DNA of 64,000 nt from Brachycybe producta (Eukaryota; Arthropoda; Diplopoda; Playtdesmida; Andrognathidae): assembly GCA_036925085.1 (NCBI GenBank), contig JAUPFP010000006.1, positions 7,021,984 to 7,085,983 on the forward strand, written 5' to 3'. A program made the position numbers and the translations under genes. A model generated the notes under the pieces. The model made no database searches. It was not told where the DNA came from and worked only from the letters and a program-made list of their open reading frames with translations. This document shows positions 1-64,000 of this stretch, piece by piece; position 1 is the first letter of the stretch; every line of letters starts with the position of its first letter.

Positions 1-309
1 AAAAAAAGCTGTAAAATATTTGTATGTGAAATGTAAAATATTAACAGATAAAATAAAAATAATTCGTACCTTTTATTATTTGTGCAAATTTATTTATTTA
101 CTTGCATCTCCACATTATTACACATCATTCGAAAAGTCGAAAGTTTTCTTACAAAAAGAGAAGCTTTAATAAAAACACAAAAATCAACGAGATTAGAATT
201 TGTATTTAAACCAAAACCTCGTTTACAAAACTTATTATTATGGGATAATAATTATCGAACTGTTAAATACAGTAAATAAACACAAACTAAATTACAGCAC
301 ACATAATAA

Positions 310-600
310 GGCCTTCATCACACAGACCACTCTGGGGTTCCACATAAAAGTAGTCGTTTTTAGCAAGACTATTGTTTACATTGGGGGGAGGGGGGAAGAG
401 GTTGTTCACACGAGCAACAGCCACCGTTTATTTGCACCACAGTGGCAATATGTGGTTGAGTCCGGCTCCAGATAGCGACCACAGCCTGTTTGTCAGTGAT
501 GATAATTATATGAGTGACCAGCACTGACAGCAAGGCTTGTTTTCAATGGTGGTTCGTGTGAATCAAACTGCACCACAAAGTGGTTCGTGTGAAGCCGACC
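310..600. mobile_element. Short inverted-repeat element (MITE), family C copy 1
   Basis: The left end (near 311, CTTCATCACACAGACCAC) and the reverse complement of the right end (near 598, GGCTTCACACGAACCAC) match imperfectly, so the segment is a fold-back of about 290 bp. The interior repeats the same CACAAAGTGG-like words. A second copy with similar ends is at 15363-15595. No coding capacity; the short open frames inside are not convincing. The superfamily is not assigned. Confidence 0.5.
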
Positions 601-1136
601 TAAAATTGACGATCGTGACGTTTATTCGAATCGAATAAAAAAAGCCGCTGTTGAAACGTGAAAATACGCCATTACGATGCTCACGGATGCAATCCCTGCA
701 GCACGATTTGGGAGTTCGAGCTATTCATAAGATTCGAATTCGCCGTTCGTGTTTACTTGTTATATGTTTCACAATTCACGTCTTTTTTACTTGTAGTTAA
801 TTAGGGATTCATTAAACAGTATAAAAACACCCTGTATGTTATTTTTTGTTTGTTGGTGAATGTTAATAGTTTACTAATGTCAATTTGTTAATTCAATAAG
901 GATTTTGTGCTCCATCACAACAACTCCTTTACTGTCCATGTTTCCATTAGTTCAAAGTTGGAAGTGAAAATAATTTTGGATACAGGTCATTTTTAAAGAA
1001 TGCCATAGGCATTATATGACATTTTTTAAAAAGTAACCAATCAAAATTCATTTTCACCTCATTTTGACATAATGAAAACACGAAGAAGCATTTATATTTT
1101 GTGCCGACTTTTGTTTACAACAACTACAGTAAAAAC

Positions 1137-1831
1137 CGTTTAATACGAAATATATTTCAGTCCAGCCCCTAAGAATAGTAAAAAAATTCTTTTAACACGA
1201 AATTCGTTTAATATGGTTTATGAACATTGATTTTCAAACTCCTATTATTCTGTCTTTCAGGAATAAAATTAAGAGAAACCAGAAAGGTAGCTCAATCCCT
1301 TAAAAGTATTTTCATGTTGATATCTTTCAAAATGAACTAATATACAAAAATGAAAAAAAAAATATCGTCAGCTTAAAGTTGGTTCATATTCAAACTGACA
1401 TAAAAAGCTTATTTTGAAAGGTATCAACCTGAAAATACCCTTCAGACATTGAGCTACCATTCTAGTTTCTAAAACACTCCCACATTTTTCTCCTGAAAAT
1501 CAGCTAATCATACATTTTAGAAACTAGAACGGTAGCTCGGGTATTTTTCAAAATAAGCTTTTTATGTGAGTTTGAAAATGATACAATTTCAAGCAGATGA
1601 TAGTATTTAATTTTAGTTTATAAAATATTTTGAAAGATACCAACATTTAAATATTCTTAAGTGATTGAGTTACCCCTTCTAGTTTCTAAAACATGTTCAA
1701 GTTTCTCTTCATTTTCCACTTAAAAAACGGAATAATCAAGAGTTCGAAAGGTGTTTACACTTTAAAACCATCTTTTACACGAAAAAATAGGTTCCCTCTC
1801 CCGTCCGTTTCGCGTTAAACAGTGTCCACTG
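1137..1831. mobile_element. Pogo/Tigger-like MITE, longest copy of intronic repeat family A
   Basis: The ends read CAGTAAAAACCGTTTAATAC on the left and, reverse complemented, CAGTGGACACTGTTTAACGC on the right, preceded by TA. CAGT-initial ends with a GTTTAA block resemble those of pogo/Tigger elements. Inside are nested palindromic blocks containing AAACTAGAAxGGTAGCTC and its complement, and GATATCTTTCAAAATAAAC with its complement. Partial copies of these inner blocks recur in introns of GLG1, SLC35C1 and FCSK and in intergenic DNA. It is non-coding. The right-hand target dinucleotide is TG rather than TA, so the copy is old or the boundary is off by a few bases. Confidence 0.6.
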
Positions 1832-2808
1832 TGCTTTAAAACTTTGCACAAGCCTGAAAATTCAAAAATACCCACCCACAAAACAAAATTATAACAACTT
1901 CGATAATTTTTTTTTTGTGATGTAGTTGTTGTAAAATATAAAAGTGTCGGAACAAAACCTCCTATTGTTGCATTGGATGCAGGCTTGATATTTTCGATAA
2001 TCTATTGAAAAAAATAATTTCAACTGAACTCATGACTATGATTTCTTTTGTTTTTGTATTTACTCTTAATGAGAGAGAAATAAACAATAGTAAAAGTACT
2101 AAAAGAAAAATAATTAATTATGCATTTAAAAGCAATCAATTTACTATTTATAAACGGTTATTAAAATTATTTTCTTCCATATCTTAAAAGAAAAAAAAAA
2201 GAAAGAAGCAGCAAATTGGCTTCTCAAAAACACAAACTGATTATTATTAATTCATAATAGATTTTTTTAAAAATTTATATTTAAACCTCATGAATTGATT
2301 TGATATTTTCAGGTCCATAATTTTTAGAACAATTATTGTAAACAATATTTTTTCTTTTCTTTAAAAAAAACAATGGATTTTTTTTTATAAATACATAATC
2401 CATTTTGATCATTATATATTTCTTTTTTTTTAACATATATTTATAAGAGATGTAGACTTAAATTAAGACACAAATCGTTCTTAATATTTTTCGCAAAAAA
2501 AAAACATTGAAAAAATTTGACACAAAAAACAAATCCGATCTTGATTCAAATAATAACGAAAAAGGAAAGAGGAAAAACAAAAACTAGCATACACACTTCA
2601 ATCTCAATAAAATAACAGTGTTCGGAAGTAACTAATTAGCGAACAAATTTTTTTTTATCTTCGTTCAATTAGCAATTAACTTTTTTTTGTTATCAGGTAG
2701 TTTAGTAAATAATCGAATTACACAAGAAAATATAGAAGAACACTATTCAGTTACTTTACTATAAAAGTTAATTAACGTATGCATAATGTTTGTTAATTAA
2801 ATTCAAGT
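1832..2808. other. AT-rich intergenic stretch, no gene seen
   Basis: Dominated by A and T runs. The longest open frame here (2005-2187, 60 codons, Lys/Ile-rich) has no recognisable domain and looks like low-complexity chance. Confidence 0.6.
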
Positions 2809-3181
2809 CGGGTTTACACCGAGTGGTGAATTGGGCGCGAGCACTACCGGTAGGCTAGCAGTAGTAATCACTACCTCTTGTGAACAAGTGGTCGTGGAAG
2901 TAGGCGGTCGTACACGACCTTGAAAAGTGGCGTCGTACTCACTCCAACCTGCCGGAGTGACAACGACCACTTCAGTCGTGAATTCGGCAAGTGAAAATGT
3001 CAGTGTACAAAATGAATAGTGCACAAATGCGAGACAACGTTTGGCGACGGCAACAGATGGTCAATGGAGTAATTCGTGTGAACTGGAAATGGTCGTGAAA
3101 TCCGGTGTTGAATAAGCAAGTAGTGTGACATGCGCATTACTGGGCGTGTTCTTGCCCAATTCACGACTCTGTGTAAACCCG
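2809..3181. mobile_element. MITE of about 370 bp with GGGTTTACAC ends
   Basis: Left end CGGGTTTACACCGAGTGGTG and the reverse complement of the right end CGGGTTTACACAGAGTCGTG match over roughly 30 bp, both running into GAATTGGGC. The interior is locally GC-richer than its flanks. No coding capacity. Superfamily not assigned; the ends resemble those of other host-specific MITEs in this window that begin with a GGY..CACAC word. Confidence 0.6.
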
Positions 3182-3299
3182 CCTTTAGATGTACTGAAAC
3201 TTGTGACAATTGATAATGATAATTGATTCAATTTGTTTGGGTCCCTAATAACATGGGCCCTAGATAATGCCATATTTTGGTGGGTAATGGAATTTGGCT

Positions 3300-3930
3300 T
3301 CCCCTTTCAGATTCAACTTTCAGTATGGTTTCCTGAAAAGTAACTGTAACTGAAGTGATCATAAATATCCCTTTTCCTTTCAGTTCCTTTTTCTGAAAAG
3401 TAGTTGTTTTCTGAAGTAAATGATCATCACTTAGTTTTTAACTGAAGTCAAAATGACTTTCAGTTCCTTTTCCAGAAATAACTATCACAACTTTCCGTTA
3501 GTTTTCTGGAAAAGTAACTGAAGTGATATTCATTTTCAGTTTTTTTTTTTTCCAGAAAACTAACTAAAGTTTAACTTTTCTTTTAAAATACTTGTAACTT
3601 TAAGTAATAATAAATTTTAGCTTTCTTTTCTTTGAAAAGTAACTGTAACTGAAGTAAATAAATGATCACCATTTACTGCTTTTTTTAAATGAAAAGTAAT
3701 TTAACAGAAGTGATGATAATTTTTAGTTATTTCTTTACAGTGACTATAAATGAAGTAACTGATCACAACTTTCAGTTAATTTTCTTGATAATAGTACCTG
3801 CAATTCAATTTATGAATTTCTAATTAATACATCCTGTTTTTTTAAAAAAAAAAGTAACTGTAACTCAAACAAGTAGTTTGAACTTCCTGTTTCTTATTAT
3901 TCTGAAAATTAATTAACTGAAAGTGACCAA
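3300..3930. repeat. Degenerate tandem repeat, units of about 55-75 bp
   Basis: The core GAAAAGTAACTGTAACTGAAG, in varying states of decay, recurs about ten times (near 3334, 3396, 3468, 3508, 3552, 3632, 3690, 3735, 3852 and 3902), usually preceded by CTTTCAGTTCCTTTT and followed by TGATCA. Spacing varies, so it is an old minisatellite or a decayed repeat. It lies downstream of the 3' end of GLG1. Confidence 0.5.
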
Positions 3931-4106
3931 TATACACTAATAAAAAAATACAATAAGATTCATTTTCTCAACTTTTGCCACCAAATTAGATGGCCATATT
4001 TTAAAACGTTACTTAAAACAAAAAAGCAAAGCAAAGTAACACTTTTAAATTTTCCATATACTCGCTATCGAAAAGTTTTTGCCAACGTCTTGTTTTAAAG
4101 TTTAGC

Positions 4107-4112
4107 TTTATT
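4107..4112 (-). terminator. Candidate poly(A) signal of GLG1
   Basis: AATAAA on the minus strand about 300 bp beyond the GLG1 stop codon. It is the first good match downstream of the gene; use is inferred from position only. Confidence 0.4.
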
Positions 4113-4414
4113 TTAAGCAACGTTTCAAATAACGGAAGTTAATTATTAATCTAGTATTTCTTTTTTTAAAAATCTCTTGGCAAATAAACAAGAACAAAGA
4201 AAAAAGGAAGAATGATGAAAATGTGACACGAAATGAGCTAAAAAAAAGTTTTTTCCTCCGACATAACGACAAATGACGAAGAAAGAAACAAAAGTAGAAG
4301 AACGAAGAAAAGAAGGAAGGGTCTTTCTCACTCTTTATCTCTCTCTCTCTCTCTTTACCATGCAAACGTAAACGGATCAAATATAAAAAAGATAAAACGT
4401 GCCTTTTGTTTTTC

Positions 4415-7400
4415 TCACTTAATCTTCATGTCGTAGTGAACCCGTTTTGTGACTCGGCCGCAGAAGAGGCCACCGATGAAGATGCTACCGACGATGGCCA
4501 ACAAAACCACCATAAAGTAGTTGCGAGACGGAGAGCTAGCGATTTGAATCACCACGTCTTGAACGTCCTGTGGTGGGGACTCCTTCAAAAAAACAGAGTC
4601 AGAAATATAAGCACAACATTATTCACAATCCAAGTACTTTAAACGACCATCGCAATACCGTTACCTTGGCAGCAAATTCGTACATCGCCATCCTTCGAGT
4701 CAACATCGTACGACACTCGTCCTGAAGTAGTTGACTGGATGTCGAACGAGCAATCTCCAAAATACACTTCATTTCTGTACGAAAAACCAACAATTTAAGT
4801 GTGATCGAACTTCAGTTTTAAAATAAAGCACAGAATGAATGGGCTTATTTGAAAACTTTATATTATTTGTAATTTTAAATTAATTAAATGTTTTAAATAA
4901 AATAAAATAAGCATACGTCTTCCTTCTCCAGGTGGAATGTTTGCACAGAAATGTTGAATGTCCATGACGCAGGCTTTAAAAAGAAGCGGGTCGACATGAA
5001 TGTCGGCCGATCCCTCTTGAATAAGTTTCGCTATTTGCTGCAAAAACGAAACGTTTTCAGTTGTTTACAAACTGCTCCGTTACAAATTAAGGCATTTAAA
5101 GCCACCAATAGCGTTTACTAAACATTATTAGCAGCATTCATATTTGTAACAAACTCTGAACTTTTTCAATAACGTCCTTTTTTAAAAGTGTAAACGCCAC
5201 TTGAACTGTTGTTATTTTGTTTTTCAAGAACAAAATTCATAAAAACTTGAAGGTGTTTTAGAAACTAGAAAAGCAACTAAATCACTTAAAGGTATTTTAA
5301 CGTTAACAGCTTTCAAAATAAGCTTTTTAAGTCAAAACTTTAAGCAGACAATATTTTTTAATGTATTGTCTGTAACAAGTTTATTTTGAAAGACATCAAC
5401 GTGAAAATCCTATTAAACGATTCAGGTATAGGTCCACTTTCTAATAAACTTTCAATTTTTCCTCACTGTTATGCTCCTGAAACGCAAAATAACCAGAATT
5501 TGTTAAAAAAACATCTGTTCACATCTTAATCTCGCTTGTAACAAAGTTTGAATGCACTAAAATGGTTGTGAATAAACAATTTCAAGATAACATAAAAACC
5601 TGTCGACATTGTAACTTCGTGATATGACTGTTTTGAAATTGAACTTTCAGGCATTCTTCCACCTGACCGCCACCGTTCTCATCATCTTGATCAGAACAGA
5701 ACTGCTTTATCTTTGTGCAAAAAAAAAAAAAAAAACTATAGGTTGAAAAAAGGCAACAACTTTTAAAAAATGCTACGTCAAACCTCTTCTTTACAAGCTT
5801 CCGACAGAATCGGATCTTGCCTAATATCCAATTGTGCTTCTCCGATGATTCTTGCTACTTCTTTCTCACAAGAAACTCTCAACCGATGGATCTGAAATTT
5901 ATCCTTTAGGCACGCAATGACTCTCCCTTCGTAAGCCCGATCGTCTTTCTCTCCGATTGTAATCTTAGAACAGAATTTCTGTACGTCTGGAAGACAAGCT
6001 TTCCTTAGAGTCGGATTCAGACGATAATCCATGTTCTGCTGAGCCATTCTACGAAGAACAATCGCACGGCAATTGGGATCAAAGCTCGGGTCGGCTTTGT
6101 TCTTTTTGAGGCACGTCAGAACGTCAGTTGAATCTTCGACACAGAACGTTTTCACCATCTTTTTGCAAGCCGTCATCAGCGTAAAGTCAACGCCGTTATC
6201 GAGCATTTCTTCACGCTGACGATTGAAGATTTTACCATAGCACACTTCAGAAAGAGATTTCTGATTATCTTTAAGACATTCCAATACCTAAAATCGACAA
6301 TATAATCAGTAAAAAAACGCTGCAAAAAAAACGACAAGAACATTTTTGAAGCAAATTATGCAAATGATTTAACGATCTACTTAAAACTAAAAAAGTAAAT
6401 GAAAACGCAATTATAATTGGTGGTTTAAAAGTGTTTCCAGTTCCTTGAACTACGATTATTCTTCCTTTCAGGCGCAAAATAAACAGAAACTTGAAGGTGT
6501 TTTATAAACTAGAAGGGTAGATCAATCACTTAGACGTCAGTCTTAGATGTCAGTTTGAAAATGGCCATCTTTAAGCTGACATTTTATTTAAATTTGTGAC
6601 AATAAAAGTTTAATTTTGAAAGATATCAATATGAAAATAGTATTAAGCGATTCAGCTACCTTTCTAGTTTCTAAAACACTTTCAATGTATTCTTAGTGTT
6701 GCTCCTTAAGCGTTTGATGCAAATATTATTCTAAAAATTAAACACGAAATTTTTACTCTTCTAGTTTCAAACAAATCTTAAAATTCTTCCATAAGTTGTT
6801 TTTAAACAAAATAAGTGTTCGATTCACAATGTCAAACCTGAGCATTTCCATGTGGAATTCCGGAACAGAATTTTTTGCGATCGGATTTGCAAGACCTTTC
6901 GAGGTCTGGATCTAATTCGATGTCTTCGTTCTAAAAAAAAGTAATAACGTAGATGAAGAACAAAAAGCAGAAAAAAGATAATTTTTTAAAAGATCGTAAA
7001 AAGCAAACCCTCTGAACCAGTTCAACTCTAAGCTGATGCCGACATTCCTTCGAAACTTTCTGTTTCGTCTCTCCGAGTGTGGCATCACGGACCAGCTTAC
7101 TGAGACACATCACTACAGCCGATTTAGTCGGCTCCGTCTTACAGAATTCGACGACGTCCTTCTTGCAAGCCTCTTTGAATTTGAAACTGAACCGATAATC
7201 CTTCAGTGAAATCTGAATGACAGACAATTCGATTCAATTCATCCAAAACTCTCCAATACTCCAAAATTCAGTTTTCGTAACACGAAATCTTACTAACCAG
7301 CTGAAAGTGTTCCAGAACAGCACGACACTTGTTATCATTCCGCAATCCGTAATCGTTCTTGTGCTGCAGCAAACACTGCATAATATCGCCATGATCAACG

Positions 7401-10400
7401 TCTTTCGTCATAATATCCTGAAAACAAAAACCCAAAACAAGAGACAAATCAGATCAGAAATCCATTAACAAGACTGAATAAACAACAATTCATCTAACCT
7501 CGCAGTACTTTCTAGCAAATGGCTCACACGCTTTATAGAGATTAGTGTTTAGTTCCGCATGTTCTGCTTCCTCCTCGGTGTAATTCTTAATCGTATCTCT
7601 ACAGTCCGGATTCAACGTATCGAGATTATCTTGCAAGCAAACAATTTCCTAAAAAAGATACAGAAATTAACTCATAAACAAGACCAAAATTAATAAAAAC
7701 AACGCAAACACACTTCGCCCTTTTTCACTTTCTCTAGACAACGGTCCGCTAAATCAGTCATACAAGCGATTTCAATCTCGGGGTGTAGATCGACGCTCAC
7801 CGCACGCTGTCGCATCACACGACGGACTTCTTGAACGCAAGCGGTGCTCATCTAAGTAAATAAAACACTATTAACGTTAACAATTTCATGAAACAGATTT
7901 GGAAATGATTTCGTATATCGACCTTTCGATCCTCGAGAGGATGGAACGTATAACGAAACAAACAAGGTAAAAGTGGACCACGCTGTGGCCCCATCTCTTG
8001 CGGGTCTCTAGCCCAGTTTTCTCCGGCATTACAGAATTCTTTCGCATCTTTGTGACAGGTGACGTAAAGTTTTGGATCCAACCTATTGAGATCAACAAGT
8101 TTCAAACTGGTTTTCAAGGGTAAACACACCTGAAACTCTGGTTATGCCATCCTTAAGGTGCAAAATGAAGATAAACTTAAGAGTTTTAGAAACTAGCAGG
8201 GTTAGCTCAATCACTCGCAGGTAATCAAATGCTGGTATCTTTTAAAAGTACCTTTTTTATGTGCGTTTGAAAACGGACCAACTTTAAGCAGACGATATTT
8301 TTTTAATTTTTGCCAATTTATGTTGATATTTTGAAAAATATCAACTTAAAAATACTAAAAATTAAGTGATTCGGCTTCCGTTCTAGTTTCTAACAATTTA
8401 AATTTCTAAATCACAGAATAACCAGAATTCGAAAATCAGTTGTTCATAAAAGATGTTAATGTTAGACCATTAAAAAGCTCATTTTTTAAAGATATGAAAA
8501 TTATGCTGAAAATACTTTTGCATACTTAATTAACTTCTATTTTTCAATTTCAAAATTTGAATTCTTTTTATTAAAAAATAATCCCCCCACCTGTAATCTC
8601 TAGCAACAAAATATTGAATCTGTAAAAGAGCTTCTTCGCAGTCTTCAGTCATGTGATCCGTTCCGATATTATCCATGAGACAAGATAAAATTCTTCCCTC
8701 TCCAGGTCTGAGGTTCTTACAGCCGACGTCGACGACCGATTGACAAGCTTCCACCAGAACCGGATCAGCTCGCCAATCTTCACCAGCATCGGTTTGAGCA
8801 ACTAGAATCTCCAACTAATGAAAAAAACAAACCAATAAAGTTCGATTTGTAACAGTGGCTGATGATGTAGGAAGTAAAACCTGCTGTTTACAAGACTCCG
8901 TAAGTCTCTTCTTCTTTCTAGTCGTCGGTCGAGCGTGATCCATCAAACAGTGTATCGTACGACCATTACCTTCCAACCGTTCGTTACAATACTTTCGAAT
9001 ATCTTCTTCGCACGAGTTTACGACGGCAGGATTCAAACGGTAGTCTTCTAACAAAATGCGACGATGTTCAAGCATCTCGGCCTGACATTCTCCGACCAAA
9101 CGTTCCCCTATACGATGTGATAAAACGATTAAAATGAAGTCTACATTTAAAAAAAATACATAGCGCTAAAAAAGAAGAGTTTTATATTTTGACCTTCAAC
9201 GAATAAATTTTGTTTATTATAAACTAGAAGACTAAAAGTCATATGGTGACTGTTTCTTGTTAAACGTACTTCGTGTTAAAACAATTTTTATTCTAATCTA
9301 AAGGACCAAACCGAAAATGTATTTCTTGTTATCCGATCTGTCGTGTTAAACGATTTTCACTAAAATTTCCCAACAGAACACTGAATTATTTCTGAAAACT
9401 GAAGTTAATAAGAATAATTTCTATAAAAACCTTTGTGAAGCGCATTTTCGAGACATACGAGAATCTGAACGAGTCTAATCTCTCGGTTCTTAGACGTATC
9501 TTCTCGGCACTTCAAAGTTCGAATGTGTTCTCTGCAAGATTTTGCCAAACCTCTGCTCACTTTATAGTCGAGAAAGACCAACTTCTGACGACGTGTCAAT
9601 TGTTCGCGGCACTAAAACGAACAAACCAAAAGTGACTAAAAAAGTAACTAAAAGTAACTAGTCAGTTAAGAGTTTCTTTGCATACATCTTGGCTCATGTC
9701 TTTGTCCATCTTGTGTTGCATTAGACACCGATAGACTCGACCGTCTCCGCCGACGACTTTCTCACAAAATCGTTCTCGATCGTCGCGACAGGCAAAAAAC
9801 AGCGGCCGGTCGAGATGAAAATCTTCGGACTGTATCTCGGCGATACGAAGAACTTCGTGTTGACATGCAGGAGTTAATAAACTGGTGCTTTTTGATAAAC
9901 ACTCGATGGTTGCACCTTGACTGTGCGGGACGTTACTCTTTATATATTAAAAAAAAGAGATTAAACAAAAAGAAACTATTTCATTAAAATAATAAATTTA
10001 GTTCTATATTCATTCCCTCTGTAAATTTTCTGATTTGCTTTAAACCTTGATTTAATTTATATGAACTTTTTAGTGCTTTTGAGGATGCAAAAGATTGATG
10101 CAAAGAGGTTTTCTAATTATTTCAACATTTTTTTTATTTTTATCAATATTGTTTAATGAAATATAGTGAGTTTTTAGGGCATTTGTTTTCTTCTAAAAAG
10201 AACCAACATTTGTATGCAATTAGTTTGCTTCATTTTGAGCTAGACAACAATACAAAAAAATCGTTTTCATGCTTTAATTCAACGTTTAGTTTGAAATATG
10301 TAACTTTTCCAGCTCAATTGTACATGCATTCATTGCACTGTCACAAAATGACATATTATGGCTTGCATTTTATCCAATTCAACCTTCAAACCTATGAAGA

Positions 10401-11539
10401 AACCTCAAGTACAACAGAAAGCGATTAACAAGAAATAGAAGGAACTGGAACATTTTTTGTGTTAAACTAATTTCGGGTTAAAAGAAAAAAAAAATTATGC
10501 CATTTTACGTGACCGGGACTAAAATATATTTGGTTTTATACAATTTTGACGTTTCGATGTTATACGGGTTTCACTGTTGTGTAAAAACAACTCACTTCGT
10601 CTGCATTTGCATCCAATCGTCCACATTTTAGCTTCATGATATCTTCGTGACACGTCTCAGTGAACTTGTAGACAAGCCTATAGTCTGAAAAGACGATACT
10701 TTCCATCTTCATGAGGAACTGTTTGCATTGAGGACTCGTAATGTTCTCCTGGACGTCCATTAGACACGACAAAGTGTGACCGGGAGTCGCCTTGTCGGGA
10801 TTGCATTCAGAAAACTTCATAGAATAGACAATAAGTTACTTTAAAACACTCCAAAGAAAAGCAAAATTACAATAAACCTTTGCAATTTCACTGCCGCAAA
10901 CTTGTCGTGCAGCTTCAACGAACCGATCATCTTGTGTCAAGTTATTTTTGTAGTTCCAAAGTAACTAAGAATAAAATAAAAAAAAACTTGCAAAAACTGA
11001 TCAAATTAAGCTGAGAAAATCTTCTTAGACTGGTAATTACATGTTGACACGCTAGAGAAACATCGGAAGACTCATCAGCCTGTAAAACACAATCAAAAGA
11101 AACAAAAATGTTAACAATTTTGAGAATAGCAGACGAAAAATATATTTTTCAATACCTTTGAGTTCTGCACGCAATCTAAAACGGCAAAATTGTTATGCAA
11201 AATGCTCTTTTCGCATATTCTTTGAATATCTTCTACACAAACTGGATCTTTAGCGAGAAACATTCGATCTGAAGGCGGAGGTGGAGATTTGACATTTCCG
11301 GTTAAACTGTTTGGTTGTCTTTGAGGAGAACTTTGATCGGGCATCATATGTCTGTCCTTATTTTCGTCTCGAGTCATTCTCCTCAGTGTGTTTCCCGCAG
11401 AATTCCGATTGACTTTAGTATTAACGACATCGTTAAAAGCGTTTAAAGAGTTGAGATTCGTTGTGGAAACGCCGACGAAATAAAAACAAACATAAAACAA
11501 AAGCAAAAAGCACAAGTTCTCCTTCAATTTGAACCGCAT
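4415..11539 (-). CDS. GLG1: Golgi apparatus protein 1 (GLG1 / MG-160 / ESL-1 / CFR), complete
   Basis: Nineteen exons, 5' to 3' on the minus strand: 11539-11156, 11079-11041, 10964-10878, 10814-10596, 9937-9686, 9611-9431, 9107-8881, 8814-8591, 8082-7923, 7851-7714, 7648-7499, 7417-7298, 7212-7009, 6930-6838, 6287-5784, 5710-5600, 5037-4917, 4774-4665, 4582-4415. All junctions keep frame and give about 1163 aa (about 1180 in vertebrates). Seen: an N-terminal signal peptide, a Pro/Ser-rich spacer, then a luminal array of cysteine-rich GLG1 repeats of about 60 residues (motifs such as DYRLNP, CKKDV, GRVIACLKD, ILSCLMD), one transmembrane helix (near residues 1128-1148) and a short basic tail starting CGRVTKRV. 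The family is a type I Golgi membrane protein that binds FGFs and, in mammals, E-selectin through fucosylated glycans. Several introns hold family A MITE remnants. Start chosen because the signal peptide follows the ATG. Shares a divergent promoter with SLC35C1. Confidence 0.96.
5215..5540. mobile_element. Family A MITE remnant in a GLG1 intron
   Basis: Contains GTGTTTTAGAAACTAGAAA near 5251 and the inverted partner blocks (GAAAGACATCAACGTGAAAA near 5389), the signature of the pogo-like family whose fullest copy is at 1137-1831. The terminal CAGT ends are not seen. Lies between the two exons at 5600-5710 and 4917-5037. Confidence 0.5.
6440..6760. mobile_element. Family A MITE remnant in a GLG1 intron
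   Basis: Carries TTATAAACTAGAAGGGTAG near 6501 and the inverted CTTTCTAGTTTCTAAAACAC near 6660, with the GATATCAATATGAAAATA block between. Lies in the intron between exons 6838-6930 and 5784-6287. Confidence 0.5.
8130..8445. mobile_element. Family A MITE remnant in a GLG1 intron
   Basis: GTTTTAGAAACTAGCAGGG near 8182 and the inverted TTCTAGTTTCTAACA near 8382 bracket the usual palindromic interior. Intron between exons 8591-8814 and 7923-8082. Confidence 0.5.
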
Positions 11540-12418
11540 TTTGCGGAGTTTCCTTTAGTCTTTTTTTTCGCTTCTAATCAAACCTAACACGATTCATACA
11601 AATTGGAGGAAAAACAACGAGAAAAAAAAAAAGAAAAAACACGTCGACAACAACAAAATTCGAGAGAATTTCTCATCAGATTTCACGTATAAAATGCCAT
11701 TAAACACGCATTTATTTCCTGTTCCGTTTTAAGCAAACGTCTGTCCGGTTCCGCTAAATAAAAACCAGATGGAGTGACGTCACTATGTTGGTAGACTACA
11801 TATTCACAGTCAATTTTAAAAAAAATATACGCCATTATAAATAGATGACGTAACAAAAACCAAAACTGCTCAGCCGTGCTGCAGAATAAATATAATCAAA
11901 TATTTTTCAATGATTGTGACATCACGTTTTGAACTGTGAGACAGTATGTTATTCATGAAACAAATGTTCGTGCTTGACGTCCAATGCTAAGCGGCAAAGC
12001 GGGTTGCTAACTGTGAGCACACTGAGGGCGCTCAGTAAAAACACGGCGGACGTTCATAAAATAAACAAGCGCTCAAAATATTTGTCTACATACGTAACAT
12101 GACGTCAGAAATTAGAAGCATCATTTAATGTAATAAATATGGCGTTTTTTTATGTTTACTGTAAGTATTTTCCGCCATCGTAGTTTATTTCTTGCATACA
12201 TTTTGATGAGGAGAATGGATGCCGCTCTATACTTCAAAAAGATTACCAAAGTAGTTTGACTCATGCCAAACACAGAAAATGTGAATTTGTAACAGCTGCA
12301 ATAGAGAGCAGTCTTATAAAACAGTGTGAAACTAACATATTTCATACCATTTTTGCTGTCGTCTTCTGCTTTTAAAAGTTAATCACGACGGTATGTGAGT
12401 TTCAGACTGTTTAGTTTA
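11540..12418. promoter_or_regulatory. Divergent intergenic promoter region between GLG1 and SLC35C1
   Basis: About 880 bp separate the two start codons, which point away from each other, so both promoters must lie here unless distant non-coding exons exist. It contains perfect CRE/ATF-type TGACGTCA octamers at 11775-11782 and 12100-12107 and near-matches at 11846 and 11971. A third perfect octamer (12468) overlaps the start of the SLC35C1 reading frame. No TATA box is obvious. Confidence 0.55.
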
Positions 12419-14965
12419 ATGCGGCTTTTCTTTTGGTCTCGTCACTTTCGAATACGGAGCCTCCAGATGACGTCAGACACCCTTTTGAAACAATACGTGC
12501 AGATCACAGCTGTTGTGACAGCGTATTGGTAATTGTATAATAATAAGGACAATCGTTCTCTTAAAAAAAAAAGGCAACAAAACTCAACCGAAAACCGATT
12601 TGTTTTTTTAGGGTTGTCTCCATTTCACTCGTCTTTATAAACAAATTTCTTCTTAGTGGTGATGAACTGAAGGTACGACACTCAACAGCGTGTCTCTTTT
12701 CGCCATAAATCAATAAAGAGCCAAATTCAAGATAAAACCTTGAAGCACTTGTACTTCAACTTGAACCCTCTGTGAAGGATGCTATCACGGAAAGTTTAAA
12801 TTTCCTTTAACGGAGTTTGTCTATGTTAGAACCTTGTTCAGAGAGTTCAAGATAAAAGTACAAGTGTCAAGTTTGAAGGCAAAAACAACTTCATTTTTTG
12901 ACATTTTGTAGAAAAATGAAGAAAACTCTTGTATGAAGCAACTTATGATCAAAAGAATTCAAGAGGAATTTAAGACTAAAAAAAGTAAACGAAGGTGCTT
13001 AAAGTATTTTCTTCATAGTATTTTACAAAATAAACTTTTTATGAGTTTTGAAAGTTTTTTGACCAATCAAAAAATGCAAAAAAAAAAAAATAGTGGAAAC
13101 TGGTTTCAAGCTTTAATAAAAAGTTTATTTTTAAAGATATCGTCATGAAATAATGCTTTGCATCTTCAATAATTCTTCTAGTTTCTGAAATTTGTATGTT
13201 GCTTCAAAAGGACGTTTTTATCATTGCGTCAAAAAATGAAATGAAAACGAAAATTTTTATCATAAATGTATTTTTGTCTTAACTTCAGTTGGACGCTCCT
13301 CTCTTCATTACATGGTTCCAATGTGTGGTCACGGTTTTCCTTTGTATCGGATTCAGTTTGGCGTCGAAAGGAACTCAGATCGCTTTCGGTCGACCTCTGT
13401 TCGCTTTCGGATCGTCTAGAATCAACTTCACAGAACTAAGACAAGTAAAGTCAGAGAACATTGTCGTAAATGGTAATTCTTTTTTTGACTTGTTTTTTTT
13501 TTGTTTTGTTTAGGTTCTTCCCGTTTCGATCGTGTTCGTGGCAATGATATCTTTCAACAATCTATGTCTAAAATACGTTGACGTCAGTTTCTATTACATC
13601 GGGCGTTCGTTGACAACCGTCTTCAATGTCATTCTTAGTTACGTGATGCTCAATCAGAGGACTTCTTTTCCAGCTTTGCTCTGTTGTGCTGTCATCGTCG
13701 GTGGTTTCTTTCTCGGTGTCGATCAAGAGAGTGTCGGCGGTAACCAAAACTAATCATCATCACGAAGACAGATATACGAAAGCATTAAAAGTGTTTACGT
13801 CGAATTTATTTTACCAAATACAAATATTTAAATGCGTACAATTTTCAAAATTTAATAAGTTTAAAGATATTTTATTAAAATAAATATAATCCAAATTTTT
13901 AAAAACTAAATTAAAACTTTTTTTAATAAAAAAGTAAGTTTTTTTTTATTAATAAATTTAAAAATTGAGTTCAAATTTAACACATTTCTTTTAAAAAAAT
14001 CACGTTTTTAAAACAAAATAAAAAAATTATCAAAACTACATTTTAAAATGGAAATTCAAAATTTTTAAAATGAAATTGCAATTTTTTAAAAACTAAATTC
14101 AAAATTTAAAACTTATATTTAAAAAAAAATCCACGATTTTTAAACAAAACTAAATTCTGTTTTTAAACATTTTTCTAATTTTCAAATGGAAATTTTTGTA
14201 TTTTATTTTAAATTTTAATTTAAATTTTAAAACTATAGAAGAAAAAAAAGCATTTTTAAATTAAAGAAGTTATTTAATTTAGATTTAAAAAGCACTTTTA
14301 CGGCTCGTTTATTGCCTTTACTTATCACGATATATAATTACTGTACAATGCGATGAATTCTCTTGAAAATCTCGTGTGTTTTCACAGGGACGTTGTCACT
14401 GACCGGAGTCGCATTCGGAGTTCTTGCAAGTCTTTTCGTCGCTCTCAATTCGATTTACATCAAGAAAGTGTTGAGTGCTGTCAAAGGGGACGTTTCTCTC
14501 CTTACGTACTACAACAACATCAACGCATGCATCCTCTTTCCGCCGCTTTTCCTTATTTTAGGCGAAGGTTCAGCTCTATTAGAGTTCAAACACTTCTATT
14601 CCATGTTTTTCTGGGGTCCGATGTTTTTGAGCGGTGTCTTTGGGTTTGCAATCGGTTATCTGACGGGCCTTCAAGTGAAAGTTACCTCTCCGTTAACAAA
14701 TAACATCAGCGGCACGGCCAAAGCATGTGCTCAGACGGTTTTAGCATCTGCCATCTATACCGAGACTCGATCTGGTCTCTGGTGGTTGAGTAATGCAGTT
14801 GTTTTGGGCGGTTCGGCAGCTTATACAAGGGTTAAACAACTGGAGATGGTCGCTGCTTCTAAGAGGCAGACCGCTTCGGATGCAGAATCGGGACTTAAAG
14901 ACGATAAGAAACTTCTTCTCGAGTGTTTCGGAGAAGAGGTTATAAATAAAAAGGAGAACTTGTGA
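12419..14965 (+). CDS. SLC35C1: GDP-fucose transporter 1 (SLC35C1), complete
   Basis: Five exons: 12419-12528, 12612-12672, 13289-13444, 13514-13739, 14388-14965. About 376 aa from the first ATG, or 360 aa from the in-frame ATG at 12467; neither context is strong and human is 364. It is a Golgi multi-pass antiporter of the nucleotide-sugar transporter family that brings GDP-fucose into the lumen for fucosyltransferases. Seen: the N-terminal helix with [17 protein letters not shown], the joining LKLDAPLF, the conserved [16 protein letters not shown] helix (it includes the arginine that I recall being mutated in human LAD II), [30 protein letters not shown], and [20 protein letters not shown] followed by [11 protein letters not shown]. 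The C-terminal tail is longer and more charged than the mammalian one. Intron 2 holds a diverged family A remnant (12930-13240); intron 4 (13740-14387) is almost pure A/T. Confidence 0.95.
13740..14387 (+). other. Extremely AT-rich intron 4 of SLC35C1
   Basis: About 650 bp of near-continuous A/T with repeated degenerate words such as TTTTAAAAACTAAATT, resembling a decayed simple repeat. No exon or inserted gene is visible. Confidence 0.6.
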
Positions 14966-15049
14966 TTAAAACACATCATTATAAAATAGAAATAATGTTG
15001 AAAAACAAGTTATTGATTGTGATTTTTAATCATGCAAATGGGATTTTGT

Positions 15050-15055
15050 AATAAA
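15050..15055 (+). terminator. Candidate poly(A) signal of SLC35C1
   Basis: AATAAA 85 bp after the SLC35C1 stop codon, followed by a T-rich stretch. Confidence 0.55.
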
Positions 15056-15362
15056 GTTTTAAGTCATAATAGGGGGTAATATTCATACGTTTCAGGTTGA
15101 GCTGACACCACTCCATTGCAATTGATGAGTGAAGTCTCGTATTTACAATTAAACCTTAAAAAATGTTTCCCTTATGTTAAACTGTAACTTCTCTGACTTT
15201 TTCGAGTTGTCTTTCACTTGTTATGGATAAAGGCTACTCGAAAAAGCGTTTGAGAAATTGAATAATTAGCTTGTTTTATTTTCGGGTTTGTGGATTGGGG
15301 CTACTTTCAGGACCTTATTGTTTAGAAGTAATATTTAGAATATTTTAAGTTTCATGTAAATT

Positions 15363-15595
15363 TCGGCCCGCTTCACACAGACTGCTTTGTGTCGCCACGT
15401 AGTCGTCGAACGTGGCTTGCCTCACATAGACCAACACTGAAAATAATGGAATGTTGTCACACCATTGATAAACAAGTGGTGTTTGGCACACAAAAAACCG
15501 GTGGCGTTGGCTTGTATAATCAGTGAACTATGCAATGAAAACAAACACTTTTTGTGGCGACACAAAGTGTTACACGTGAAGTGGCTCACAAACTA
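15363..15595. mobile_element. MITE family C copy 2
   Basis: The left end GGCCCGCTTCACACAGAC and the inverted right end (CACTTCACGTGTAACACTTT) pair, with TTTGTGTCGCCAC near 15389 and its complement GTGGCGACACAAA near 15555. The same family as 310-600. Non-coding. Confidence 0.5.
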
Positions 15596-15630
15596 TAGAT
15601 ACAGAGTGTCTGAGAAAGATGGAACGAATC

Positions 15631-15780
15631 AGAGCCATAACTATCCAGTTTTGCACCTGTGGAAAGAATAAAACTGGCGCCCTTTAGTATTATCAGTCTA
15701 GTTATTTTGTGCCCAAAATCTTTGCGCGCGAGGCGGGTGTCTGCACTCACCTCGCCCTAATAACGTATTTACCCAGTTAT
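15631..15780. mobile_element. Short hAT-like MITE, AGAGCCATAACTA type, copy 1
   Basis: Shares AGAATAAAACTGGCGCC and CTAGTTATTTTGTGCC with the segment at 42466-42598, and begins with the same AGAGCCATAACTA end word. Here the right end is not clean. Confidence 0.45.
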
Positions 15781-15949
15781 ACATCAAGGTACAAAGCATA
15801 AATTGAATAAAAATTGGGCCAAGCAAAATGTCATATCAGCTTATGTTCTTGGAAACTCTGTATTTTTAGTTGGTCTACGATCGTATAATTAAAAAATCAG
15901 TTGTGTTCAATTCAACACAGTACACCTGTAATGAACTACGTTGCAATTA

Positions 15950-16100
15950 AATAAACAAATGGTTGTCATTTAGACAAAGTTTAGACATCATCATCAAATC
16001 GAAATTCGTCGTAACATAGAACTAATATCTACACAAAGAAAATTCCATAGAACGACCAGAAATATGCATCATAAAGAGTTTTAAAGAGTCATTTGCTCGC
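15950..16100 (-). pseudogene. Possible non-LTR retrotransposon C-terminal remnant
   Basis: On the minus strand near 16090-16020 a decayed frame reads DAYFWSF followed by a stop, like the DAYFWSFIPNLVRLWNSLP stretch of the better-preserved fragment at 41100-41640. The adjacent text AATTCCATAG...AAATATGCAT is also shared. Short and degenerate, so only tentative. Confidence 0.35.
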
Positions 16101-18718
16101 TCCATTTTTCTATTTGCCAAAAGTTAACTATTATATGTGACATTTTTAAATATCATTTGGTTGTGGCTCGCTAAATCTAACTTTGATGCAATTATGTAAA
16201 ATAGTATTGGCGGAAATGGGTGAATGTAAATGTAAAAAAAAAAGGTAATGAAATAACTAATGGTTGAAATCCTTGAATTAAAAATGTTTTTTTTTGTGTC
16301 ATGAACTGATTGAAAATATGTGGTATTTTTAACATTTATGTGTTATTAGGGCTCGGATTTTTTATGCAATATCAAGAAAATGTTTCCTAATCAGTGACCC
16401 AAGGGCCAACTGAGGCTAGCTAGGCTAGGCCGGCTAGAGGCTATAACTCTAGTTGACAATTAACAGTAACCAGACATTTAGCCTTTAACCAGCATTTTTT
16501 ATTTGAAAATAAAGTATAATTATAGTTGGTCTAATAATGATAATTACTTCACAATTGGTACTTGAGCCACAGATTGAGAAACATTTGCTTGATATTGCAT
16601 TAAAAATCCGAACCCTAGTTATTACTAAGTTACCATTCTCGGAAAATTTACACATATTGCCTGTAGAAGCAATTTTATTATGTTTTTCAATACTGAGATT
16701 CAGACATTAAAAATGTTTGTTCTGTTCAGAGCTCATTTGTGCAATAAAATAAAACTTCCGTGCAATATTTGCACATCTGTTTTCTTTAATAATACATGAG
16801 CAGTCCATTATTTGCAACACATCTTTCAAATAATATTTATTCATTCAGAACGTTTCCTCATTCTCTGAATTGGTTTCAAAGAATCGAATATATTCATAAT
16901 AAAAACCAGGTGTTTTATTATTTGGAATTTTATGATAGAAAACTCGTTTGCGGCATATTGCTTTTTTTTTAAGTTTTTAAAAGGACGTATTGTTAATCAT
17001 ATACTTTATGGTGATAAAATTATTTTATCAGCAGAATAAAAAACATTTTTGATAAATAAACTTATCAAAAAATTTATGACTCAATTTTCTAAACACCATA
17101 GCCATAAGCCCATATTTATTTAGGTGGCAACTGATCTCAAATATGGAATTCCTCAAACATTTCAAATTATTTGTTTTGTTCCACATTTGTAATAATTAGT
17201 GTTTGTGTCATTTTGGCAACGTTCAAATTAAAAATAAAAATATTTAAAAGATGCCCCGCTTTTTATTTAGAAGAAACCTTTGAGAAGAAAATTCAATTTG
17301 CTAAAAACTAAAATAGTAAAATAATAAGCTAGCGTACATTATATTCATGACGATTTCAAGGAGCAAAATTAAGAGAAACTGAGAAACTAGAAAGGTAGCT
17401 GTATCACTTAAGGGTATTTTCATGTTGATATCTTTCAAAATAAACTTTTTACCGACAAAAAATATCGTCTCCTTAAAGTTGGTTCATTTACAAACTCACA
17501 CAAAAAGTTTATTTTGAAAGATATCAATAATAAAAACATTCTTAAATGAAAGACAGAATAATCAGAGTTTGAGAGGCGTTTACACTTTAAAACCACCTTA
17601 ACAAGAAAACGGATAAAACGAAATTATTTAAAATACATTTAGCACCATCAATTACTATTCTATTTTATGACATACTCTTTTAAAATAACATATTCTTAAA
17701 AAATCGTAAGCCCACTTTTATCCAGTTAGAAATTGACCCAGTAATGCATCAAGTGTCATTTTTTAAATTTTACATGAATGAGCCTAAAGTGTTTTGAGTA
17801 ATGTAGTAGTAATTAGTGGTTTTCATGTTCCTAAATTCCTAATAAACTCGAAATATAATCACATTTCAAGTTCATTATTTCTAAACATTCCAAATATGAT
17901 TTGATCAAAGGTGACACGGAGGAATTTTTACTCTTCTAAATTCTAAATCCTCCCTTATCAAATTAAACCATAAATTCTAAATATGGAGGCATTTAATTGA
18001 TTTTAATACTGAAAGAATTTTATTGCTTCTTTAGAAGCAACCTTAAGAAAAAAATTTAAGTATTAAGAAACTAGAATACATGTAATAAACAAATGACAAT
18101 ATAATTTCCAAAGCCCAAAATTGAAAATATTTCAGAACAATTTCATCATAATATCTTAAAAAACAAACTCTTGTGACTTTTTTTTTAAATTGGATATTTG
18201 AGAACTTAGAAAAAGTATTTTTTTTAAACTGAAACGTAGAAATAAATTATCAAAATAAATTTTCCAGGTCAATTTAATCATAAAATACTTTAATCATATT
18301 TGGTTTATTTTTCTAGGTTCTAAAATTTCTTTCAAATTTTTCTTAAGTTTGTTTCGAAAATGTAGAATTTTATTTTATTAATTACTGCGCATCAATATTT
18401 AATATAGTAGCTCGAAAGCTCTTCTTCAAAAGTTTATTCGAAAGACTTTCAAGTAACGAACACTTTCGAAAGCTCGAATGTTTTTTTTTTTCTTAGAAAT
18501 ATTTCTCGTATAACAAAATAAATTCATTTTCAACATATTTTGTTTCATTTCATTATTGCAATTTATTTTAATCTGTAGCTTTAAAATTATTAGCAAAAAA
18601 AATTAGTTAACAAGAATAAACTTATATATTGATAATTATAAAAACAACATTATTAGAAATGTTTTGGTCCCAATTATATTAGTTGGTACGTTCAAAAATA
18701 TTCAACACTTTTTGTTAC
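16101..18718. other. Gene-poor 3' region between SLC35C1 and FCSK
   Basis: AT-rich with no supported gene. A family A MITE remnant is recognisable at about 17345-17640 (AAACTAGAAAGGTAGCTG near 17386, with inverted partner blocks and TTTACACTTTAAAACCACC near 17580). A minus-strand AATAAA at 18562-18567 is a candidate FCSK poly(A) signal. Confidence 0.5.
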
Positions 18719-21700
18719 TTACATTAAGGCTACTTTCGTGTCGCCCACGAGAACCTGAAGACCGTCTAAATCGATCGCTGCTTCCGTCACGACAACCTCT
18801 TCGGTACCCTTTCGAAATAAAAGCATTCAAATCAAGAAACATGATTTTTGGAAGCGACCCTAAGTGTAGACAAGTAATTCGTTCGTACCCGTAACTCTGA
18901 AATAACACTTCTGATAAGTTCTAGTGAATCTGGTTTACGGCTCAGAAGAACCATGTAACCGCCTCCACCAGCACCACATAAGTGCTGCCCATAGACATGA
19001 GGTCGCAATCGCTCCATCATCAATTGTACGAGAGACGGTTCGGCACCGGGAGCAAGAACCTTCTTTAACTCCCAATATAAGTCCATCAAACGACCAATTT
19101 CTTCTAAATCTCCTACAGTTGAACAAAAGTTTCATTTGAAAATCAATAAACGTACAGCAGTGGTTCGGAAGTTCCGAGACCGTTCACGAATACCAGGTTA
19201 AAGTAAAATAACCTGTTAAAGTGAAGTTTGTTAAAATTAGAATAGTAGAATAAGTATTTTCATCACAATATCGATGATATTTTTCGAACAAATTGGATTT
19301 AAAACGAAAAAAAAAAATATTTTCAAACTTCTATAAAAAGTTTATTTTGAAAACTATCAACAAAAAGAAACTTCTAACATATTCTAGTTTCCAAAAACAT
19401 ATTTCCTTCTGATAAACGTTTATATACATTGCATAAATGTTTATCTAAATAGAGATGCAACACCACAAAAAAATCAGTTGGTTAGAAACTAGAATAGTAG
19501 ACGGTAGACCTAAAACTATTTTCATGATAACATCTTTAAAAATAAACTTTTTATGACAGGTTGATGAATGATCAAATGCCACATTTTTTATAACAACATT
19601 GTGAGAAAAATAATTTTGAAATTATCATAAAATATTTTTGTCATATTATCATACTCACTAACTTTTCTAGTTTCTAACAAAATGATTTTTTTCTTCTTAA
19701 AATTGCATAAGCCATTTTTTTTACGAACTTCCGAACACCAGAAACTCCAAATGAATTTAAAAAAAAAATACAATTGCACAAAACCTTTAGCAAAGGCTTC
19801 CACGCATTTGAACGACTCCTGATACAATGTTTGAAAAGTGTCGTACACTTTAGTATCACGAGCATACCAGTTACGCAAAACATTCTGCAGTAAATTCTTC
19901 GCTAAACGAACTTTTCCAGTGTAAACTAGAACGAGATGCCTTCGCAGACGATCGGTTAATTCCACCGTCAACGGCAACCTTCTGACAACCACATTTACTG
20001 GCAAAACAGGATTGGACGTAGCGTGAAGAACACCGCCCATTAGTCCACCAACTTGATCCTGCCAACCACCTCCAGTAGTAAGCATCTGTTCTACACAGAG
20101 AACCTGACACAGTAATAATAAACGGTTACCATTTGAACGGTGAGACACGAGCCTCAAGTCAGCACGCAACTCACAGCATGAATGACAGAAAGCCGATCGA
20201 CAGTCTTACCAAAAACTAACCAAAGAGCAGTTAAAATTGCACCCGCTAAAATGCTACTTGTTCCCAATCCGGAACCGCGAGGAAGATGCGACCAAGTGTG
20301 GATTTCTAAACCACTACCGAACTTCTCCTTCAGTTGTTCGGCGAGTGTTTTACGAACCCCCAACTCAACCACATTCGTACATAATAAGCAAGCTTTTACT
20401 AAAGCACCGGGAGCAGATGGCTGGTTGTAGTCGAAGAGATCGTCTAACAGTTTGATCAACAACCTAGAACCGTCATCGGAGATCAAAAGAAGATCATACG
20501 TATCAATACGACAAACTTTGGCACCAATTGGCCGCTGAGGAGAAAAAAAAAATTATGAAAAACGCCCTTCAATACATCTGATTGATTCTCAGTCACACGC
20601 TCAAACTCACTTTTCCATCTAATAAAATAGAAGCATTAACAACAGATCCACCCAGTTCGTAACAAATCGGTGGCGTATCCGTCCAGCCACCGAATATATC
20701 AATTCTTGCAGGACACTCGCAAGTGACCCATTCCCCAATGGGTGGTACTGAACCGCCAGAAACGACTTTAACAAACTAGAGATAGAAAGACAACTAGAAT
20801 TATTACTTCAGTTAAATAGTAAACGTCTCTCAAAATCTGATTATTCTGTCTTTCAGGAGCAGAGATTAAAGAGAAACTTGAACGTGTTTCAGAAACTAGA
20901 AGGGTAGCGCATTCACTTAAGGATATTTTCATGTTGATGTTTTTTAAAAAATACTTTTTATGTTAATTTGAAAATAGCCAAACTTTAAGCAGAATATATT
21001 CTTTTAATAATTTGTGTATGTAAAAATGTTTTATTTTGGAAAATAATGTATCAACAAGAAAATACTATTCATTCAGTTACCATTCTAGTTTCTAACACTC
21101 GATCAGTTCTTCCTAAAACATTTTAAACAAAAACAATTCCATTTGCTTCAAAATCCTTCTGATTTTTAAATTCATCTTCGAAAACGTTTTTTAAAGGTGT
21201 TTTTTCTTGGTGATATTTTTCAAATGAGCTTTTTATTTCAATTTGAAAATTATCCATCTTTACGCAGGCAATAATTTTACATTTTTTGTCGACAAAAAGT
21301 TGATTTTGAAAAATATCAACTTGAAAATGCTATTAAATGATTCGGCTCCTATTTTAGTTTCAAACACACTTTCAATTTCTTATTAAGTGTTGCTCCTGAA
21401 ACGCAGAATAAGAAAATCAGCAATTCCCAAACCATCTTAATTGATAATTTAAAATCAAAAGTATGTAACCTTGTTTGCGGCCGAGACGGCGTTTCTAACA
21501 AGAATCTGAGCAGCGCCATCGTAATGCCTCGCAGCACGAACCAAATGCTGCGGACTATGCATCCAATTTTGCCTCTGTTCCTTTAGAGCGACAATTCCGC
21601 TACGAATACTTCCGAGCTCACCCGTCTACACCGACGAGATATTTCTTGTCAGTGAGAAAGCAAACAAGCAAGAACAATCGCCCAAAAACCAAAGTCAACC

Positions 21701-24700
21701 AATGACATGCCTCCAAAATACTGAACGCACGTGACCAATCCCTGTTCGCAGCCGGGCCACTACGTAGACCACCTTCGCCGGCAGCTAAGCAACCGAGTAC
21801 GTCGGCAATATTAGCAAGAACACGAGCGGCTCTTCCCGGATCCCACCCATCAGCGTCGTACTCCATCGCCATCGCATCGAGAGCATCCAACAAGCGGTCG
21901 GCCCAACTTTCACGAACAGCTTTTTCGAATAGAAGCGATAATGAACCTCGTCCACCTTCACAGAGAACATGGCGCATTTCGCTAACTGCCAAATTTATCG
22001 TTACTTCGCGTCGAAATGCAAATTCGGAAGCAATATCGACATTAGCTAAAACATCCTTTAATGAGATGCGATCCATCGCAAGCCACCTACGTAAAGAAAA
22101 ACACATGAAGTTAATTACCATCCTCTTTCTTCAATCGCCATTCTGCTCCTTACTGTTTAACGTTTGAAGATGTTTTATCGGAATCGTCCATCGCAAACCA
22201 CAAAACATTATCGAGATCAGTCTCGACATTATTGTAGTAGACTGGAAACAGTTTTGCAGAAAACAGCGTTTTATTCGTTTCTCCCTACGAAAACGATATT
22301 ATTGTTACTGGCTACGTTCAAGAAAAATGAAACAGTCAAAATCATACCAAAGAATCGTCCCATAGAACAGAATCCTCTATTCCAGATTGATTAAAGAATA
22401 GATCCCATGGTTTATTACAGAATGTGGCTTTTCGATCAGACCGAAAAGCATTCGGATCGTCTCGAGTGCCGTACACTATAACAGCAGATGCCGTGCTGCT
22501 TTCGAGTAGTGGCCACTTGATACGAGTCGACATCAGAATAACATCGGAAGGAATGATGATCGAAGAACCCTACACATTTTTATTTCAAAAATCTAATACT
22601 ACATATACATGTATATTTGAATACACAATGAGCGTACGGTGGAATTAACATCCAAAAATACTCCAGAGACGAGAGTTCCGCACCCGACAGTGATGGAATT
22701 ATGATCAGTTCCCCTTAAAATACTGTTCTGAATAAACGAAGGACGGTTCTGATGCATTCGGCTCTCGACTTCAACAAAATGTAACGATCCGTTAATTGGT
22801 ACTAAACCATTTGCTTCGGGAATGCAACGATTAAGGATTTCAAGATGACGAATCGGAGGCAAATGTTCAGACCAATATAAATGATCAACATTATGTAGAA
22901 TAACTAGAAGATGAAACGAATCACAGTCAAAATAAGTGTATACGAGAATACGAGAACTAAATAAAAACCGGCATTCATCTTGTATTTGCGTAACTCCTTC
23001 CAAACCATCCTTCGAACTTGAGACATTGAGGCTGTTAAGTGTCCATTTAGCGATCGATGAACTCCGTACGTTTTGCCACAGTCACCGGCTTCGAAGTCAT
23101 CGGCCGAAATATCGGTGGCCATTGCTGCCAAAATGTCAAAAAACAATGACACCTGAAACAAGTTTTAAAAGTGGTTTTTAAGTTTAGATGAAAAGAGATT
23201 GAATTCAAAGTGTGCTAAAAACTAGAAGGGTTACTCAATCATTTAATAGTATTTTCATTTTAATATCTTTTAAAATAAACGTTTCATAGACACAAATTGA
23301 AAAATATCATCTCCTTAAAGTCGAGTTAAATCCCTATTCGTTGTTTCCGTCATCAGACATAATGAGCAAGACAAAAAAAATCTGCATAAAATTTACAAAA
23401 CGAATAATGACGATTCTAATAACCCTTTTCTGGACACATAATAATCGGTATCATCTAATATTAAAACGCTTAAAATACACAAATTTATAATTTTTTGAAA
23501 TTGTTTTGATTTTGCATTTTTATTTGCATAAAACGAAAAATGTTCTTGCATATTTTGGGTTTTTAGGCTAAAATCCGTAATACACAAATTGTATATTTTT
23601 GAATTTTATTTGAATAATGGTCTCAGTAATGCAAATGTTTTGCAATAATTTTACTAAAATCTTACTTGACCACAACCTGTAATACATTTGTTCCACTGTC
23701 GAGACCGAGATAAGTGCAGCTATCGATGGGAGCTCGCGACTCCAGTGAAAGGAGGCTCTCGGCAACGGACGAAGAAAGATAAACGATCCCTGATACGACC
23801 GGAACATTTCCGGATAGTTCAGACCTTTTACAACACTCTAAATCTTCGAGAGATCTCCTGTATTTAATGTCCCTTACAGTGTAAACGCCACTCGAGGACG
23901 TAGAAGATTCCAACTGAAGAACTCCATGGTCCACAGCATAGAGAAGATCACAAGGAACAGCAAAAAGAACGCAGTCCGACGACACAGATAAATTAACGGC
24001 ACTAAAACCGTTAAATCTCAGCAAAGTATCTGTGCCGCAAACCCAGACGCCACCAGAACGACATCCTACGATCGATGAAATCAGACTCTTGATGATCGAA
24101 AGGAGGTTCTCCATGTTACTAATAACATCGGAAGGATCGCTGTATCGAGGAATTGGAACAAACGCTTTGCCACACGGTTCGTACGGATAAGAACGACCAT
24201 TATGAAGGACGAGAACGTTCGTGTTGACGAATACGTCCGGATTGAGGACCTGAAACGATCGATCGAAATTCGAAGAGATTAAAACGATCAGATACAATCC
24301 TTTAAAACGACAACGCGGTGCGAACCATTAAGCCTCTTTTGGCGCTCAGATGTTCGGCTGCCACTAGAATGGCGTTCAACGTGGCTCCTCCACTTCCGAT
24401 TCCAACTTCTGGATCTTCGATTGCGAGCAAACTGGTTGTTTCGGCAAAAACTCCGTTCTTCTGCAACCGAACAAGTTCTGTCGTAATGAAAAAAAAAACT
24501 ATTTAATAATTAAAAACGACGCGTTTAACAGAGAAACGTTTTTTTAACTCATCGCTCAATCCAACCCTATTGAATAATTGATGACGTTCATCCATTAACA
24601 TAGATAGCGCATGACGTCACCGATTACTCAACGGACTGGAGAAACAAACAAACAAACAAAAAAAAAAGATAATGTACCTTGACGAATGGCTCGTGCACCG

Positions 24701-24777
24701 CGCGCGTCAACGGCGCACGTGACGACGACCGCGTCCCATTGGAACAACATCTTTCTGCTGCTGGTGACGTCACTCAT
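18719..24777 (-). CDS. FCSK: L-fucose kinase (fucokinase, FCSK/FUK), complete
   Basis: Fourteen exons, 5' to 3': 24777-24678, 24477-24326, 24249-23677, 23152-22969, 22903-22662, 22569-22348, 22284-22154, 22086-21711, 21625-21470, 20775-20611, 20534-20175, 20103-19785, 19112-18889, 18808-18719; about 1097 aa (human 1084). It phosphorylates free L-fucose to fucose-1-phosphate in the cytosolic salvage route to GDP-fucose. Seen: an N-terminal fucokinase/nucleotidyltransferase-like half with [20 protein letters not shown]; a middle with [18 protein letters not shown] and [20 protein letters not shown]; and a C-terminal GHMP kinase with [16 protein letters not shown] (near residue 733), the phosphate loop [15 protein letters not shown] (near 851) and [11 protein letters not shown] (near 1040). 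All GHMP motifs look intact. Uncertain points: one intron of only 65 nt (22968-22904), one junction best explained by a GC donor (21710), and a strong GTAAGT overlapping the stop codon. Confidence 0.94.
19200..19690. mobile_element. Family A MITE remnants in an FCSK intron
   Basis: Two sets of the family's blocks occur: TAGTTTCCAAAAACAT near 19382 with CAAAAAGAAACTTCTAA, and TTAGAAACTAGAATAGTAG near 19482 with the inverted TTCTAGTTTCTAACAAAA near 19663. The ends near 19190-19215 (CAGGTTAAAG, CCTGTTAAAGTG) resemble the GTTTAA-type termini. Lies between the exons at 19785-20103 and 18889-19112. Confidence 0.45.
20835..21430. mobile_element. Two family A MITE remnants in tandem in an FCSK intron
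   Basis: First copy: TTATTCTGTCTTTCAGGAGC near 20841, AGAAACTAGAAGGGTAGCGC near 20891, inverted CCATTCTAGTTTCTAACAC near 21080. Second copy: the inner palindrome and right half only, ending with TTTTAGTTTCAAACACAC near 21353. Lies between the exons at 21470-21625 and 20611-20775. Confidence 0.5.
23210..23335. mobile_element. Family A MITE left-half remnant in an FCSK intron
   Basis: AAAACTAGAAGGGTTACTC near 23218, then TTTTAATATCTTTTAAAAT and the CCTTAAAGT block; the inverted right half is missing. Remainder of the intron to 23676 is plain AT-rich DNA. Confidence 0.4.
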
Positions 24778-25642
24778 CACGTCCGCATCTACTGTATAGA
24801 TATAACACAAAGTTATTAAAACGATACCACAGAATAAGGAGATATTCTGTGACACTACTAATTCAGCCGTATGAATTGTTTCGATAAACAGTTGCTTAGC
24901 CTCTGTGCAAGAGATTGTGCAACTTTTTCACCTTACTTTCCGCCTTGTATGCACCCTTTACAACAACTCTGCAGCCTTACCTTGGAGGCTAGCGGCTTCT
25001 AATCGAAAGAATACCCGCAACCTTTAATACACATTCAAACATTTATATTAAAGCAGTAAAAAAAAAGAACCACCTTTACCTGTATTCGACAACTTGACAA
25101 CCGAAACACGAAAAAATGTTTTTTATACTAGCCTCGCTCAAAGAAACAAATGACGTCAGAAATGAGCCATATGTCTAATAAGCGCCTCCTAGTGGCAGTA
25201 GGCCAAAAGATGGCCTCCCCTAAGAAGTTAGCAGACGAAACTTTAACTTAGAACTCTATGGAAAAATCGCTGCACTGGAAAGTTTTTTTTTTGCCGTTTT
25301 CTCGCAAATTACACGTCCAATTTTCGTGAATTTTTGAAAAAAATAAAGAAAAAAGTTATTAGTTTTACATGCTCGAGCTCATGAGCCCCACTTGAGGGGT
25401 TTTTACACTTTAAAATCAGCTGAATTCAATTTGCCGCTTTTTGTAATTTTCAATGTTGACCGCAAAGTGCCGCTAGTTGTCTGCAACCCTGCAAGTTCCA
25501 AGAAAAAAAGAAAACCGGTGTATGTGACGTCACTTCCGTTACGGTGTCTCACTTTTGGTAGTTAGTTACTCCCTTTTTTGTTCTGGCTTAAATGTCAAAT
25601 TAAATTGGTTGTGGTTTTTTTTTTAAATAGAATTTAAAAAGA
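24778..25642. promoter_or_regulatory. Divergent intergenic promoter region between FCSK and ARPC2
   Basis: About 865 bp between two start codons that face away from each other. It contains perfect TGACGTCA octamers at 25151-25158 and 25525-25532; two more lie just inside FCSK (24765-24772 in exon 1, 24612-24619 in intron 1). No TATA box close to either start is obvious. Confidence 0.5.
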
Positions 25643-27874
25643 ATGATTCTGCTCGAGATTAACAACAGAATAGTTGAAGATACATTGAGGTTGAAGTTTA
25701 AGAATGCAATTGCTGGGTAAGTTTAAGAATAAAAGTGTGGAAATTCGACCTCATCATCGTCATCTTATGTCACTCCGATAACTTTTCATTTTTTTGTTGT
25801 TATTTTCAGTAAAAAGCCGGAAGCAATTGAAGTTACTGTCGCGGGTTCGTAATGATTTTTGTTTCTAGTTATTGTGTAATTTGTAAAACGTACAATTGGA
25901 TTTTACGTTTTTTGAAAAAAAGCCAATTTTTGACCCATTTTTTTTTAGGAATTTTAAAAATTCTTGAATCCCTTGTGGTTTTCCACAGGGTTGTTTGATT
26001 TTAATTTGTATTTTTAACATTGTTTTAAGTGTACTTAACTCTACGTTTTGATAATTGAAGATTTCGATGGAGTTTTGTATCACATTTCGAATCTGAATGG
26101 AAGTAAAACGAAGATTCGTCTGAGTATCTCGCTCAAGTTCTACAAAGATCTTCAGGAACATGGAGCTGACGAGTTACTCAAACGGGAATACGGAGACTTA
26201 CTGACGACGCCCGAAGAAGGTCGCCGTTTCGAGACTCGTCCTAGGGAATTGTCCGACTTATCGTTATTACCCTTTTGCTTTCAGGATACAATGTGTCGCT
26301 TCTGTTCGATCTGGAGAACATTCCAGTCGATAATGAGACGATTATTGAGAAGGCGGGTCTTTTGAAGCGCAACTGTTTCGCTTCCGTTTTCGAGAAGTAC
26401 TTTGAGTTTCAAGAGAAAGGTGAAGAGGGGCAAAAACGAGCTGTCGTTCATTACAGGGACAACGAGACAATGTGATTACTTAATACTTAATGTTTTCAGT
26501 AAAAACGAGATTGATAGAATCCTCTTTTTGTTGTTGTTGCTTGTTTAGGTACTTGGAGGCAAAGTCAGATCGTGTGACGGTTGTTTTCAGTACCGTCTTT
26601 AAAGATGACGACGATATCATAATTGGAAAAGTTTTCATGCAGGTAGAAACCTCAACGTCTAAAGAACGGGAAATATGAATTTCTGTGGTTAAAGTAAATA
26701 GGTTGGCAAGTAAAAAAGTGAATGCGGGAATTGTGGGATGTTCAATAAAGGAAACCTCACGAGGTATAATCGAAAGATTTGCCACGAAACGTGACGCCAG
26801 GAAACTAGAAAATGTTTAAAAAAAAAAGTCGGGGAATTTATTTTCTGAAATTCTGATTCCAGTGATTAAAAAACAACAAAAAATCGAACGGAATTCTTAA
26901 ATTCTCTAAAAAGTGTTGAAAGGGGCTCAACGGGGGTCCAGAACTCACAAAAATCTTAAAAATAGGCAAAGATTCGCCACAAAGTATCCTTAAAGTAGCC
27001 TTAACAGTGTATTGCATTGAACGCAAACATTTCTAAAAAAAAATATTAATTTGTGTATTTCTGAATTTGTATTTGCATAAAAGGGTTGTAATGCCCTGGC
27101 GTTTTGTGCCAATACATTACAACATACTGCTGCAACTTCCTTCAAACCAATAACTTTGAAGAATTAAATTAACAGCCAATTCAATCAACTTTTAAGTCAA
27201 ACATCGGCCGAGACTCTCGTCACTTATACTTTATGCATAATGACCTATCTCCGACTTAAGTGACTAATCTTTGACTCTACTTTTAATTGAATTGGCTTGA
27301 AAGTAAACGTTTATATCAACAGGAATTTAAAGAGGGTCGTAGAGCAAGTCACACCGCTCCCCAGGTGCTTTTTAGTCATCGAGAACCACCGATGGAATTG
27401 CAAGACACCGATGCGAGTGTCGGAGAGAACATCGGCTACGTTACGTTCGGTGAAACACTATTCTCGGTCCGTTTCTCGTCTATTTTTGTAACTTAAACGA
27501 CGTTTCTTTTTAGTACTTTTCCCGAGACACACGAACAAACAAGCAAGAGACAACACGATCAATTTAATTCACATCTTTCGTGATTATTTGCATTACCACA
27601 TCAAGTGTTCAAAAGTATATATTTAATAAGGAATTTCTTAGTTTCTGGTTTTTATACGTTCGCAATTAACCGTAACCTTTCAGGTTTACATCCATTCTCG
27701 AATGAGAGCCAAGACTTCGGATTTTCTTAAAGTTCTAAACCGTGCTCGTCCGGAACCCGAGAACGTCGAAAGAAAAACAATAACGTACTTTTCAAAATGC
27801 GTTGGACGTCTTTTTTTTTGTGTGGTATGCTTTAAATTTATATTTTCAGTGGGAAAACGTTTATCCGTAACTGA
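25643..27874 (+). CDS. ARPC2: Actin-related protein 2/3 complex subunit 2 (ARPC2, p34), complete
   Basis: Nine exons: 25643-25716, 25810-25844, 26061-26219, 26285-26471, 26549-26642, 27323-27449, 27514-27614, 27684-27784, 27850-27874. The spliced frame is exactly 300 codons, the length of the human protein. It forms the structural core of the Arp2/3 complex, which nucleates branched actin filaments and contacts the mother filament. Seen: start [19 protein letters not shown], then [118 protein letters not shown], and the end KTITGKTFIRN. All junctions preserve frame and no residue block is missing. The last exon has only eight codons including the stop. Confidence 0.97.
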
Positions 27875-28003
27875 AAGAGCAATACAACTGGATAGAAAAA
27901 AGGTGACTAGTCGCAAAATGGAGAGAAGTGGGAGACGACGAGGTGGGTTCTTTGCACGTTTTTTACGTTGAATCTGTTATCGTTGTCAATCATAATATAC
28001 AGT

Positions 28004-28009
28004 AATAAA
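28004..28009 (+). terminator. Candidate poly(A) signal of ARPC2
   Basis: AATAAA 130 bp after the ARPC2 stop codon. Confidence 0.55.
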
Positions 28010-28290
28010 GGTAATTTTAAATGACATTTATGGTCAAACCATATTAAATGTCACTTTTTATACCTAACTATTGTTGTCGTTTATCAATATTAAATTTTCT
28101 TTCCTGTTTTACAATGTCAGTTTATCAAGTGCACTAGATTAGGTGTTCGTAGTAGCTGAAGTTTTTAGTAAGTGGAAGTTTTAGCAATGTTCTATTAGAA
28201 GTAACATTTACCATGAACTGGAGAAAAAAAACTGGCAGCAAGTTAAGGTAGATTTTCAATCAGTATTCCCACCAACCTGGAAAAACTGCT

Positions 28291-28803
28291 TTCTAAAGCT
28301 GTGTTCACCAAAAGAGCGAACAAGAACGAGCGAGCATAATCGTTTGGTGAGTATTGGTTAGCGAGCGAACACACATTCGCCTAGTTCGTGGTCAGAGAAG
28401 ATCGGGTAGATGGCCGTACATCAAAGAAAAGACTTGTTTGTGTTTGTTTAGTGTGGACGGCGATAATTGTATTGTTGTACTGATTACAGTGCTCGCTGTA
28501 AGCGATAAAACAACTGCGAACAAAGACGCAAGATGAGCATTTCAAGGGAACGTGATGAAACAACTGCGAACAAAGACGCAAGATGAGCATTTCAAGGGAA
28601 CACGAGCAAACATTAGCAAGCACTGATGACAGAAACAAGACTAATAAAATTGACACACAGCACAAAACAGTTGTAGCATCCGGTGTAATAGGAATGTGGC
28701 GTGTGGCAATATTTTGTGGGTGCCGTATGCAACAGTATACTACTTGAGGTCGCTTGCATGCACAATGTTTCCTTGGTGTAATCCCAGCTTTACACGACAA
28801 TAT
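28291..28803. mobile_element. MITE with TAAAGCTGTGTTCACC end
   Basis: The left end (TCTAAAGCTGTGTTCACC, 28292) pairs imperfectly with the reverse complement of the right end (CGTGTAAAGCTGGGATTA, near 28780-28800). The interior carries GCGAACAAGAACGAGCG-like words and the 50-bp tandem duplication at 28507-28604. The left-end word also occurs alone at about 57939 (TTCTAAAGCTGTGTTCCTAC), suggesting another broken copy there. Non-coding. Confidence 0.45.
28507..28604. repeat. Tandem duplication, 50-bp unit, two copies
   Basis: AAACAACTGCGAACAAAGAC and the following bases to CAAGGGAAC are repeated exactly with a 50-bp offset (CAACTGCGAA at 28511 and 28561). It lies inside the MITE. Confidence 0.8.
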
Positions 28804-31501
28804 TCGTTAGTGATGCAAGCATACCTAGTGGAAAAGAGAGCAACCGTTTCTACAATATGGGTCATTCAGAATTTAATGAAATTTGGTAGACGTGTGTCCG
28901 TGTGTGTGCATGTAATGTACATTTTTTATGTAAAATTACAGCTTCATAATCCATGTGGTTCAAAAATATGTACCCCCTTTTTATGGTGGAAAGGGACCGA
29001 AATTGCGGGGGTAAATCTGGTTTTATAATAGTTGCAAACTTAATTTTGGACTAGTTGGAAAGGTCATGGAACAGGCTGCAATTTGATATGGTTTTTAAGC
29101 TAATTGGACTGCAAAGTGATTTAAAGCTCACTCACTTCACCATTGACTCTAAATATCTTAAAATGCATTTTTTTTTAAAAAAAATTGATGCCTGACAAGT
29201 TGGGACGACATTGGGTTTAGGAGTTACTGCAGTTTCACGCGTTATACAGGATGTTCACAAAATATTTGGCAATAAAGAATGTTGCCATTTATAAGTGTAA
29301 TCATAAGAAAAAGATAATTTAAAAAAACCTTCTATTACCATAACAGAGAAAAATCATTAAAAAATTATGCATACATATATTAGTAGTGTTTACAGTTTCT
29401 TTTTCGAATGATAACACTTGAAAATGGCGACATTTTTGTTGTGAAATACTTTTTAACAACCATATATATCGCTTGATGTAAGTTTTTTGAGAAATTCATT
29501 TATTAATGTATTTGAGGTTTTGTTGTATTGGTTCTGGGGCTTGTTTTATGGAACTGTGGGAATTTGAAATTCTACCCTCAATATGTCATTTAAGTTAAGG
29601 ATAATGTTTTTCTTTAATATTTTTTTTACTAAACTGTTTGATTGTCAACCCCAATGGTAAAGTATTTTATTTCAAGATAAAATCTAAGACAAAGAAAGAC
29701 CACTTAAAAAAAAAAGAATATGCAGACAAGAAAAATATGACAAAGTACAGAAGTGTCATCAATCTTTGATGACAACAAGACCTTTTACATAAGACACAAA
29801 GATTACAATGAATAGAGTTAATTGAAATACAACAATAAAAGGAAATCACGGAGTAAAGAATAAAAGACTTCATAAATAAATAACAGTTTTATAATTATAA
29901 CAGAGATAATTATGATAGACATATTTACAAGCTTTATATATGTATATATGTAATTTAAAGAGACTTTTTTTAAATGGCATCATAGTTAATTAGTTAAAAT
30001 ACTGGAGAAACAACAAGAGAAAAAAGAATTTAAAGCATGGGTAATTTTATTATAGTTTAAATTTCAAAATTGTTTTCCTATTTATTTTAATTTAATTTAA
30101 GTATTGAACGTGATTCAATAATTGCGAGTCTTGTCTAGAATATCTCGCTCTGGATATAGAGTATTAACCATTCTAATTAGTCGAAATTATGTTTAAAAGG
30201 TATTTACCTACTTTAAGAATTATTGACTCCATTACATTAACTAGTTATGTGGATTTAAAAACATCTTTGAAATAGACATAACAGCAGAAATTGTATTAAT
30301 TGTTATTATTATAGATTTACTATGATATATTTGGCAACTGCGACGAAATGGAGAGCACATTACCAACTAAGTAATAATATGGTTATTATAATTAAACAAT
30401 TGACCCAACCACATACAGTTTATATCAAATAAACTAACAAAAAAAATTATATGTAAATTTTGAAATGTCATTTGTAAAAATTAAATTTGTATTACAAAGT
30501 GCCATATTAAATAAATGCAATAATATATAATATACGGGCATAGATCTATATATAGCTGCCTTTACAAATAGTATCAATTTCTTTGTGAAGCCATCAGAAA
30601 ATTCTTTTAAAAGTAAAACGTGTTTCTATTTTCTTTTGTGAAAAAAAAACCTTTGTTTTTCTATTTTAATGCATTTGTAAAACTAAACTAAAATTTAAAA
30701 AATGGTCACCACCATCTTATTAATTTTGAAAAATTAGTATTTATATTTAAAACCAATTTATTTGATTTTCATGAACAATAATAAACGCTACTCTGTTGTA
30801 ATAGTTTTTCATTATAAACTCTTAACATTTTTAAATGATCTTATGTTATTATGTATTAATAGTACTATTGACAACTAATAAACAAAGACTTAATTTTATT
30901 TACTTTGAGTACTTACCAAAAGTAAATAAAACTTAATCTTTGTTTATGGTTTAATAGTAAATTAACATTAATTTTGTTATCTGGACTAACATAAGGATAT
31001 CTTCCAGTTAGGTGTATTTTAGTGTTTTTCTATCAGAAGAATAAAATTTAATGAAGATGAACATATTAATTACCAAGAGCGTATTTGGATTGAAGCAAAT
31101 TAAAACCTAAATGAAGATAGGAGGATACTTTCTACTTTGCTACCAAATTTTATAGGTCATAATGCAAATTTGAAAAAAAAAATGCTGATGCAAACACAAC
31201 CTTAATCTTCTCGAACATACAAAGCTACACAATAAATACCAATAGTTACAATAAATATATCAGTAAATATTAAGATCAGTAATTATGGTCATAAAGATAC
31301 ATTTTTTTTTAGATTAATGGACGTAACAAATGCCATAAAACTAAAATGAAAGAAAACTTCAAATATTAGAATTAGTAATTCTTTTTTCTGTTGTAAATAG
31401 CATAATAAAGATTTTTATGAAAAAAATCATTTACGGGCTCATTCCTTTTTTTGTTAGTTCAGTTCAGTTCACCATATACAAGTGACACATTGGGGCTTAC
31501 C
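28804..31501. other. AT-rich intergenic stretch between ARPC2 and the calbindin gene
   Basis: No gene is supported. At about 29246 TACAGGATGTTCACAAAATA looks like one end of a Tc1/mariner-type element, but no matching opposite end was found. The rest is A/T-rich with short open frames of low complexity. Confidence 0.5.
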
Positions 31502-31507
31502 TTTATT
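31502..31507 (-). terminator. Candidate poly(A) signal of the calbindin gene
   Basis: AATAAA on the minus strand about 80 bp past the stop codon. Confidence 0.5.
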
Positions 31508-31584
31508 CCATTGATAGGTTCAACATACAGCTTGTAACTATTTTCAAAAACTGTAAAGTGACAGCCATTTTTTTCTTCTTTCTT

Positions 31585-34500
31585 CTAAGCATCTAAGCTG
31601 GCATTTTCCTCATCTTGAGAATGTCTGGCCAAAGCTAGAAGAATCATGGTTAATTCTTTTTTGTTAATTTTACCATCTCGATTGTAGTCACAGCCTCTCA
31701 TTATGGTTTCCTGAAAATCTTGAAGGTCTTGTTCGTCATAGTCCTGTAATAAAATGTAAAAACATTAGTATGAATCTCTACAGAGTTTAGCTGATTGTAG
31801 CTAATTTAAGTTTATTAAAACATTTTTAGGTGCAACTTTTCAAACAAAAAAATTAAGTTTGTTAAAATTAAAAACAGTAGATGGGCAAAGTGAAATATGC
31901 ATAAGGTCATTTAAGCGGCGTTGTACAGGAGCATTAGTACATTAATGTCATTCTCTACATTAACTAAAACACTAGTCAATGTGTAGACTAGTCATTTTAG
32001 GTATAAGGGAATGAGCAGGTGCAGTTGGATATGTTAACCTCACAAGTAGGCTTGTCACGCGTCCTCCTTTGTGGAGGAGAGGCCTCTATTCGAAAAGAAA
32101 TGTTCTCCGTTCTCCAAAAAGGCACAAATGTCCTCCACACAAAATTGTGTGCAAGCCTACTCACAAGGTACGCTCCTATCAGCCCCACTGCTTTTGTGTA
32201 TATCTACAAGGCATACTAGAAAATTGATTTGTTTTTTAGCAAAAAACAAACAAAAAAAAAACAATTTTTAGTAGCTTTCTATTGGCCCACAGATGACCTA
32301 ATTAAAAATTATTTCACCTAAAAATATCAATGAAAATTATGGTTAATTTGAATAATTTCTGCAACTTATGCATACAGTAATTTTAAGATATGCTCAATGA
32401 GTCAGTAGTATTTTGTCAAACTTTCAGAACATAGTTCCAATTTTTTTGGAAATTTCTTGAAATTTCTATTTAAATATAAAACACAAAATAAATGTGCTTG
32501 AAATGCATTCCCGCGTTCAATTATATTTTTTGTGGCGAAATCAATTTAAAGAACGTGAGAGATTTTACCTTCTTAACAAGTTCCAGAAGATCCTTCAAAA
32601 AACCTCGCAGTTCCTCATTTTCAATGGTTCCATTCTTATCCTGAATAAGAAAAATTAGCATTTGTATTCAAAATTCACTAAATTATCTTAAAAAATGTTG
32701 CCGGACAAAAAAAAATAAATCTTTTCAAAGGAAAGTCAATACAACGTAAGTTATAAAAATAATTTTTATGTAAACTTACTACTTTTTTGATGTTTACTTA
32801 CTCGATCATACAATGCAAAGACTCTTTCAATATCTTCCTTGGTAAGCTTGCTTGCTCCCTGAGTAAAAGAAGTGCATCCTTGGTAAGTCTAGAGGTAAAT
32901 GATCAGAGAAGGACCAAAAGGGAAAGAAGCAGACAGGTACAGGCGAAGGGACAGACCATGTAGAACTTGAGATGAGAAGAATGTCAATCATTTATTTTAA
33001 TTAAGATGCAAACTTTCACTATGTTGCATAAGGAAAAAAGAAATTAACTGTATTTGATAACATTTTTTTTTAAATTGTGTCTCATAACTGTTTGTAGACC
33101 TACATTGTTTATACATGTAGTGTTGTATTTCTATTATAATAAAAAAGTAATAAGGCATGAAAAATGTATGAACACTGTCATCTACTTTAAAATTACTACA
33201 TAAACGTGTGTGCACGTTCAAAATGTTTGTCGTGTATTCAAGGGTATATACCAATATAATGTCGTACCAACATAAAGTGAAATGTGATATTTTGCAAAAT
33301 TTATATGCAGTCAAAACTGATAAAAATTAAGGTTTGTTAAGATGTTTTTCCCAAATTAGCAAACGTGTTACTTTGTACAACTACTAGTCAATACATGAGG
33401 TCAATAATTGGGTAGCAAATAAGCAGTGTTCGAAAAATTATCGTAGTAATTAGAATTCATGATTACACCAGTGAAAAACTAGTTATAATTACAATTAATA
33501 AATTAAAAATAAATTCATTACACAATTATTTAACCAAAGCTATTGAATTACTTTCCAATTACAAATCAGATGAGAAAGAGTGTGACATTATGAAATGCGA
33601 AACTATTAAATCAAAATAGCAAAACTAAATATTCAAAGTCACTTTCAAATGCACATCAGCCTGTTTGACATTCTGGAACAGTTAATAACAAGTTCCGAAT
33701 AGAACAAAAACAAAATTACTCTGAAAAGTAATTAAAAAGTAATTGCACTTTTTATTAGAAAATGGAATTAATTACAATATTTCGTAAATAATATGGCGAA
33801 TTACAAATTACTTAAAGTAACATAATTACAGTACCGGCAATTCATTATTTTTTACAAATTATTTCCAACACTGCAAATCTGCACAATTTCTAGCATTTTA
33901 AAGAATGTTCAGAATTACTAAAATAATTCAATCCTGATAATGTTATTGAAGACATTATCTAAATGTAGTTTATTAATTATGTAAGCATATTGTGCTTTGA
34001 CTAAAACACAGAATGCACCTTTTGGACGCAGATACCCTAACGACATATTTAGTACTTGTGTAGGTAAGCCTAGTGGCCCTACTCAGCCCACTAGGTATAC
34101 TAATCGCAGTAGTTTAGTAAGCCCAATGATTTAATTTTGCAAGAGAATATGCAAAATGGCAAATATTTCATTTTGGCACTAACATTTTTAAGGCTAAATA
34201 TTTTATTCATTATACTGTAGCATATTCTTCATGTCATCAATAGATGGCATTATTGTGTTCCAGTTTGTAAAAAAAAGGAACACCAGTAAATGCACTTCAC
34301 AGAAAAGTCCTTTACATTCAGTGTACAACTGTACATCAGTATTTTATCTACAGTAATTAGTATAATGTACAGCAAAATTTTAATGTTGTCCAACTGATTC
34401 CAAATCTGATAAATACAAAAAATGAAAATTAAAATATGTCGATTTGCGTAATGATTGATCATTTCATAAAATGTTACGAATTTAGTTTCCTGTAAACAAT

Positions 34501-37500
34501 TTTTTAAATTATTCAAATCTTTCTATGTCACTATATGGATTATAGATATACAATAGCTACAAATTTTGTAAAAATTTCACATTATGCATACGTGGATACC
34601 ACATCATACTGTATAAAGAAAAAGATTAATGTTATATGTTAAGGACATAAAAAATTGTATTATTAATGTTAAAGTAAAACTTTTGAAAAAACATTTTCAC
34701 AAAGTTCTCATAATATGTTCGTTAAATTAATTGTTCAAGTTTGTACAAGGTGTAATGAGATTGATTGTGTTCCTTATGTTTGCATGATTGTAAAAGTTGC
34801 ATGTAAAACTTTTATAATCGACATGCACAAGACATGGTCTATCCCAAGAAAAAAATAAAAGACTACTTAGAAAAAAAGTTAAGACAGAAAAAGAAGAAAG
34901 CAGAAACATTGTGAAAACCAAAAAAAAAATAATAGGAAAAAAAATACTAAGGAAAAAAATTGCAAATAATAAAAAGGAAACCCAAAACTTACCTGCTAAA
35001 TAAATATATATAAACAAACACAAACAAATGTACCACAAATTAACAAAACCTAATAGACAAACAACTAAGAATGATAATTTTTTTTTTAAAAAAAGCATGC
35101 AATCTATGAAATAAATACAGCTAAAACTACTGTGTTATTAACTATATAATGACATGCTTGCTCTGCATCATATTAAGTATTTCATAACATGCAAAAAGAT
35201 AACTAACTTCTATTCTAAAAATAATAATCGTTTTGAAAATAAATATTCTACGATTAAATGTACACACAATTAATGCTAAATGACTATCAAAGCATAGCAG
35301 TGCTTTTAGCTTACGATGTCGTTGAAAGCTTGTTTCATTTTACTGCTAATTATTAGTTCTATACAGAAATAGGCCGATAGATCTTTGGACAAATGTTATA
35401 ACATATACTGACCTAACAAACACAAAAACGCACAACCCAATAGTAATGTTTAACCATTAACAATCACATTAAAATATATTATACTAACATATAATCCCAG
35501 TTTACGTTAACAATCAAACTACACTAATTTTAAAGTACAAAAATATACCTTGAAAACGGATCTGCACAGAAAGTTTTCACGAACAGGAAGTAACCTAAAA
35601 ATAAAATAAAAAAAAAAGTTTCTTGATTTTGAACGAAAATAACAATATTTCTAAAAGAAAATAATGACATACTTTGATACTTCATTAGTCACACCATTTA
35701 AGTTAATAAAAAGAAATATATTTTCTGAATAATGTGTGTACGTTAGTCAACTAATAAGATCCAGAGTCAAGAAGGCCATTTGGCGCTTAACTTCAACTTG
35801 ACCTTCTGTTTAGATTTCGAATTTAAAATTAAAAAATTACTCTACAAGCAGCCAAGAAGGCTTGCAGCAGATTAACAAAATTTCAATTACAACAAAACTT
35901 TAATAGCAACTTGCATAATGCATTGTCAAAACTCAAAGATATATACATGTAAACCCAAGAACTATTGCAATGTTTTCTGGTGCAGCTGAAGTAATGCATT
36001 GTCAGCAAATTAAGAGCGAGCCTCAAAATATAAGTTTATTTTGACGCATAAAATCCTCCGCAAGAAAGTTCCATTGTCATACCGCCCTAAGAACAAACGA
36101 TGGTTCAAGTTGAAGTTCAAGAGCCAAGTTTTGTACTTGAGTTTGGTTCTATGTCTGGAAGCTAGTGATTGGAAATATGTTATTAAAAACATTTCTAGTG
36201 AAAAAAATCTTCATGCAATTTACCCAGTTTGCATGCAATCACTCATAGAGCTATTAAATTTAAATATTTGTGTTAGAAACTTGACATTCCAAAAACTACT
36301 GATGATTACACAATGTGTGATAATTATATTTTTTTTTATTTTTGCAGTATTGGGATAAATTACTTTCTAAAGTAATTAATTACAATTATTAATTACATTA
36401 GTGAACAAGTAATTAATTACCATTACAAATTACTATTTAATTTTAAAAAGAAATTAATTACAATTAATAATTTTGCCCATAAAGCATTTGAATTACTTTT
36501 CAATTACAAATGCAAATATATTTAAAAAAACAATTAAAAATCTCAATACATGTATAATCGAATTGACGTTCAAACAGACTTCAGTCTGTTTGCTAATAAT
36601 CAGAAATAATTAACTCAAGTTCCGATTAATTTGAGAACAAAAATAATTTAAATATAAAACCAAAAATAAGTTGATAAGCAATTAAAAAGTAATTGCATTT
36701 TTCAATAGATAAAGTAATTAAAATTACAAATTAGAAAGTTTCAAAATGAAATTACTTGAAAAAGTAATTTAGTTACAGTAATTACTTGCCAACACTGATT
36801 TCTTTGTGACTTTCAAAATTTGGATTACTTTTTAGCTGTTGCAATATTTAAGAAAATGGCCACGTTATTGGGCATTATGCTGAAAATATTAAAATTTATG
36901 GCGCATAACTTATTATTATTTGCATATAAAAAAGAACAACACAACCACATAAACATTTAGTAATCAAACACAAAAAAACACTTAGTAATTTGAACACAAA
37001 CTTGGCCATTTCGCTCAGTTGTAATTTTCCATCTTTGTTAGTGTCGAAAATCTGAAGCTGAAAAGAAAATTATTTCAAACATAAAAAAACACCCCAAAAC
37101 TGCAGTTATTTGTTATTTAGCCAGTACAAAATTTTGCAAATAAATATTTCATTTTTTCATCTTTAGACTTAAATTTTGAATAAATAATAAAATCAATTAT
37201 ATAAATTGCAGAAATTTGTATAAAGCAATTAAGGTTTTTTTTAAATGATACAATGCAAAAAAATTTAAACTGGCTAAATTTTACAAATAACAATTAAAAT
37301 CTATAGGTTAAAAATGCCACTATTGCAAACTCATTAAGAATGCAATTTTTCTACAATAATGAGAAAATATAATTTGCAAAATAGGTTCTATTAACAACAA
37401 ACGACTTTCTCTAATTTTACATTAGTGGCATCTATAATTAATGACACCATCTTACTAGTGTGTCAGTGTATTCAATCAGCTTATCTTCAGAAACTTCACA

Positions 37501-37991
37501 TTCTTTCTTGGCTTCTTTCAGTAAATCTCTAAGAAAGTTCTGTATTTTTGACAAAAAAAAATTGTTTGATTAGTTGCACATTATACTACCTTCAATTAGT
37601 ATTGTCAGCACCTTTAACTCATCAGCTTCAATATAGCCACTGTTGTCCTGATCATATTCTCTCCAAATCTAACAATAAAAATTGATTTCAATTAAATAAA
37701 CATACTTAAACATGAATTAACAATATAAATATCAACCTTCATAAACTCCACACTGGATTCAAGTGGATTGTCAAACCTGAAGAGCAACAAAAAATTCTCC
37801 TCCATCGGAAGAAGTTGTGCTAACTGTTTTTTTTTTTAACAATTTAAACAAAATAAAAATTTAGCATATATAGTTTCCATTCCTGACGTTTAAATGTCAA
37901 CCTCTCTAATTTCAATTCTGCCATCATGATTGTCATCATATGCCTCCATGAAACATTCCTTCAGTTCTGCTAGCATCGAGTCTGAAACAAC
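31585..37991 (-). CDS. CALB: Calbindin/calretinin-family hexa-EF-hand protein; first exon(s) not found
   Basis: Nine exons, 5' to 3': 37991-37902, 37823-37737, 37668-37612, 37539-37456, 37057-37002, 35594-35549, 32858-32802, 32640-32569, 31743-31585, giving 235 aa in frame to a stop. The protein is a cytosolic calcium buffer/sensor. Five canonical EF-hand loops are seen: DDNHDGRIEIRE, DQDNSGYIEADE, DTNKDGKLQLSE, DRDKNGTIENEE and DYNRDGKINKKE, counted as EF2 to EF6. Between them are the family's signature linkers LAQLLPMEENFLLLFR, SVEFMKIWREY and MAKLLPVRENFL. Order and spacing fit calbindin-D28k/calretinin/calbindin-32. EF6 is canonical, whereas it is degenerate in vertebrate calbindin and calretinin; secretagogin is the alternative. 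The exon for EF1 and the start codon should lie above 37992 but I could not find them. Introns 5 and 6 are long and carry hAT-type MITEs. Confidence 0.88.
33424..33873. mobile_element. hAT-type MITE (CAGTGTTSG ends), copy 1
   Basis: Starts CAGTGTTCGAAAAATTA and ends TTTCCAACACTG. The flanking octamers CAAATAAG and CAAATCTG match at six of eight positions, as an aged 8-bp target duplication would. The interior is rich in GTAATTAC-type words. Ends like CAGTGTTGG are typical of widespread hAT MITEs. Lies in a calbindin intron. Confidence 0.65.
36345..36797. mobile_element. hAT-type MITE (CAGTGTTGG ends), copy 2
   Basis: Starts CAGTATTGGGATAAATTACT and ends TTGCCAACACTG, with the same AATTAC-rich interior as copy 1 (shared TTGAATTACTTTTCAATTAC). 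Lies in another calbindin intron. No clear target duplication seen. Confidence 0.65.
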
Positions 37992-39844
37992 CTTAAAACA
38001 AACAAAATAAAATATGCTTATTATAACTTAAATGTTAAATTTATTGTTTCTGTAAACTACATGAAAGTGTTAAGAACATTGTTTTATGAAATTTAATAAA
38101 CATTTGTTTTTCTTTTGTTTTCCCTTTTATTTAAGTAACAATGTAGTATGCTCATAAAAGCTCTTTCAACTTTTATGTAATGTATACTGCATTGTATGTA
38201 ATTTATCCATAAAGTAAAAACATACACAGGCCATAAATTATATACTATGTGTGCCCTGAATTTTTATAACGCAATAGTAGACTTATAGCCTTTATGTATA
38301 TTATAACTTTTACAAGGAAAAATAAATTTATTGATTTTATAATGGTAGGCATTGTATCAGTAGGGCGTAAACCATATGTTGGTAATGTCATCATCGCATT
38401 AGAGGAAAAGAGGAATAAGTTAAGGTTAATTATTGGTTAGATTTTCGATATGTGGTCAGATGCACGCAATATAGCAAAAATAAGTGTACAGTATGTGTGT
38501 GTCAGATGGGTAAATGTATTACATGCATTGGTTTTTCTTTATTAAGAAAATTAATTAACAGATAATCAATACAACAATCTTACAATGAAATTTCTAACAA
38601 AAAACCCCTAAATGTCATATAATGGAATTTATAGTAATTCGATAACAATATTTACAACTACAATTAATTTTTGTAATTGCATATAGAATAATGAACAATT
38701 TAAATAGTTTGTACCTAAAACATAAATAAAACTATTACTTTTTACGAAAAAAAAAATACCAATTAATTGAAAAAATAATATAGCTAGAAGTCGTTTTTAT
38801 TAAAGTTAACCAATAAACGCGACGATTGTCAACAAAGTTAATATTGATCTTACAAATCTAACAATTCCATTTCTATACAGAAAAAAAAAATTATTCGAAA
38901 TCACTTCAAAGTTATACGCAATCAAAAAAAGATACTGCATAAGTCTTACTGCAATTTTATCAATTTAAGAATTACTTCTTATTCAAGGAATGTCAAGTAT
39001 GTTGATTTCTGTACTAATATTCTAATTCCACTTAATGTATTCAGTAAACACACATATTTTAGATTAATATTCAATTCAAATTTATGCACATAGTATAATT
39101 GGTTTTCTTGTGAATTAATTTCTGAACGTAAAAGTTTTAATATAGATAAAAATTATTAAATTAATCCTAAAAAATGTTTTGTTTGTCGGTTAGTTCAAAA
39201 AAGTACAGTTAAAAATCTGAAAAGAAAGTGGTCGATGTCTGGCCAAAACCGACTACTCGAAGTCGACTTTACTCTAGGACCACTTCCCAACTTGTCAGTC
39301 GACTGAAGTGGTTCGTTTCGGCCACCACTATAACCACTTTTTGCAGTCCGTCTCTTATATTAAAAGTCGCTATTATTTTATGACTGTCATAATATTCTGT
39401 ACACTTGTTAAGGGCTGTCATATGACAATATTTGTCATAATATATTATTAATATATAATATAATATTAAATTAATGGTTTGCTTTTGTGACTGTTACAAA
39501 GTTATGAGCTATATATGACAATATTTGTCATAATATATTATTAATATATAATATAATATTAAATTAATGGTTTGCTTTTGTGACTGTTACAAAGTTATGA
39601 GCTATATATGACAATTTTTTGTCCTACAAGAATCTTATTCCATTTCTGTAATAAGATCCTAGGTCATTTCCAAACTCACAAACTTACAAAAACCCCTATT
39701 GAGCTACAATTCTAGTTTCTAAAACAGAAGTTTTTCATAATTTTCCATATTAAAAAGAAAATCAATTAAGAGTTCGAGAGGCTTTCTACACTTAAAAACC
39801 ACCTTAACCGTATTTTTTTTTAACAAAAATGTTTTACAGTCAAT
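37992..39844. other. Region upstream of the calbindin exons and of GRL1
   Basis: No exon was recognised although the calbindin first exon is expected on the minus strand in this direction. It contains a TCGACT-rich imperfect palindrome at about 39235-39350, the 93-bp tandem repeat at 39423-39615 and a family A MITE remnant at about 39695-39830 (AATTCTAGTTTCTAAAACA near 39709; TTAAAAACCACCTTAAC near 39793), which ends directly before GRL1. Confidence 0.45.
39423..39615. repeat. Tandem repeat, 93-bp unit, about 2.1 copies
   Basis: TGACAATATTTGTCATAATA starts at 39423 and again at 39516, with TGACAATTTTTTGTC at 39609. The unit also contains ATGGTTTGCTTTTGTGACTG and TTACAAAGTTATGAGC. Copies 1 and 2 appear identical. 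Confidence 0.8.
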
Positions 39845-42800
39845 ATGATGAATGGAAAAGTAAGAAGAGTGAAAATCTCACCAGAAGACAATCACAAAAA
39901 TATAAACAATACTTTAACAAATATACCGATTATTAAAAACGACATTCAATTTAAAGAATCTTTTGGATCACTACAATACTTTTTTAAATGTTATGGCATT
40001 CAACTTTTTGATGAATCTAAAAGTTGTTTTCGTTTTCTCATTTATCCAATTGTAATTACCATTTGCTGCATCTTTTATGTCGATCAGATTATGACTGCGG
40101 TAAACGAACAAAAGAAAACGTTAAGCAAAACCACAGTACAATTTGTAATAGAAACCTTCTTTATGGCATCACGAATGTATTTAACTTTAATGACATACCT
40201 AGTACTTATCATAAGACAGAAAACATTACAGGAGATTTGTCAGCGCCTAATTGACATGACTTTTGTAACATTTGGACAAAAATCTCCCATATTCAAACTG
40301 ATCAAGAAACAAAACACAATAATGATTTGCATGATACATATTGTTAGCCTCATTCTTGTTTCCTATTATTATATCCCACCCATTTTTGACATTTGTTTGC
40401 GTAAAGAGAGTATCCCTAGTGCAAATGGTAATTTAAACAATTCATATGACAACTCAAGCAATTCAGATATTACTCAAGTTGCTTTGAAACAGACATGTCT
40501 TTTATTAAGTGTTAAAAACTCAGCAATTATTATTGGTAGTTTCATTATTGTACCAATTCAATTTGTAGTTATTTTGCTGTTTTTACAAATATGCAGAGTA
40601 ATAAACTACAGTTTTGAAAACCTATCGCAAAAAAGAGCGCTTGATAAATTTCCACGCAATCTATGTCAATACAAAGCAATTAGATACATTGAATACCATA
40701 TCATTCATTCAAAATTGGTCAAATTTCTTAATGATATATTTCGCGAACTTGTTATAACTTGGAGTGGTCTCGAATGCCTTCTTGTCATTTATGCAATCCG
40801 TCAAATGGATTTGCACAAACAATATCCAACTATCAAATGGAGCAACATTATTGCCATATTATTTAACGTCACGTTATTTGGAATCAAAGCTGTTATTCCG
40901 GCTAACGTTAATAACCAGGTAGAGAGATTGTTTTGTGTTTTTAACAAGTGCCGGGTGTTTAGAAGATGTCACTTTTTGTGCAACAAGATGCATGCGACTA
41001 GCGGCAAAGTGATTGCACTCATTGGCACATTCAATTCAATTCAATTAGATACACCTGCAATCAGCTTGAAAGCCATGTGGCAGGGGGGATTGCTCCCATT
41101 CATGAGTGATTGTCATTATTTAAAAATAAGACATCATCACGAAATTGAAATCGTCCTATCAAAGAACTATTCACAGGAAGAGAATTCCATAGTCTAACAA
41201 GATTAGGAATAAAAGACCAAAAATATGCATCAGTCCTAGCCATTAATTCCTTGAAAGTCTTTGAATGCCCAAATCTACCTTTACGAGGATTTATAGTTAG
41301 TAAACCATTAAGTAGAGTAATGTTATCATCAGACAGCAAACGTCCCAGAAGAGCGAGGCTTTGCTCATTTCTTCAGACTGCTAATGTTTCCCATTCTAGC
41401 TCTTGAAGCATAGATGATATGCTGTCAGTATATGCATACCGTCCCTTTACAAATCTTGCAGCCGTACACGCTGCACCATTTCTATTTCTTGTTTTAGGTT
41501 ATTTCAAAATGGGCTCCAAATTGGGGAACAATATTCTAAGATAGGTCTAACTAGGATAAAGTAGCAGACCTTCTTTACATTTTCATTACAATGTTTAAGG
41601 GTGTGTTGGATGGCGTGCGTTGACAACATACATGTATGTATGTTGCAAAAAATATGTACACACGACTAAGCATTGGTAGGCAGTGGGCACTTAACCTAGA
41701 CACCCACTATGGCGCGTAGCGACGCCCCGCACTACCCTGTAGGAACATTTCATGTGCTTTAATCCAGAACTCCGCCCATATAACGCGCCGCCACTAATCT
41801 GCTACTTGTGTAAGTGCAGTCCAACCGGAAGGTTTCACAATACAAATGAACACGTGTTGTTGTTTAAAACGAGGTATGCCAGCAAACGAAGCGATCTGAG
41901 TGGTGTCGGAATGTTACGTGAGCAGATTTATCCCCTGGTTCCTTCTGTCTACCCCCGCGCTCACACATACACAGGCGCACTGCTGCGCAGGCGAAAGTCA
42001 AAAGTTCTTCTCGAAACTTCTGGTATAGAATTAAGTTCTGCAAGCCTGTACTGCATGTCGCATATAGTGGACGTTGCACCATTTGATTTCATATAATGCA
42101 AACAACGGAAAGTTCTTTCAGGGGGCGCGGCACAGAACTGAGCGCCATAGTGGGCGACTAGCTTTAGTCGTTCTGATCCCAGTTGGGTACCTTCTTACCA
42201 ACACCATACACTATTCCTGATAATTTCAGGATTTGCTTTGTTCCCCAGCTATCCATATGTAAAGCAAAACCAAGCTATTGACATCTTTTGAAGTCATTCT
42301 GGTACCTGGTACCTGACAGTATGGGAGAATAATAGGCAATCTTTTAGGGATCCATGATCGTAAAAATGTAATAATTAACCCTGTTCTAGAGCAATGATTC
42401 CAAAGCATTAAGTTGACATTGCATCTTCTATATATCAATTTTAGATGCAGTGCATCCAGAGCCATATCTAGCTAATTTTGTGTCCGAGGCAAGAATAAAA
42501 CTGGCGCCTCTTATAAATTCTAGTTATTTTGTGCCTCAAAGCTTTGCGTCCGAGACAGATACCTCACTCGCCTAGATCTAGTTATGGCTCTCATTGTATC
42601 CTAACAATATTTGAACTTGGGCAAAGTTTGCTTGCACCTTTTGTTGCTTACGTTATTGCTTGCCACATTGCATGCGATGTTGCATGAAAAGAAGCAGCTT
42701 CAAAACGAAGCTTTAATTTTTAGTATTATTTATTTTACAAGGTTTCGGAGTCACTCAAGGGCCTTACTGTAATGTCAACATTTAAAAAGAATAAAAGGTC

Positions 42801-43191
42801 GCAATATACCGTTCAAGCATATGAGCCAATCGTTTATCAGCAAAAGCCCAATATGGTAAAAAACATGAAAACATGTTGAAAAAATTAGTAAAAAACGTCA
42901 CAACAAATAAGTACTTTTATTTTATTTTTAATGCAAGGATGTGGATAATAAAATTAAAATGTACATCGAGAATGTCATGATGGATCGAGCAGTGATAACA
43001 GGAATGGGAATGTACATTATCAGTAAAGATATGGTCTTAGAAGTAAGTTTTTTTTTGTTATCGTATGAAAATATTAAAACATACTGTACTTAAAAATCTG
43101 AAACTGAAATAATTAATATTATTTGTGAATTTTACAGGCATTTTCACAAGTATTGACTTACGTGATTATCTTGTATGGTATTCCAGCATAA
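39845..43191 (+). CDS. GRL1: gustatory-receptor-like seven-transmembrane protein, complete
   Basis: Four exons: 39845-40918 (358 codons), 42742-42855 (38), 42938-43042 (35), 43138-43191 (17 plus stop); all three introns are phase 0; 448 aa. The protein has about seven hydrophobic helices, a long charged N-terminal region (about 55 residues) and ends in VLTYVIILYGIPA. That places the insect-type TM7 signature (T-Y followed by hydrophobics) at the C-terminus. Membership of the insect gustatory/odorant receptor (Gr/GRL) superfamily rests on topology, this motif, the phase-0 C-terminal introns and the exon sizes shared with GRL2 and GRL5. Function is unknown: family members range from tastant-gated channels to developmental roles. 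The frame stays open past 40918 for 93 codons, but that tail runs into an antisense retrotransposon and is probably not used. Intron 1 hosts a LINE fragment and two MITEs. Confidence 0.8.
41100..41640 (-). pseudogene. Non-LTR retrotransposon reverse-transcriptase C-terminal fragment
   Basis: On the minus strand, frames broken by stops and shifts read LVRPILEYCSPIWSP (near 41550), AYTDSISSMLQELEWETLA (near 41430), SLALLGRLLSDDNITL and TDAYFWSFIPNLVRLWNSLP (41215 region). This succession is typical of the end of ORF2 of CR1/L2/Jockey-type LINEs. It is 5'-truncated and dead. It lies antisense in intron 1 of GRL1. Confidence 0.75.
41694..42167. mobile_element. MITE with CACCCACTATGGCGC ends
   Basis: Left end TAGACACCCACTATGGCGC and the reverse complement of the right end CTAGTCGCCCACTATGGCGC match at 16 of about 18 bases. 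It is about 470 bp and locally GC-rich. The open frame inside (41752-42096) has no known domain. Lies in GRL1 intron 1. Confidence 0.6.
42466..42598. mobile_element. Short hAT-like MITE, AGAGCCATAACTAG type, copy 2
   Basis: AGAGCCATATCTAGCTAA at the left and the inverted AGAGCCATAACTAGATCTAG at the right form terminal inverted repeats around about 130 bp. The interior matches 15631-15780. Confidence 0.55.
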
Positions 43192-43799
43192 GCTTGAAAA
43201 TGCTTATTTTTTTGCATGTAACCTTTATATTTTGTTATTATCACATGTCTCTGTCATATGCATACTAATAATTATCATAATGCACAGGAAATACAATTAA
43301 ATTAACTAATTAAATGCACATTTAAACACTGTCAATGACTGATTTTATTCAATGTGTAGACAAGTTTATCTTTTTACACCATTCAAGCATATTTGGATTT
43401 CAATTTCAAAAAATTACTCTGCAAGCAGCCAAGAAGGCCTGTGGCAGAGATACAAAAATCCAATTGCAGCCTAAGAAATGCATCATGAAAATCCAAAGAT
43501 ATTAACCCAATAACTATAAGAGCCAATGTGCTCTGCTGCAACTAAAATAATACAAATAATAAATAAATTATATAAATTGTAAAATTGTTTTGTTCAATGT
43601 TGTATTTGCTATAGATTATATATAAATAATAAAGTAAGTCAACAATGGCAATCAATAGTTTTTCAAAATATTTATTGGCAATATAATACACAAAATAAAA
43701 TATAGTTATTTAATCATGACAAAATACATAAAGAATGTGACGTATCACTTACATACATTGATACATATGTGAGTATAGTATATTAATCATTAATAACAT

Positions 43800-44001
43800 A
43801 CTAGTGGGGTAACCCGTCATGTATGACGGGACATTCTAGTTTAACTATTTTATTCAAATACTGAAGGTTACTCAATGAAGGAGGTTTCCTTCTCTCCTCT
43901 CCCCCACCACCCTCACATGTGTTTGCTTAATGGTTTTTGTTCATGTGTTCTTACAGCGTTACATACAGACAGACAGACTTGGCTTAATATATATATATAT
44001 A
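43800..44001. repeat. Hairpin-headed repeat family B, copy 1
   Basis: Begins ACTAGTGGGGTAACCCGTCA. Positions 43813-43830 form a perfect 8-bp-stem hairpin (CCCGTCAT-GT-ATGACGGG). It ends with ACAGACAGACAGACTTGGC and a TATATA tail. The next copy begins immediately afterwards. Confidence 0.7.
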
Positions 44002-44296
44002 ACTAGTGGGGTAACCTGTCATAAATGACGGGAGCAAAATTCACAGGCAATTGTGCGCATGCGCATCGTTTTTTCCTTTTTTACTCCTTTCATTTCAATT
44101 TCAGTCGCCCCCTCCCACTTTTCTCTCTCTCTCCCCCCTTCTACACGGTCCAAAGGAAGAGTTCAACATATAGTTGACCTTGAAAAAAAACCGGTTCATT
44201 TATTCAAATTTATATAAACTCCGACGTGCTTCAATGGTTTTGTTACTCCACACACACACACACACACACACAGACCTGGGATATTATATATATAAT
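44002..44296. repeat. Hairpin-headed repeat family B, copy 2
   Basis: ACTAGTGGGGTAACCTGTCA followed by the hairpin (one stem mismatch), pyrimidine-rich CTCCCCC tracts, AAACTCCGACGTGCTTC, a (CA)n run at about 44252-44272, then GACCTGGGATATTATATATA. Closest to the nested copy at 52178-52592, with which it shares GGGAGCAAAATTCACAGGCA. Confidence 0.7.
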
Positions 44297-44402
44297 TTTA
44301 CAAAAAAAATTGCAACAATAAATAAATAAGAAAACAAGATACAACATAACACATTTTTATTGAATATGGTAACAATTGTTACAGGGAAAAGAAATGTTTG
44401 TA

Positions 44403-46009
44403 TTAATCTCCTTCCGGAATTCCGTATAATGCCAGAATATATGTTAATGCTAATCCAGCTGCCTATTTTTTTTAACAAATATATTTGCATAAATATTCAA
44501 CTATAATTTGAGCTAAAAAAATACTTCATATCAAGAACATACCGTCAAAAGTACTGCAAAATGAATGTTAAAAAGGCCCATTCCACTGACACTAGGTGGA
44601 TTTATGGCCACATGTCGAATATATAATTCAATCTGAGAATCAATTGACTGTAAAACAATTGTTAGATGATGAGGCATATATCACATAAATACAAAATGGC
44701 AATAATAAAATTATAATATACATTGTGATCATTATCTTCTGAGTCTTTGAACAAAATCTCGCTTGAAGGTTTCGCTATTATTGGAAATGTGTCCACTTCC
44801 GAAATCATAGTTAGCCCTTGAAGAGAATCTACTACCTAATAGTCAATTTTTTTTTATATTTAAAGAAAAAAGATTCTGTTAGGGACTAATAGGTTTAAAA
44901 TAAAGCAAACGTTAAAATTATATTACCTTATTATTTAAATGAGCCACAAAGGCAAGTTTCAATATACAAAGTAGAAGTGCCGTCAAAATGATAATAACAT
45001 CATTGAAATTAATAAAACTCATACCTTTGTGTAAATTAAGTAGACGAGCAAAGAAAACTATATTGACAAATTCTTCTAAACTCCATATTGCCAATGGTTG
45101 TTGAAAAACTTCATCATAAAGCTTAACAAGTTTGGTCAAAGAATGATGACAATGAACATAATCGTAAACTTTAGTAAGATTGACTTTATCAATTTCGTGT
45201 CCCAAACAGTACTTATTGTGAAACCCATCAAAATAAGCACTTATGAAATAAGACAAAAGCAAACATATCATAACAAACCAAAAATACAAAGGAATAGTTA
45301 TAGTGTAACCTATGGTGTAAATAATTGCTAAATGAAAATTTGTGAAAAAACTTAAAGTTGAATTATTATAATCAAGTGAAGAGATATTAAATTCATGATT
45401 CACACCAAAATTTATCCAAACTCTGTTCGAATTTTCAGCAGAACAAAATACTAAAGATTTCCAAGTAAAAATAATGCAAGTGCATAAAAGTACAAACAAC
45501 AAGAGCAGTGATAGTATTGTGACGCGACGAATTTTAGCATGTACCTTAGAATTTTCAGGAAGAACATCATCACCAAGACGATTCAGTTTGTCAAAAAGTT
45601 TTTGAAGAGTATTCTGCTTTTTATACAAAATTGAGTAAAGCGAAATTATTTCAATGACGTTAAACATGGTGTAGACAAAGGTGCTAGCAAAACGCAATGC
45701 CGGCGAGTGCAAACCTTCAGTGAGAGCAACGTAACAGACCATAAACAACAATCCTAAATAATGCAAACAGCAAAGAAATGAAAATAGTAAACACTTAAAG
45801 CATTTCAAAATGTTATCATTTCTATTTTCATACATATCAATGCCCCACAAACGAAATCCAGCATTCCAAATTTTGAAATCTTTGTAACAAGTTCCACTTG
45901 TATTTAGTAAAACTGAATAAATTCTTTTTGATACGAATGAGCTCGTAGATGAAGGTGCCTCAACACGATTATCAAACTTACCGTCAGTCCACGATAATTT
46001 GTCATCCAT
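44403..46009 (-). CDS. GRL2: gustatory-receptor-like seven-transmembrane protein, complete
   Basis: Four exons, 5' to 3': 46009-44927 (361 codons), 44835-44722 (38), 44647-44543 (35), 44462-44403 (19 plus stop); all introns phase 0; 453 aa. It has the same exon sizes as GRL1 although on the opposite strand. The long exon holds about six hydrophobic helices after a Ser-rich N-terminus. The 38-codon exon starts VVDSLQGLTMIS, clearly like VSESLKGLTVMS in GRL1. The last exon encodes the TM7 end LTYILALYGIPEGD. The acceptor chosen for the last exon is the TAG at 44465-44463; the nearby CAG would give a stop after two codons. A minus-strand AATAAA lies at 44356-44361. GRL1 and GRL2 converge tail to tail. 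Ligand and cell type unknown. Confidence 0.82.
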
Positions 46010-46567
46010 TCTTTTTTTTTTATTTGGCTAAGCAAAACTGCAATAAAATTAAGATGAAGTTGTTCAAGTTTGCAATACAATATACTGTATAAGCTTATAT
46101 GAGGCAATATACTAAAATTTCTCAAAGGTTTCAAGAAATCTTGTAATTTTTTTTATTGAAACCACATACATACATACATACATATCTCTCAAAATCTATT
46201 AACCAATGAAAAAGCTAAATTTTCAAAATAAAAATATCATTGGTTATTAGATCTTATTAATTTATGAAACAAGAATTTTAAAAACAAATTGATATTATCA
46301 ATAAAAACCCACCTTCACAAATTATGTTGTATTTCTTGGCATTGAAATTTTTGCTCAAATAATACATTATTATATATGATTACTAGTTAATCTTTTTTTT
46401 TTTACAAAAGACTGAAATTTTCAATTTTTTTCAAAATAAAATTAAATGGAAAAGCATTTAATTAATCGGTATTTTGGCCATCACACAACTGATGTAACAA
46501 AGCCACATACAATATGTTTACGTAGATTTAAATTGAATATTTTTTTAATCGTTCATATATGTCGTTC

Positions 46568-46653
46568 GTATATATATATATATATATAATTATATATATA
46601 TATATATATATATAATTATATATATATATATATAATTATATATATATATATAC
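46568..46653. repeat. (TA)n microsatellite with AATTA interruptions
   Basis: Nearly pure TA dinucleotides broken at regular intervals by ATAATTATA, so that the block is itself higher-order repeated about three times. Lies upstream of GRL2 on its 5' side. Confidence 0.85.
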
Positions 46654-46956
46654 ATCTGTGAGTACGTACTGCATACCTGTATAGGTAAACTACAGTATCA
46701 ATTTGGAAAATGTATAATGGTTATCATTTTTAGGATTATGCTTAAAGATTTGTTTATTATTGCAATACTTAGGAAATATCCACCAATGGTCATCAGGCTC
46801 AACTGCATAAATCACATGCTTAAATTAAAGGCCTGATAATAGACAGTAGCATATACAAACACACAATCCATAACAACAATTGCCTTATAACAATAGATAG
46901 CAATTGAAAAATGTTGTACTTTAGAAAACGCCGTTCTTCATTAAATTGTCTATTGT

Positions 46957-47320
46957 ACTAGTGGGTTAACCCGTCATAAATGACGAGAGCCAAATTCTAG
47001 TTTAATTTTACTACTATTAGCCCCTCCCCCTTTTTGCCCCTCCACATTTCTCTCTCTTTCGCCCCCCCCCCACCCTTTCCAACCTTTGTCCTCTCCAATT
47101 TAATATCATGGAGAATGAGTTTGATTTAACTATTTTTTTTATTTATAAGCACCTTAATATTGTTTGGGTTCTTGGATCTGGAGAGCGCAAAATAACCGTA
47201 AACCATTAGAAAAAAAGGGGTTCATTTAAATTTAAGTAAATTCCGAAGTGCTTACTTGTTTTTGTCCTTGTTTGTACAGCGTTATAGACAGAAAGACTTA
47301 GGGTTAGTATGTATATAATA
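46957..47320. repeat. Hairpin-headed repeat family B, copy 3
   Basis: TACTAGTGGGTTAACCCGTC, hairpin with one mismatch (46968-46985), C/T-rich tract, then TTGTACAGCGTTATAGACAG and GGGTTAGTATGTATATAATA. It carries the intact target sites into which the fold-back element (at 47015-47016) and the nested family B copy (near 47316) inserted in the sister duplicate. Confidence 0.65.
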
Positions 47321-47750
47321 ATAATTGCAGAACCCAAACAACTTTTGTTTGATAGCAATAAACATCAGTGACAATTTGCAATAAATTCTTTCAATTAATT
47401 GAATGAGACACATTTACTCAAAACATTGAACAAAAATAAGTACCGGTAATCCAAACTTTAGAAATAATTGTCAGGGTGTACTTACTATACTTAATTTATA
47501 AACCTACATTAAGATTTTCAGACATCTTTATACATTTAATTAGTACAAGCCGTAATTAAAATAAAAGCTTCATATCCCATAAGACATAAATTTTCCTGCA
47601 TACAAAAAAGAAAATTTAGAAAACAACAGCAATGTAAATTACATAAACAAACAATCTACCGATTTAAATTAATTTATAACATCTAATATTAAACTACAGG
47701 TCGAATAAATAGATTAATATGCATTGGGCCCTAAACAGTAAGTAGACCTA

Positions 47751-48379
47751 CAGGGTGGGCCAAAAAAATGAGAACATCTTGTAGCATACGAGTTATTTAA
47801 AAATATAATTTAATTAATTATATTGTTTTATGTAATTTTGTTTGCCAAGTATTTAGCTAATCAGAAATCATGTTCAATGTGTCCTCCTTGCTTCTCAACG
47901 ACTTTTTCTAAGCATCGACGCCACTCGTTTATGCTACTGTCAATAAAGCTCTGCCCCAGATTTCTCCATTCTTTGATTATTGCCAACTTGAGCTCCTCAA
48001 CTGTGGTAAATTTTATCGTTGTCAATTTTATTGATAACCCGACTAACACTAGCTATGCTCCAGACTTTGTTTGAAAACTCATTGGTCATTCTCCTAGCAC
48101 CCCACTGTTTTTCAATTCGCAAATGTTTAATCAGAATACGGTCTTCTGCGGTAATGTATGTCATTCTTGGTTATAAAATTTAACCTGCTGATGTAATCAA
48201 TTGGCATATTAAAACCAAAGATGGCACCCGAAAATTGTCGAAATAAAGACATCATATAGCTAAATAGGTAAGTAAGTAAATGAGTAAACAATTTAAGCTA
48301 TTATGGATACAGTTAAACAAATTTTTATGTAATTATATTACTTTTTACGCAATGTTCTCACTTATTTTGGCCCACCCTG
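47751..48379 (-). mobile_element. Internally deleted mariner/Tc1-type transposon
   Basis: Terminal inverted repeats CAGGGTGGGCCAAAAAAATG and (reverse complement of right end) CAGGGTGGGCCAAAATAAGT, each flanked by the TA target duplication (47749-47750, 48380-48381); 629 bp. On the minus strand from ATG 48164 it encodes an N-terminal piece (MTYITAEDRILIKHLRIEKQ and onward, about 55 residues). After a deletion and frameshift comes the transposase end, with SSINEWRRCLEKVV and GGHIEHDF (stop at 47861). The catalytic centre is missing, so it could move only with a transposase supplied elsewhere. Present only in duplication copy A. Confidence 0.8.
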
Positions 48380-49031
48380 TATATGCAATATGCTTCAGTC
48401 TATAATAATAGACTAATTATAGTCTATTTTTTAAAGTCGAAAATATTACACATGCAAATTATTAAGGTGGCTGTTAATATATAAAAATACATTTGGTAGA
48501 AAATTAATAACGTTATTTAAATAAAAACAAGTTGAAAAATAATATTGTTTCCACTAAAAAAAATTACAATTTCAACCTCAGTTTATAAATTTAAATAACT
48601 TATTTGATCTTTACAGATATGTTTCATTTTTGATATGTTATTAACAATCAAGTTTAAATGTATAACATATATTTTTATGAAATACTCAATTTTAGTTTAA
48701 AAGTTTTGAGAAAGACAGACACCATATATAGTATCAATAAAAATCAAGAAATCTTAATGTAATTGATCAGATATTCGATACATATACTTAAAGAAAAGTT
48801 ACTTAGTTGTTCAATATTTCTATTAGCTAACCAAACCTTCCCCCTCTCCAAGAAAAATTAAATGGCAACTTCATTTCTTTCTTTACTAATAAAGTAAAAA
48901 GTTGCAAATCCTATATAGGATTTTAATCATTTAAATTGACAAAATGCCATTGCTGTTGAAATGAAAAAGCTTTTACTATAATAATGTTCAATAATTTAAA
49001 CTGAAAGATGGTTATCATACTAGGAAACTCG

Positions 49032-49068
49032 TATATATATACAATTCGTCTTTAAACCTAAGTTCAGT
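49032..49068 (+). promoter_or_regulatory. Candidate core promoter of GRL3 exon 1 (TATA + Inr)
   Basis: TATATATA at 49032 and an initiator-like TTCAGTCT with its A at 49066, spaced as expected for a TATA promoter (about 34 bp), and 46 bp before the ATG at 49114. Confidence 0.45.
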
Positions 49069-49113
49069 CTTTTGAAAATTATATCCAAGTGAAAAAAATA
49101 TTTGGAAAAAAAA

Positions 49114-50007
49114 ATGTCTTTGCAAAATATTAACAAGTTAATGAAACCATTTGCCATAGTTATGTTACCATTAAGTATTTATTTATTTCAATTCAAATTG
49201 TCATTTGGATTGAAATTCTTACATATTTGTGTCACAATGACTGTATTCCTATTTTTTATTGCTGTGTACACTTTACACCAAATATATCTTGAATCAATAA
49301 CCATTGGAATCAAAGGCACTGTTAATTACACCACATTCCTCGTTTGTGTTGTTATCATCTACACAACGATAATAATGTTTGCTAATACCTCCAATCTGAA
49401 AAAGGGCTTTAAAAAACTTTCAATTGTTTTGAAAATGATCAAAATTGATGGTCTTTGGCTGCCGAGATATTTTAGTTTGTTTTTTCTTTTTTTCTGCTGT
49501 TTATACGTGGTAATATTTTTAAAAATCATTATTGAAAATTATTTAGAAAAATATAATAAGTTTTCAACAGAGCTACAAGAAATTTGGGTTATAAAAAGAG
49601 AAATGGTAATAGTTATGTTCATTTCTTTCGCATGGTTCATGATGTTCACTTTCATAGCAAACGCACTCTTTGTGACACTCAATATGATTATGATATTCTC
49701 ATTTAAATCACTAATTAAGACTTTAGACAAGAAATCCCTCAATAAAATAAAGTTGGACAGTTGTTTAAAATACATTTACATACATGGACTTTTATGCAAG
49801 ACAACTAAACATTTTGACGACGCCTTTTTTATGATGACTGGGTTTTGGACAACCATTTACATGATATACATCGTGTGGCTATTTCGAATTATCGGAGTTA
49901 GACAGCGTGGTAACCGTGGTGGATATACCGACACGTTACAACCATTAGTAACTTATCTTGCGTTTTTACTTGCTGATATTACATCTGCTGCTGAAGTAAA
50001 TTTGCAG
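49114..50007 (+). CDS. GRL3 first exon: gustatory-receptor-like protein, C-terminal exons not adjacent
   Basis: One exon of 298 codons from the ATG at 49114 to a phase-0 donor CAG|GTAAAA after residues SAAEVNLQ. This matches the place where the long exon of GRL5 ends (SSAEINQQ). It has about six hydrophobic helices and a short N-terminus. Shared family features with GRL5 include KYIYIHGLLCKTTKHFDDAF and TGFWTTIYM. The frame continues 11 codons past the donor to a stop, so an unspliced product would lack TM7. No 38/35/17-codon exons lie before copy B, so this exon is either an alternative first exon for the exons at 58404-59372 or a truncated duplicate. The encoded protein is identical to GRL4. 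Confidence 0.65.
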
Positions 50008-50280
50008 GTAAAACAAATATTTTCATTTTGTTACTTAGAATAAAAACATTGTGATTGACACATTTTTTTAAAAAAAATCCTAAGTGGTCAGAATTATATT
50101 TATTGCCTAAGTTTCTAAAAAAATGTGGAAACATATTCTCGGATTGATTTTGGTTAAGCTGCATCATGGATATAATAACTAACACCTGAGAAAAAGCCTC
50201 TGTGACAACTTACCCCTGTGACTTTTAGTCCCGGTCTCCCCTACTTTAGAAAACGCCGTTCTTCATTAAATTGTCTATTG

Positions 50281-52177
50281 TACTAGTGGGTTAACCCGTC
50301 ATAAATGACGGGAGCCAAATTCTAGTTTAATTTTACTACTACAGTGCGTTTCAGATATAAAGTGCGTTTCAGTTATATCTCGAGTTAAACTTGATGGATT
50401 CGCCTGAAGTTTTCACCATAAACAGTTCATCTTTTATTACAAACTTTCTGCTAAAAAGAATTTTTTTCTCTTAAAAAGGTAAAAATTAAAAAAATTAAAA
50501 ACTGGAAAATGACCGTTTCATAATTATAGACGCACTAATGAACTTTTCACTTTAATTAATTATTGTGACAAAATAACATTCGGAACACAACAGTAACATT
50601 AAAATTTATAAGGTATATGACTGTCCTGATGTTTTAGACCTTAAAACATTGTTTTCTACATACTTTAAACTAGATTTATAAACATACAGAAATTCTGTCC
50701 CGAAGCAGCTAAAATGGCACTTTTCAGCTTTTATATTGTAGTATAATCATGGCAATCTGCTTAATTATCACGTAGGATGATATCCCAAAAGTTTTCTACA
50801 AGATTTAAGTCCGGGGGACACGCCGGCCATTCGAGAGTGGTGATATTTTGGTTCCGTAACCATTCCTTCATTAGGTTATTGGAGGAAACTGGGGAATTTT
50901 CTTGCTGGAATACTAAGCTAATGCCATGGAATCGATTTTTTATGGCAGTACATACTCTTGTAACAATGTCTGATAATCGCTGATATTTGTTTTGGTTGAA
51001 ATAAAGGCATAGCTCCTCATTCCAAAGGTACTAAACACTTCGCATATTGTCAGGCTCCCACCACCATTGGATGATTCTGATGGTTTTTATTATTTTTTTC
51101 ATATTAGAAAGATGTGAGGAGAAAACCACAATATTTTTCTAAACAAAATTTTGGCAGTGGGGGAGCATAATAATATGGGGAAGATTTAGTGCCTTTGGTA
51201 CGAGCAGCTTAGTTTTTGAAAAGCAGGCTCAGCCTTTATTTAAACCAAAAGAAATATCAGCAATTATCAGACATTGTTACGAGAGTATGTACTGCCATAA
51301 AACATCAATTCCATAGCATTAGCTTAGTATCCCAGCAAGAAAATGCCCCAATTTCCTCCAATAACCTAATGAAGGAATGGTTACGGAACCAAAATATCAC
51401 AACTCTCGAATGGCCGGCGTGTCCCCCAGACTTAAATCTTGTAGAAAACTTTTGGGACATCATTGTACATGATAATTAAGCAGATAGCCATGATTATAGT
51501 GCAATATCAAAGCTGAAAAGTGCCATTTTAGCTGCTTCGGGACAGAATTTCTGTAAATATGTTTATAAATCTAGTTTAAAGTATGTAGAAAACAATGTTT
51601 TAAGGTCTAAAACATCAGGACAGTCATATACCTTATAAATTTTAATGTTACTGTTGTGTTCCGAATGTTATTTTGTCACAATAATTAAAGTGAAAAGTTC
51701 ATTAGTGCGTCTATAATTATGAAACGGCCATTTTCCAGTTTTTAATTTTTTTAATTTTTACCTTTTTAAGAAAAAAATTCTGTTTAGCAGAAAGTTTGTA
51801 ATAAAAGATGATCTGTTTATGGTGAAAATTTCAGGCAAATCCATCAAGTTTAACTCGAGATATAACCCATTTTGGGGGTGCATCTATATATCTGAAACAC
51901 ACTGTATTAGCCCCTCCCTCTTTTTACCCCTCCACATTTCTCTCTCTCTCACCCCCCCCTTTCCAACCTTTGTGCTCTCCCATTTAATATAATGGAGAAT
52001 GAGTTCGATTTAACTATTGTTTGGGTTCTAGGATCGGGAGAGCGCAACATAACCTTAAACTATTAGAAAAAAAGGGGTTCATATAAATTTAAGTAAATTT
52101 CCGAGGTGCTTACGTGTTTTGTCCTTGTTTGTACAGCGTTATAGACAGAAAGACTTAGGGTTAGTATGTATATAATA
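50281..52177. repeat. Hairpin-headed repeat family B, copy 4, split by a transposon
   Basis: The duplicate of copy 3. Head at 50281 with the perfect hairpin at 50294-50311; interrupted at 50342-51904; resumes TATTAGCCCCTCCCTC at 51905 and runs to GGGTTAGTATGTATATAATA near 52175. Confidence 0.65.
50342..51904. mobile_element. Fold-back (inverted-duplicated) Tc1-type element
   Basis: Ends CAGTGCGTTTCAGATATA and, reverse complemented, CAGTGTGTTTCAGATATA, flanked by TA (50340-50341 and 51905-51906). Nearly the whole element is an inverted repeat: the arms 50342 to about 51080 and about 51160-51904 complement each other. Each arm carries the same 3' half of a transposase gene. In the plus direction the right arm reads QQENAPIS, then LEWPACPPDLNLVENFWDII near 51330-51470, the end of a DDE transposase, with E in place of the usual D of QQDNAP. 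No 5' half of the transposase exists. The empty target is preserved at 47011-47020. Confidence 0.88.
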
Positions 52178-52592
52178 ACTAGTGGGGTAACCCGTCATAA
52201 ATGACGGGAGCAAAATTCACAGGCAATTGTGCGCATTGGCGTCTTTTTTTTTTTCCTTTTTTTTACTCCTTTCATTTCAATTTCAGTCACCCCTTCCCAC
52301 TTTTCTCTCTTTCCCACTTTTCCCTCCTTCTACACTTTCCAACCTTTTCCCCCTCACCCCCTCCCACTTTTCTATCTCCCCTTCTACACTTTACAACCTT
52401 TTCCCCTCACCCCCTCCCACTTTTCTCTCTCCCCTTCTACACTTTCCAAAGGAAGAAGAGTTCAACATATAGTTGACCTTGAGAAAAAAAAACGGTTCAT
52501 TTATTCAAATTTATATAAATTCCGACGTGCTTCAATGGTTTTTGTTACTCCACACACACACACACACAGACCTGGGATATTATATATATAAT
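52178..52592. repeat. Hairpin-headed repeat family B, copy 5, nested in copy 4
   Basis: ACTAGTGGGGTAACCCGTCA with perfect hairpin (52191-52208), long C/T-rich tracts repeated about three times (TCACCCCCTCCCACTTTTC), then GACGTGCTTCAATGG, (CA)n and GACCTGGGATATTATATATA. Copy A has the uninterrupted sequence GTATATAATAATAATTGCAG at this point, so this is a precise insertion. Confidence 0.7.
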
Positions 52593-53431
52593 AATTGCAG
52601 AACCCATACAACTTTTGTTTGATAGCAATAAACATCAGCGAGAATTTGCAATAAATTCTTCCAATTAATTGAATGATTAATTTTTAAATATATGTTAACA
52701 AAACAACAAGGTGCACAGATATTTATGAGACAAATTTACTCAAAACATTGAACAAAAATAAATACCGGTAATCCAAACTTTAGAAATAATTGTCAGGGTG
52801 TAACTTACTATAAATGCAATCTATTTTTTAAAGTCGAAAATATTACACATGCAAATGATTAAGGTGGTTGTTAATATATAAAAATACATTTGGTAGAAAA
52901 TTAATAACGTTATTTAAATAAAAACAAGTTGAAAAATAATATTGTTTCCACTAAAAAAAAAATTACAATTTCAACCTCAGTTTATAAATTTAAATAACTT
53001 ATTTGATGTTTACATATATGTTTCATTTTTGATATGTTATTAACAATCAAGTTTAAATGTATAACATATATTTTTATGAAATACTCAATTTCAGTTTAAA
53101 AGTTTTGAGAAAGACAGACACCATATATAGTATCAATAAAAATCAAGAAATCTTAATGTAATTGATCAGATATTCGATACATATACTTAAAGAAAAGTTA
53201 CTTAGTTGTTCAATATTTCTATTAGCTAACCAAACCTTCCCCCTCTCCAAGAAAAAGTAAATGGCAACTTCATTTCTTTCGTTACTAATAAAGTAAAAAG
53301 TTGCAGATCCTAAATAGGATTTTAATCATTTAAATTGACAAAATGCCACTGCTGATGAAATGAAAAAAGCTTTTACTATTATAATGTTCAATAATTTAAA
53401 CTGAAAGATGGTTATCATACTAGGAAACTCG

Positions 53432-53468
53432 TATATATATACAATTCGTCTTTAAACCTAAGTTCAGT
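53432..53468 (+). promoter_or_regulatory. Candidate core promoter of GRL4 exon 1 (TATA + Inr)
   Basis: Same TATATATA and TTCAGTCT arrangement as at 49032-49068, conserved unchanged in the duplicate. Confidence 0.45.
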
Positions 53469-53513
53469 CTTTTGAAAATTATATCCAAGTGAAAAAAATA
53501 TTTGGAAAAAAAA

Positions 53514-54407
53514 ATGTCTTTGCAAAATATTAACAAGTTAATGAAACCATTTGCCATAGTTATGTTACCATTAAGTATTTATTTATTTCAATTCAAATTG
53601 TCATTTGGATTGAAATTCTTACATATTTGTGTCACAATGACTGTATTCCTATTTTTTATTGCTGTGTACACTTTACACCAAATATATCTTGAATCAATAA
53701 CCATTGGAATCAAAGGCACTGTTAATTACACAACATTCCTCGTTTGTGTTGTTATCATCTACACAACGATAATAATGTTTGCTAATACCTCCAATCTGAA
53801 AAAGGGCTTTAAAAAACTTTCAATTGTTTTGAAAATGATCAAAATTGATGGTCTTTGGCTGCCGAGATATTTTAGTTTGTTTTTTCTTTTTTTCTGCTGT
53901 TTATACGTGGTAATATTTTTAAAAATCATTATTGAAAATTATTTAGAAAAATATAATAAGTTTTCAACAGAGCTACAAGAAATTTGGGTTATAAAAAGAG
54001 AAATGGTAATAGTTATGTTCATTTCTTTCGCATGGTTCATGATGTTCACTTTCATAGCAAACGCACTCTTTGTGACACTCAATATGATTATGATATTCTC
54101 ATTTAAATCACTAATTAAGACTTTAGACAAGAAATCCCTCAATAAAATAAAGTTGGACAGTTGTTTAAAATACATTTACATACATGGACTTTTATGCAAG
54201 ACAACTAAACATTTTGACGACGCCTTTTTTATGATGACTGGGTTTTGGACAACCATTTACATGATATACATCGTGTGGCTATTTCGAATTATCGGAGTTA
54301 GACAGCGTGGTAACCGTGGTGGATATACCGACACGTTACAACCATTAGTAACTTATCTTGCGTTTTTACTTGCTGATATTACATCTGCTGCTGAAGTAAA
54401 TTTGCAG
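53514..54407 (+). CDS. GRL4 first exon: gustatory-receptor-like protein, duplicate of GRL3
   Basis: 298 codons, phase-0 donor at 54408. Protein sequence identical to GRL3; the only coding difference I saw is a silent ACC to ACA near 53731 (A copy near 49331). No matching short exons between here and GRL5. It may splice to the exons at 58404-59372, or be a first-exon-only duplicate. About six predicted helices; TM7 would come from the distal exons. Confidence 0.65.
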
Positions 54408-54537
54408 GTAAAACAAATATTTTCATTTTGTTACTTAGAATAAAATCACTTTGACTGACACTTTTTTTTAAAAAAATCCGAAGTGGTTAATATTTTATTT
54501 ATTGCCTAAGTTTCTAAAAAAAATGTGGAAACATATG

Positions 54538-56373
54538 GGTATAATTCATCATGGACAATAATAGGCAATGGATCACTGGTAATAATGGGTAATGCACCAC
54601 AACAGCATAGTGATTGGTAATATACTTGCATTCTGTAAATGCTACTGAGCTGTTAGAAGCTGACACTTTGCTAAAACTTCAGCAAATATGGAAGAAATTT
54701 GCAATTTACAAATGTATTCTATGTTAGACATGGCGATAAACTCAATACTAAGTGTAAAACCATGCATAACTTAGTAAAATAGGAGTCGTCAATTGTAGTG
54801 ACATTTGTTTTCCAATATTGCCTTGTGAAGGCCAGTTTCAATTGACATACAGTATTATCTATCAATGTCATGCACCCAGTTCACAAATAAAACGTAACAC
54901 TGAGTGCCAGCGATACGGAGGCATTTGGCATATATTTAATTGTAACATAAGCTTTTAGCAAAGAAATATAACAAAAATATCATACTTCAAGACACATAAA
55001 TAATATAATTAATCAATACATTAATATAACTATGACACCTGAAATGCAGTGGCTAATGCTATGCTCCATATATATTTTTTTTGTAAAATGTGGACACAAA
55101 AACGTCAAGAGAACGGTTTTTTTTAGAGACAACATAATAACATTATGAAAAATGGAAATTATTTTCAAAACTAGAATTGTAAAATACTATGTTACAAGTT
55201 AATTTCATGGCAGTATCTTAAAAAATTAACAATTTATAACAGTTTGAAAATAACCCGTGTTTATGTTTATTCATTTCGTGGAAAACTATTTTTGTCTTTT
55301 TAAAACTGTCGTAAAAAATTTATTTTTAAATTATCATCTTGAAGAAAACTTTTCGCATTGTCACCAACTACGCTAGTTTCTAAAACAATTAAAAGATATT
55401 TTTTTGGTAATGTTTCTCCTGAAAAAAAAAAACGGTTTGCTTGAGAAATATAAATGTTCTCAAAACTGCGTATGCGGGAAGGTTGGACTTTCGGTTAAAC
55501 GAAAACAAAATAAATATCTATCCAGTCACCTTATGATAAACAACATTGCAGGGCCAACGTTTTGACTTTCTTTTTCTATGTATGGTAAAACATGAAACAA
55601 GAATACAATGACTAAATCTCAGAATTGGATAGTTTCAGCTGTTAAATCGTTTTTTTTTAATACATTGTTGAAAAAAATTATTAACTTATAAATAAAGTTG
55701 TTAAGTAAAAAGAAAAAATATTAGTGTCTCAACTTCCAAACAAAAACAACATTTTACTCACTGCGAGTGTAATGTAGGGATTACATTTTAACAATATAAA
55801 TCAAAAGAGAGAAGAAAAAAAAGGTTTCCTTTTATAGTTAAGTAAATTGTTAAAATCAAACCTTTTTACTTTTAAATGCATTATAGAATGTTAATGAAAT
55901 GTACAATATGCAAAGCTTAAAATGTGTTGCAATCAATGATATCTTTTGTATCAGAAAATTAATATATGTTCTAACTTCCAAAAAAAAAAAACTATACTAG
56001 TATTTTGCATTAATTCCAGTTAAAAGTACGCTTGTAAAAGTTGTGTTATGTATGACCTAGGGCCATATACATTTGCAATATACATGCACATTGTGACATT
56101 AGCAAATATTAAAGCAGAGTGATAATCAATATGTACATTTTATTCAGAAAAATTTCAAATCACACAAAGTATTCTATGTTTTGAGTTACTGCCTTCCATT
56201 ACCAATATTTTACAATTGGTGCATTTACAAACAAGAAATAAACTATGCAAATTAATTATTTCGGAAAAATTCCTTTAAATATGAGTGCAAAAATGCCAAG
56301 TTTCGACAGTTCGGATAAAATACACAAGCTTTTCCATTCTGAATAATTATACTCTAAATATATATTCCTGTAC
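54538..56373. other. Intergenic/intronic stretch before GRL5 with a repeat copy
   Basis: No exon recognised. At about 55060-55545 lies a diverged inverted-repeat element related to that at 58817-59262 (shared GCTATGCTCCAT; CTAGAATTGTA near 55172; end AAATATCTATCCAGTCACCT near 55510). TATATATT upstream of the GRL5 ATG (near 56358) may be a TATA element but sits very close to the start. Confidence 0.45.
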
Positions 56374-59372
56374 ATGATGATTGGAGAAGAGGGACATACT
56401 GAACTTCAAAAAATATTCTACATATATGCAAGTGTTCTGTTTCCAGCTGGAATCTATATCTGGAACACTAAAGTATCATCAGGAATTCAGCGCTTGCATT
56501 ATTTTTTAATATCTTTTCCATCGCTCCCCATGTTAATTCATTACGCTTGGTTTTTATTTACATACATTGTAAAATATACAGGAGTAGATGGAACACAATC
56601 TATCCCCCAACTTATTGAACAAGTTGTAATACTAAGTCAAATCATTCTCATGTTCTTCAAAAAGAATTATCTTAAAATGGGTTTTGAGAAACTGTTTCAA
56701 ATTTTTCAAATGATCGAAATCAGAGGAATGAAAAAAATCACTTTTATTGTAGTATGTTTCATAATCTTCAGCATTTGCTTCAATCTATTCATGTACTATA
56801 GACTCCTATTACAGATTGGTTATGTTGGAACTGATAAAAACACATGGACGGTGAACGAAACTAGTTTCGTAGTAGAATTCAAAAGGGCCGGACTTCTTTT
56901 AAGTCAATATTACGCCATAGTCGACTATTGCGTGTATGGCTTATATGCAACTATAAGTGTCTTGGTATCAAAATCATTCAAGGCATTAGAAAAAACACTT
57001 GAGCGACAAGAGCCTCAAAGTGGCACCAAAAACGCATGCTTGAAATACATTTACTGCCATGGAATTCTATGCAATGCTGTCACACACTTTGATGAGGCTT
57101 TCTACATCTCGACAGGCATTTGGACAACCCTTAAAATGGTTATTGTTGTGTTGGTCATTCGTATACTTGCAGTTGCTCTCCCTCAAAAAACAGGTTTGAT
57201 AGGTACAATCAACTCCTCTCAAGCCCTTGTGAAACATGTAAGCGTTCTAATTGTCGTCATTGTGTCTTCGGCAGAAATAAACCAACAGGTATTACTTTAT
57301 TTTTAAAACTGAACCATTCAAATAATTTCTTGATACTGTAACAAGTTAGACCTCCTTGTTACGTGGCCCAAACTTGAGTTTCATCTTTAATTATTAGGGT
57401 GGTGTAACTGTCCTAATCTCTTGAGAAGAAGTTGAACAATGTCTTCTTGGGCGTGGTCCTACTTTTACCTCCCCATAGCTGTTGGGGTCATCGTTCTCCA
57501 CTGATTCCTAGTTCTTGCAATTTCAGCAAGAAATAACTTTACAAAAGACAAAACGCTAGTTGACTTGGTATACCATTTATTGTACTCTCAACTAGTTAAG
57601 TACAAAACTGGTTTATGAGACGTTGCGATGTTCAGGGGCCCATTAGACATGAACTAGAATTTCGTGAACAAGCAAATGAACCACCATCTAGTTACGACAC
57701 GGACATTTAAACCTTGGGCTTGTGTACACCTCCCGGAGTGCTTACGCATAAGAGACCGTGCCACAAATGGCATTCATTCAATTCCTGACGAGGAGACCTA
57801 TAGGACTCCTTGACCTGAAGACTGGGTGAGAGAGAAAGAAGAAATGGGACCAGGGCACCCAATTTTAGCATTAGCACTAAATTGGAATATGCCTTCTGTT
57901 ACAATACCATTAAAAGTAACCAATGTTAAACTATTTCTAAAGCTGTGTTCCTACTACGTGTACAGAGTAGGCTTTATGTCACAAAGGGGGCTATAAAATG
58001 TTATAACTATTTTGTTTATATTTTTTTAATGTTTCTTTTGGATTTTATAATTAACATGTTTTTTTTTTAATAATCATTTATAAAAAAAATACAACAACTG
58101 AAACTACAAACAAGAAGATAAGGTTTTATTTTCCAGATGAAAACTCATTGGGAGTCACCGAGTCACAGCTTTAGTCGATTCTTTTAATATTATTTCTAAT
58201 GGGTTTTAGGGGTTTCGAAATGAAGCATGTTCAATGTAAAAACGCAGTGCAAAATCTGAAATGTATTGAAATGTATGGTTTTTGGGCATTACACTTATTT
58301 CTCCATAGAAAATACATTGTTTTAGGTGTTATTTTCGACTGTGGCATTGAAATCCGTTGCCTTTTTCTTGTATAATATCTTAACATATCTCGTTTTATTG
58401 CAGCTATCAAAATCATTGAATAAATTAACCGAATTTGTGCAGAACATGGTATTAGAAAAAGACGAGGCAAATGATTCAACAGCTATTATACAGAATTTCA
58501 CTTCAGAGGAAAAAGAAGTAATTATCCTCCAAGATTTATAATAAATTTACTTGCTACTGAAGATTGTTATTTTTGTTAACATTTTTTAAAAATATTATTT
58601 TTGCGTTACAGAAACTTGCAAAAAGAGTGCTTCTCTATCGGAAACATGTTTTGATAACAAACCCTGCAATGACCACTTTTAAACTGTACACAATAACAAA
58701 CAATGATCTTTTGGTGGTATGAAATTAGTATTTTTTTTAAAACAATTGTTGAAAAACTATTGATAATTAAGATATTCGTTATTAATTTTTTTTACTCAAC
58801 GTTTCTAAATACAGTGTTAAGGTGACTGAATAGATATTTATTTTATTTGTGTTCCCCCCCCCCCCAAGATTGAAGCTTCTGTAGTGTCTAACGCTATGCT
58901 CCATTGACATTTTTTGTAATATTTCGACGCAAAAACATAAAGCGAACATTTTTTTTAAGAAACAAATTCAAATTGTTTTCAAAACTAGAATGGTAGAAGA
59001 ATATGCTAAAAGTTTGATTATGGTAATATCTTAAAAAATAAACATTTTATACTATTTTGAAAATGACCTGTTTTTTACTTTTTTACAATGTCATGTCCCC
59101 TTTTTCAAAATGTCTTAAACCACGAACTATTCTAGTTTGTAAAACACTTTTTCAAAACCGTGGGGAGAGAAAGAGACCTACCATAGAACATAATAGCCAC
59201 TCAGGGGCGCCCTCCCTGGGAACAAAAACAAAATAAAAATCTATTCAGCCACCTTAAGTTACATTTGTTATAGACCCTAAGTCACAGCTGATAATGTTAT
59301 TTGCTTGTTTCATTTCAGATTGCTTCAACAATGATAACATATGTTGTCATATTGTTTGGTATCGACGATTAA
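56374..59372 (+). CDS. GRL5: gustatory-receptor-like seven-transmembrane protein, complete
   Basis: Four exons: 56374-57288 (305 codons), 58404-58517 (38), 58612-58716 (35), 59319-59372 (17 plus stop); all phase 0; 395 aa. The first exon is homologous to GRL3/GRL4 (YIYCHGILCNAVTHFDEAFY; TGIWTTLKM). The short exons match GRL1 and GRL2 in length codon for codon: LSKSLNKLTEFVQN..., KLAKRVLLYRKHVLITNP..., then IASTMITYVVILFGIDD with the TM7 motif. The segment FKLYTITNNDLL before the last intron resembles the region preceding TM7 in insect gustatory receptors. The last intron holds an inverted-repeat transposon. The three short exons are the only ones available downstream for GRL3 and GRL4. Confidence 0.82.
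57300..58403 (+). other. First intron of GRL5 (unrecognised sequence)
   Basis: About 1.1 kb. The segment 57400-57880 is less AT-rich than its surroundings and has no recognised domain. TTCTAAAGCTGTGTTCCTAC near 57939 resembles the left end of the MITE at 28291. Confidence 0.4.
58817..59262. mobile_element. Inverted-repeat MITE in the last GRL5 intron
   Basis: Left TTAAGGTGACTGAATAGATA and the reverse complement of the right end TTAAGGTGGCTGAATAGATT agree over more than 35 bp into TTTTATTT...GTTCCC. The inside has the CTAGAATGGTAGAAG / TATTCTAGTTTGTAAAACAC blocks, making it a relative of family A. Confidence 0.65.
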
Positions 59373-59374
59373 AA

Positions 59375-59562
59375 CTAGAGACCTACATTGAGTAAAAATT
59401 TGAAGCCCAGCCCAAGAAACTATATGCTGGGCCCAGCCCACCAGGCCCACGAAGCCCATAAAGCCCACCAGGCTCATCGGCCTTTAACATAAATATGCCA
59501 ATCCAAGCCCAGCCCAGCCCAAAAGCCCACTATCCCATGGGCTTTGTGTAGGTCTCTAATTT
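59375..59562. mobile_element. MITE with GCCCACC minisatellite core, copy 1
   Basis: Ends TAGAGACCTACA and, inverted at the right (near 59550), the same word. The core consists of GCCCACCAGGCCCACGAAGC-type 9-bp repeats and GCCCAGCCCA runs, followed by CGGCCTTTAACATAAATATG. Confidence 0.55.
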
Positions 59563-59751
59563 CCACACTAAATGGTTCACACGTTCACATGCTTACCAAG
59601 AAAAGAAACTGTCTCATTAATGGCTCTAATATGTTTATTTTATTGATTGGTCAGTGAGGAACTTGTTATACTTTTATTAATGTGTGAAATAATATATGGT
59701 TGAGTTCTATACATTTGTAAAGAACCCCAGGAGAGAAGTGATCAAACACGC

Positions 59752-59996
59752 CTTCCAAACCCATGATGCCCACCAGGCCCACAAAGCCCACCAAGCCCAC
59801 TAAGCCCACCAAGCCCACCAGGCCCACGAAGCCCACCAGGCCCATGAAGCCCACCAGGCCCACAAAGCCCACGAAGCCCACCAGGCCCATGGGCCTTTAA
59901 CATAAAAATGCCTGCCCAGGCCCAGCCCAACCCATGGGCTGGACTGGGCTTTTGCAAAAGCCCACCGGCCCATGGGCTTTATGTAGGTCTCTAATT
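59752..59996. mobile_element. MITE with GCCCACC minisatellite core, copy 2
   Basis: A longer array of GCCCACNAR units (59765-59890), then GGGCCTTTAACATAAAAATG and the same right end ATGTAGGTCTCTAATT as copy 1. The left TAGAGACCTACA end is missing. The Gly-rich open frame on the minus strand is a by-product of the repeat. Confidence 0.55.
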
Positions 59997-60526
59997 AAAA
60001 CAATAACTTTAAAAATGTATAACGTTTTATTCAAATCACATACTTTTAAATACTTCCCTAATATTTCTTCTCTCCTCCGCTTTAAACTAAAAAATGTCTT
60101 GGAATGTAGCTTGTGAGATCCAGGCCTTAAAGTTGAATTTTAGTTGTTAAATTACCCACTTTATGTAATGCAATAAATTAGCCTTTAACTAAGCATAAAA
60201 ACATTATGTATGTCTTTGCACATTATGTAAAAATATAATTATTCTATATGTAATTTATCTTGTTCTTAAATTTTATTCCATTTCTAGTCATTGTGACAAA
60301 TAACTTATCGATGAACGAGCGTACAATGACACGTTTTTAATATTAAAGCATTTTCGTATATATTTTGCAATGTCACTAATGAGTCATGACTGTAATTTAT
60401 CACCTAACACAATAATGAGTTTGCAATAATTTTCTCATTAAAGAAAAAGTTTATCTTGCGTGGATGTTGCCAGTAAATGTGTGTTACTTAAAAATGAATA
60501 TCTTATAGAAACATCTTTCTGATCTA

Positions 60527-60731
60527 CAGGCAATTAGAAATCGGGACATACCGAAGTTGGCTCCGCCTTTTTTATGATGACCGGCAGCTTCTAATTGGTT
60601 TGTTGTGTGGTTCGACGTTGAAAAGGGCGGAGCATGTGACGTCAGACTACATAACCAACCCAATTAGAAGTTGCCAGGCGTCATAAAAAGGGCGGAGCCA
60701 ACTTCTGCATTTCCCGATTTCTAATTGCCTG
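60527..60731. mobile_element. 205-bp hairpin MITE with TA target duplication
   Basis: CAGGCAATTAGAAATCGGGA at the left and its inverted copy at the right, flanked by TA (60525-60526 and 60732-60733). About 70 bp of each arm pair, including AGTTGGCTCCGCCTTTTT and AAAAAGGGCGGAGCCAACT. It contains one TGACGTCA octamer near its centre. Non-coding. Confidence 0.8.
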
Positions 60732-60937
60732 TATCTGATCTTTGGTTTTCACATGTACTTAAAATAAATCCTTGAACTATTTCAAAAAGTAATTTACAAA
60801 ATTAAGAAAAATATATTACAAACACAAGTAAACATTGTCTATCTGGTGGTGATCCATTTGTAAAACATAAAACAGTTTTAAGAAAAATATAAAATTTTAA
60901 CAACAGGTATCATTAATTGGTAAAAAATGTTTAATAT

Positions 60938-60975
60938 ACAGCGGTGGTCCCAAAAATGTTGAATAAAATTGTTAA
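60938..60975. mobile_element. Solo Tc1-like transposon end (tentative)
   Basis: TACAGCGGTGGTCCCAAAAA resembles the outer end of Tc1-like elements and is preceded by TA. No inverted partner was seen within the next kilobase. Confidence 0.3.
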
Positions 60976-61239
60976 TAATTGCCATGTTTTATTTTCTAAA
61001 ATTTAACTTAATGATTTTAGAATTAAGAGTAAATGTTACGATGAAGATTAGATATGAAAGCATTCAACGTTTTAATTTCTTCAAATTGTCGTCCATTTTC
61101 ATCAAGGCATTTATTTATATGACATCAATTTCTTCCTATTTATACAATTATGGCAATTTCGAAAAAATCGAAGAGAATTATTGTTGTCTATAAATACTGG
61201 CACTTGGCTATACATGTACATTACTTGCAGTGAAGTGTG

Positions 61240-61385
61240 GTTTCAGGGCAGGGCCGGCCCTAGAGTATGCGAGGTCAGAGGCAGCAAGCGATGAGCGGAG
61301 CTGGGAAAAAAAATGTTTAGTCAGCAGCGCGGGGCCCCAAGGCGGTTGCCTCGCTCGGCTAGCCCTAACGCCCGTCCTGTTTCAT
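61240..61385. mobile_element. hAT-like MITE, CAGGGCCGGCCCTAG type
   Basis: Left CAGGGCCGGCCCTAGAGTAT and the reverse complement of the right end CAGGACGGGCGTTAGGGC pair loosely; the interior is GC-rich with GGGGCCCC and GTTGCCTCGCTCGG. Many animals carry such CAGGGCCGGCCCTAG elements. Confidence 0.5.
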
Positions 61386-62155
61386 GGCATTGACTATAAT
61401 ATTAATTTGACTATTCCATATTGCAATAAACACATTTAAGTAACCAGGGCATTTGTCACATTCGTTAATTTTACCTAACTTTCCAAGTCTGTTATAAAAC
61501 AAAATAATTCACCCATTACCCTAAAAAAAATTTCCAACATTTTGCTCACTGGCTAATTGATAAAAAAAATTGCAAAGTGAAGCACATTCGAGAACTTTTT
61601 TTAAAAGTATTGTCTAGGAGGCGGAGCATTCACACACCTAGATTCTTTTACAGTAAAAAAAAAAAAACATTAGTTTCAGTATAATCCCTAAACACGAAAT
61701 TAGACAATTATGTTAGCTAGTAACTTTAGTTATTTGTTACAATAAATGTTCTAATTAGGCGCAAGCAAGTTTAAACTAAGTTAGGAGATAGTAAGTTAGG
61801 TTATGTTAGAGGGTACTTTTGAGTAGTTTTTGGTAAATTGATTAGTTTTAATTAGTTTTTATATAGTCAAAACTAGTCTTTTTCTTATTTTGGAGAAAAC
61901 TATTTTCAAATATAATTTACTTAACCATATTTAAAGAACACAATATATTGTTAGAACTACTTAGTATACTTAAACAACAGTTTAACTTTTTAACTACCAA
62001 TTAAGTAAGAAATACAACATTTTTTTAAACTTTTAGAATACATTTTTTTTAGAAACTAATAACAGATACATAGAATTTTTGTTTTAAGATTTTCTGGTTT
62101 TGTCTATGCATTTTGCATGGCCTTATTTGTGCGGTTGTCTCAATGCCACAATTAT

Positions 62156-62570
62156 GGCGCAGTCACACTAGGCTGGTTGCTGCTGGCTGGTTGTAGCACT
62201 CTAGTAGCATAGTCTGAACTGCTACCAGCAGCTGCTTTCACCAGCGGGCTAGTGATTTTAACAGCGGCTGGTGAAGTTGGACATGTCCAACTTTAGCAGC
62301 TACCAGCTGGTCATGCGACTCCCTTCTTGCTGCTGCCATCTAGTGTGAACTTTTTGTTGCTAGTAGTGGCACTAGTGGTAGTTGAAACTCCACTGCTTGG
62401 GTTGGTTGTTGTTAGAGTTTGTGTTTTTGCAAGAGGGTGATTGGATGACTTGCACTGCTAATACCAGCAGTGACTGGACAAGTGTGAACCCAAAGCAGCT
62501 GCTGCTTGCTGTTGCTGCTAATAGCCAACAGCAACCAGTGGCTTGTAAACCAGCCTAGTGTGACTGCGCC
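62156..62570. mobile_element. MITE with GGCGCAGTCACACTAG ends and GCTGGT-rich core
   Basis: GGCGCAGTCACACTAGGCTG at the left and the exact reverse complement at the right (62551-62570). The interior is packed with AGCAGC, GCTGGT and TAGCAG words in both orientations, so it can fold along its length. Non-coding. Confidence 0.75.
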
Positions 62571-62644
62571 TTTAGCCTCCATATAGCTGTTTGCAGAGTA
62601 ATTCAAATATTAAATATAATCTGTAATCTACAGTTTACAATACA

Positions 62645-63006
62645 TTTCCATAAATGCCCTATTTATGACACTCAACATGACTGTGATAATATCAGTAGTC
62701 ACCATTAATGACTTTAGAAAGAAAAAAACCGTCTCAATAAAATAAAAGTTGGACAGTTGCTTCAAATACATGTGGCATTTATACTGTATAGGCCTACATT
62801 AGTCTTTTAAAGCGACACACTAAACATTTTGACGACGCTTTTTTCACGATGACTGGGTTTTGGACAACCACTTTACAATGATATACATTACGTGTCAAAA
62901 ATTGTACTGCTGCTGGGTTCAACAACAAGCTACAATCATTCAACGCAGTTTTTTTACTGCTGATGTGTGACATTACCGCAGAGGTAATAGAGGCAAACCT
63001 GTAAAT
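62645..63006 (+). pseudogene. Decayed GRL3/GRL4-type receptor exon
   Basis: Homologous at DNA level to the last 40 percent of GRL3 exon 1: CCTATTTATGACACTCAACA matches the GRL3 text near 49670, AAAGTTGGACAGTTGCTTC matches near 49750, and CATTTTGACGACGCTTTTTT matches near 49809, followed by ATGACTGGGTTTTGGACAAC. It has several frameshifts and small deletions, and the stretch between the helices is rearranged. It ends ATTACCGCAGAGGTAATAGAG where the functional copies have the donor. It cannot encode a receptor. Confidence 0.8.
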
Positions 63007-63087
63007 TATGTTTGATTTGTAAATTAATATCAATAAAAATAACTTAAAACTGTTTAGCACATGCAATCAGCTCGATTATTGAAATAC

Positions 63088-63295
63088 TAGTGGGGTAACC
63101 CATCATAAATGACGGGAGTGAAATTCTAGTTTAATTTGGGTTCTTGGAGCGGGAAAGCGCAACATAAAGTTGACCTATGACAAAAAGCCGGTTCGTTTAA
63201 ATTTAAATAAATTACGACGAGCGTAAACGTTTTTGTCCTTGTTTGTACAGCTTTATACACAGACAGACAGACAAAGCTTAATTTATATATATTGT
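63088..63295. repeat. Hairpin-headed repeat family B, copy 6
   Basis: ACTAGTGGGGTAACCCATCA, hairpin with one stem mismatch, GGGAGTGAAATTCTAGTTTA, then AAACGTTTTTGTCCTTGTTT, ACAGACAGACAGACAAAGC and a TTATATATAT tail. Confidence 0.65.
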
Positions 63296-64000
63296 AATGA
63301 ACCACCTTCGTGGGAGATAGAATATAACAAAAAGTGGTTGGCTTAGCCACTTATTCTGTCGTGGTTTGGGAGGAAGGGAACAAATTAATCCCTTTCTGTT
63401 TCCTCACAATTTCCTCTTTAGTGAACTTTTACAGTTAAAAGGATCTTTTAGCAGTCTGCTACCCCTCGGGTTTTCGCCCGATTAAAAGCTGGTTGAGCAG
63501 GTTGTCCTCTGTAGTCTCATCTAGGATTGAATTTTCAGGTTTGCACCCGGGTTGACAGTTCTAGATGATAAGATGTTAGGAACTTTCGTTCTATCCAATA
63601 GGTATAAAAATAAGACTTGGCAATTTTTAAGCACAATAACGGTTTATATCATTATTTCCATAGAAATTTATCCCAAGTTGGGCATAGATTCTCTGTTTCA
63701 AGAAATGCTTGACAAACCTCAAAGACACGGCCTTTTTATGCCCAAAAAGAGGACACTGAGAACACTTTCTCAGTATTCCATGATTGGGTATAAACAAAAG
63801 TAAAAACCAAACTGGCCAATCAACATGATTGACCAGTGGTCACCAAAAATATAGAAAATGACTAATCATCAATTAAGACCAATATTCACTAGAAAAACAC
63901 AACCCCATATACTTAATGCTATATATGTAATTTGTATTAAGGGATGGGACTGGGAGGAAAGAGGACACAAGACCCAAGACAGGATATTGGCATCATCATC
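63296..64000. other. Window end, nothing recognised
   Basis: The segment is less AT-rich than its surroundings around 63340-63560. An open frame at 63552-63803 (about 83 codons) has no recognisable domain and no intron context. Confidence 0.4.

Follow-up and report, generated by a model that had tools for sequence, protein, structure and literature searches.

The window analysed here, a stretch of 64,000 bases (C6:7021984-7085983 of a 295.3 Mb genome of 442 contigs), carries a cluster of gustatory receptor (Gr) genes of what is probably a non-insect arthropod, in which G1 and G2 stand as separate genes, one on each strand, and G3, G4 and G5 seem to be alternative first exons that share a single set of C-terminal exons; the probability of this reading as a whole is put at roughly 0.87. 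A lead that had promised chemoreceptors in an unexpected animal has become a normal arthropod Gr cluster.

Exon structure of the complete genes

Three complete genes (G1, G2 and G5) were recognized in the window:

39845..40918, plus strand: G1 long exon, 358 codons, encoding the TM1-TM6 part; open frame with a phase-0 donor
42742..42855, plus strand: G1 exon 2, 38 codons; AG/GT bounded, phase 0; picked among alternatives by its likeness to G2
42938..43042, plus strand: G1 exon 3, 35 codons; AG/GT bounded; alike to exon 3 of G2 and of G5
43138..43191, plus strand: G1 last exon, 17 codons and stop; encodes TM7, six codons preceding TY
44927..46009, minus strand: G2 long exon, 361 codons; similar to the G1 long exon
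44722..44835, minus strand: G2 exon 2, 38 codons; AG/GT bounded, phase 0
44543..44647, minus strand: G2 exon 3, 35 codons; AG/GT bounded, phase 0
44403..44462, minus strand: G2 last exon, 19 codons and stop; encodes TM7, six codons preceding TY
56374..57288, plus strand: G5 long exon, 305 codons
58404..58517, plus strand: G5 tail exon 2, 38 codons; AG/GT bounded; proposed to be common to G3 and G4
58612..58716, plus strand: G5 tail exon 3, 35 codons; AG/GT bounded, phase 0
59319..59372, plus strand: G5 tail exon 4, 17 codons and stop; encodes TM7, six codons preceding TY

All short exons of these genes are preceded by AG and followed by GT (the last exon ending in a stop) and read through in phase 0. 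They were found with a script that scans for AG/GT-bounded open exons and for last exons containing TY, which returned other candidates also. A series of 38, 35 and 16 to 20 codons with a correctly placed TY lies downstream of all three complete long exons, and none appeared when each of these downstream regions was shuffled 60 times by dinucleotides. The 35-codon exons and the last exons are alike across the three genes, with none of 2000 residue shuffles reaching the observed score in any of six comparisons, and the sequence evidence for the 38-codon exon is weak (30, 213 and 128 of 2000 shuffles reached the score for the three gene pairs). The G1 region offers three exon series of suitable lengths, and exon 2 of G1 was therefore selected by its likeness to that of G2. 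The long exons of G1 and G2 are also similar to each other (phmmer, about 1e-12). The scan and the shuffles confirm the three genes as originally predicted, each with a long exon followed by phase-0 exons of 38, 35 and 17 to 19 codons and a TY motif; we infer from these sequence features that the long exons of G1, G2 and G5 are spliced to the short ones.

Membership in the Gr/Or superfamily

Gene structure, the TM7 motif and the fold (modelled for the G1 and G5 long exons) support placing the proteins of G1, G2 and G5 in the insect Gr/Or superfamily, more weakly for G1. All three complete genes have three C-terminal phase-0 introns, as would G3 and G4 if they use the G5 tail, and in all three the last intron lies six codons before TY, which is the rule in most Grs of Daphnia (PMC2680840). 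TY of the TM7 motif TYhhhhhQF is kept in all three genes and the QF position is lost; Benton and Himmel 2023 describe this motif as only partly conserved, or not conserved, outside insects (PMC9998090). Hydropathy peaks of the four spliced models, with overlaps merged, are compatible with seven helices.

No Gr/Or family of Pfam matches the long exons, and 7tm_6 does not match any of four long exons even at an E-value of 10; judged by their sequences, these exons are too diverged for the 7tm_7 profile. The absence of Pfam matches, the low confidence of the structural models, and G1 structural scores of a size that helical proteins reach through their common arrangement would all suit an unrelated family of helical membrane proteins that merely resembles Grs. 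Such a coincidence is nevertheless very improbable, for the fold ranking of the G5 long-exon model falls sharply below the Gr/Or rows, and the gene-structure signature and TY position are independent of the fold. The TM1-TM6 part shows the overall fold of Gr/Or proteins in G5 and, less clearly, in G1, whose low-confidence model also has insect Gr/Or proteins as its best matches; contiguous long exons were folded, TM7 being encoded by the short exons. The superfamily assignment of the original prediction is thereby borne out, with G1 the weaker case and G2 placed by gene structure and motif, and the fold comparison that it had proposed, carried out for the G1 and G5 long exons, did not refute it. 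Taken together, gene structure and comparison of folds can reveal Grs that go undetected by Pfam.

The G3-G5 locus

Two further long exons lie between G2 and G5, 4,400 bases apart:

49114..50007, plus strand: G3 long exon, 298 codons; phase-0 donor
53514..54407, plus strand: G4 long exon, a tandem copy of G3; identical protein

No tail trio was found after either exon before the next long exon. Genome-wide, G3 and G4 are the only relatives of the G5 long exon at an E-value of 0.01 (G3 and G5 are 30% identical, E 1.7e-30), and no convincing second copy of the 35-codon exon of the G5 tail was found in the genome, the next match having an E-value of 0.097. The simplest reading is that G3, G4 and G5 are three alternative first exons joined to one common tail.

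The missing tails could also mean that G3 and G4 are truncated, dying copies from a duplication that took the long exon and promoter only and lost the tails. A transposon-like inverted repeat between G3 and G4 would fit such an origin, and gene conversion or recent copying could explain the near identity of their coding sequences. We consider this account unlikely, if still a serious contender, because both frames are fully open, have phase-0 donors and encode identical 298-codon proteins while the flanking DNA has diverged, and a compatible phase-0 tail lies downstream on the same strand. G3 and G4 differ at 1 of 894 coding bases, compared with 18 of 684 positions upstream (12 substituted and 6 gapped, three of the gaps being at the alignment edge) and 12 of 113 positions after the donor (two being gaps); the difference between coding and upstream divergence is significant with gaps counted (Fisher p 2.9e-6) and with substitutions only (p 3.3e-4). 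A more specific form of the shared-tail reading is offered tentatively, at somewhat less than even odds: G3 and G4 would be alternative first exons for the same protein, with diverging promoters and a tail in common with G5, and gene conversion or selection would keep the protein identical. If so, a new site of expression for one receptor was gained by duplicating its front exon only, and an exon-sharing Gr architecture exists outside insects. For the use of alternative first exons in what is probably a non-insect arthropod, the locus is a test case of modest value.

The inverted repeat between G3 and G4 (50556-51688) has arms of 131 nt (100% complementary) and 329 nt (93% complementary), and its peptide fragments are presumably Tc1/mariner-like. 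A recurring element, starting near ACTAGTGGGGTAACCCGTCATAAATGACGGG with small variations, is found across the receptor cluster at about 43800, 44002, 46957, 50282 and 52178.

Proposed function

Each gene would encode a seven-helix membrane protein that, by analogy of assembly and gating with solved insect relatives, may form tetramers that act as ligand-gated cation channels in chemosensory cells or in others. The insect relatives are described as tetrameric cation channels opened by ligands, in which TM7 lines the pore and the TM4-TM6 extensions hold the subunits together (PMC9998090). The first exons G3, G4 and G5 would probably each have their own promoter, and alternative splicing would join each of them to the three shared short exons that encode TM7. 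Isoforms with the shared tail would all carry one pore helix and vary in the region that binds the ligand, and G3 and G4 would differ in expression only.

The host

The host is an arthropod. The COX1 gene on contig C442 (15,359 bases) is complete and has AGA at four sites where serine fits (including NNM-S-FWLLPP) and AAA where lysine fits (including STNH-K-DIGT), sites that we take to be near-invariant in animals (for serine, two of the four). This usage argues against the ascidian, vertebrate and echinoderm mitochondrial codes. A nuclear copy of COX1 (C1:12697416-12698753, with one in-frame TAA) is identical to that of C442 at 1329 of 1338 bases, and C442 therefore belongs to this nuclear genome. 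For 367 residues of the ND5 frame, the top PDB chain is 8b9z, which we take to be from Drosophila, with a score of 395 bits; the other 41 sequences listed, presumably including mammalian ones, reach at most 265 bits. The RR cuticle-protein domain (Pfam Chitin_bind_4), which is typical of arthropods, has 33 matches among 37 candidates scored.

A chordate or tunicate host, in which the cluster would fill a phylogenetic gap, had been raised in the original prediction, and is ruled out by the mitochondrial code, the ND5 affinity and the cuticle proteins. Any chordate or other deuterostome origin of the cluster is hardly credible given the COX1 codons and the nuclear copy that ties them to this genome, the higher ND5 score of 8b9z than of all other listed chains, the presumed mammalian ones included, and the 33 cuticle-protein matches; nothing was found in favour of such an origin. 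Since the host is an arthropod, its Gr genes are where they are expected, being the rule in arthropods, and no phylogenetic gap is filled. The premise that the family is missing in chordates is itself dated, as PHTF and GrlHz are already reported as candidate chordate members in the available part of Benton and Himmel 2023 (PMC9998090).

The mitochondrial gene order of C442 looks rearranged, with ND4L-ND4-ND5 frames on the COX1 strand and ND1 on the opposite strand (names other than COX1 and ND5 were assigned by reading and are presumptive). A similar peptide frame recurs in C442, with copies in opposite orientation close to 4800-5099 and to 10761-10943.

Receptors elsewhere in the genome

The Pfam profile 7tm_7 has 41 matches in the genome among 101 candidates scored, all above the cut-off and some in frames with stops; none is inside the window. 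The odorant receptor profile 7tm_6 has 8 weak matches among 47 candidates scored (best E 5.1e-6), again none inside the window; four of these overlap 7tm_7 matches, one more falls within a Gr-cluster frame, and three are on contig C71 without overlap. No strong match to an odorant receptor or Orco was found in this exon-by-exon search of the genome, in which an Orco split by many introns might receive a low score. In an insect that has Orco, a much stronger 7tm_6 match would be expected. Because a strong match is absent, the host is probably a non-insect arthropod, and the original description of a non-insect animal is likely to be right. An insect host with divergent insect Grs is improbable: the only 8 matches to 7tm_6 are weak, and five of them overlap or lie within Gr frames. 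The Drosophila chain is the best match of ND5, but no other arthropod chain was recognised in that comparison, which does not separate insects from other arthropods.

A second, larger Gr cluster is located at 8.71-8.91 Mb of C6. A strict search of both strands of this region, which recovers the three window genes, found no such 35-codon and TY exons there. Two of its genes have tails of their own, with a 30-codon phase-0 exon and a last-exon helix ending TVTVIQF or TFTAIQL; the middle exon of these two genes and the tail of a third receptor gene (L005) were not found on one-by-one examination.

Other genes in the window

A transporter exon (14357-14962, plus strand) has weak TPT/EamA matches below the Pfam cut-offs and resembles nucleotide-sugar transporters. 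A fucokinase-like gene (20157-24327, minus strand) contains GHMP kinase and Fucose_pyrophosphorylase exons, and the proximity of the two makes a fucose-pathway neighbourhood possible. Two Cys_rich_FGFR repeat exons (5781-6287 and 8818-9165, both minus strand) presumably resemble Golgi apparatus protein 1. No Rfam family reached its gathering threshold within the window.

Comparison with known systems

The window genes are clustered and strongly diverged, like the arthropod Gr family in general, and share with the Grs of Daphnia pulex (PMC2680840) three C-terminal phase-0 introns, the last of them six codons before TY. They are unlike the arthropod family in that TM7 keeps TY without QF and in being too diverged for 7tm_7. 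The genome resembles that of the centipede Strigamia maritima, for which the available part of the genome paper reports 77 Grs and no ORs (PMC4244043), in having many Grs and no strong Or match. With the GRL proteins of other animals and with the candidate chordate members PHTF and GrlHz the window genes have the superfamily fold in common; as far as the available part of PMC9998090 describes them, those are diverged lineages that for the most part fall outside the classic Grs or next to them, whereas the window genes belong to an arthropod and have the standard Gr structure.

The closest parallel to G3-G5 is Gr39a of Drosophila, which the available part of PMC3011837 describes as having long N-terminal exons, hypothesised alternative splicing and three shared C-terminal exons; the same paper names Gr28a/b as alternatively spliced too. 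Several Or loci of Thermobia were modelled alike with four short exons, mostly without RNA support, according to the available part of PMC6080948. Like Gr39a, G3-G5 would combine several long alternative first exons with one set of three C-terminal exons; unlike Gr39a, the locus has only three first exons, of which two encode the same protein, and its splicing is predicted. The window carries an ordinary arthropod Gr cluster, and the exon sharing proposed for it is of a known type.
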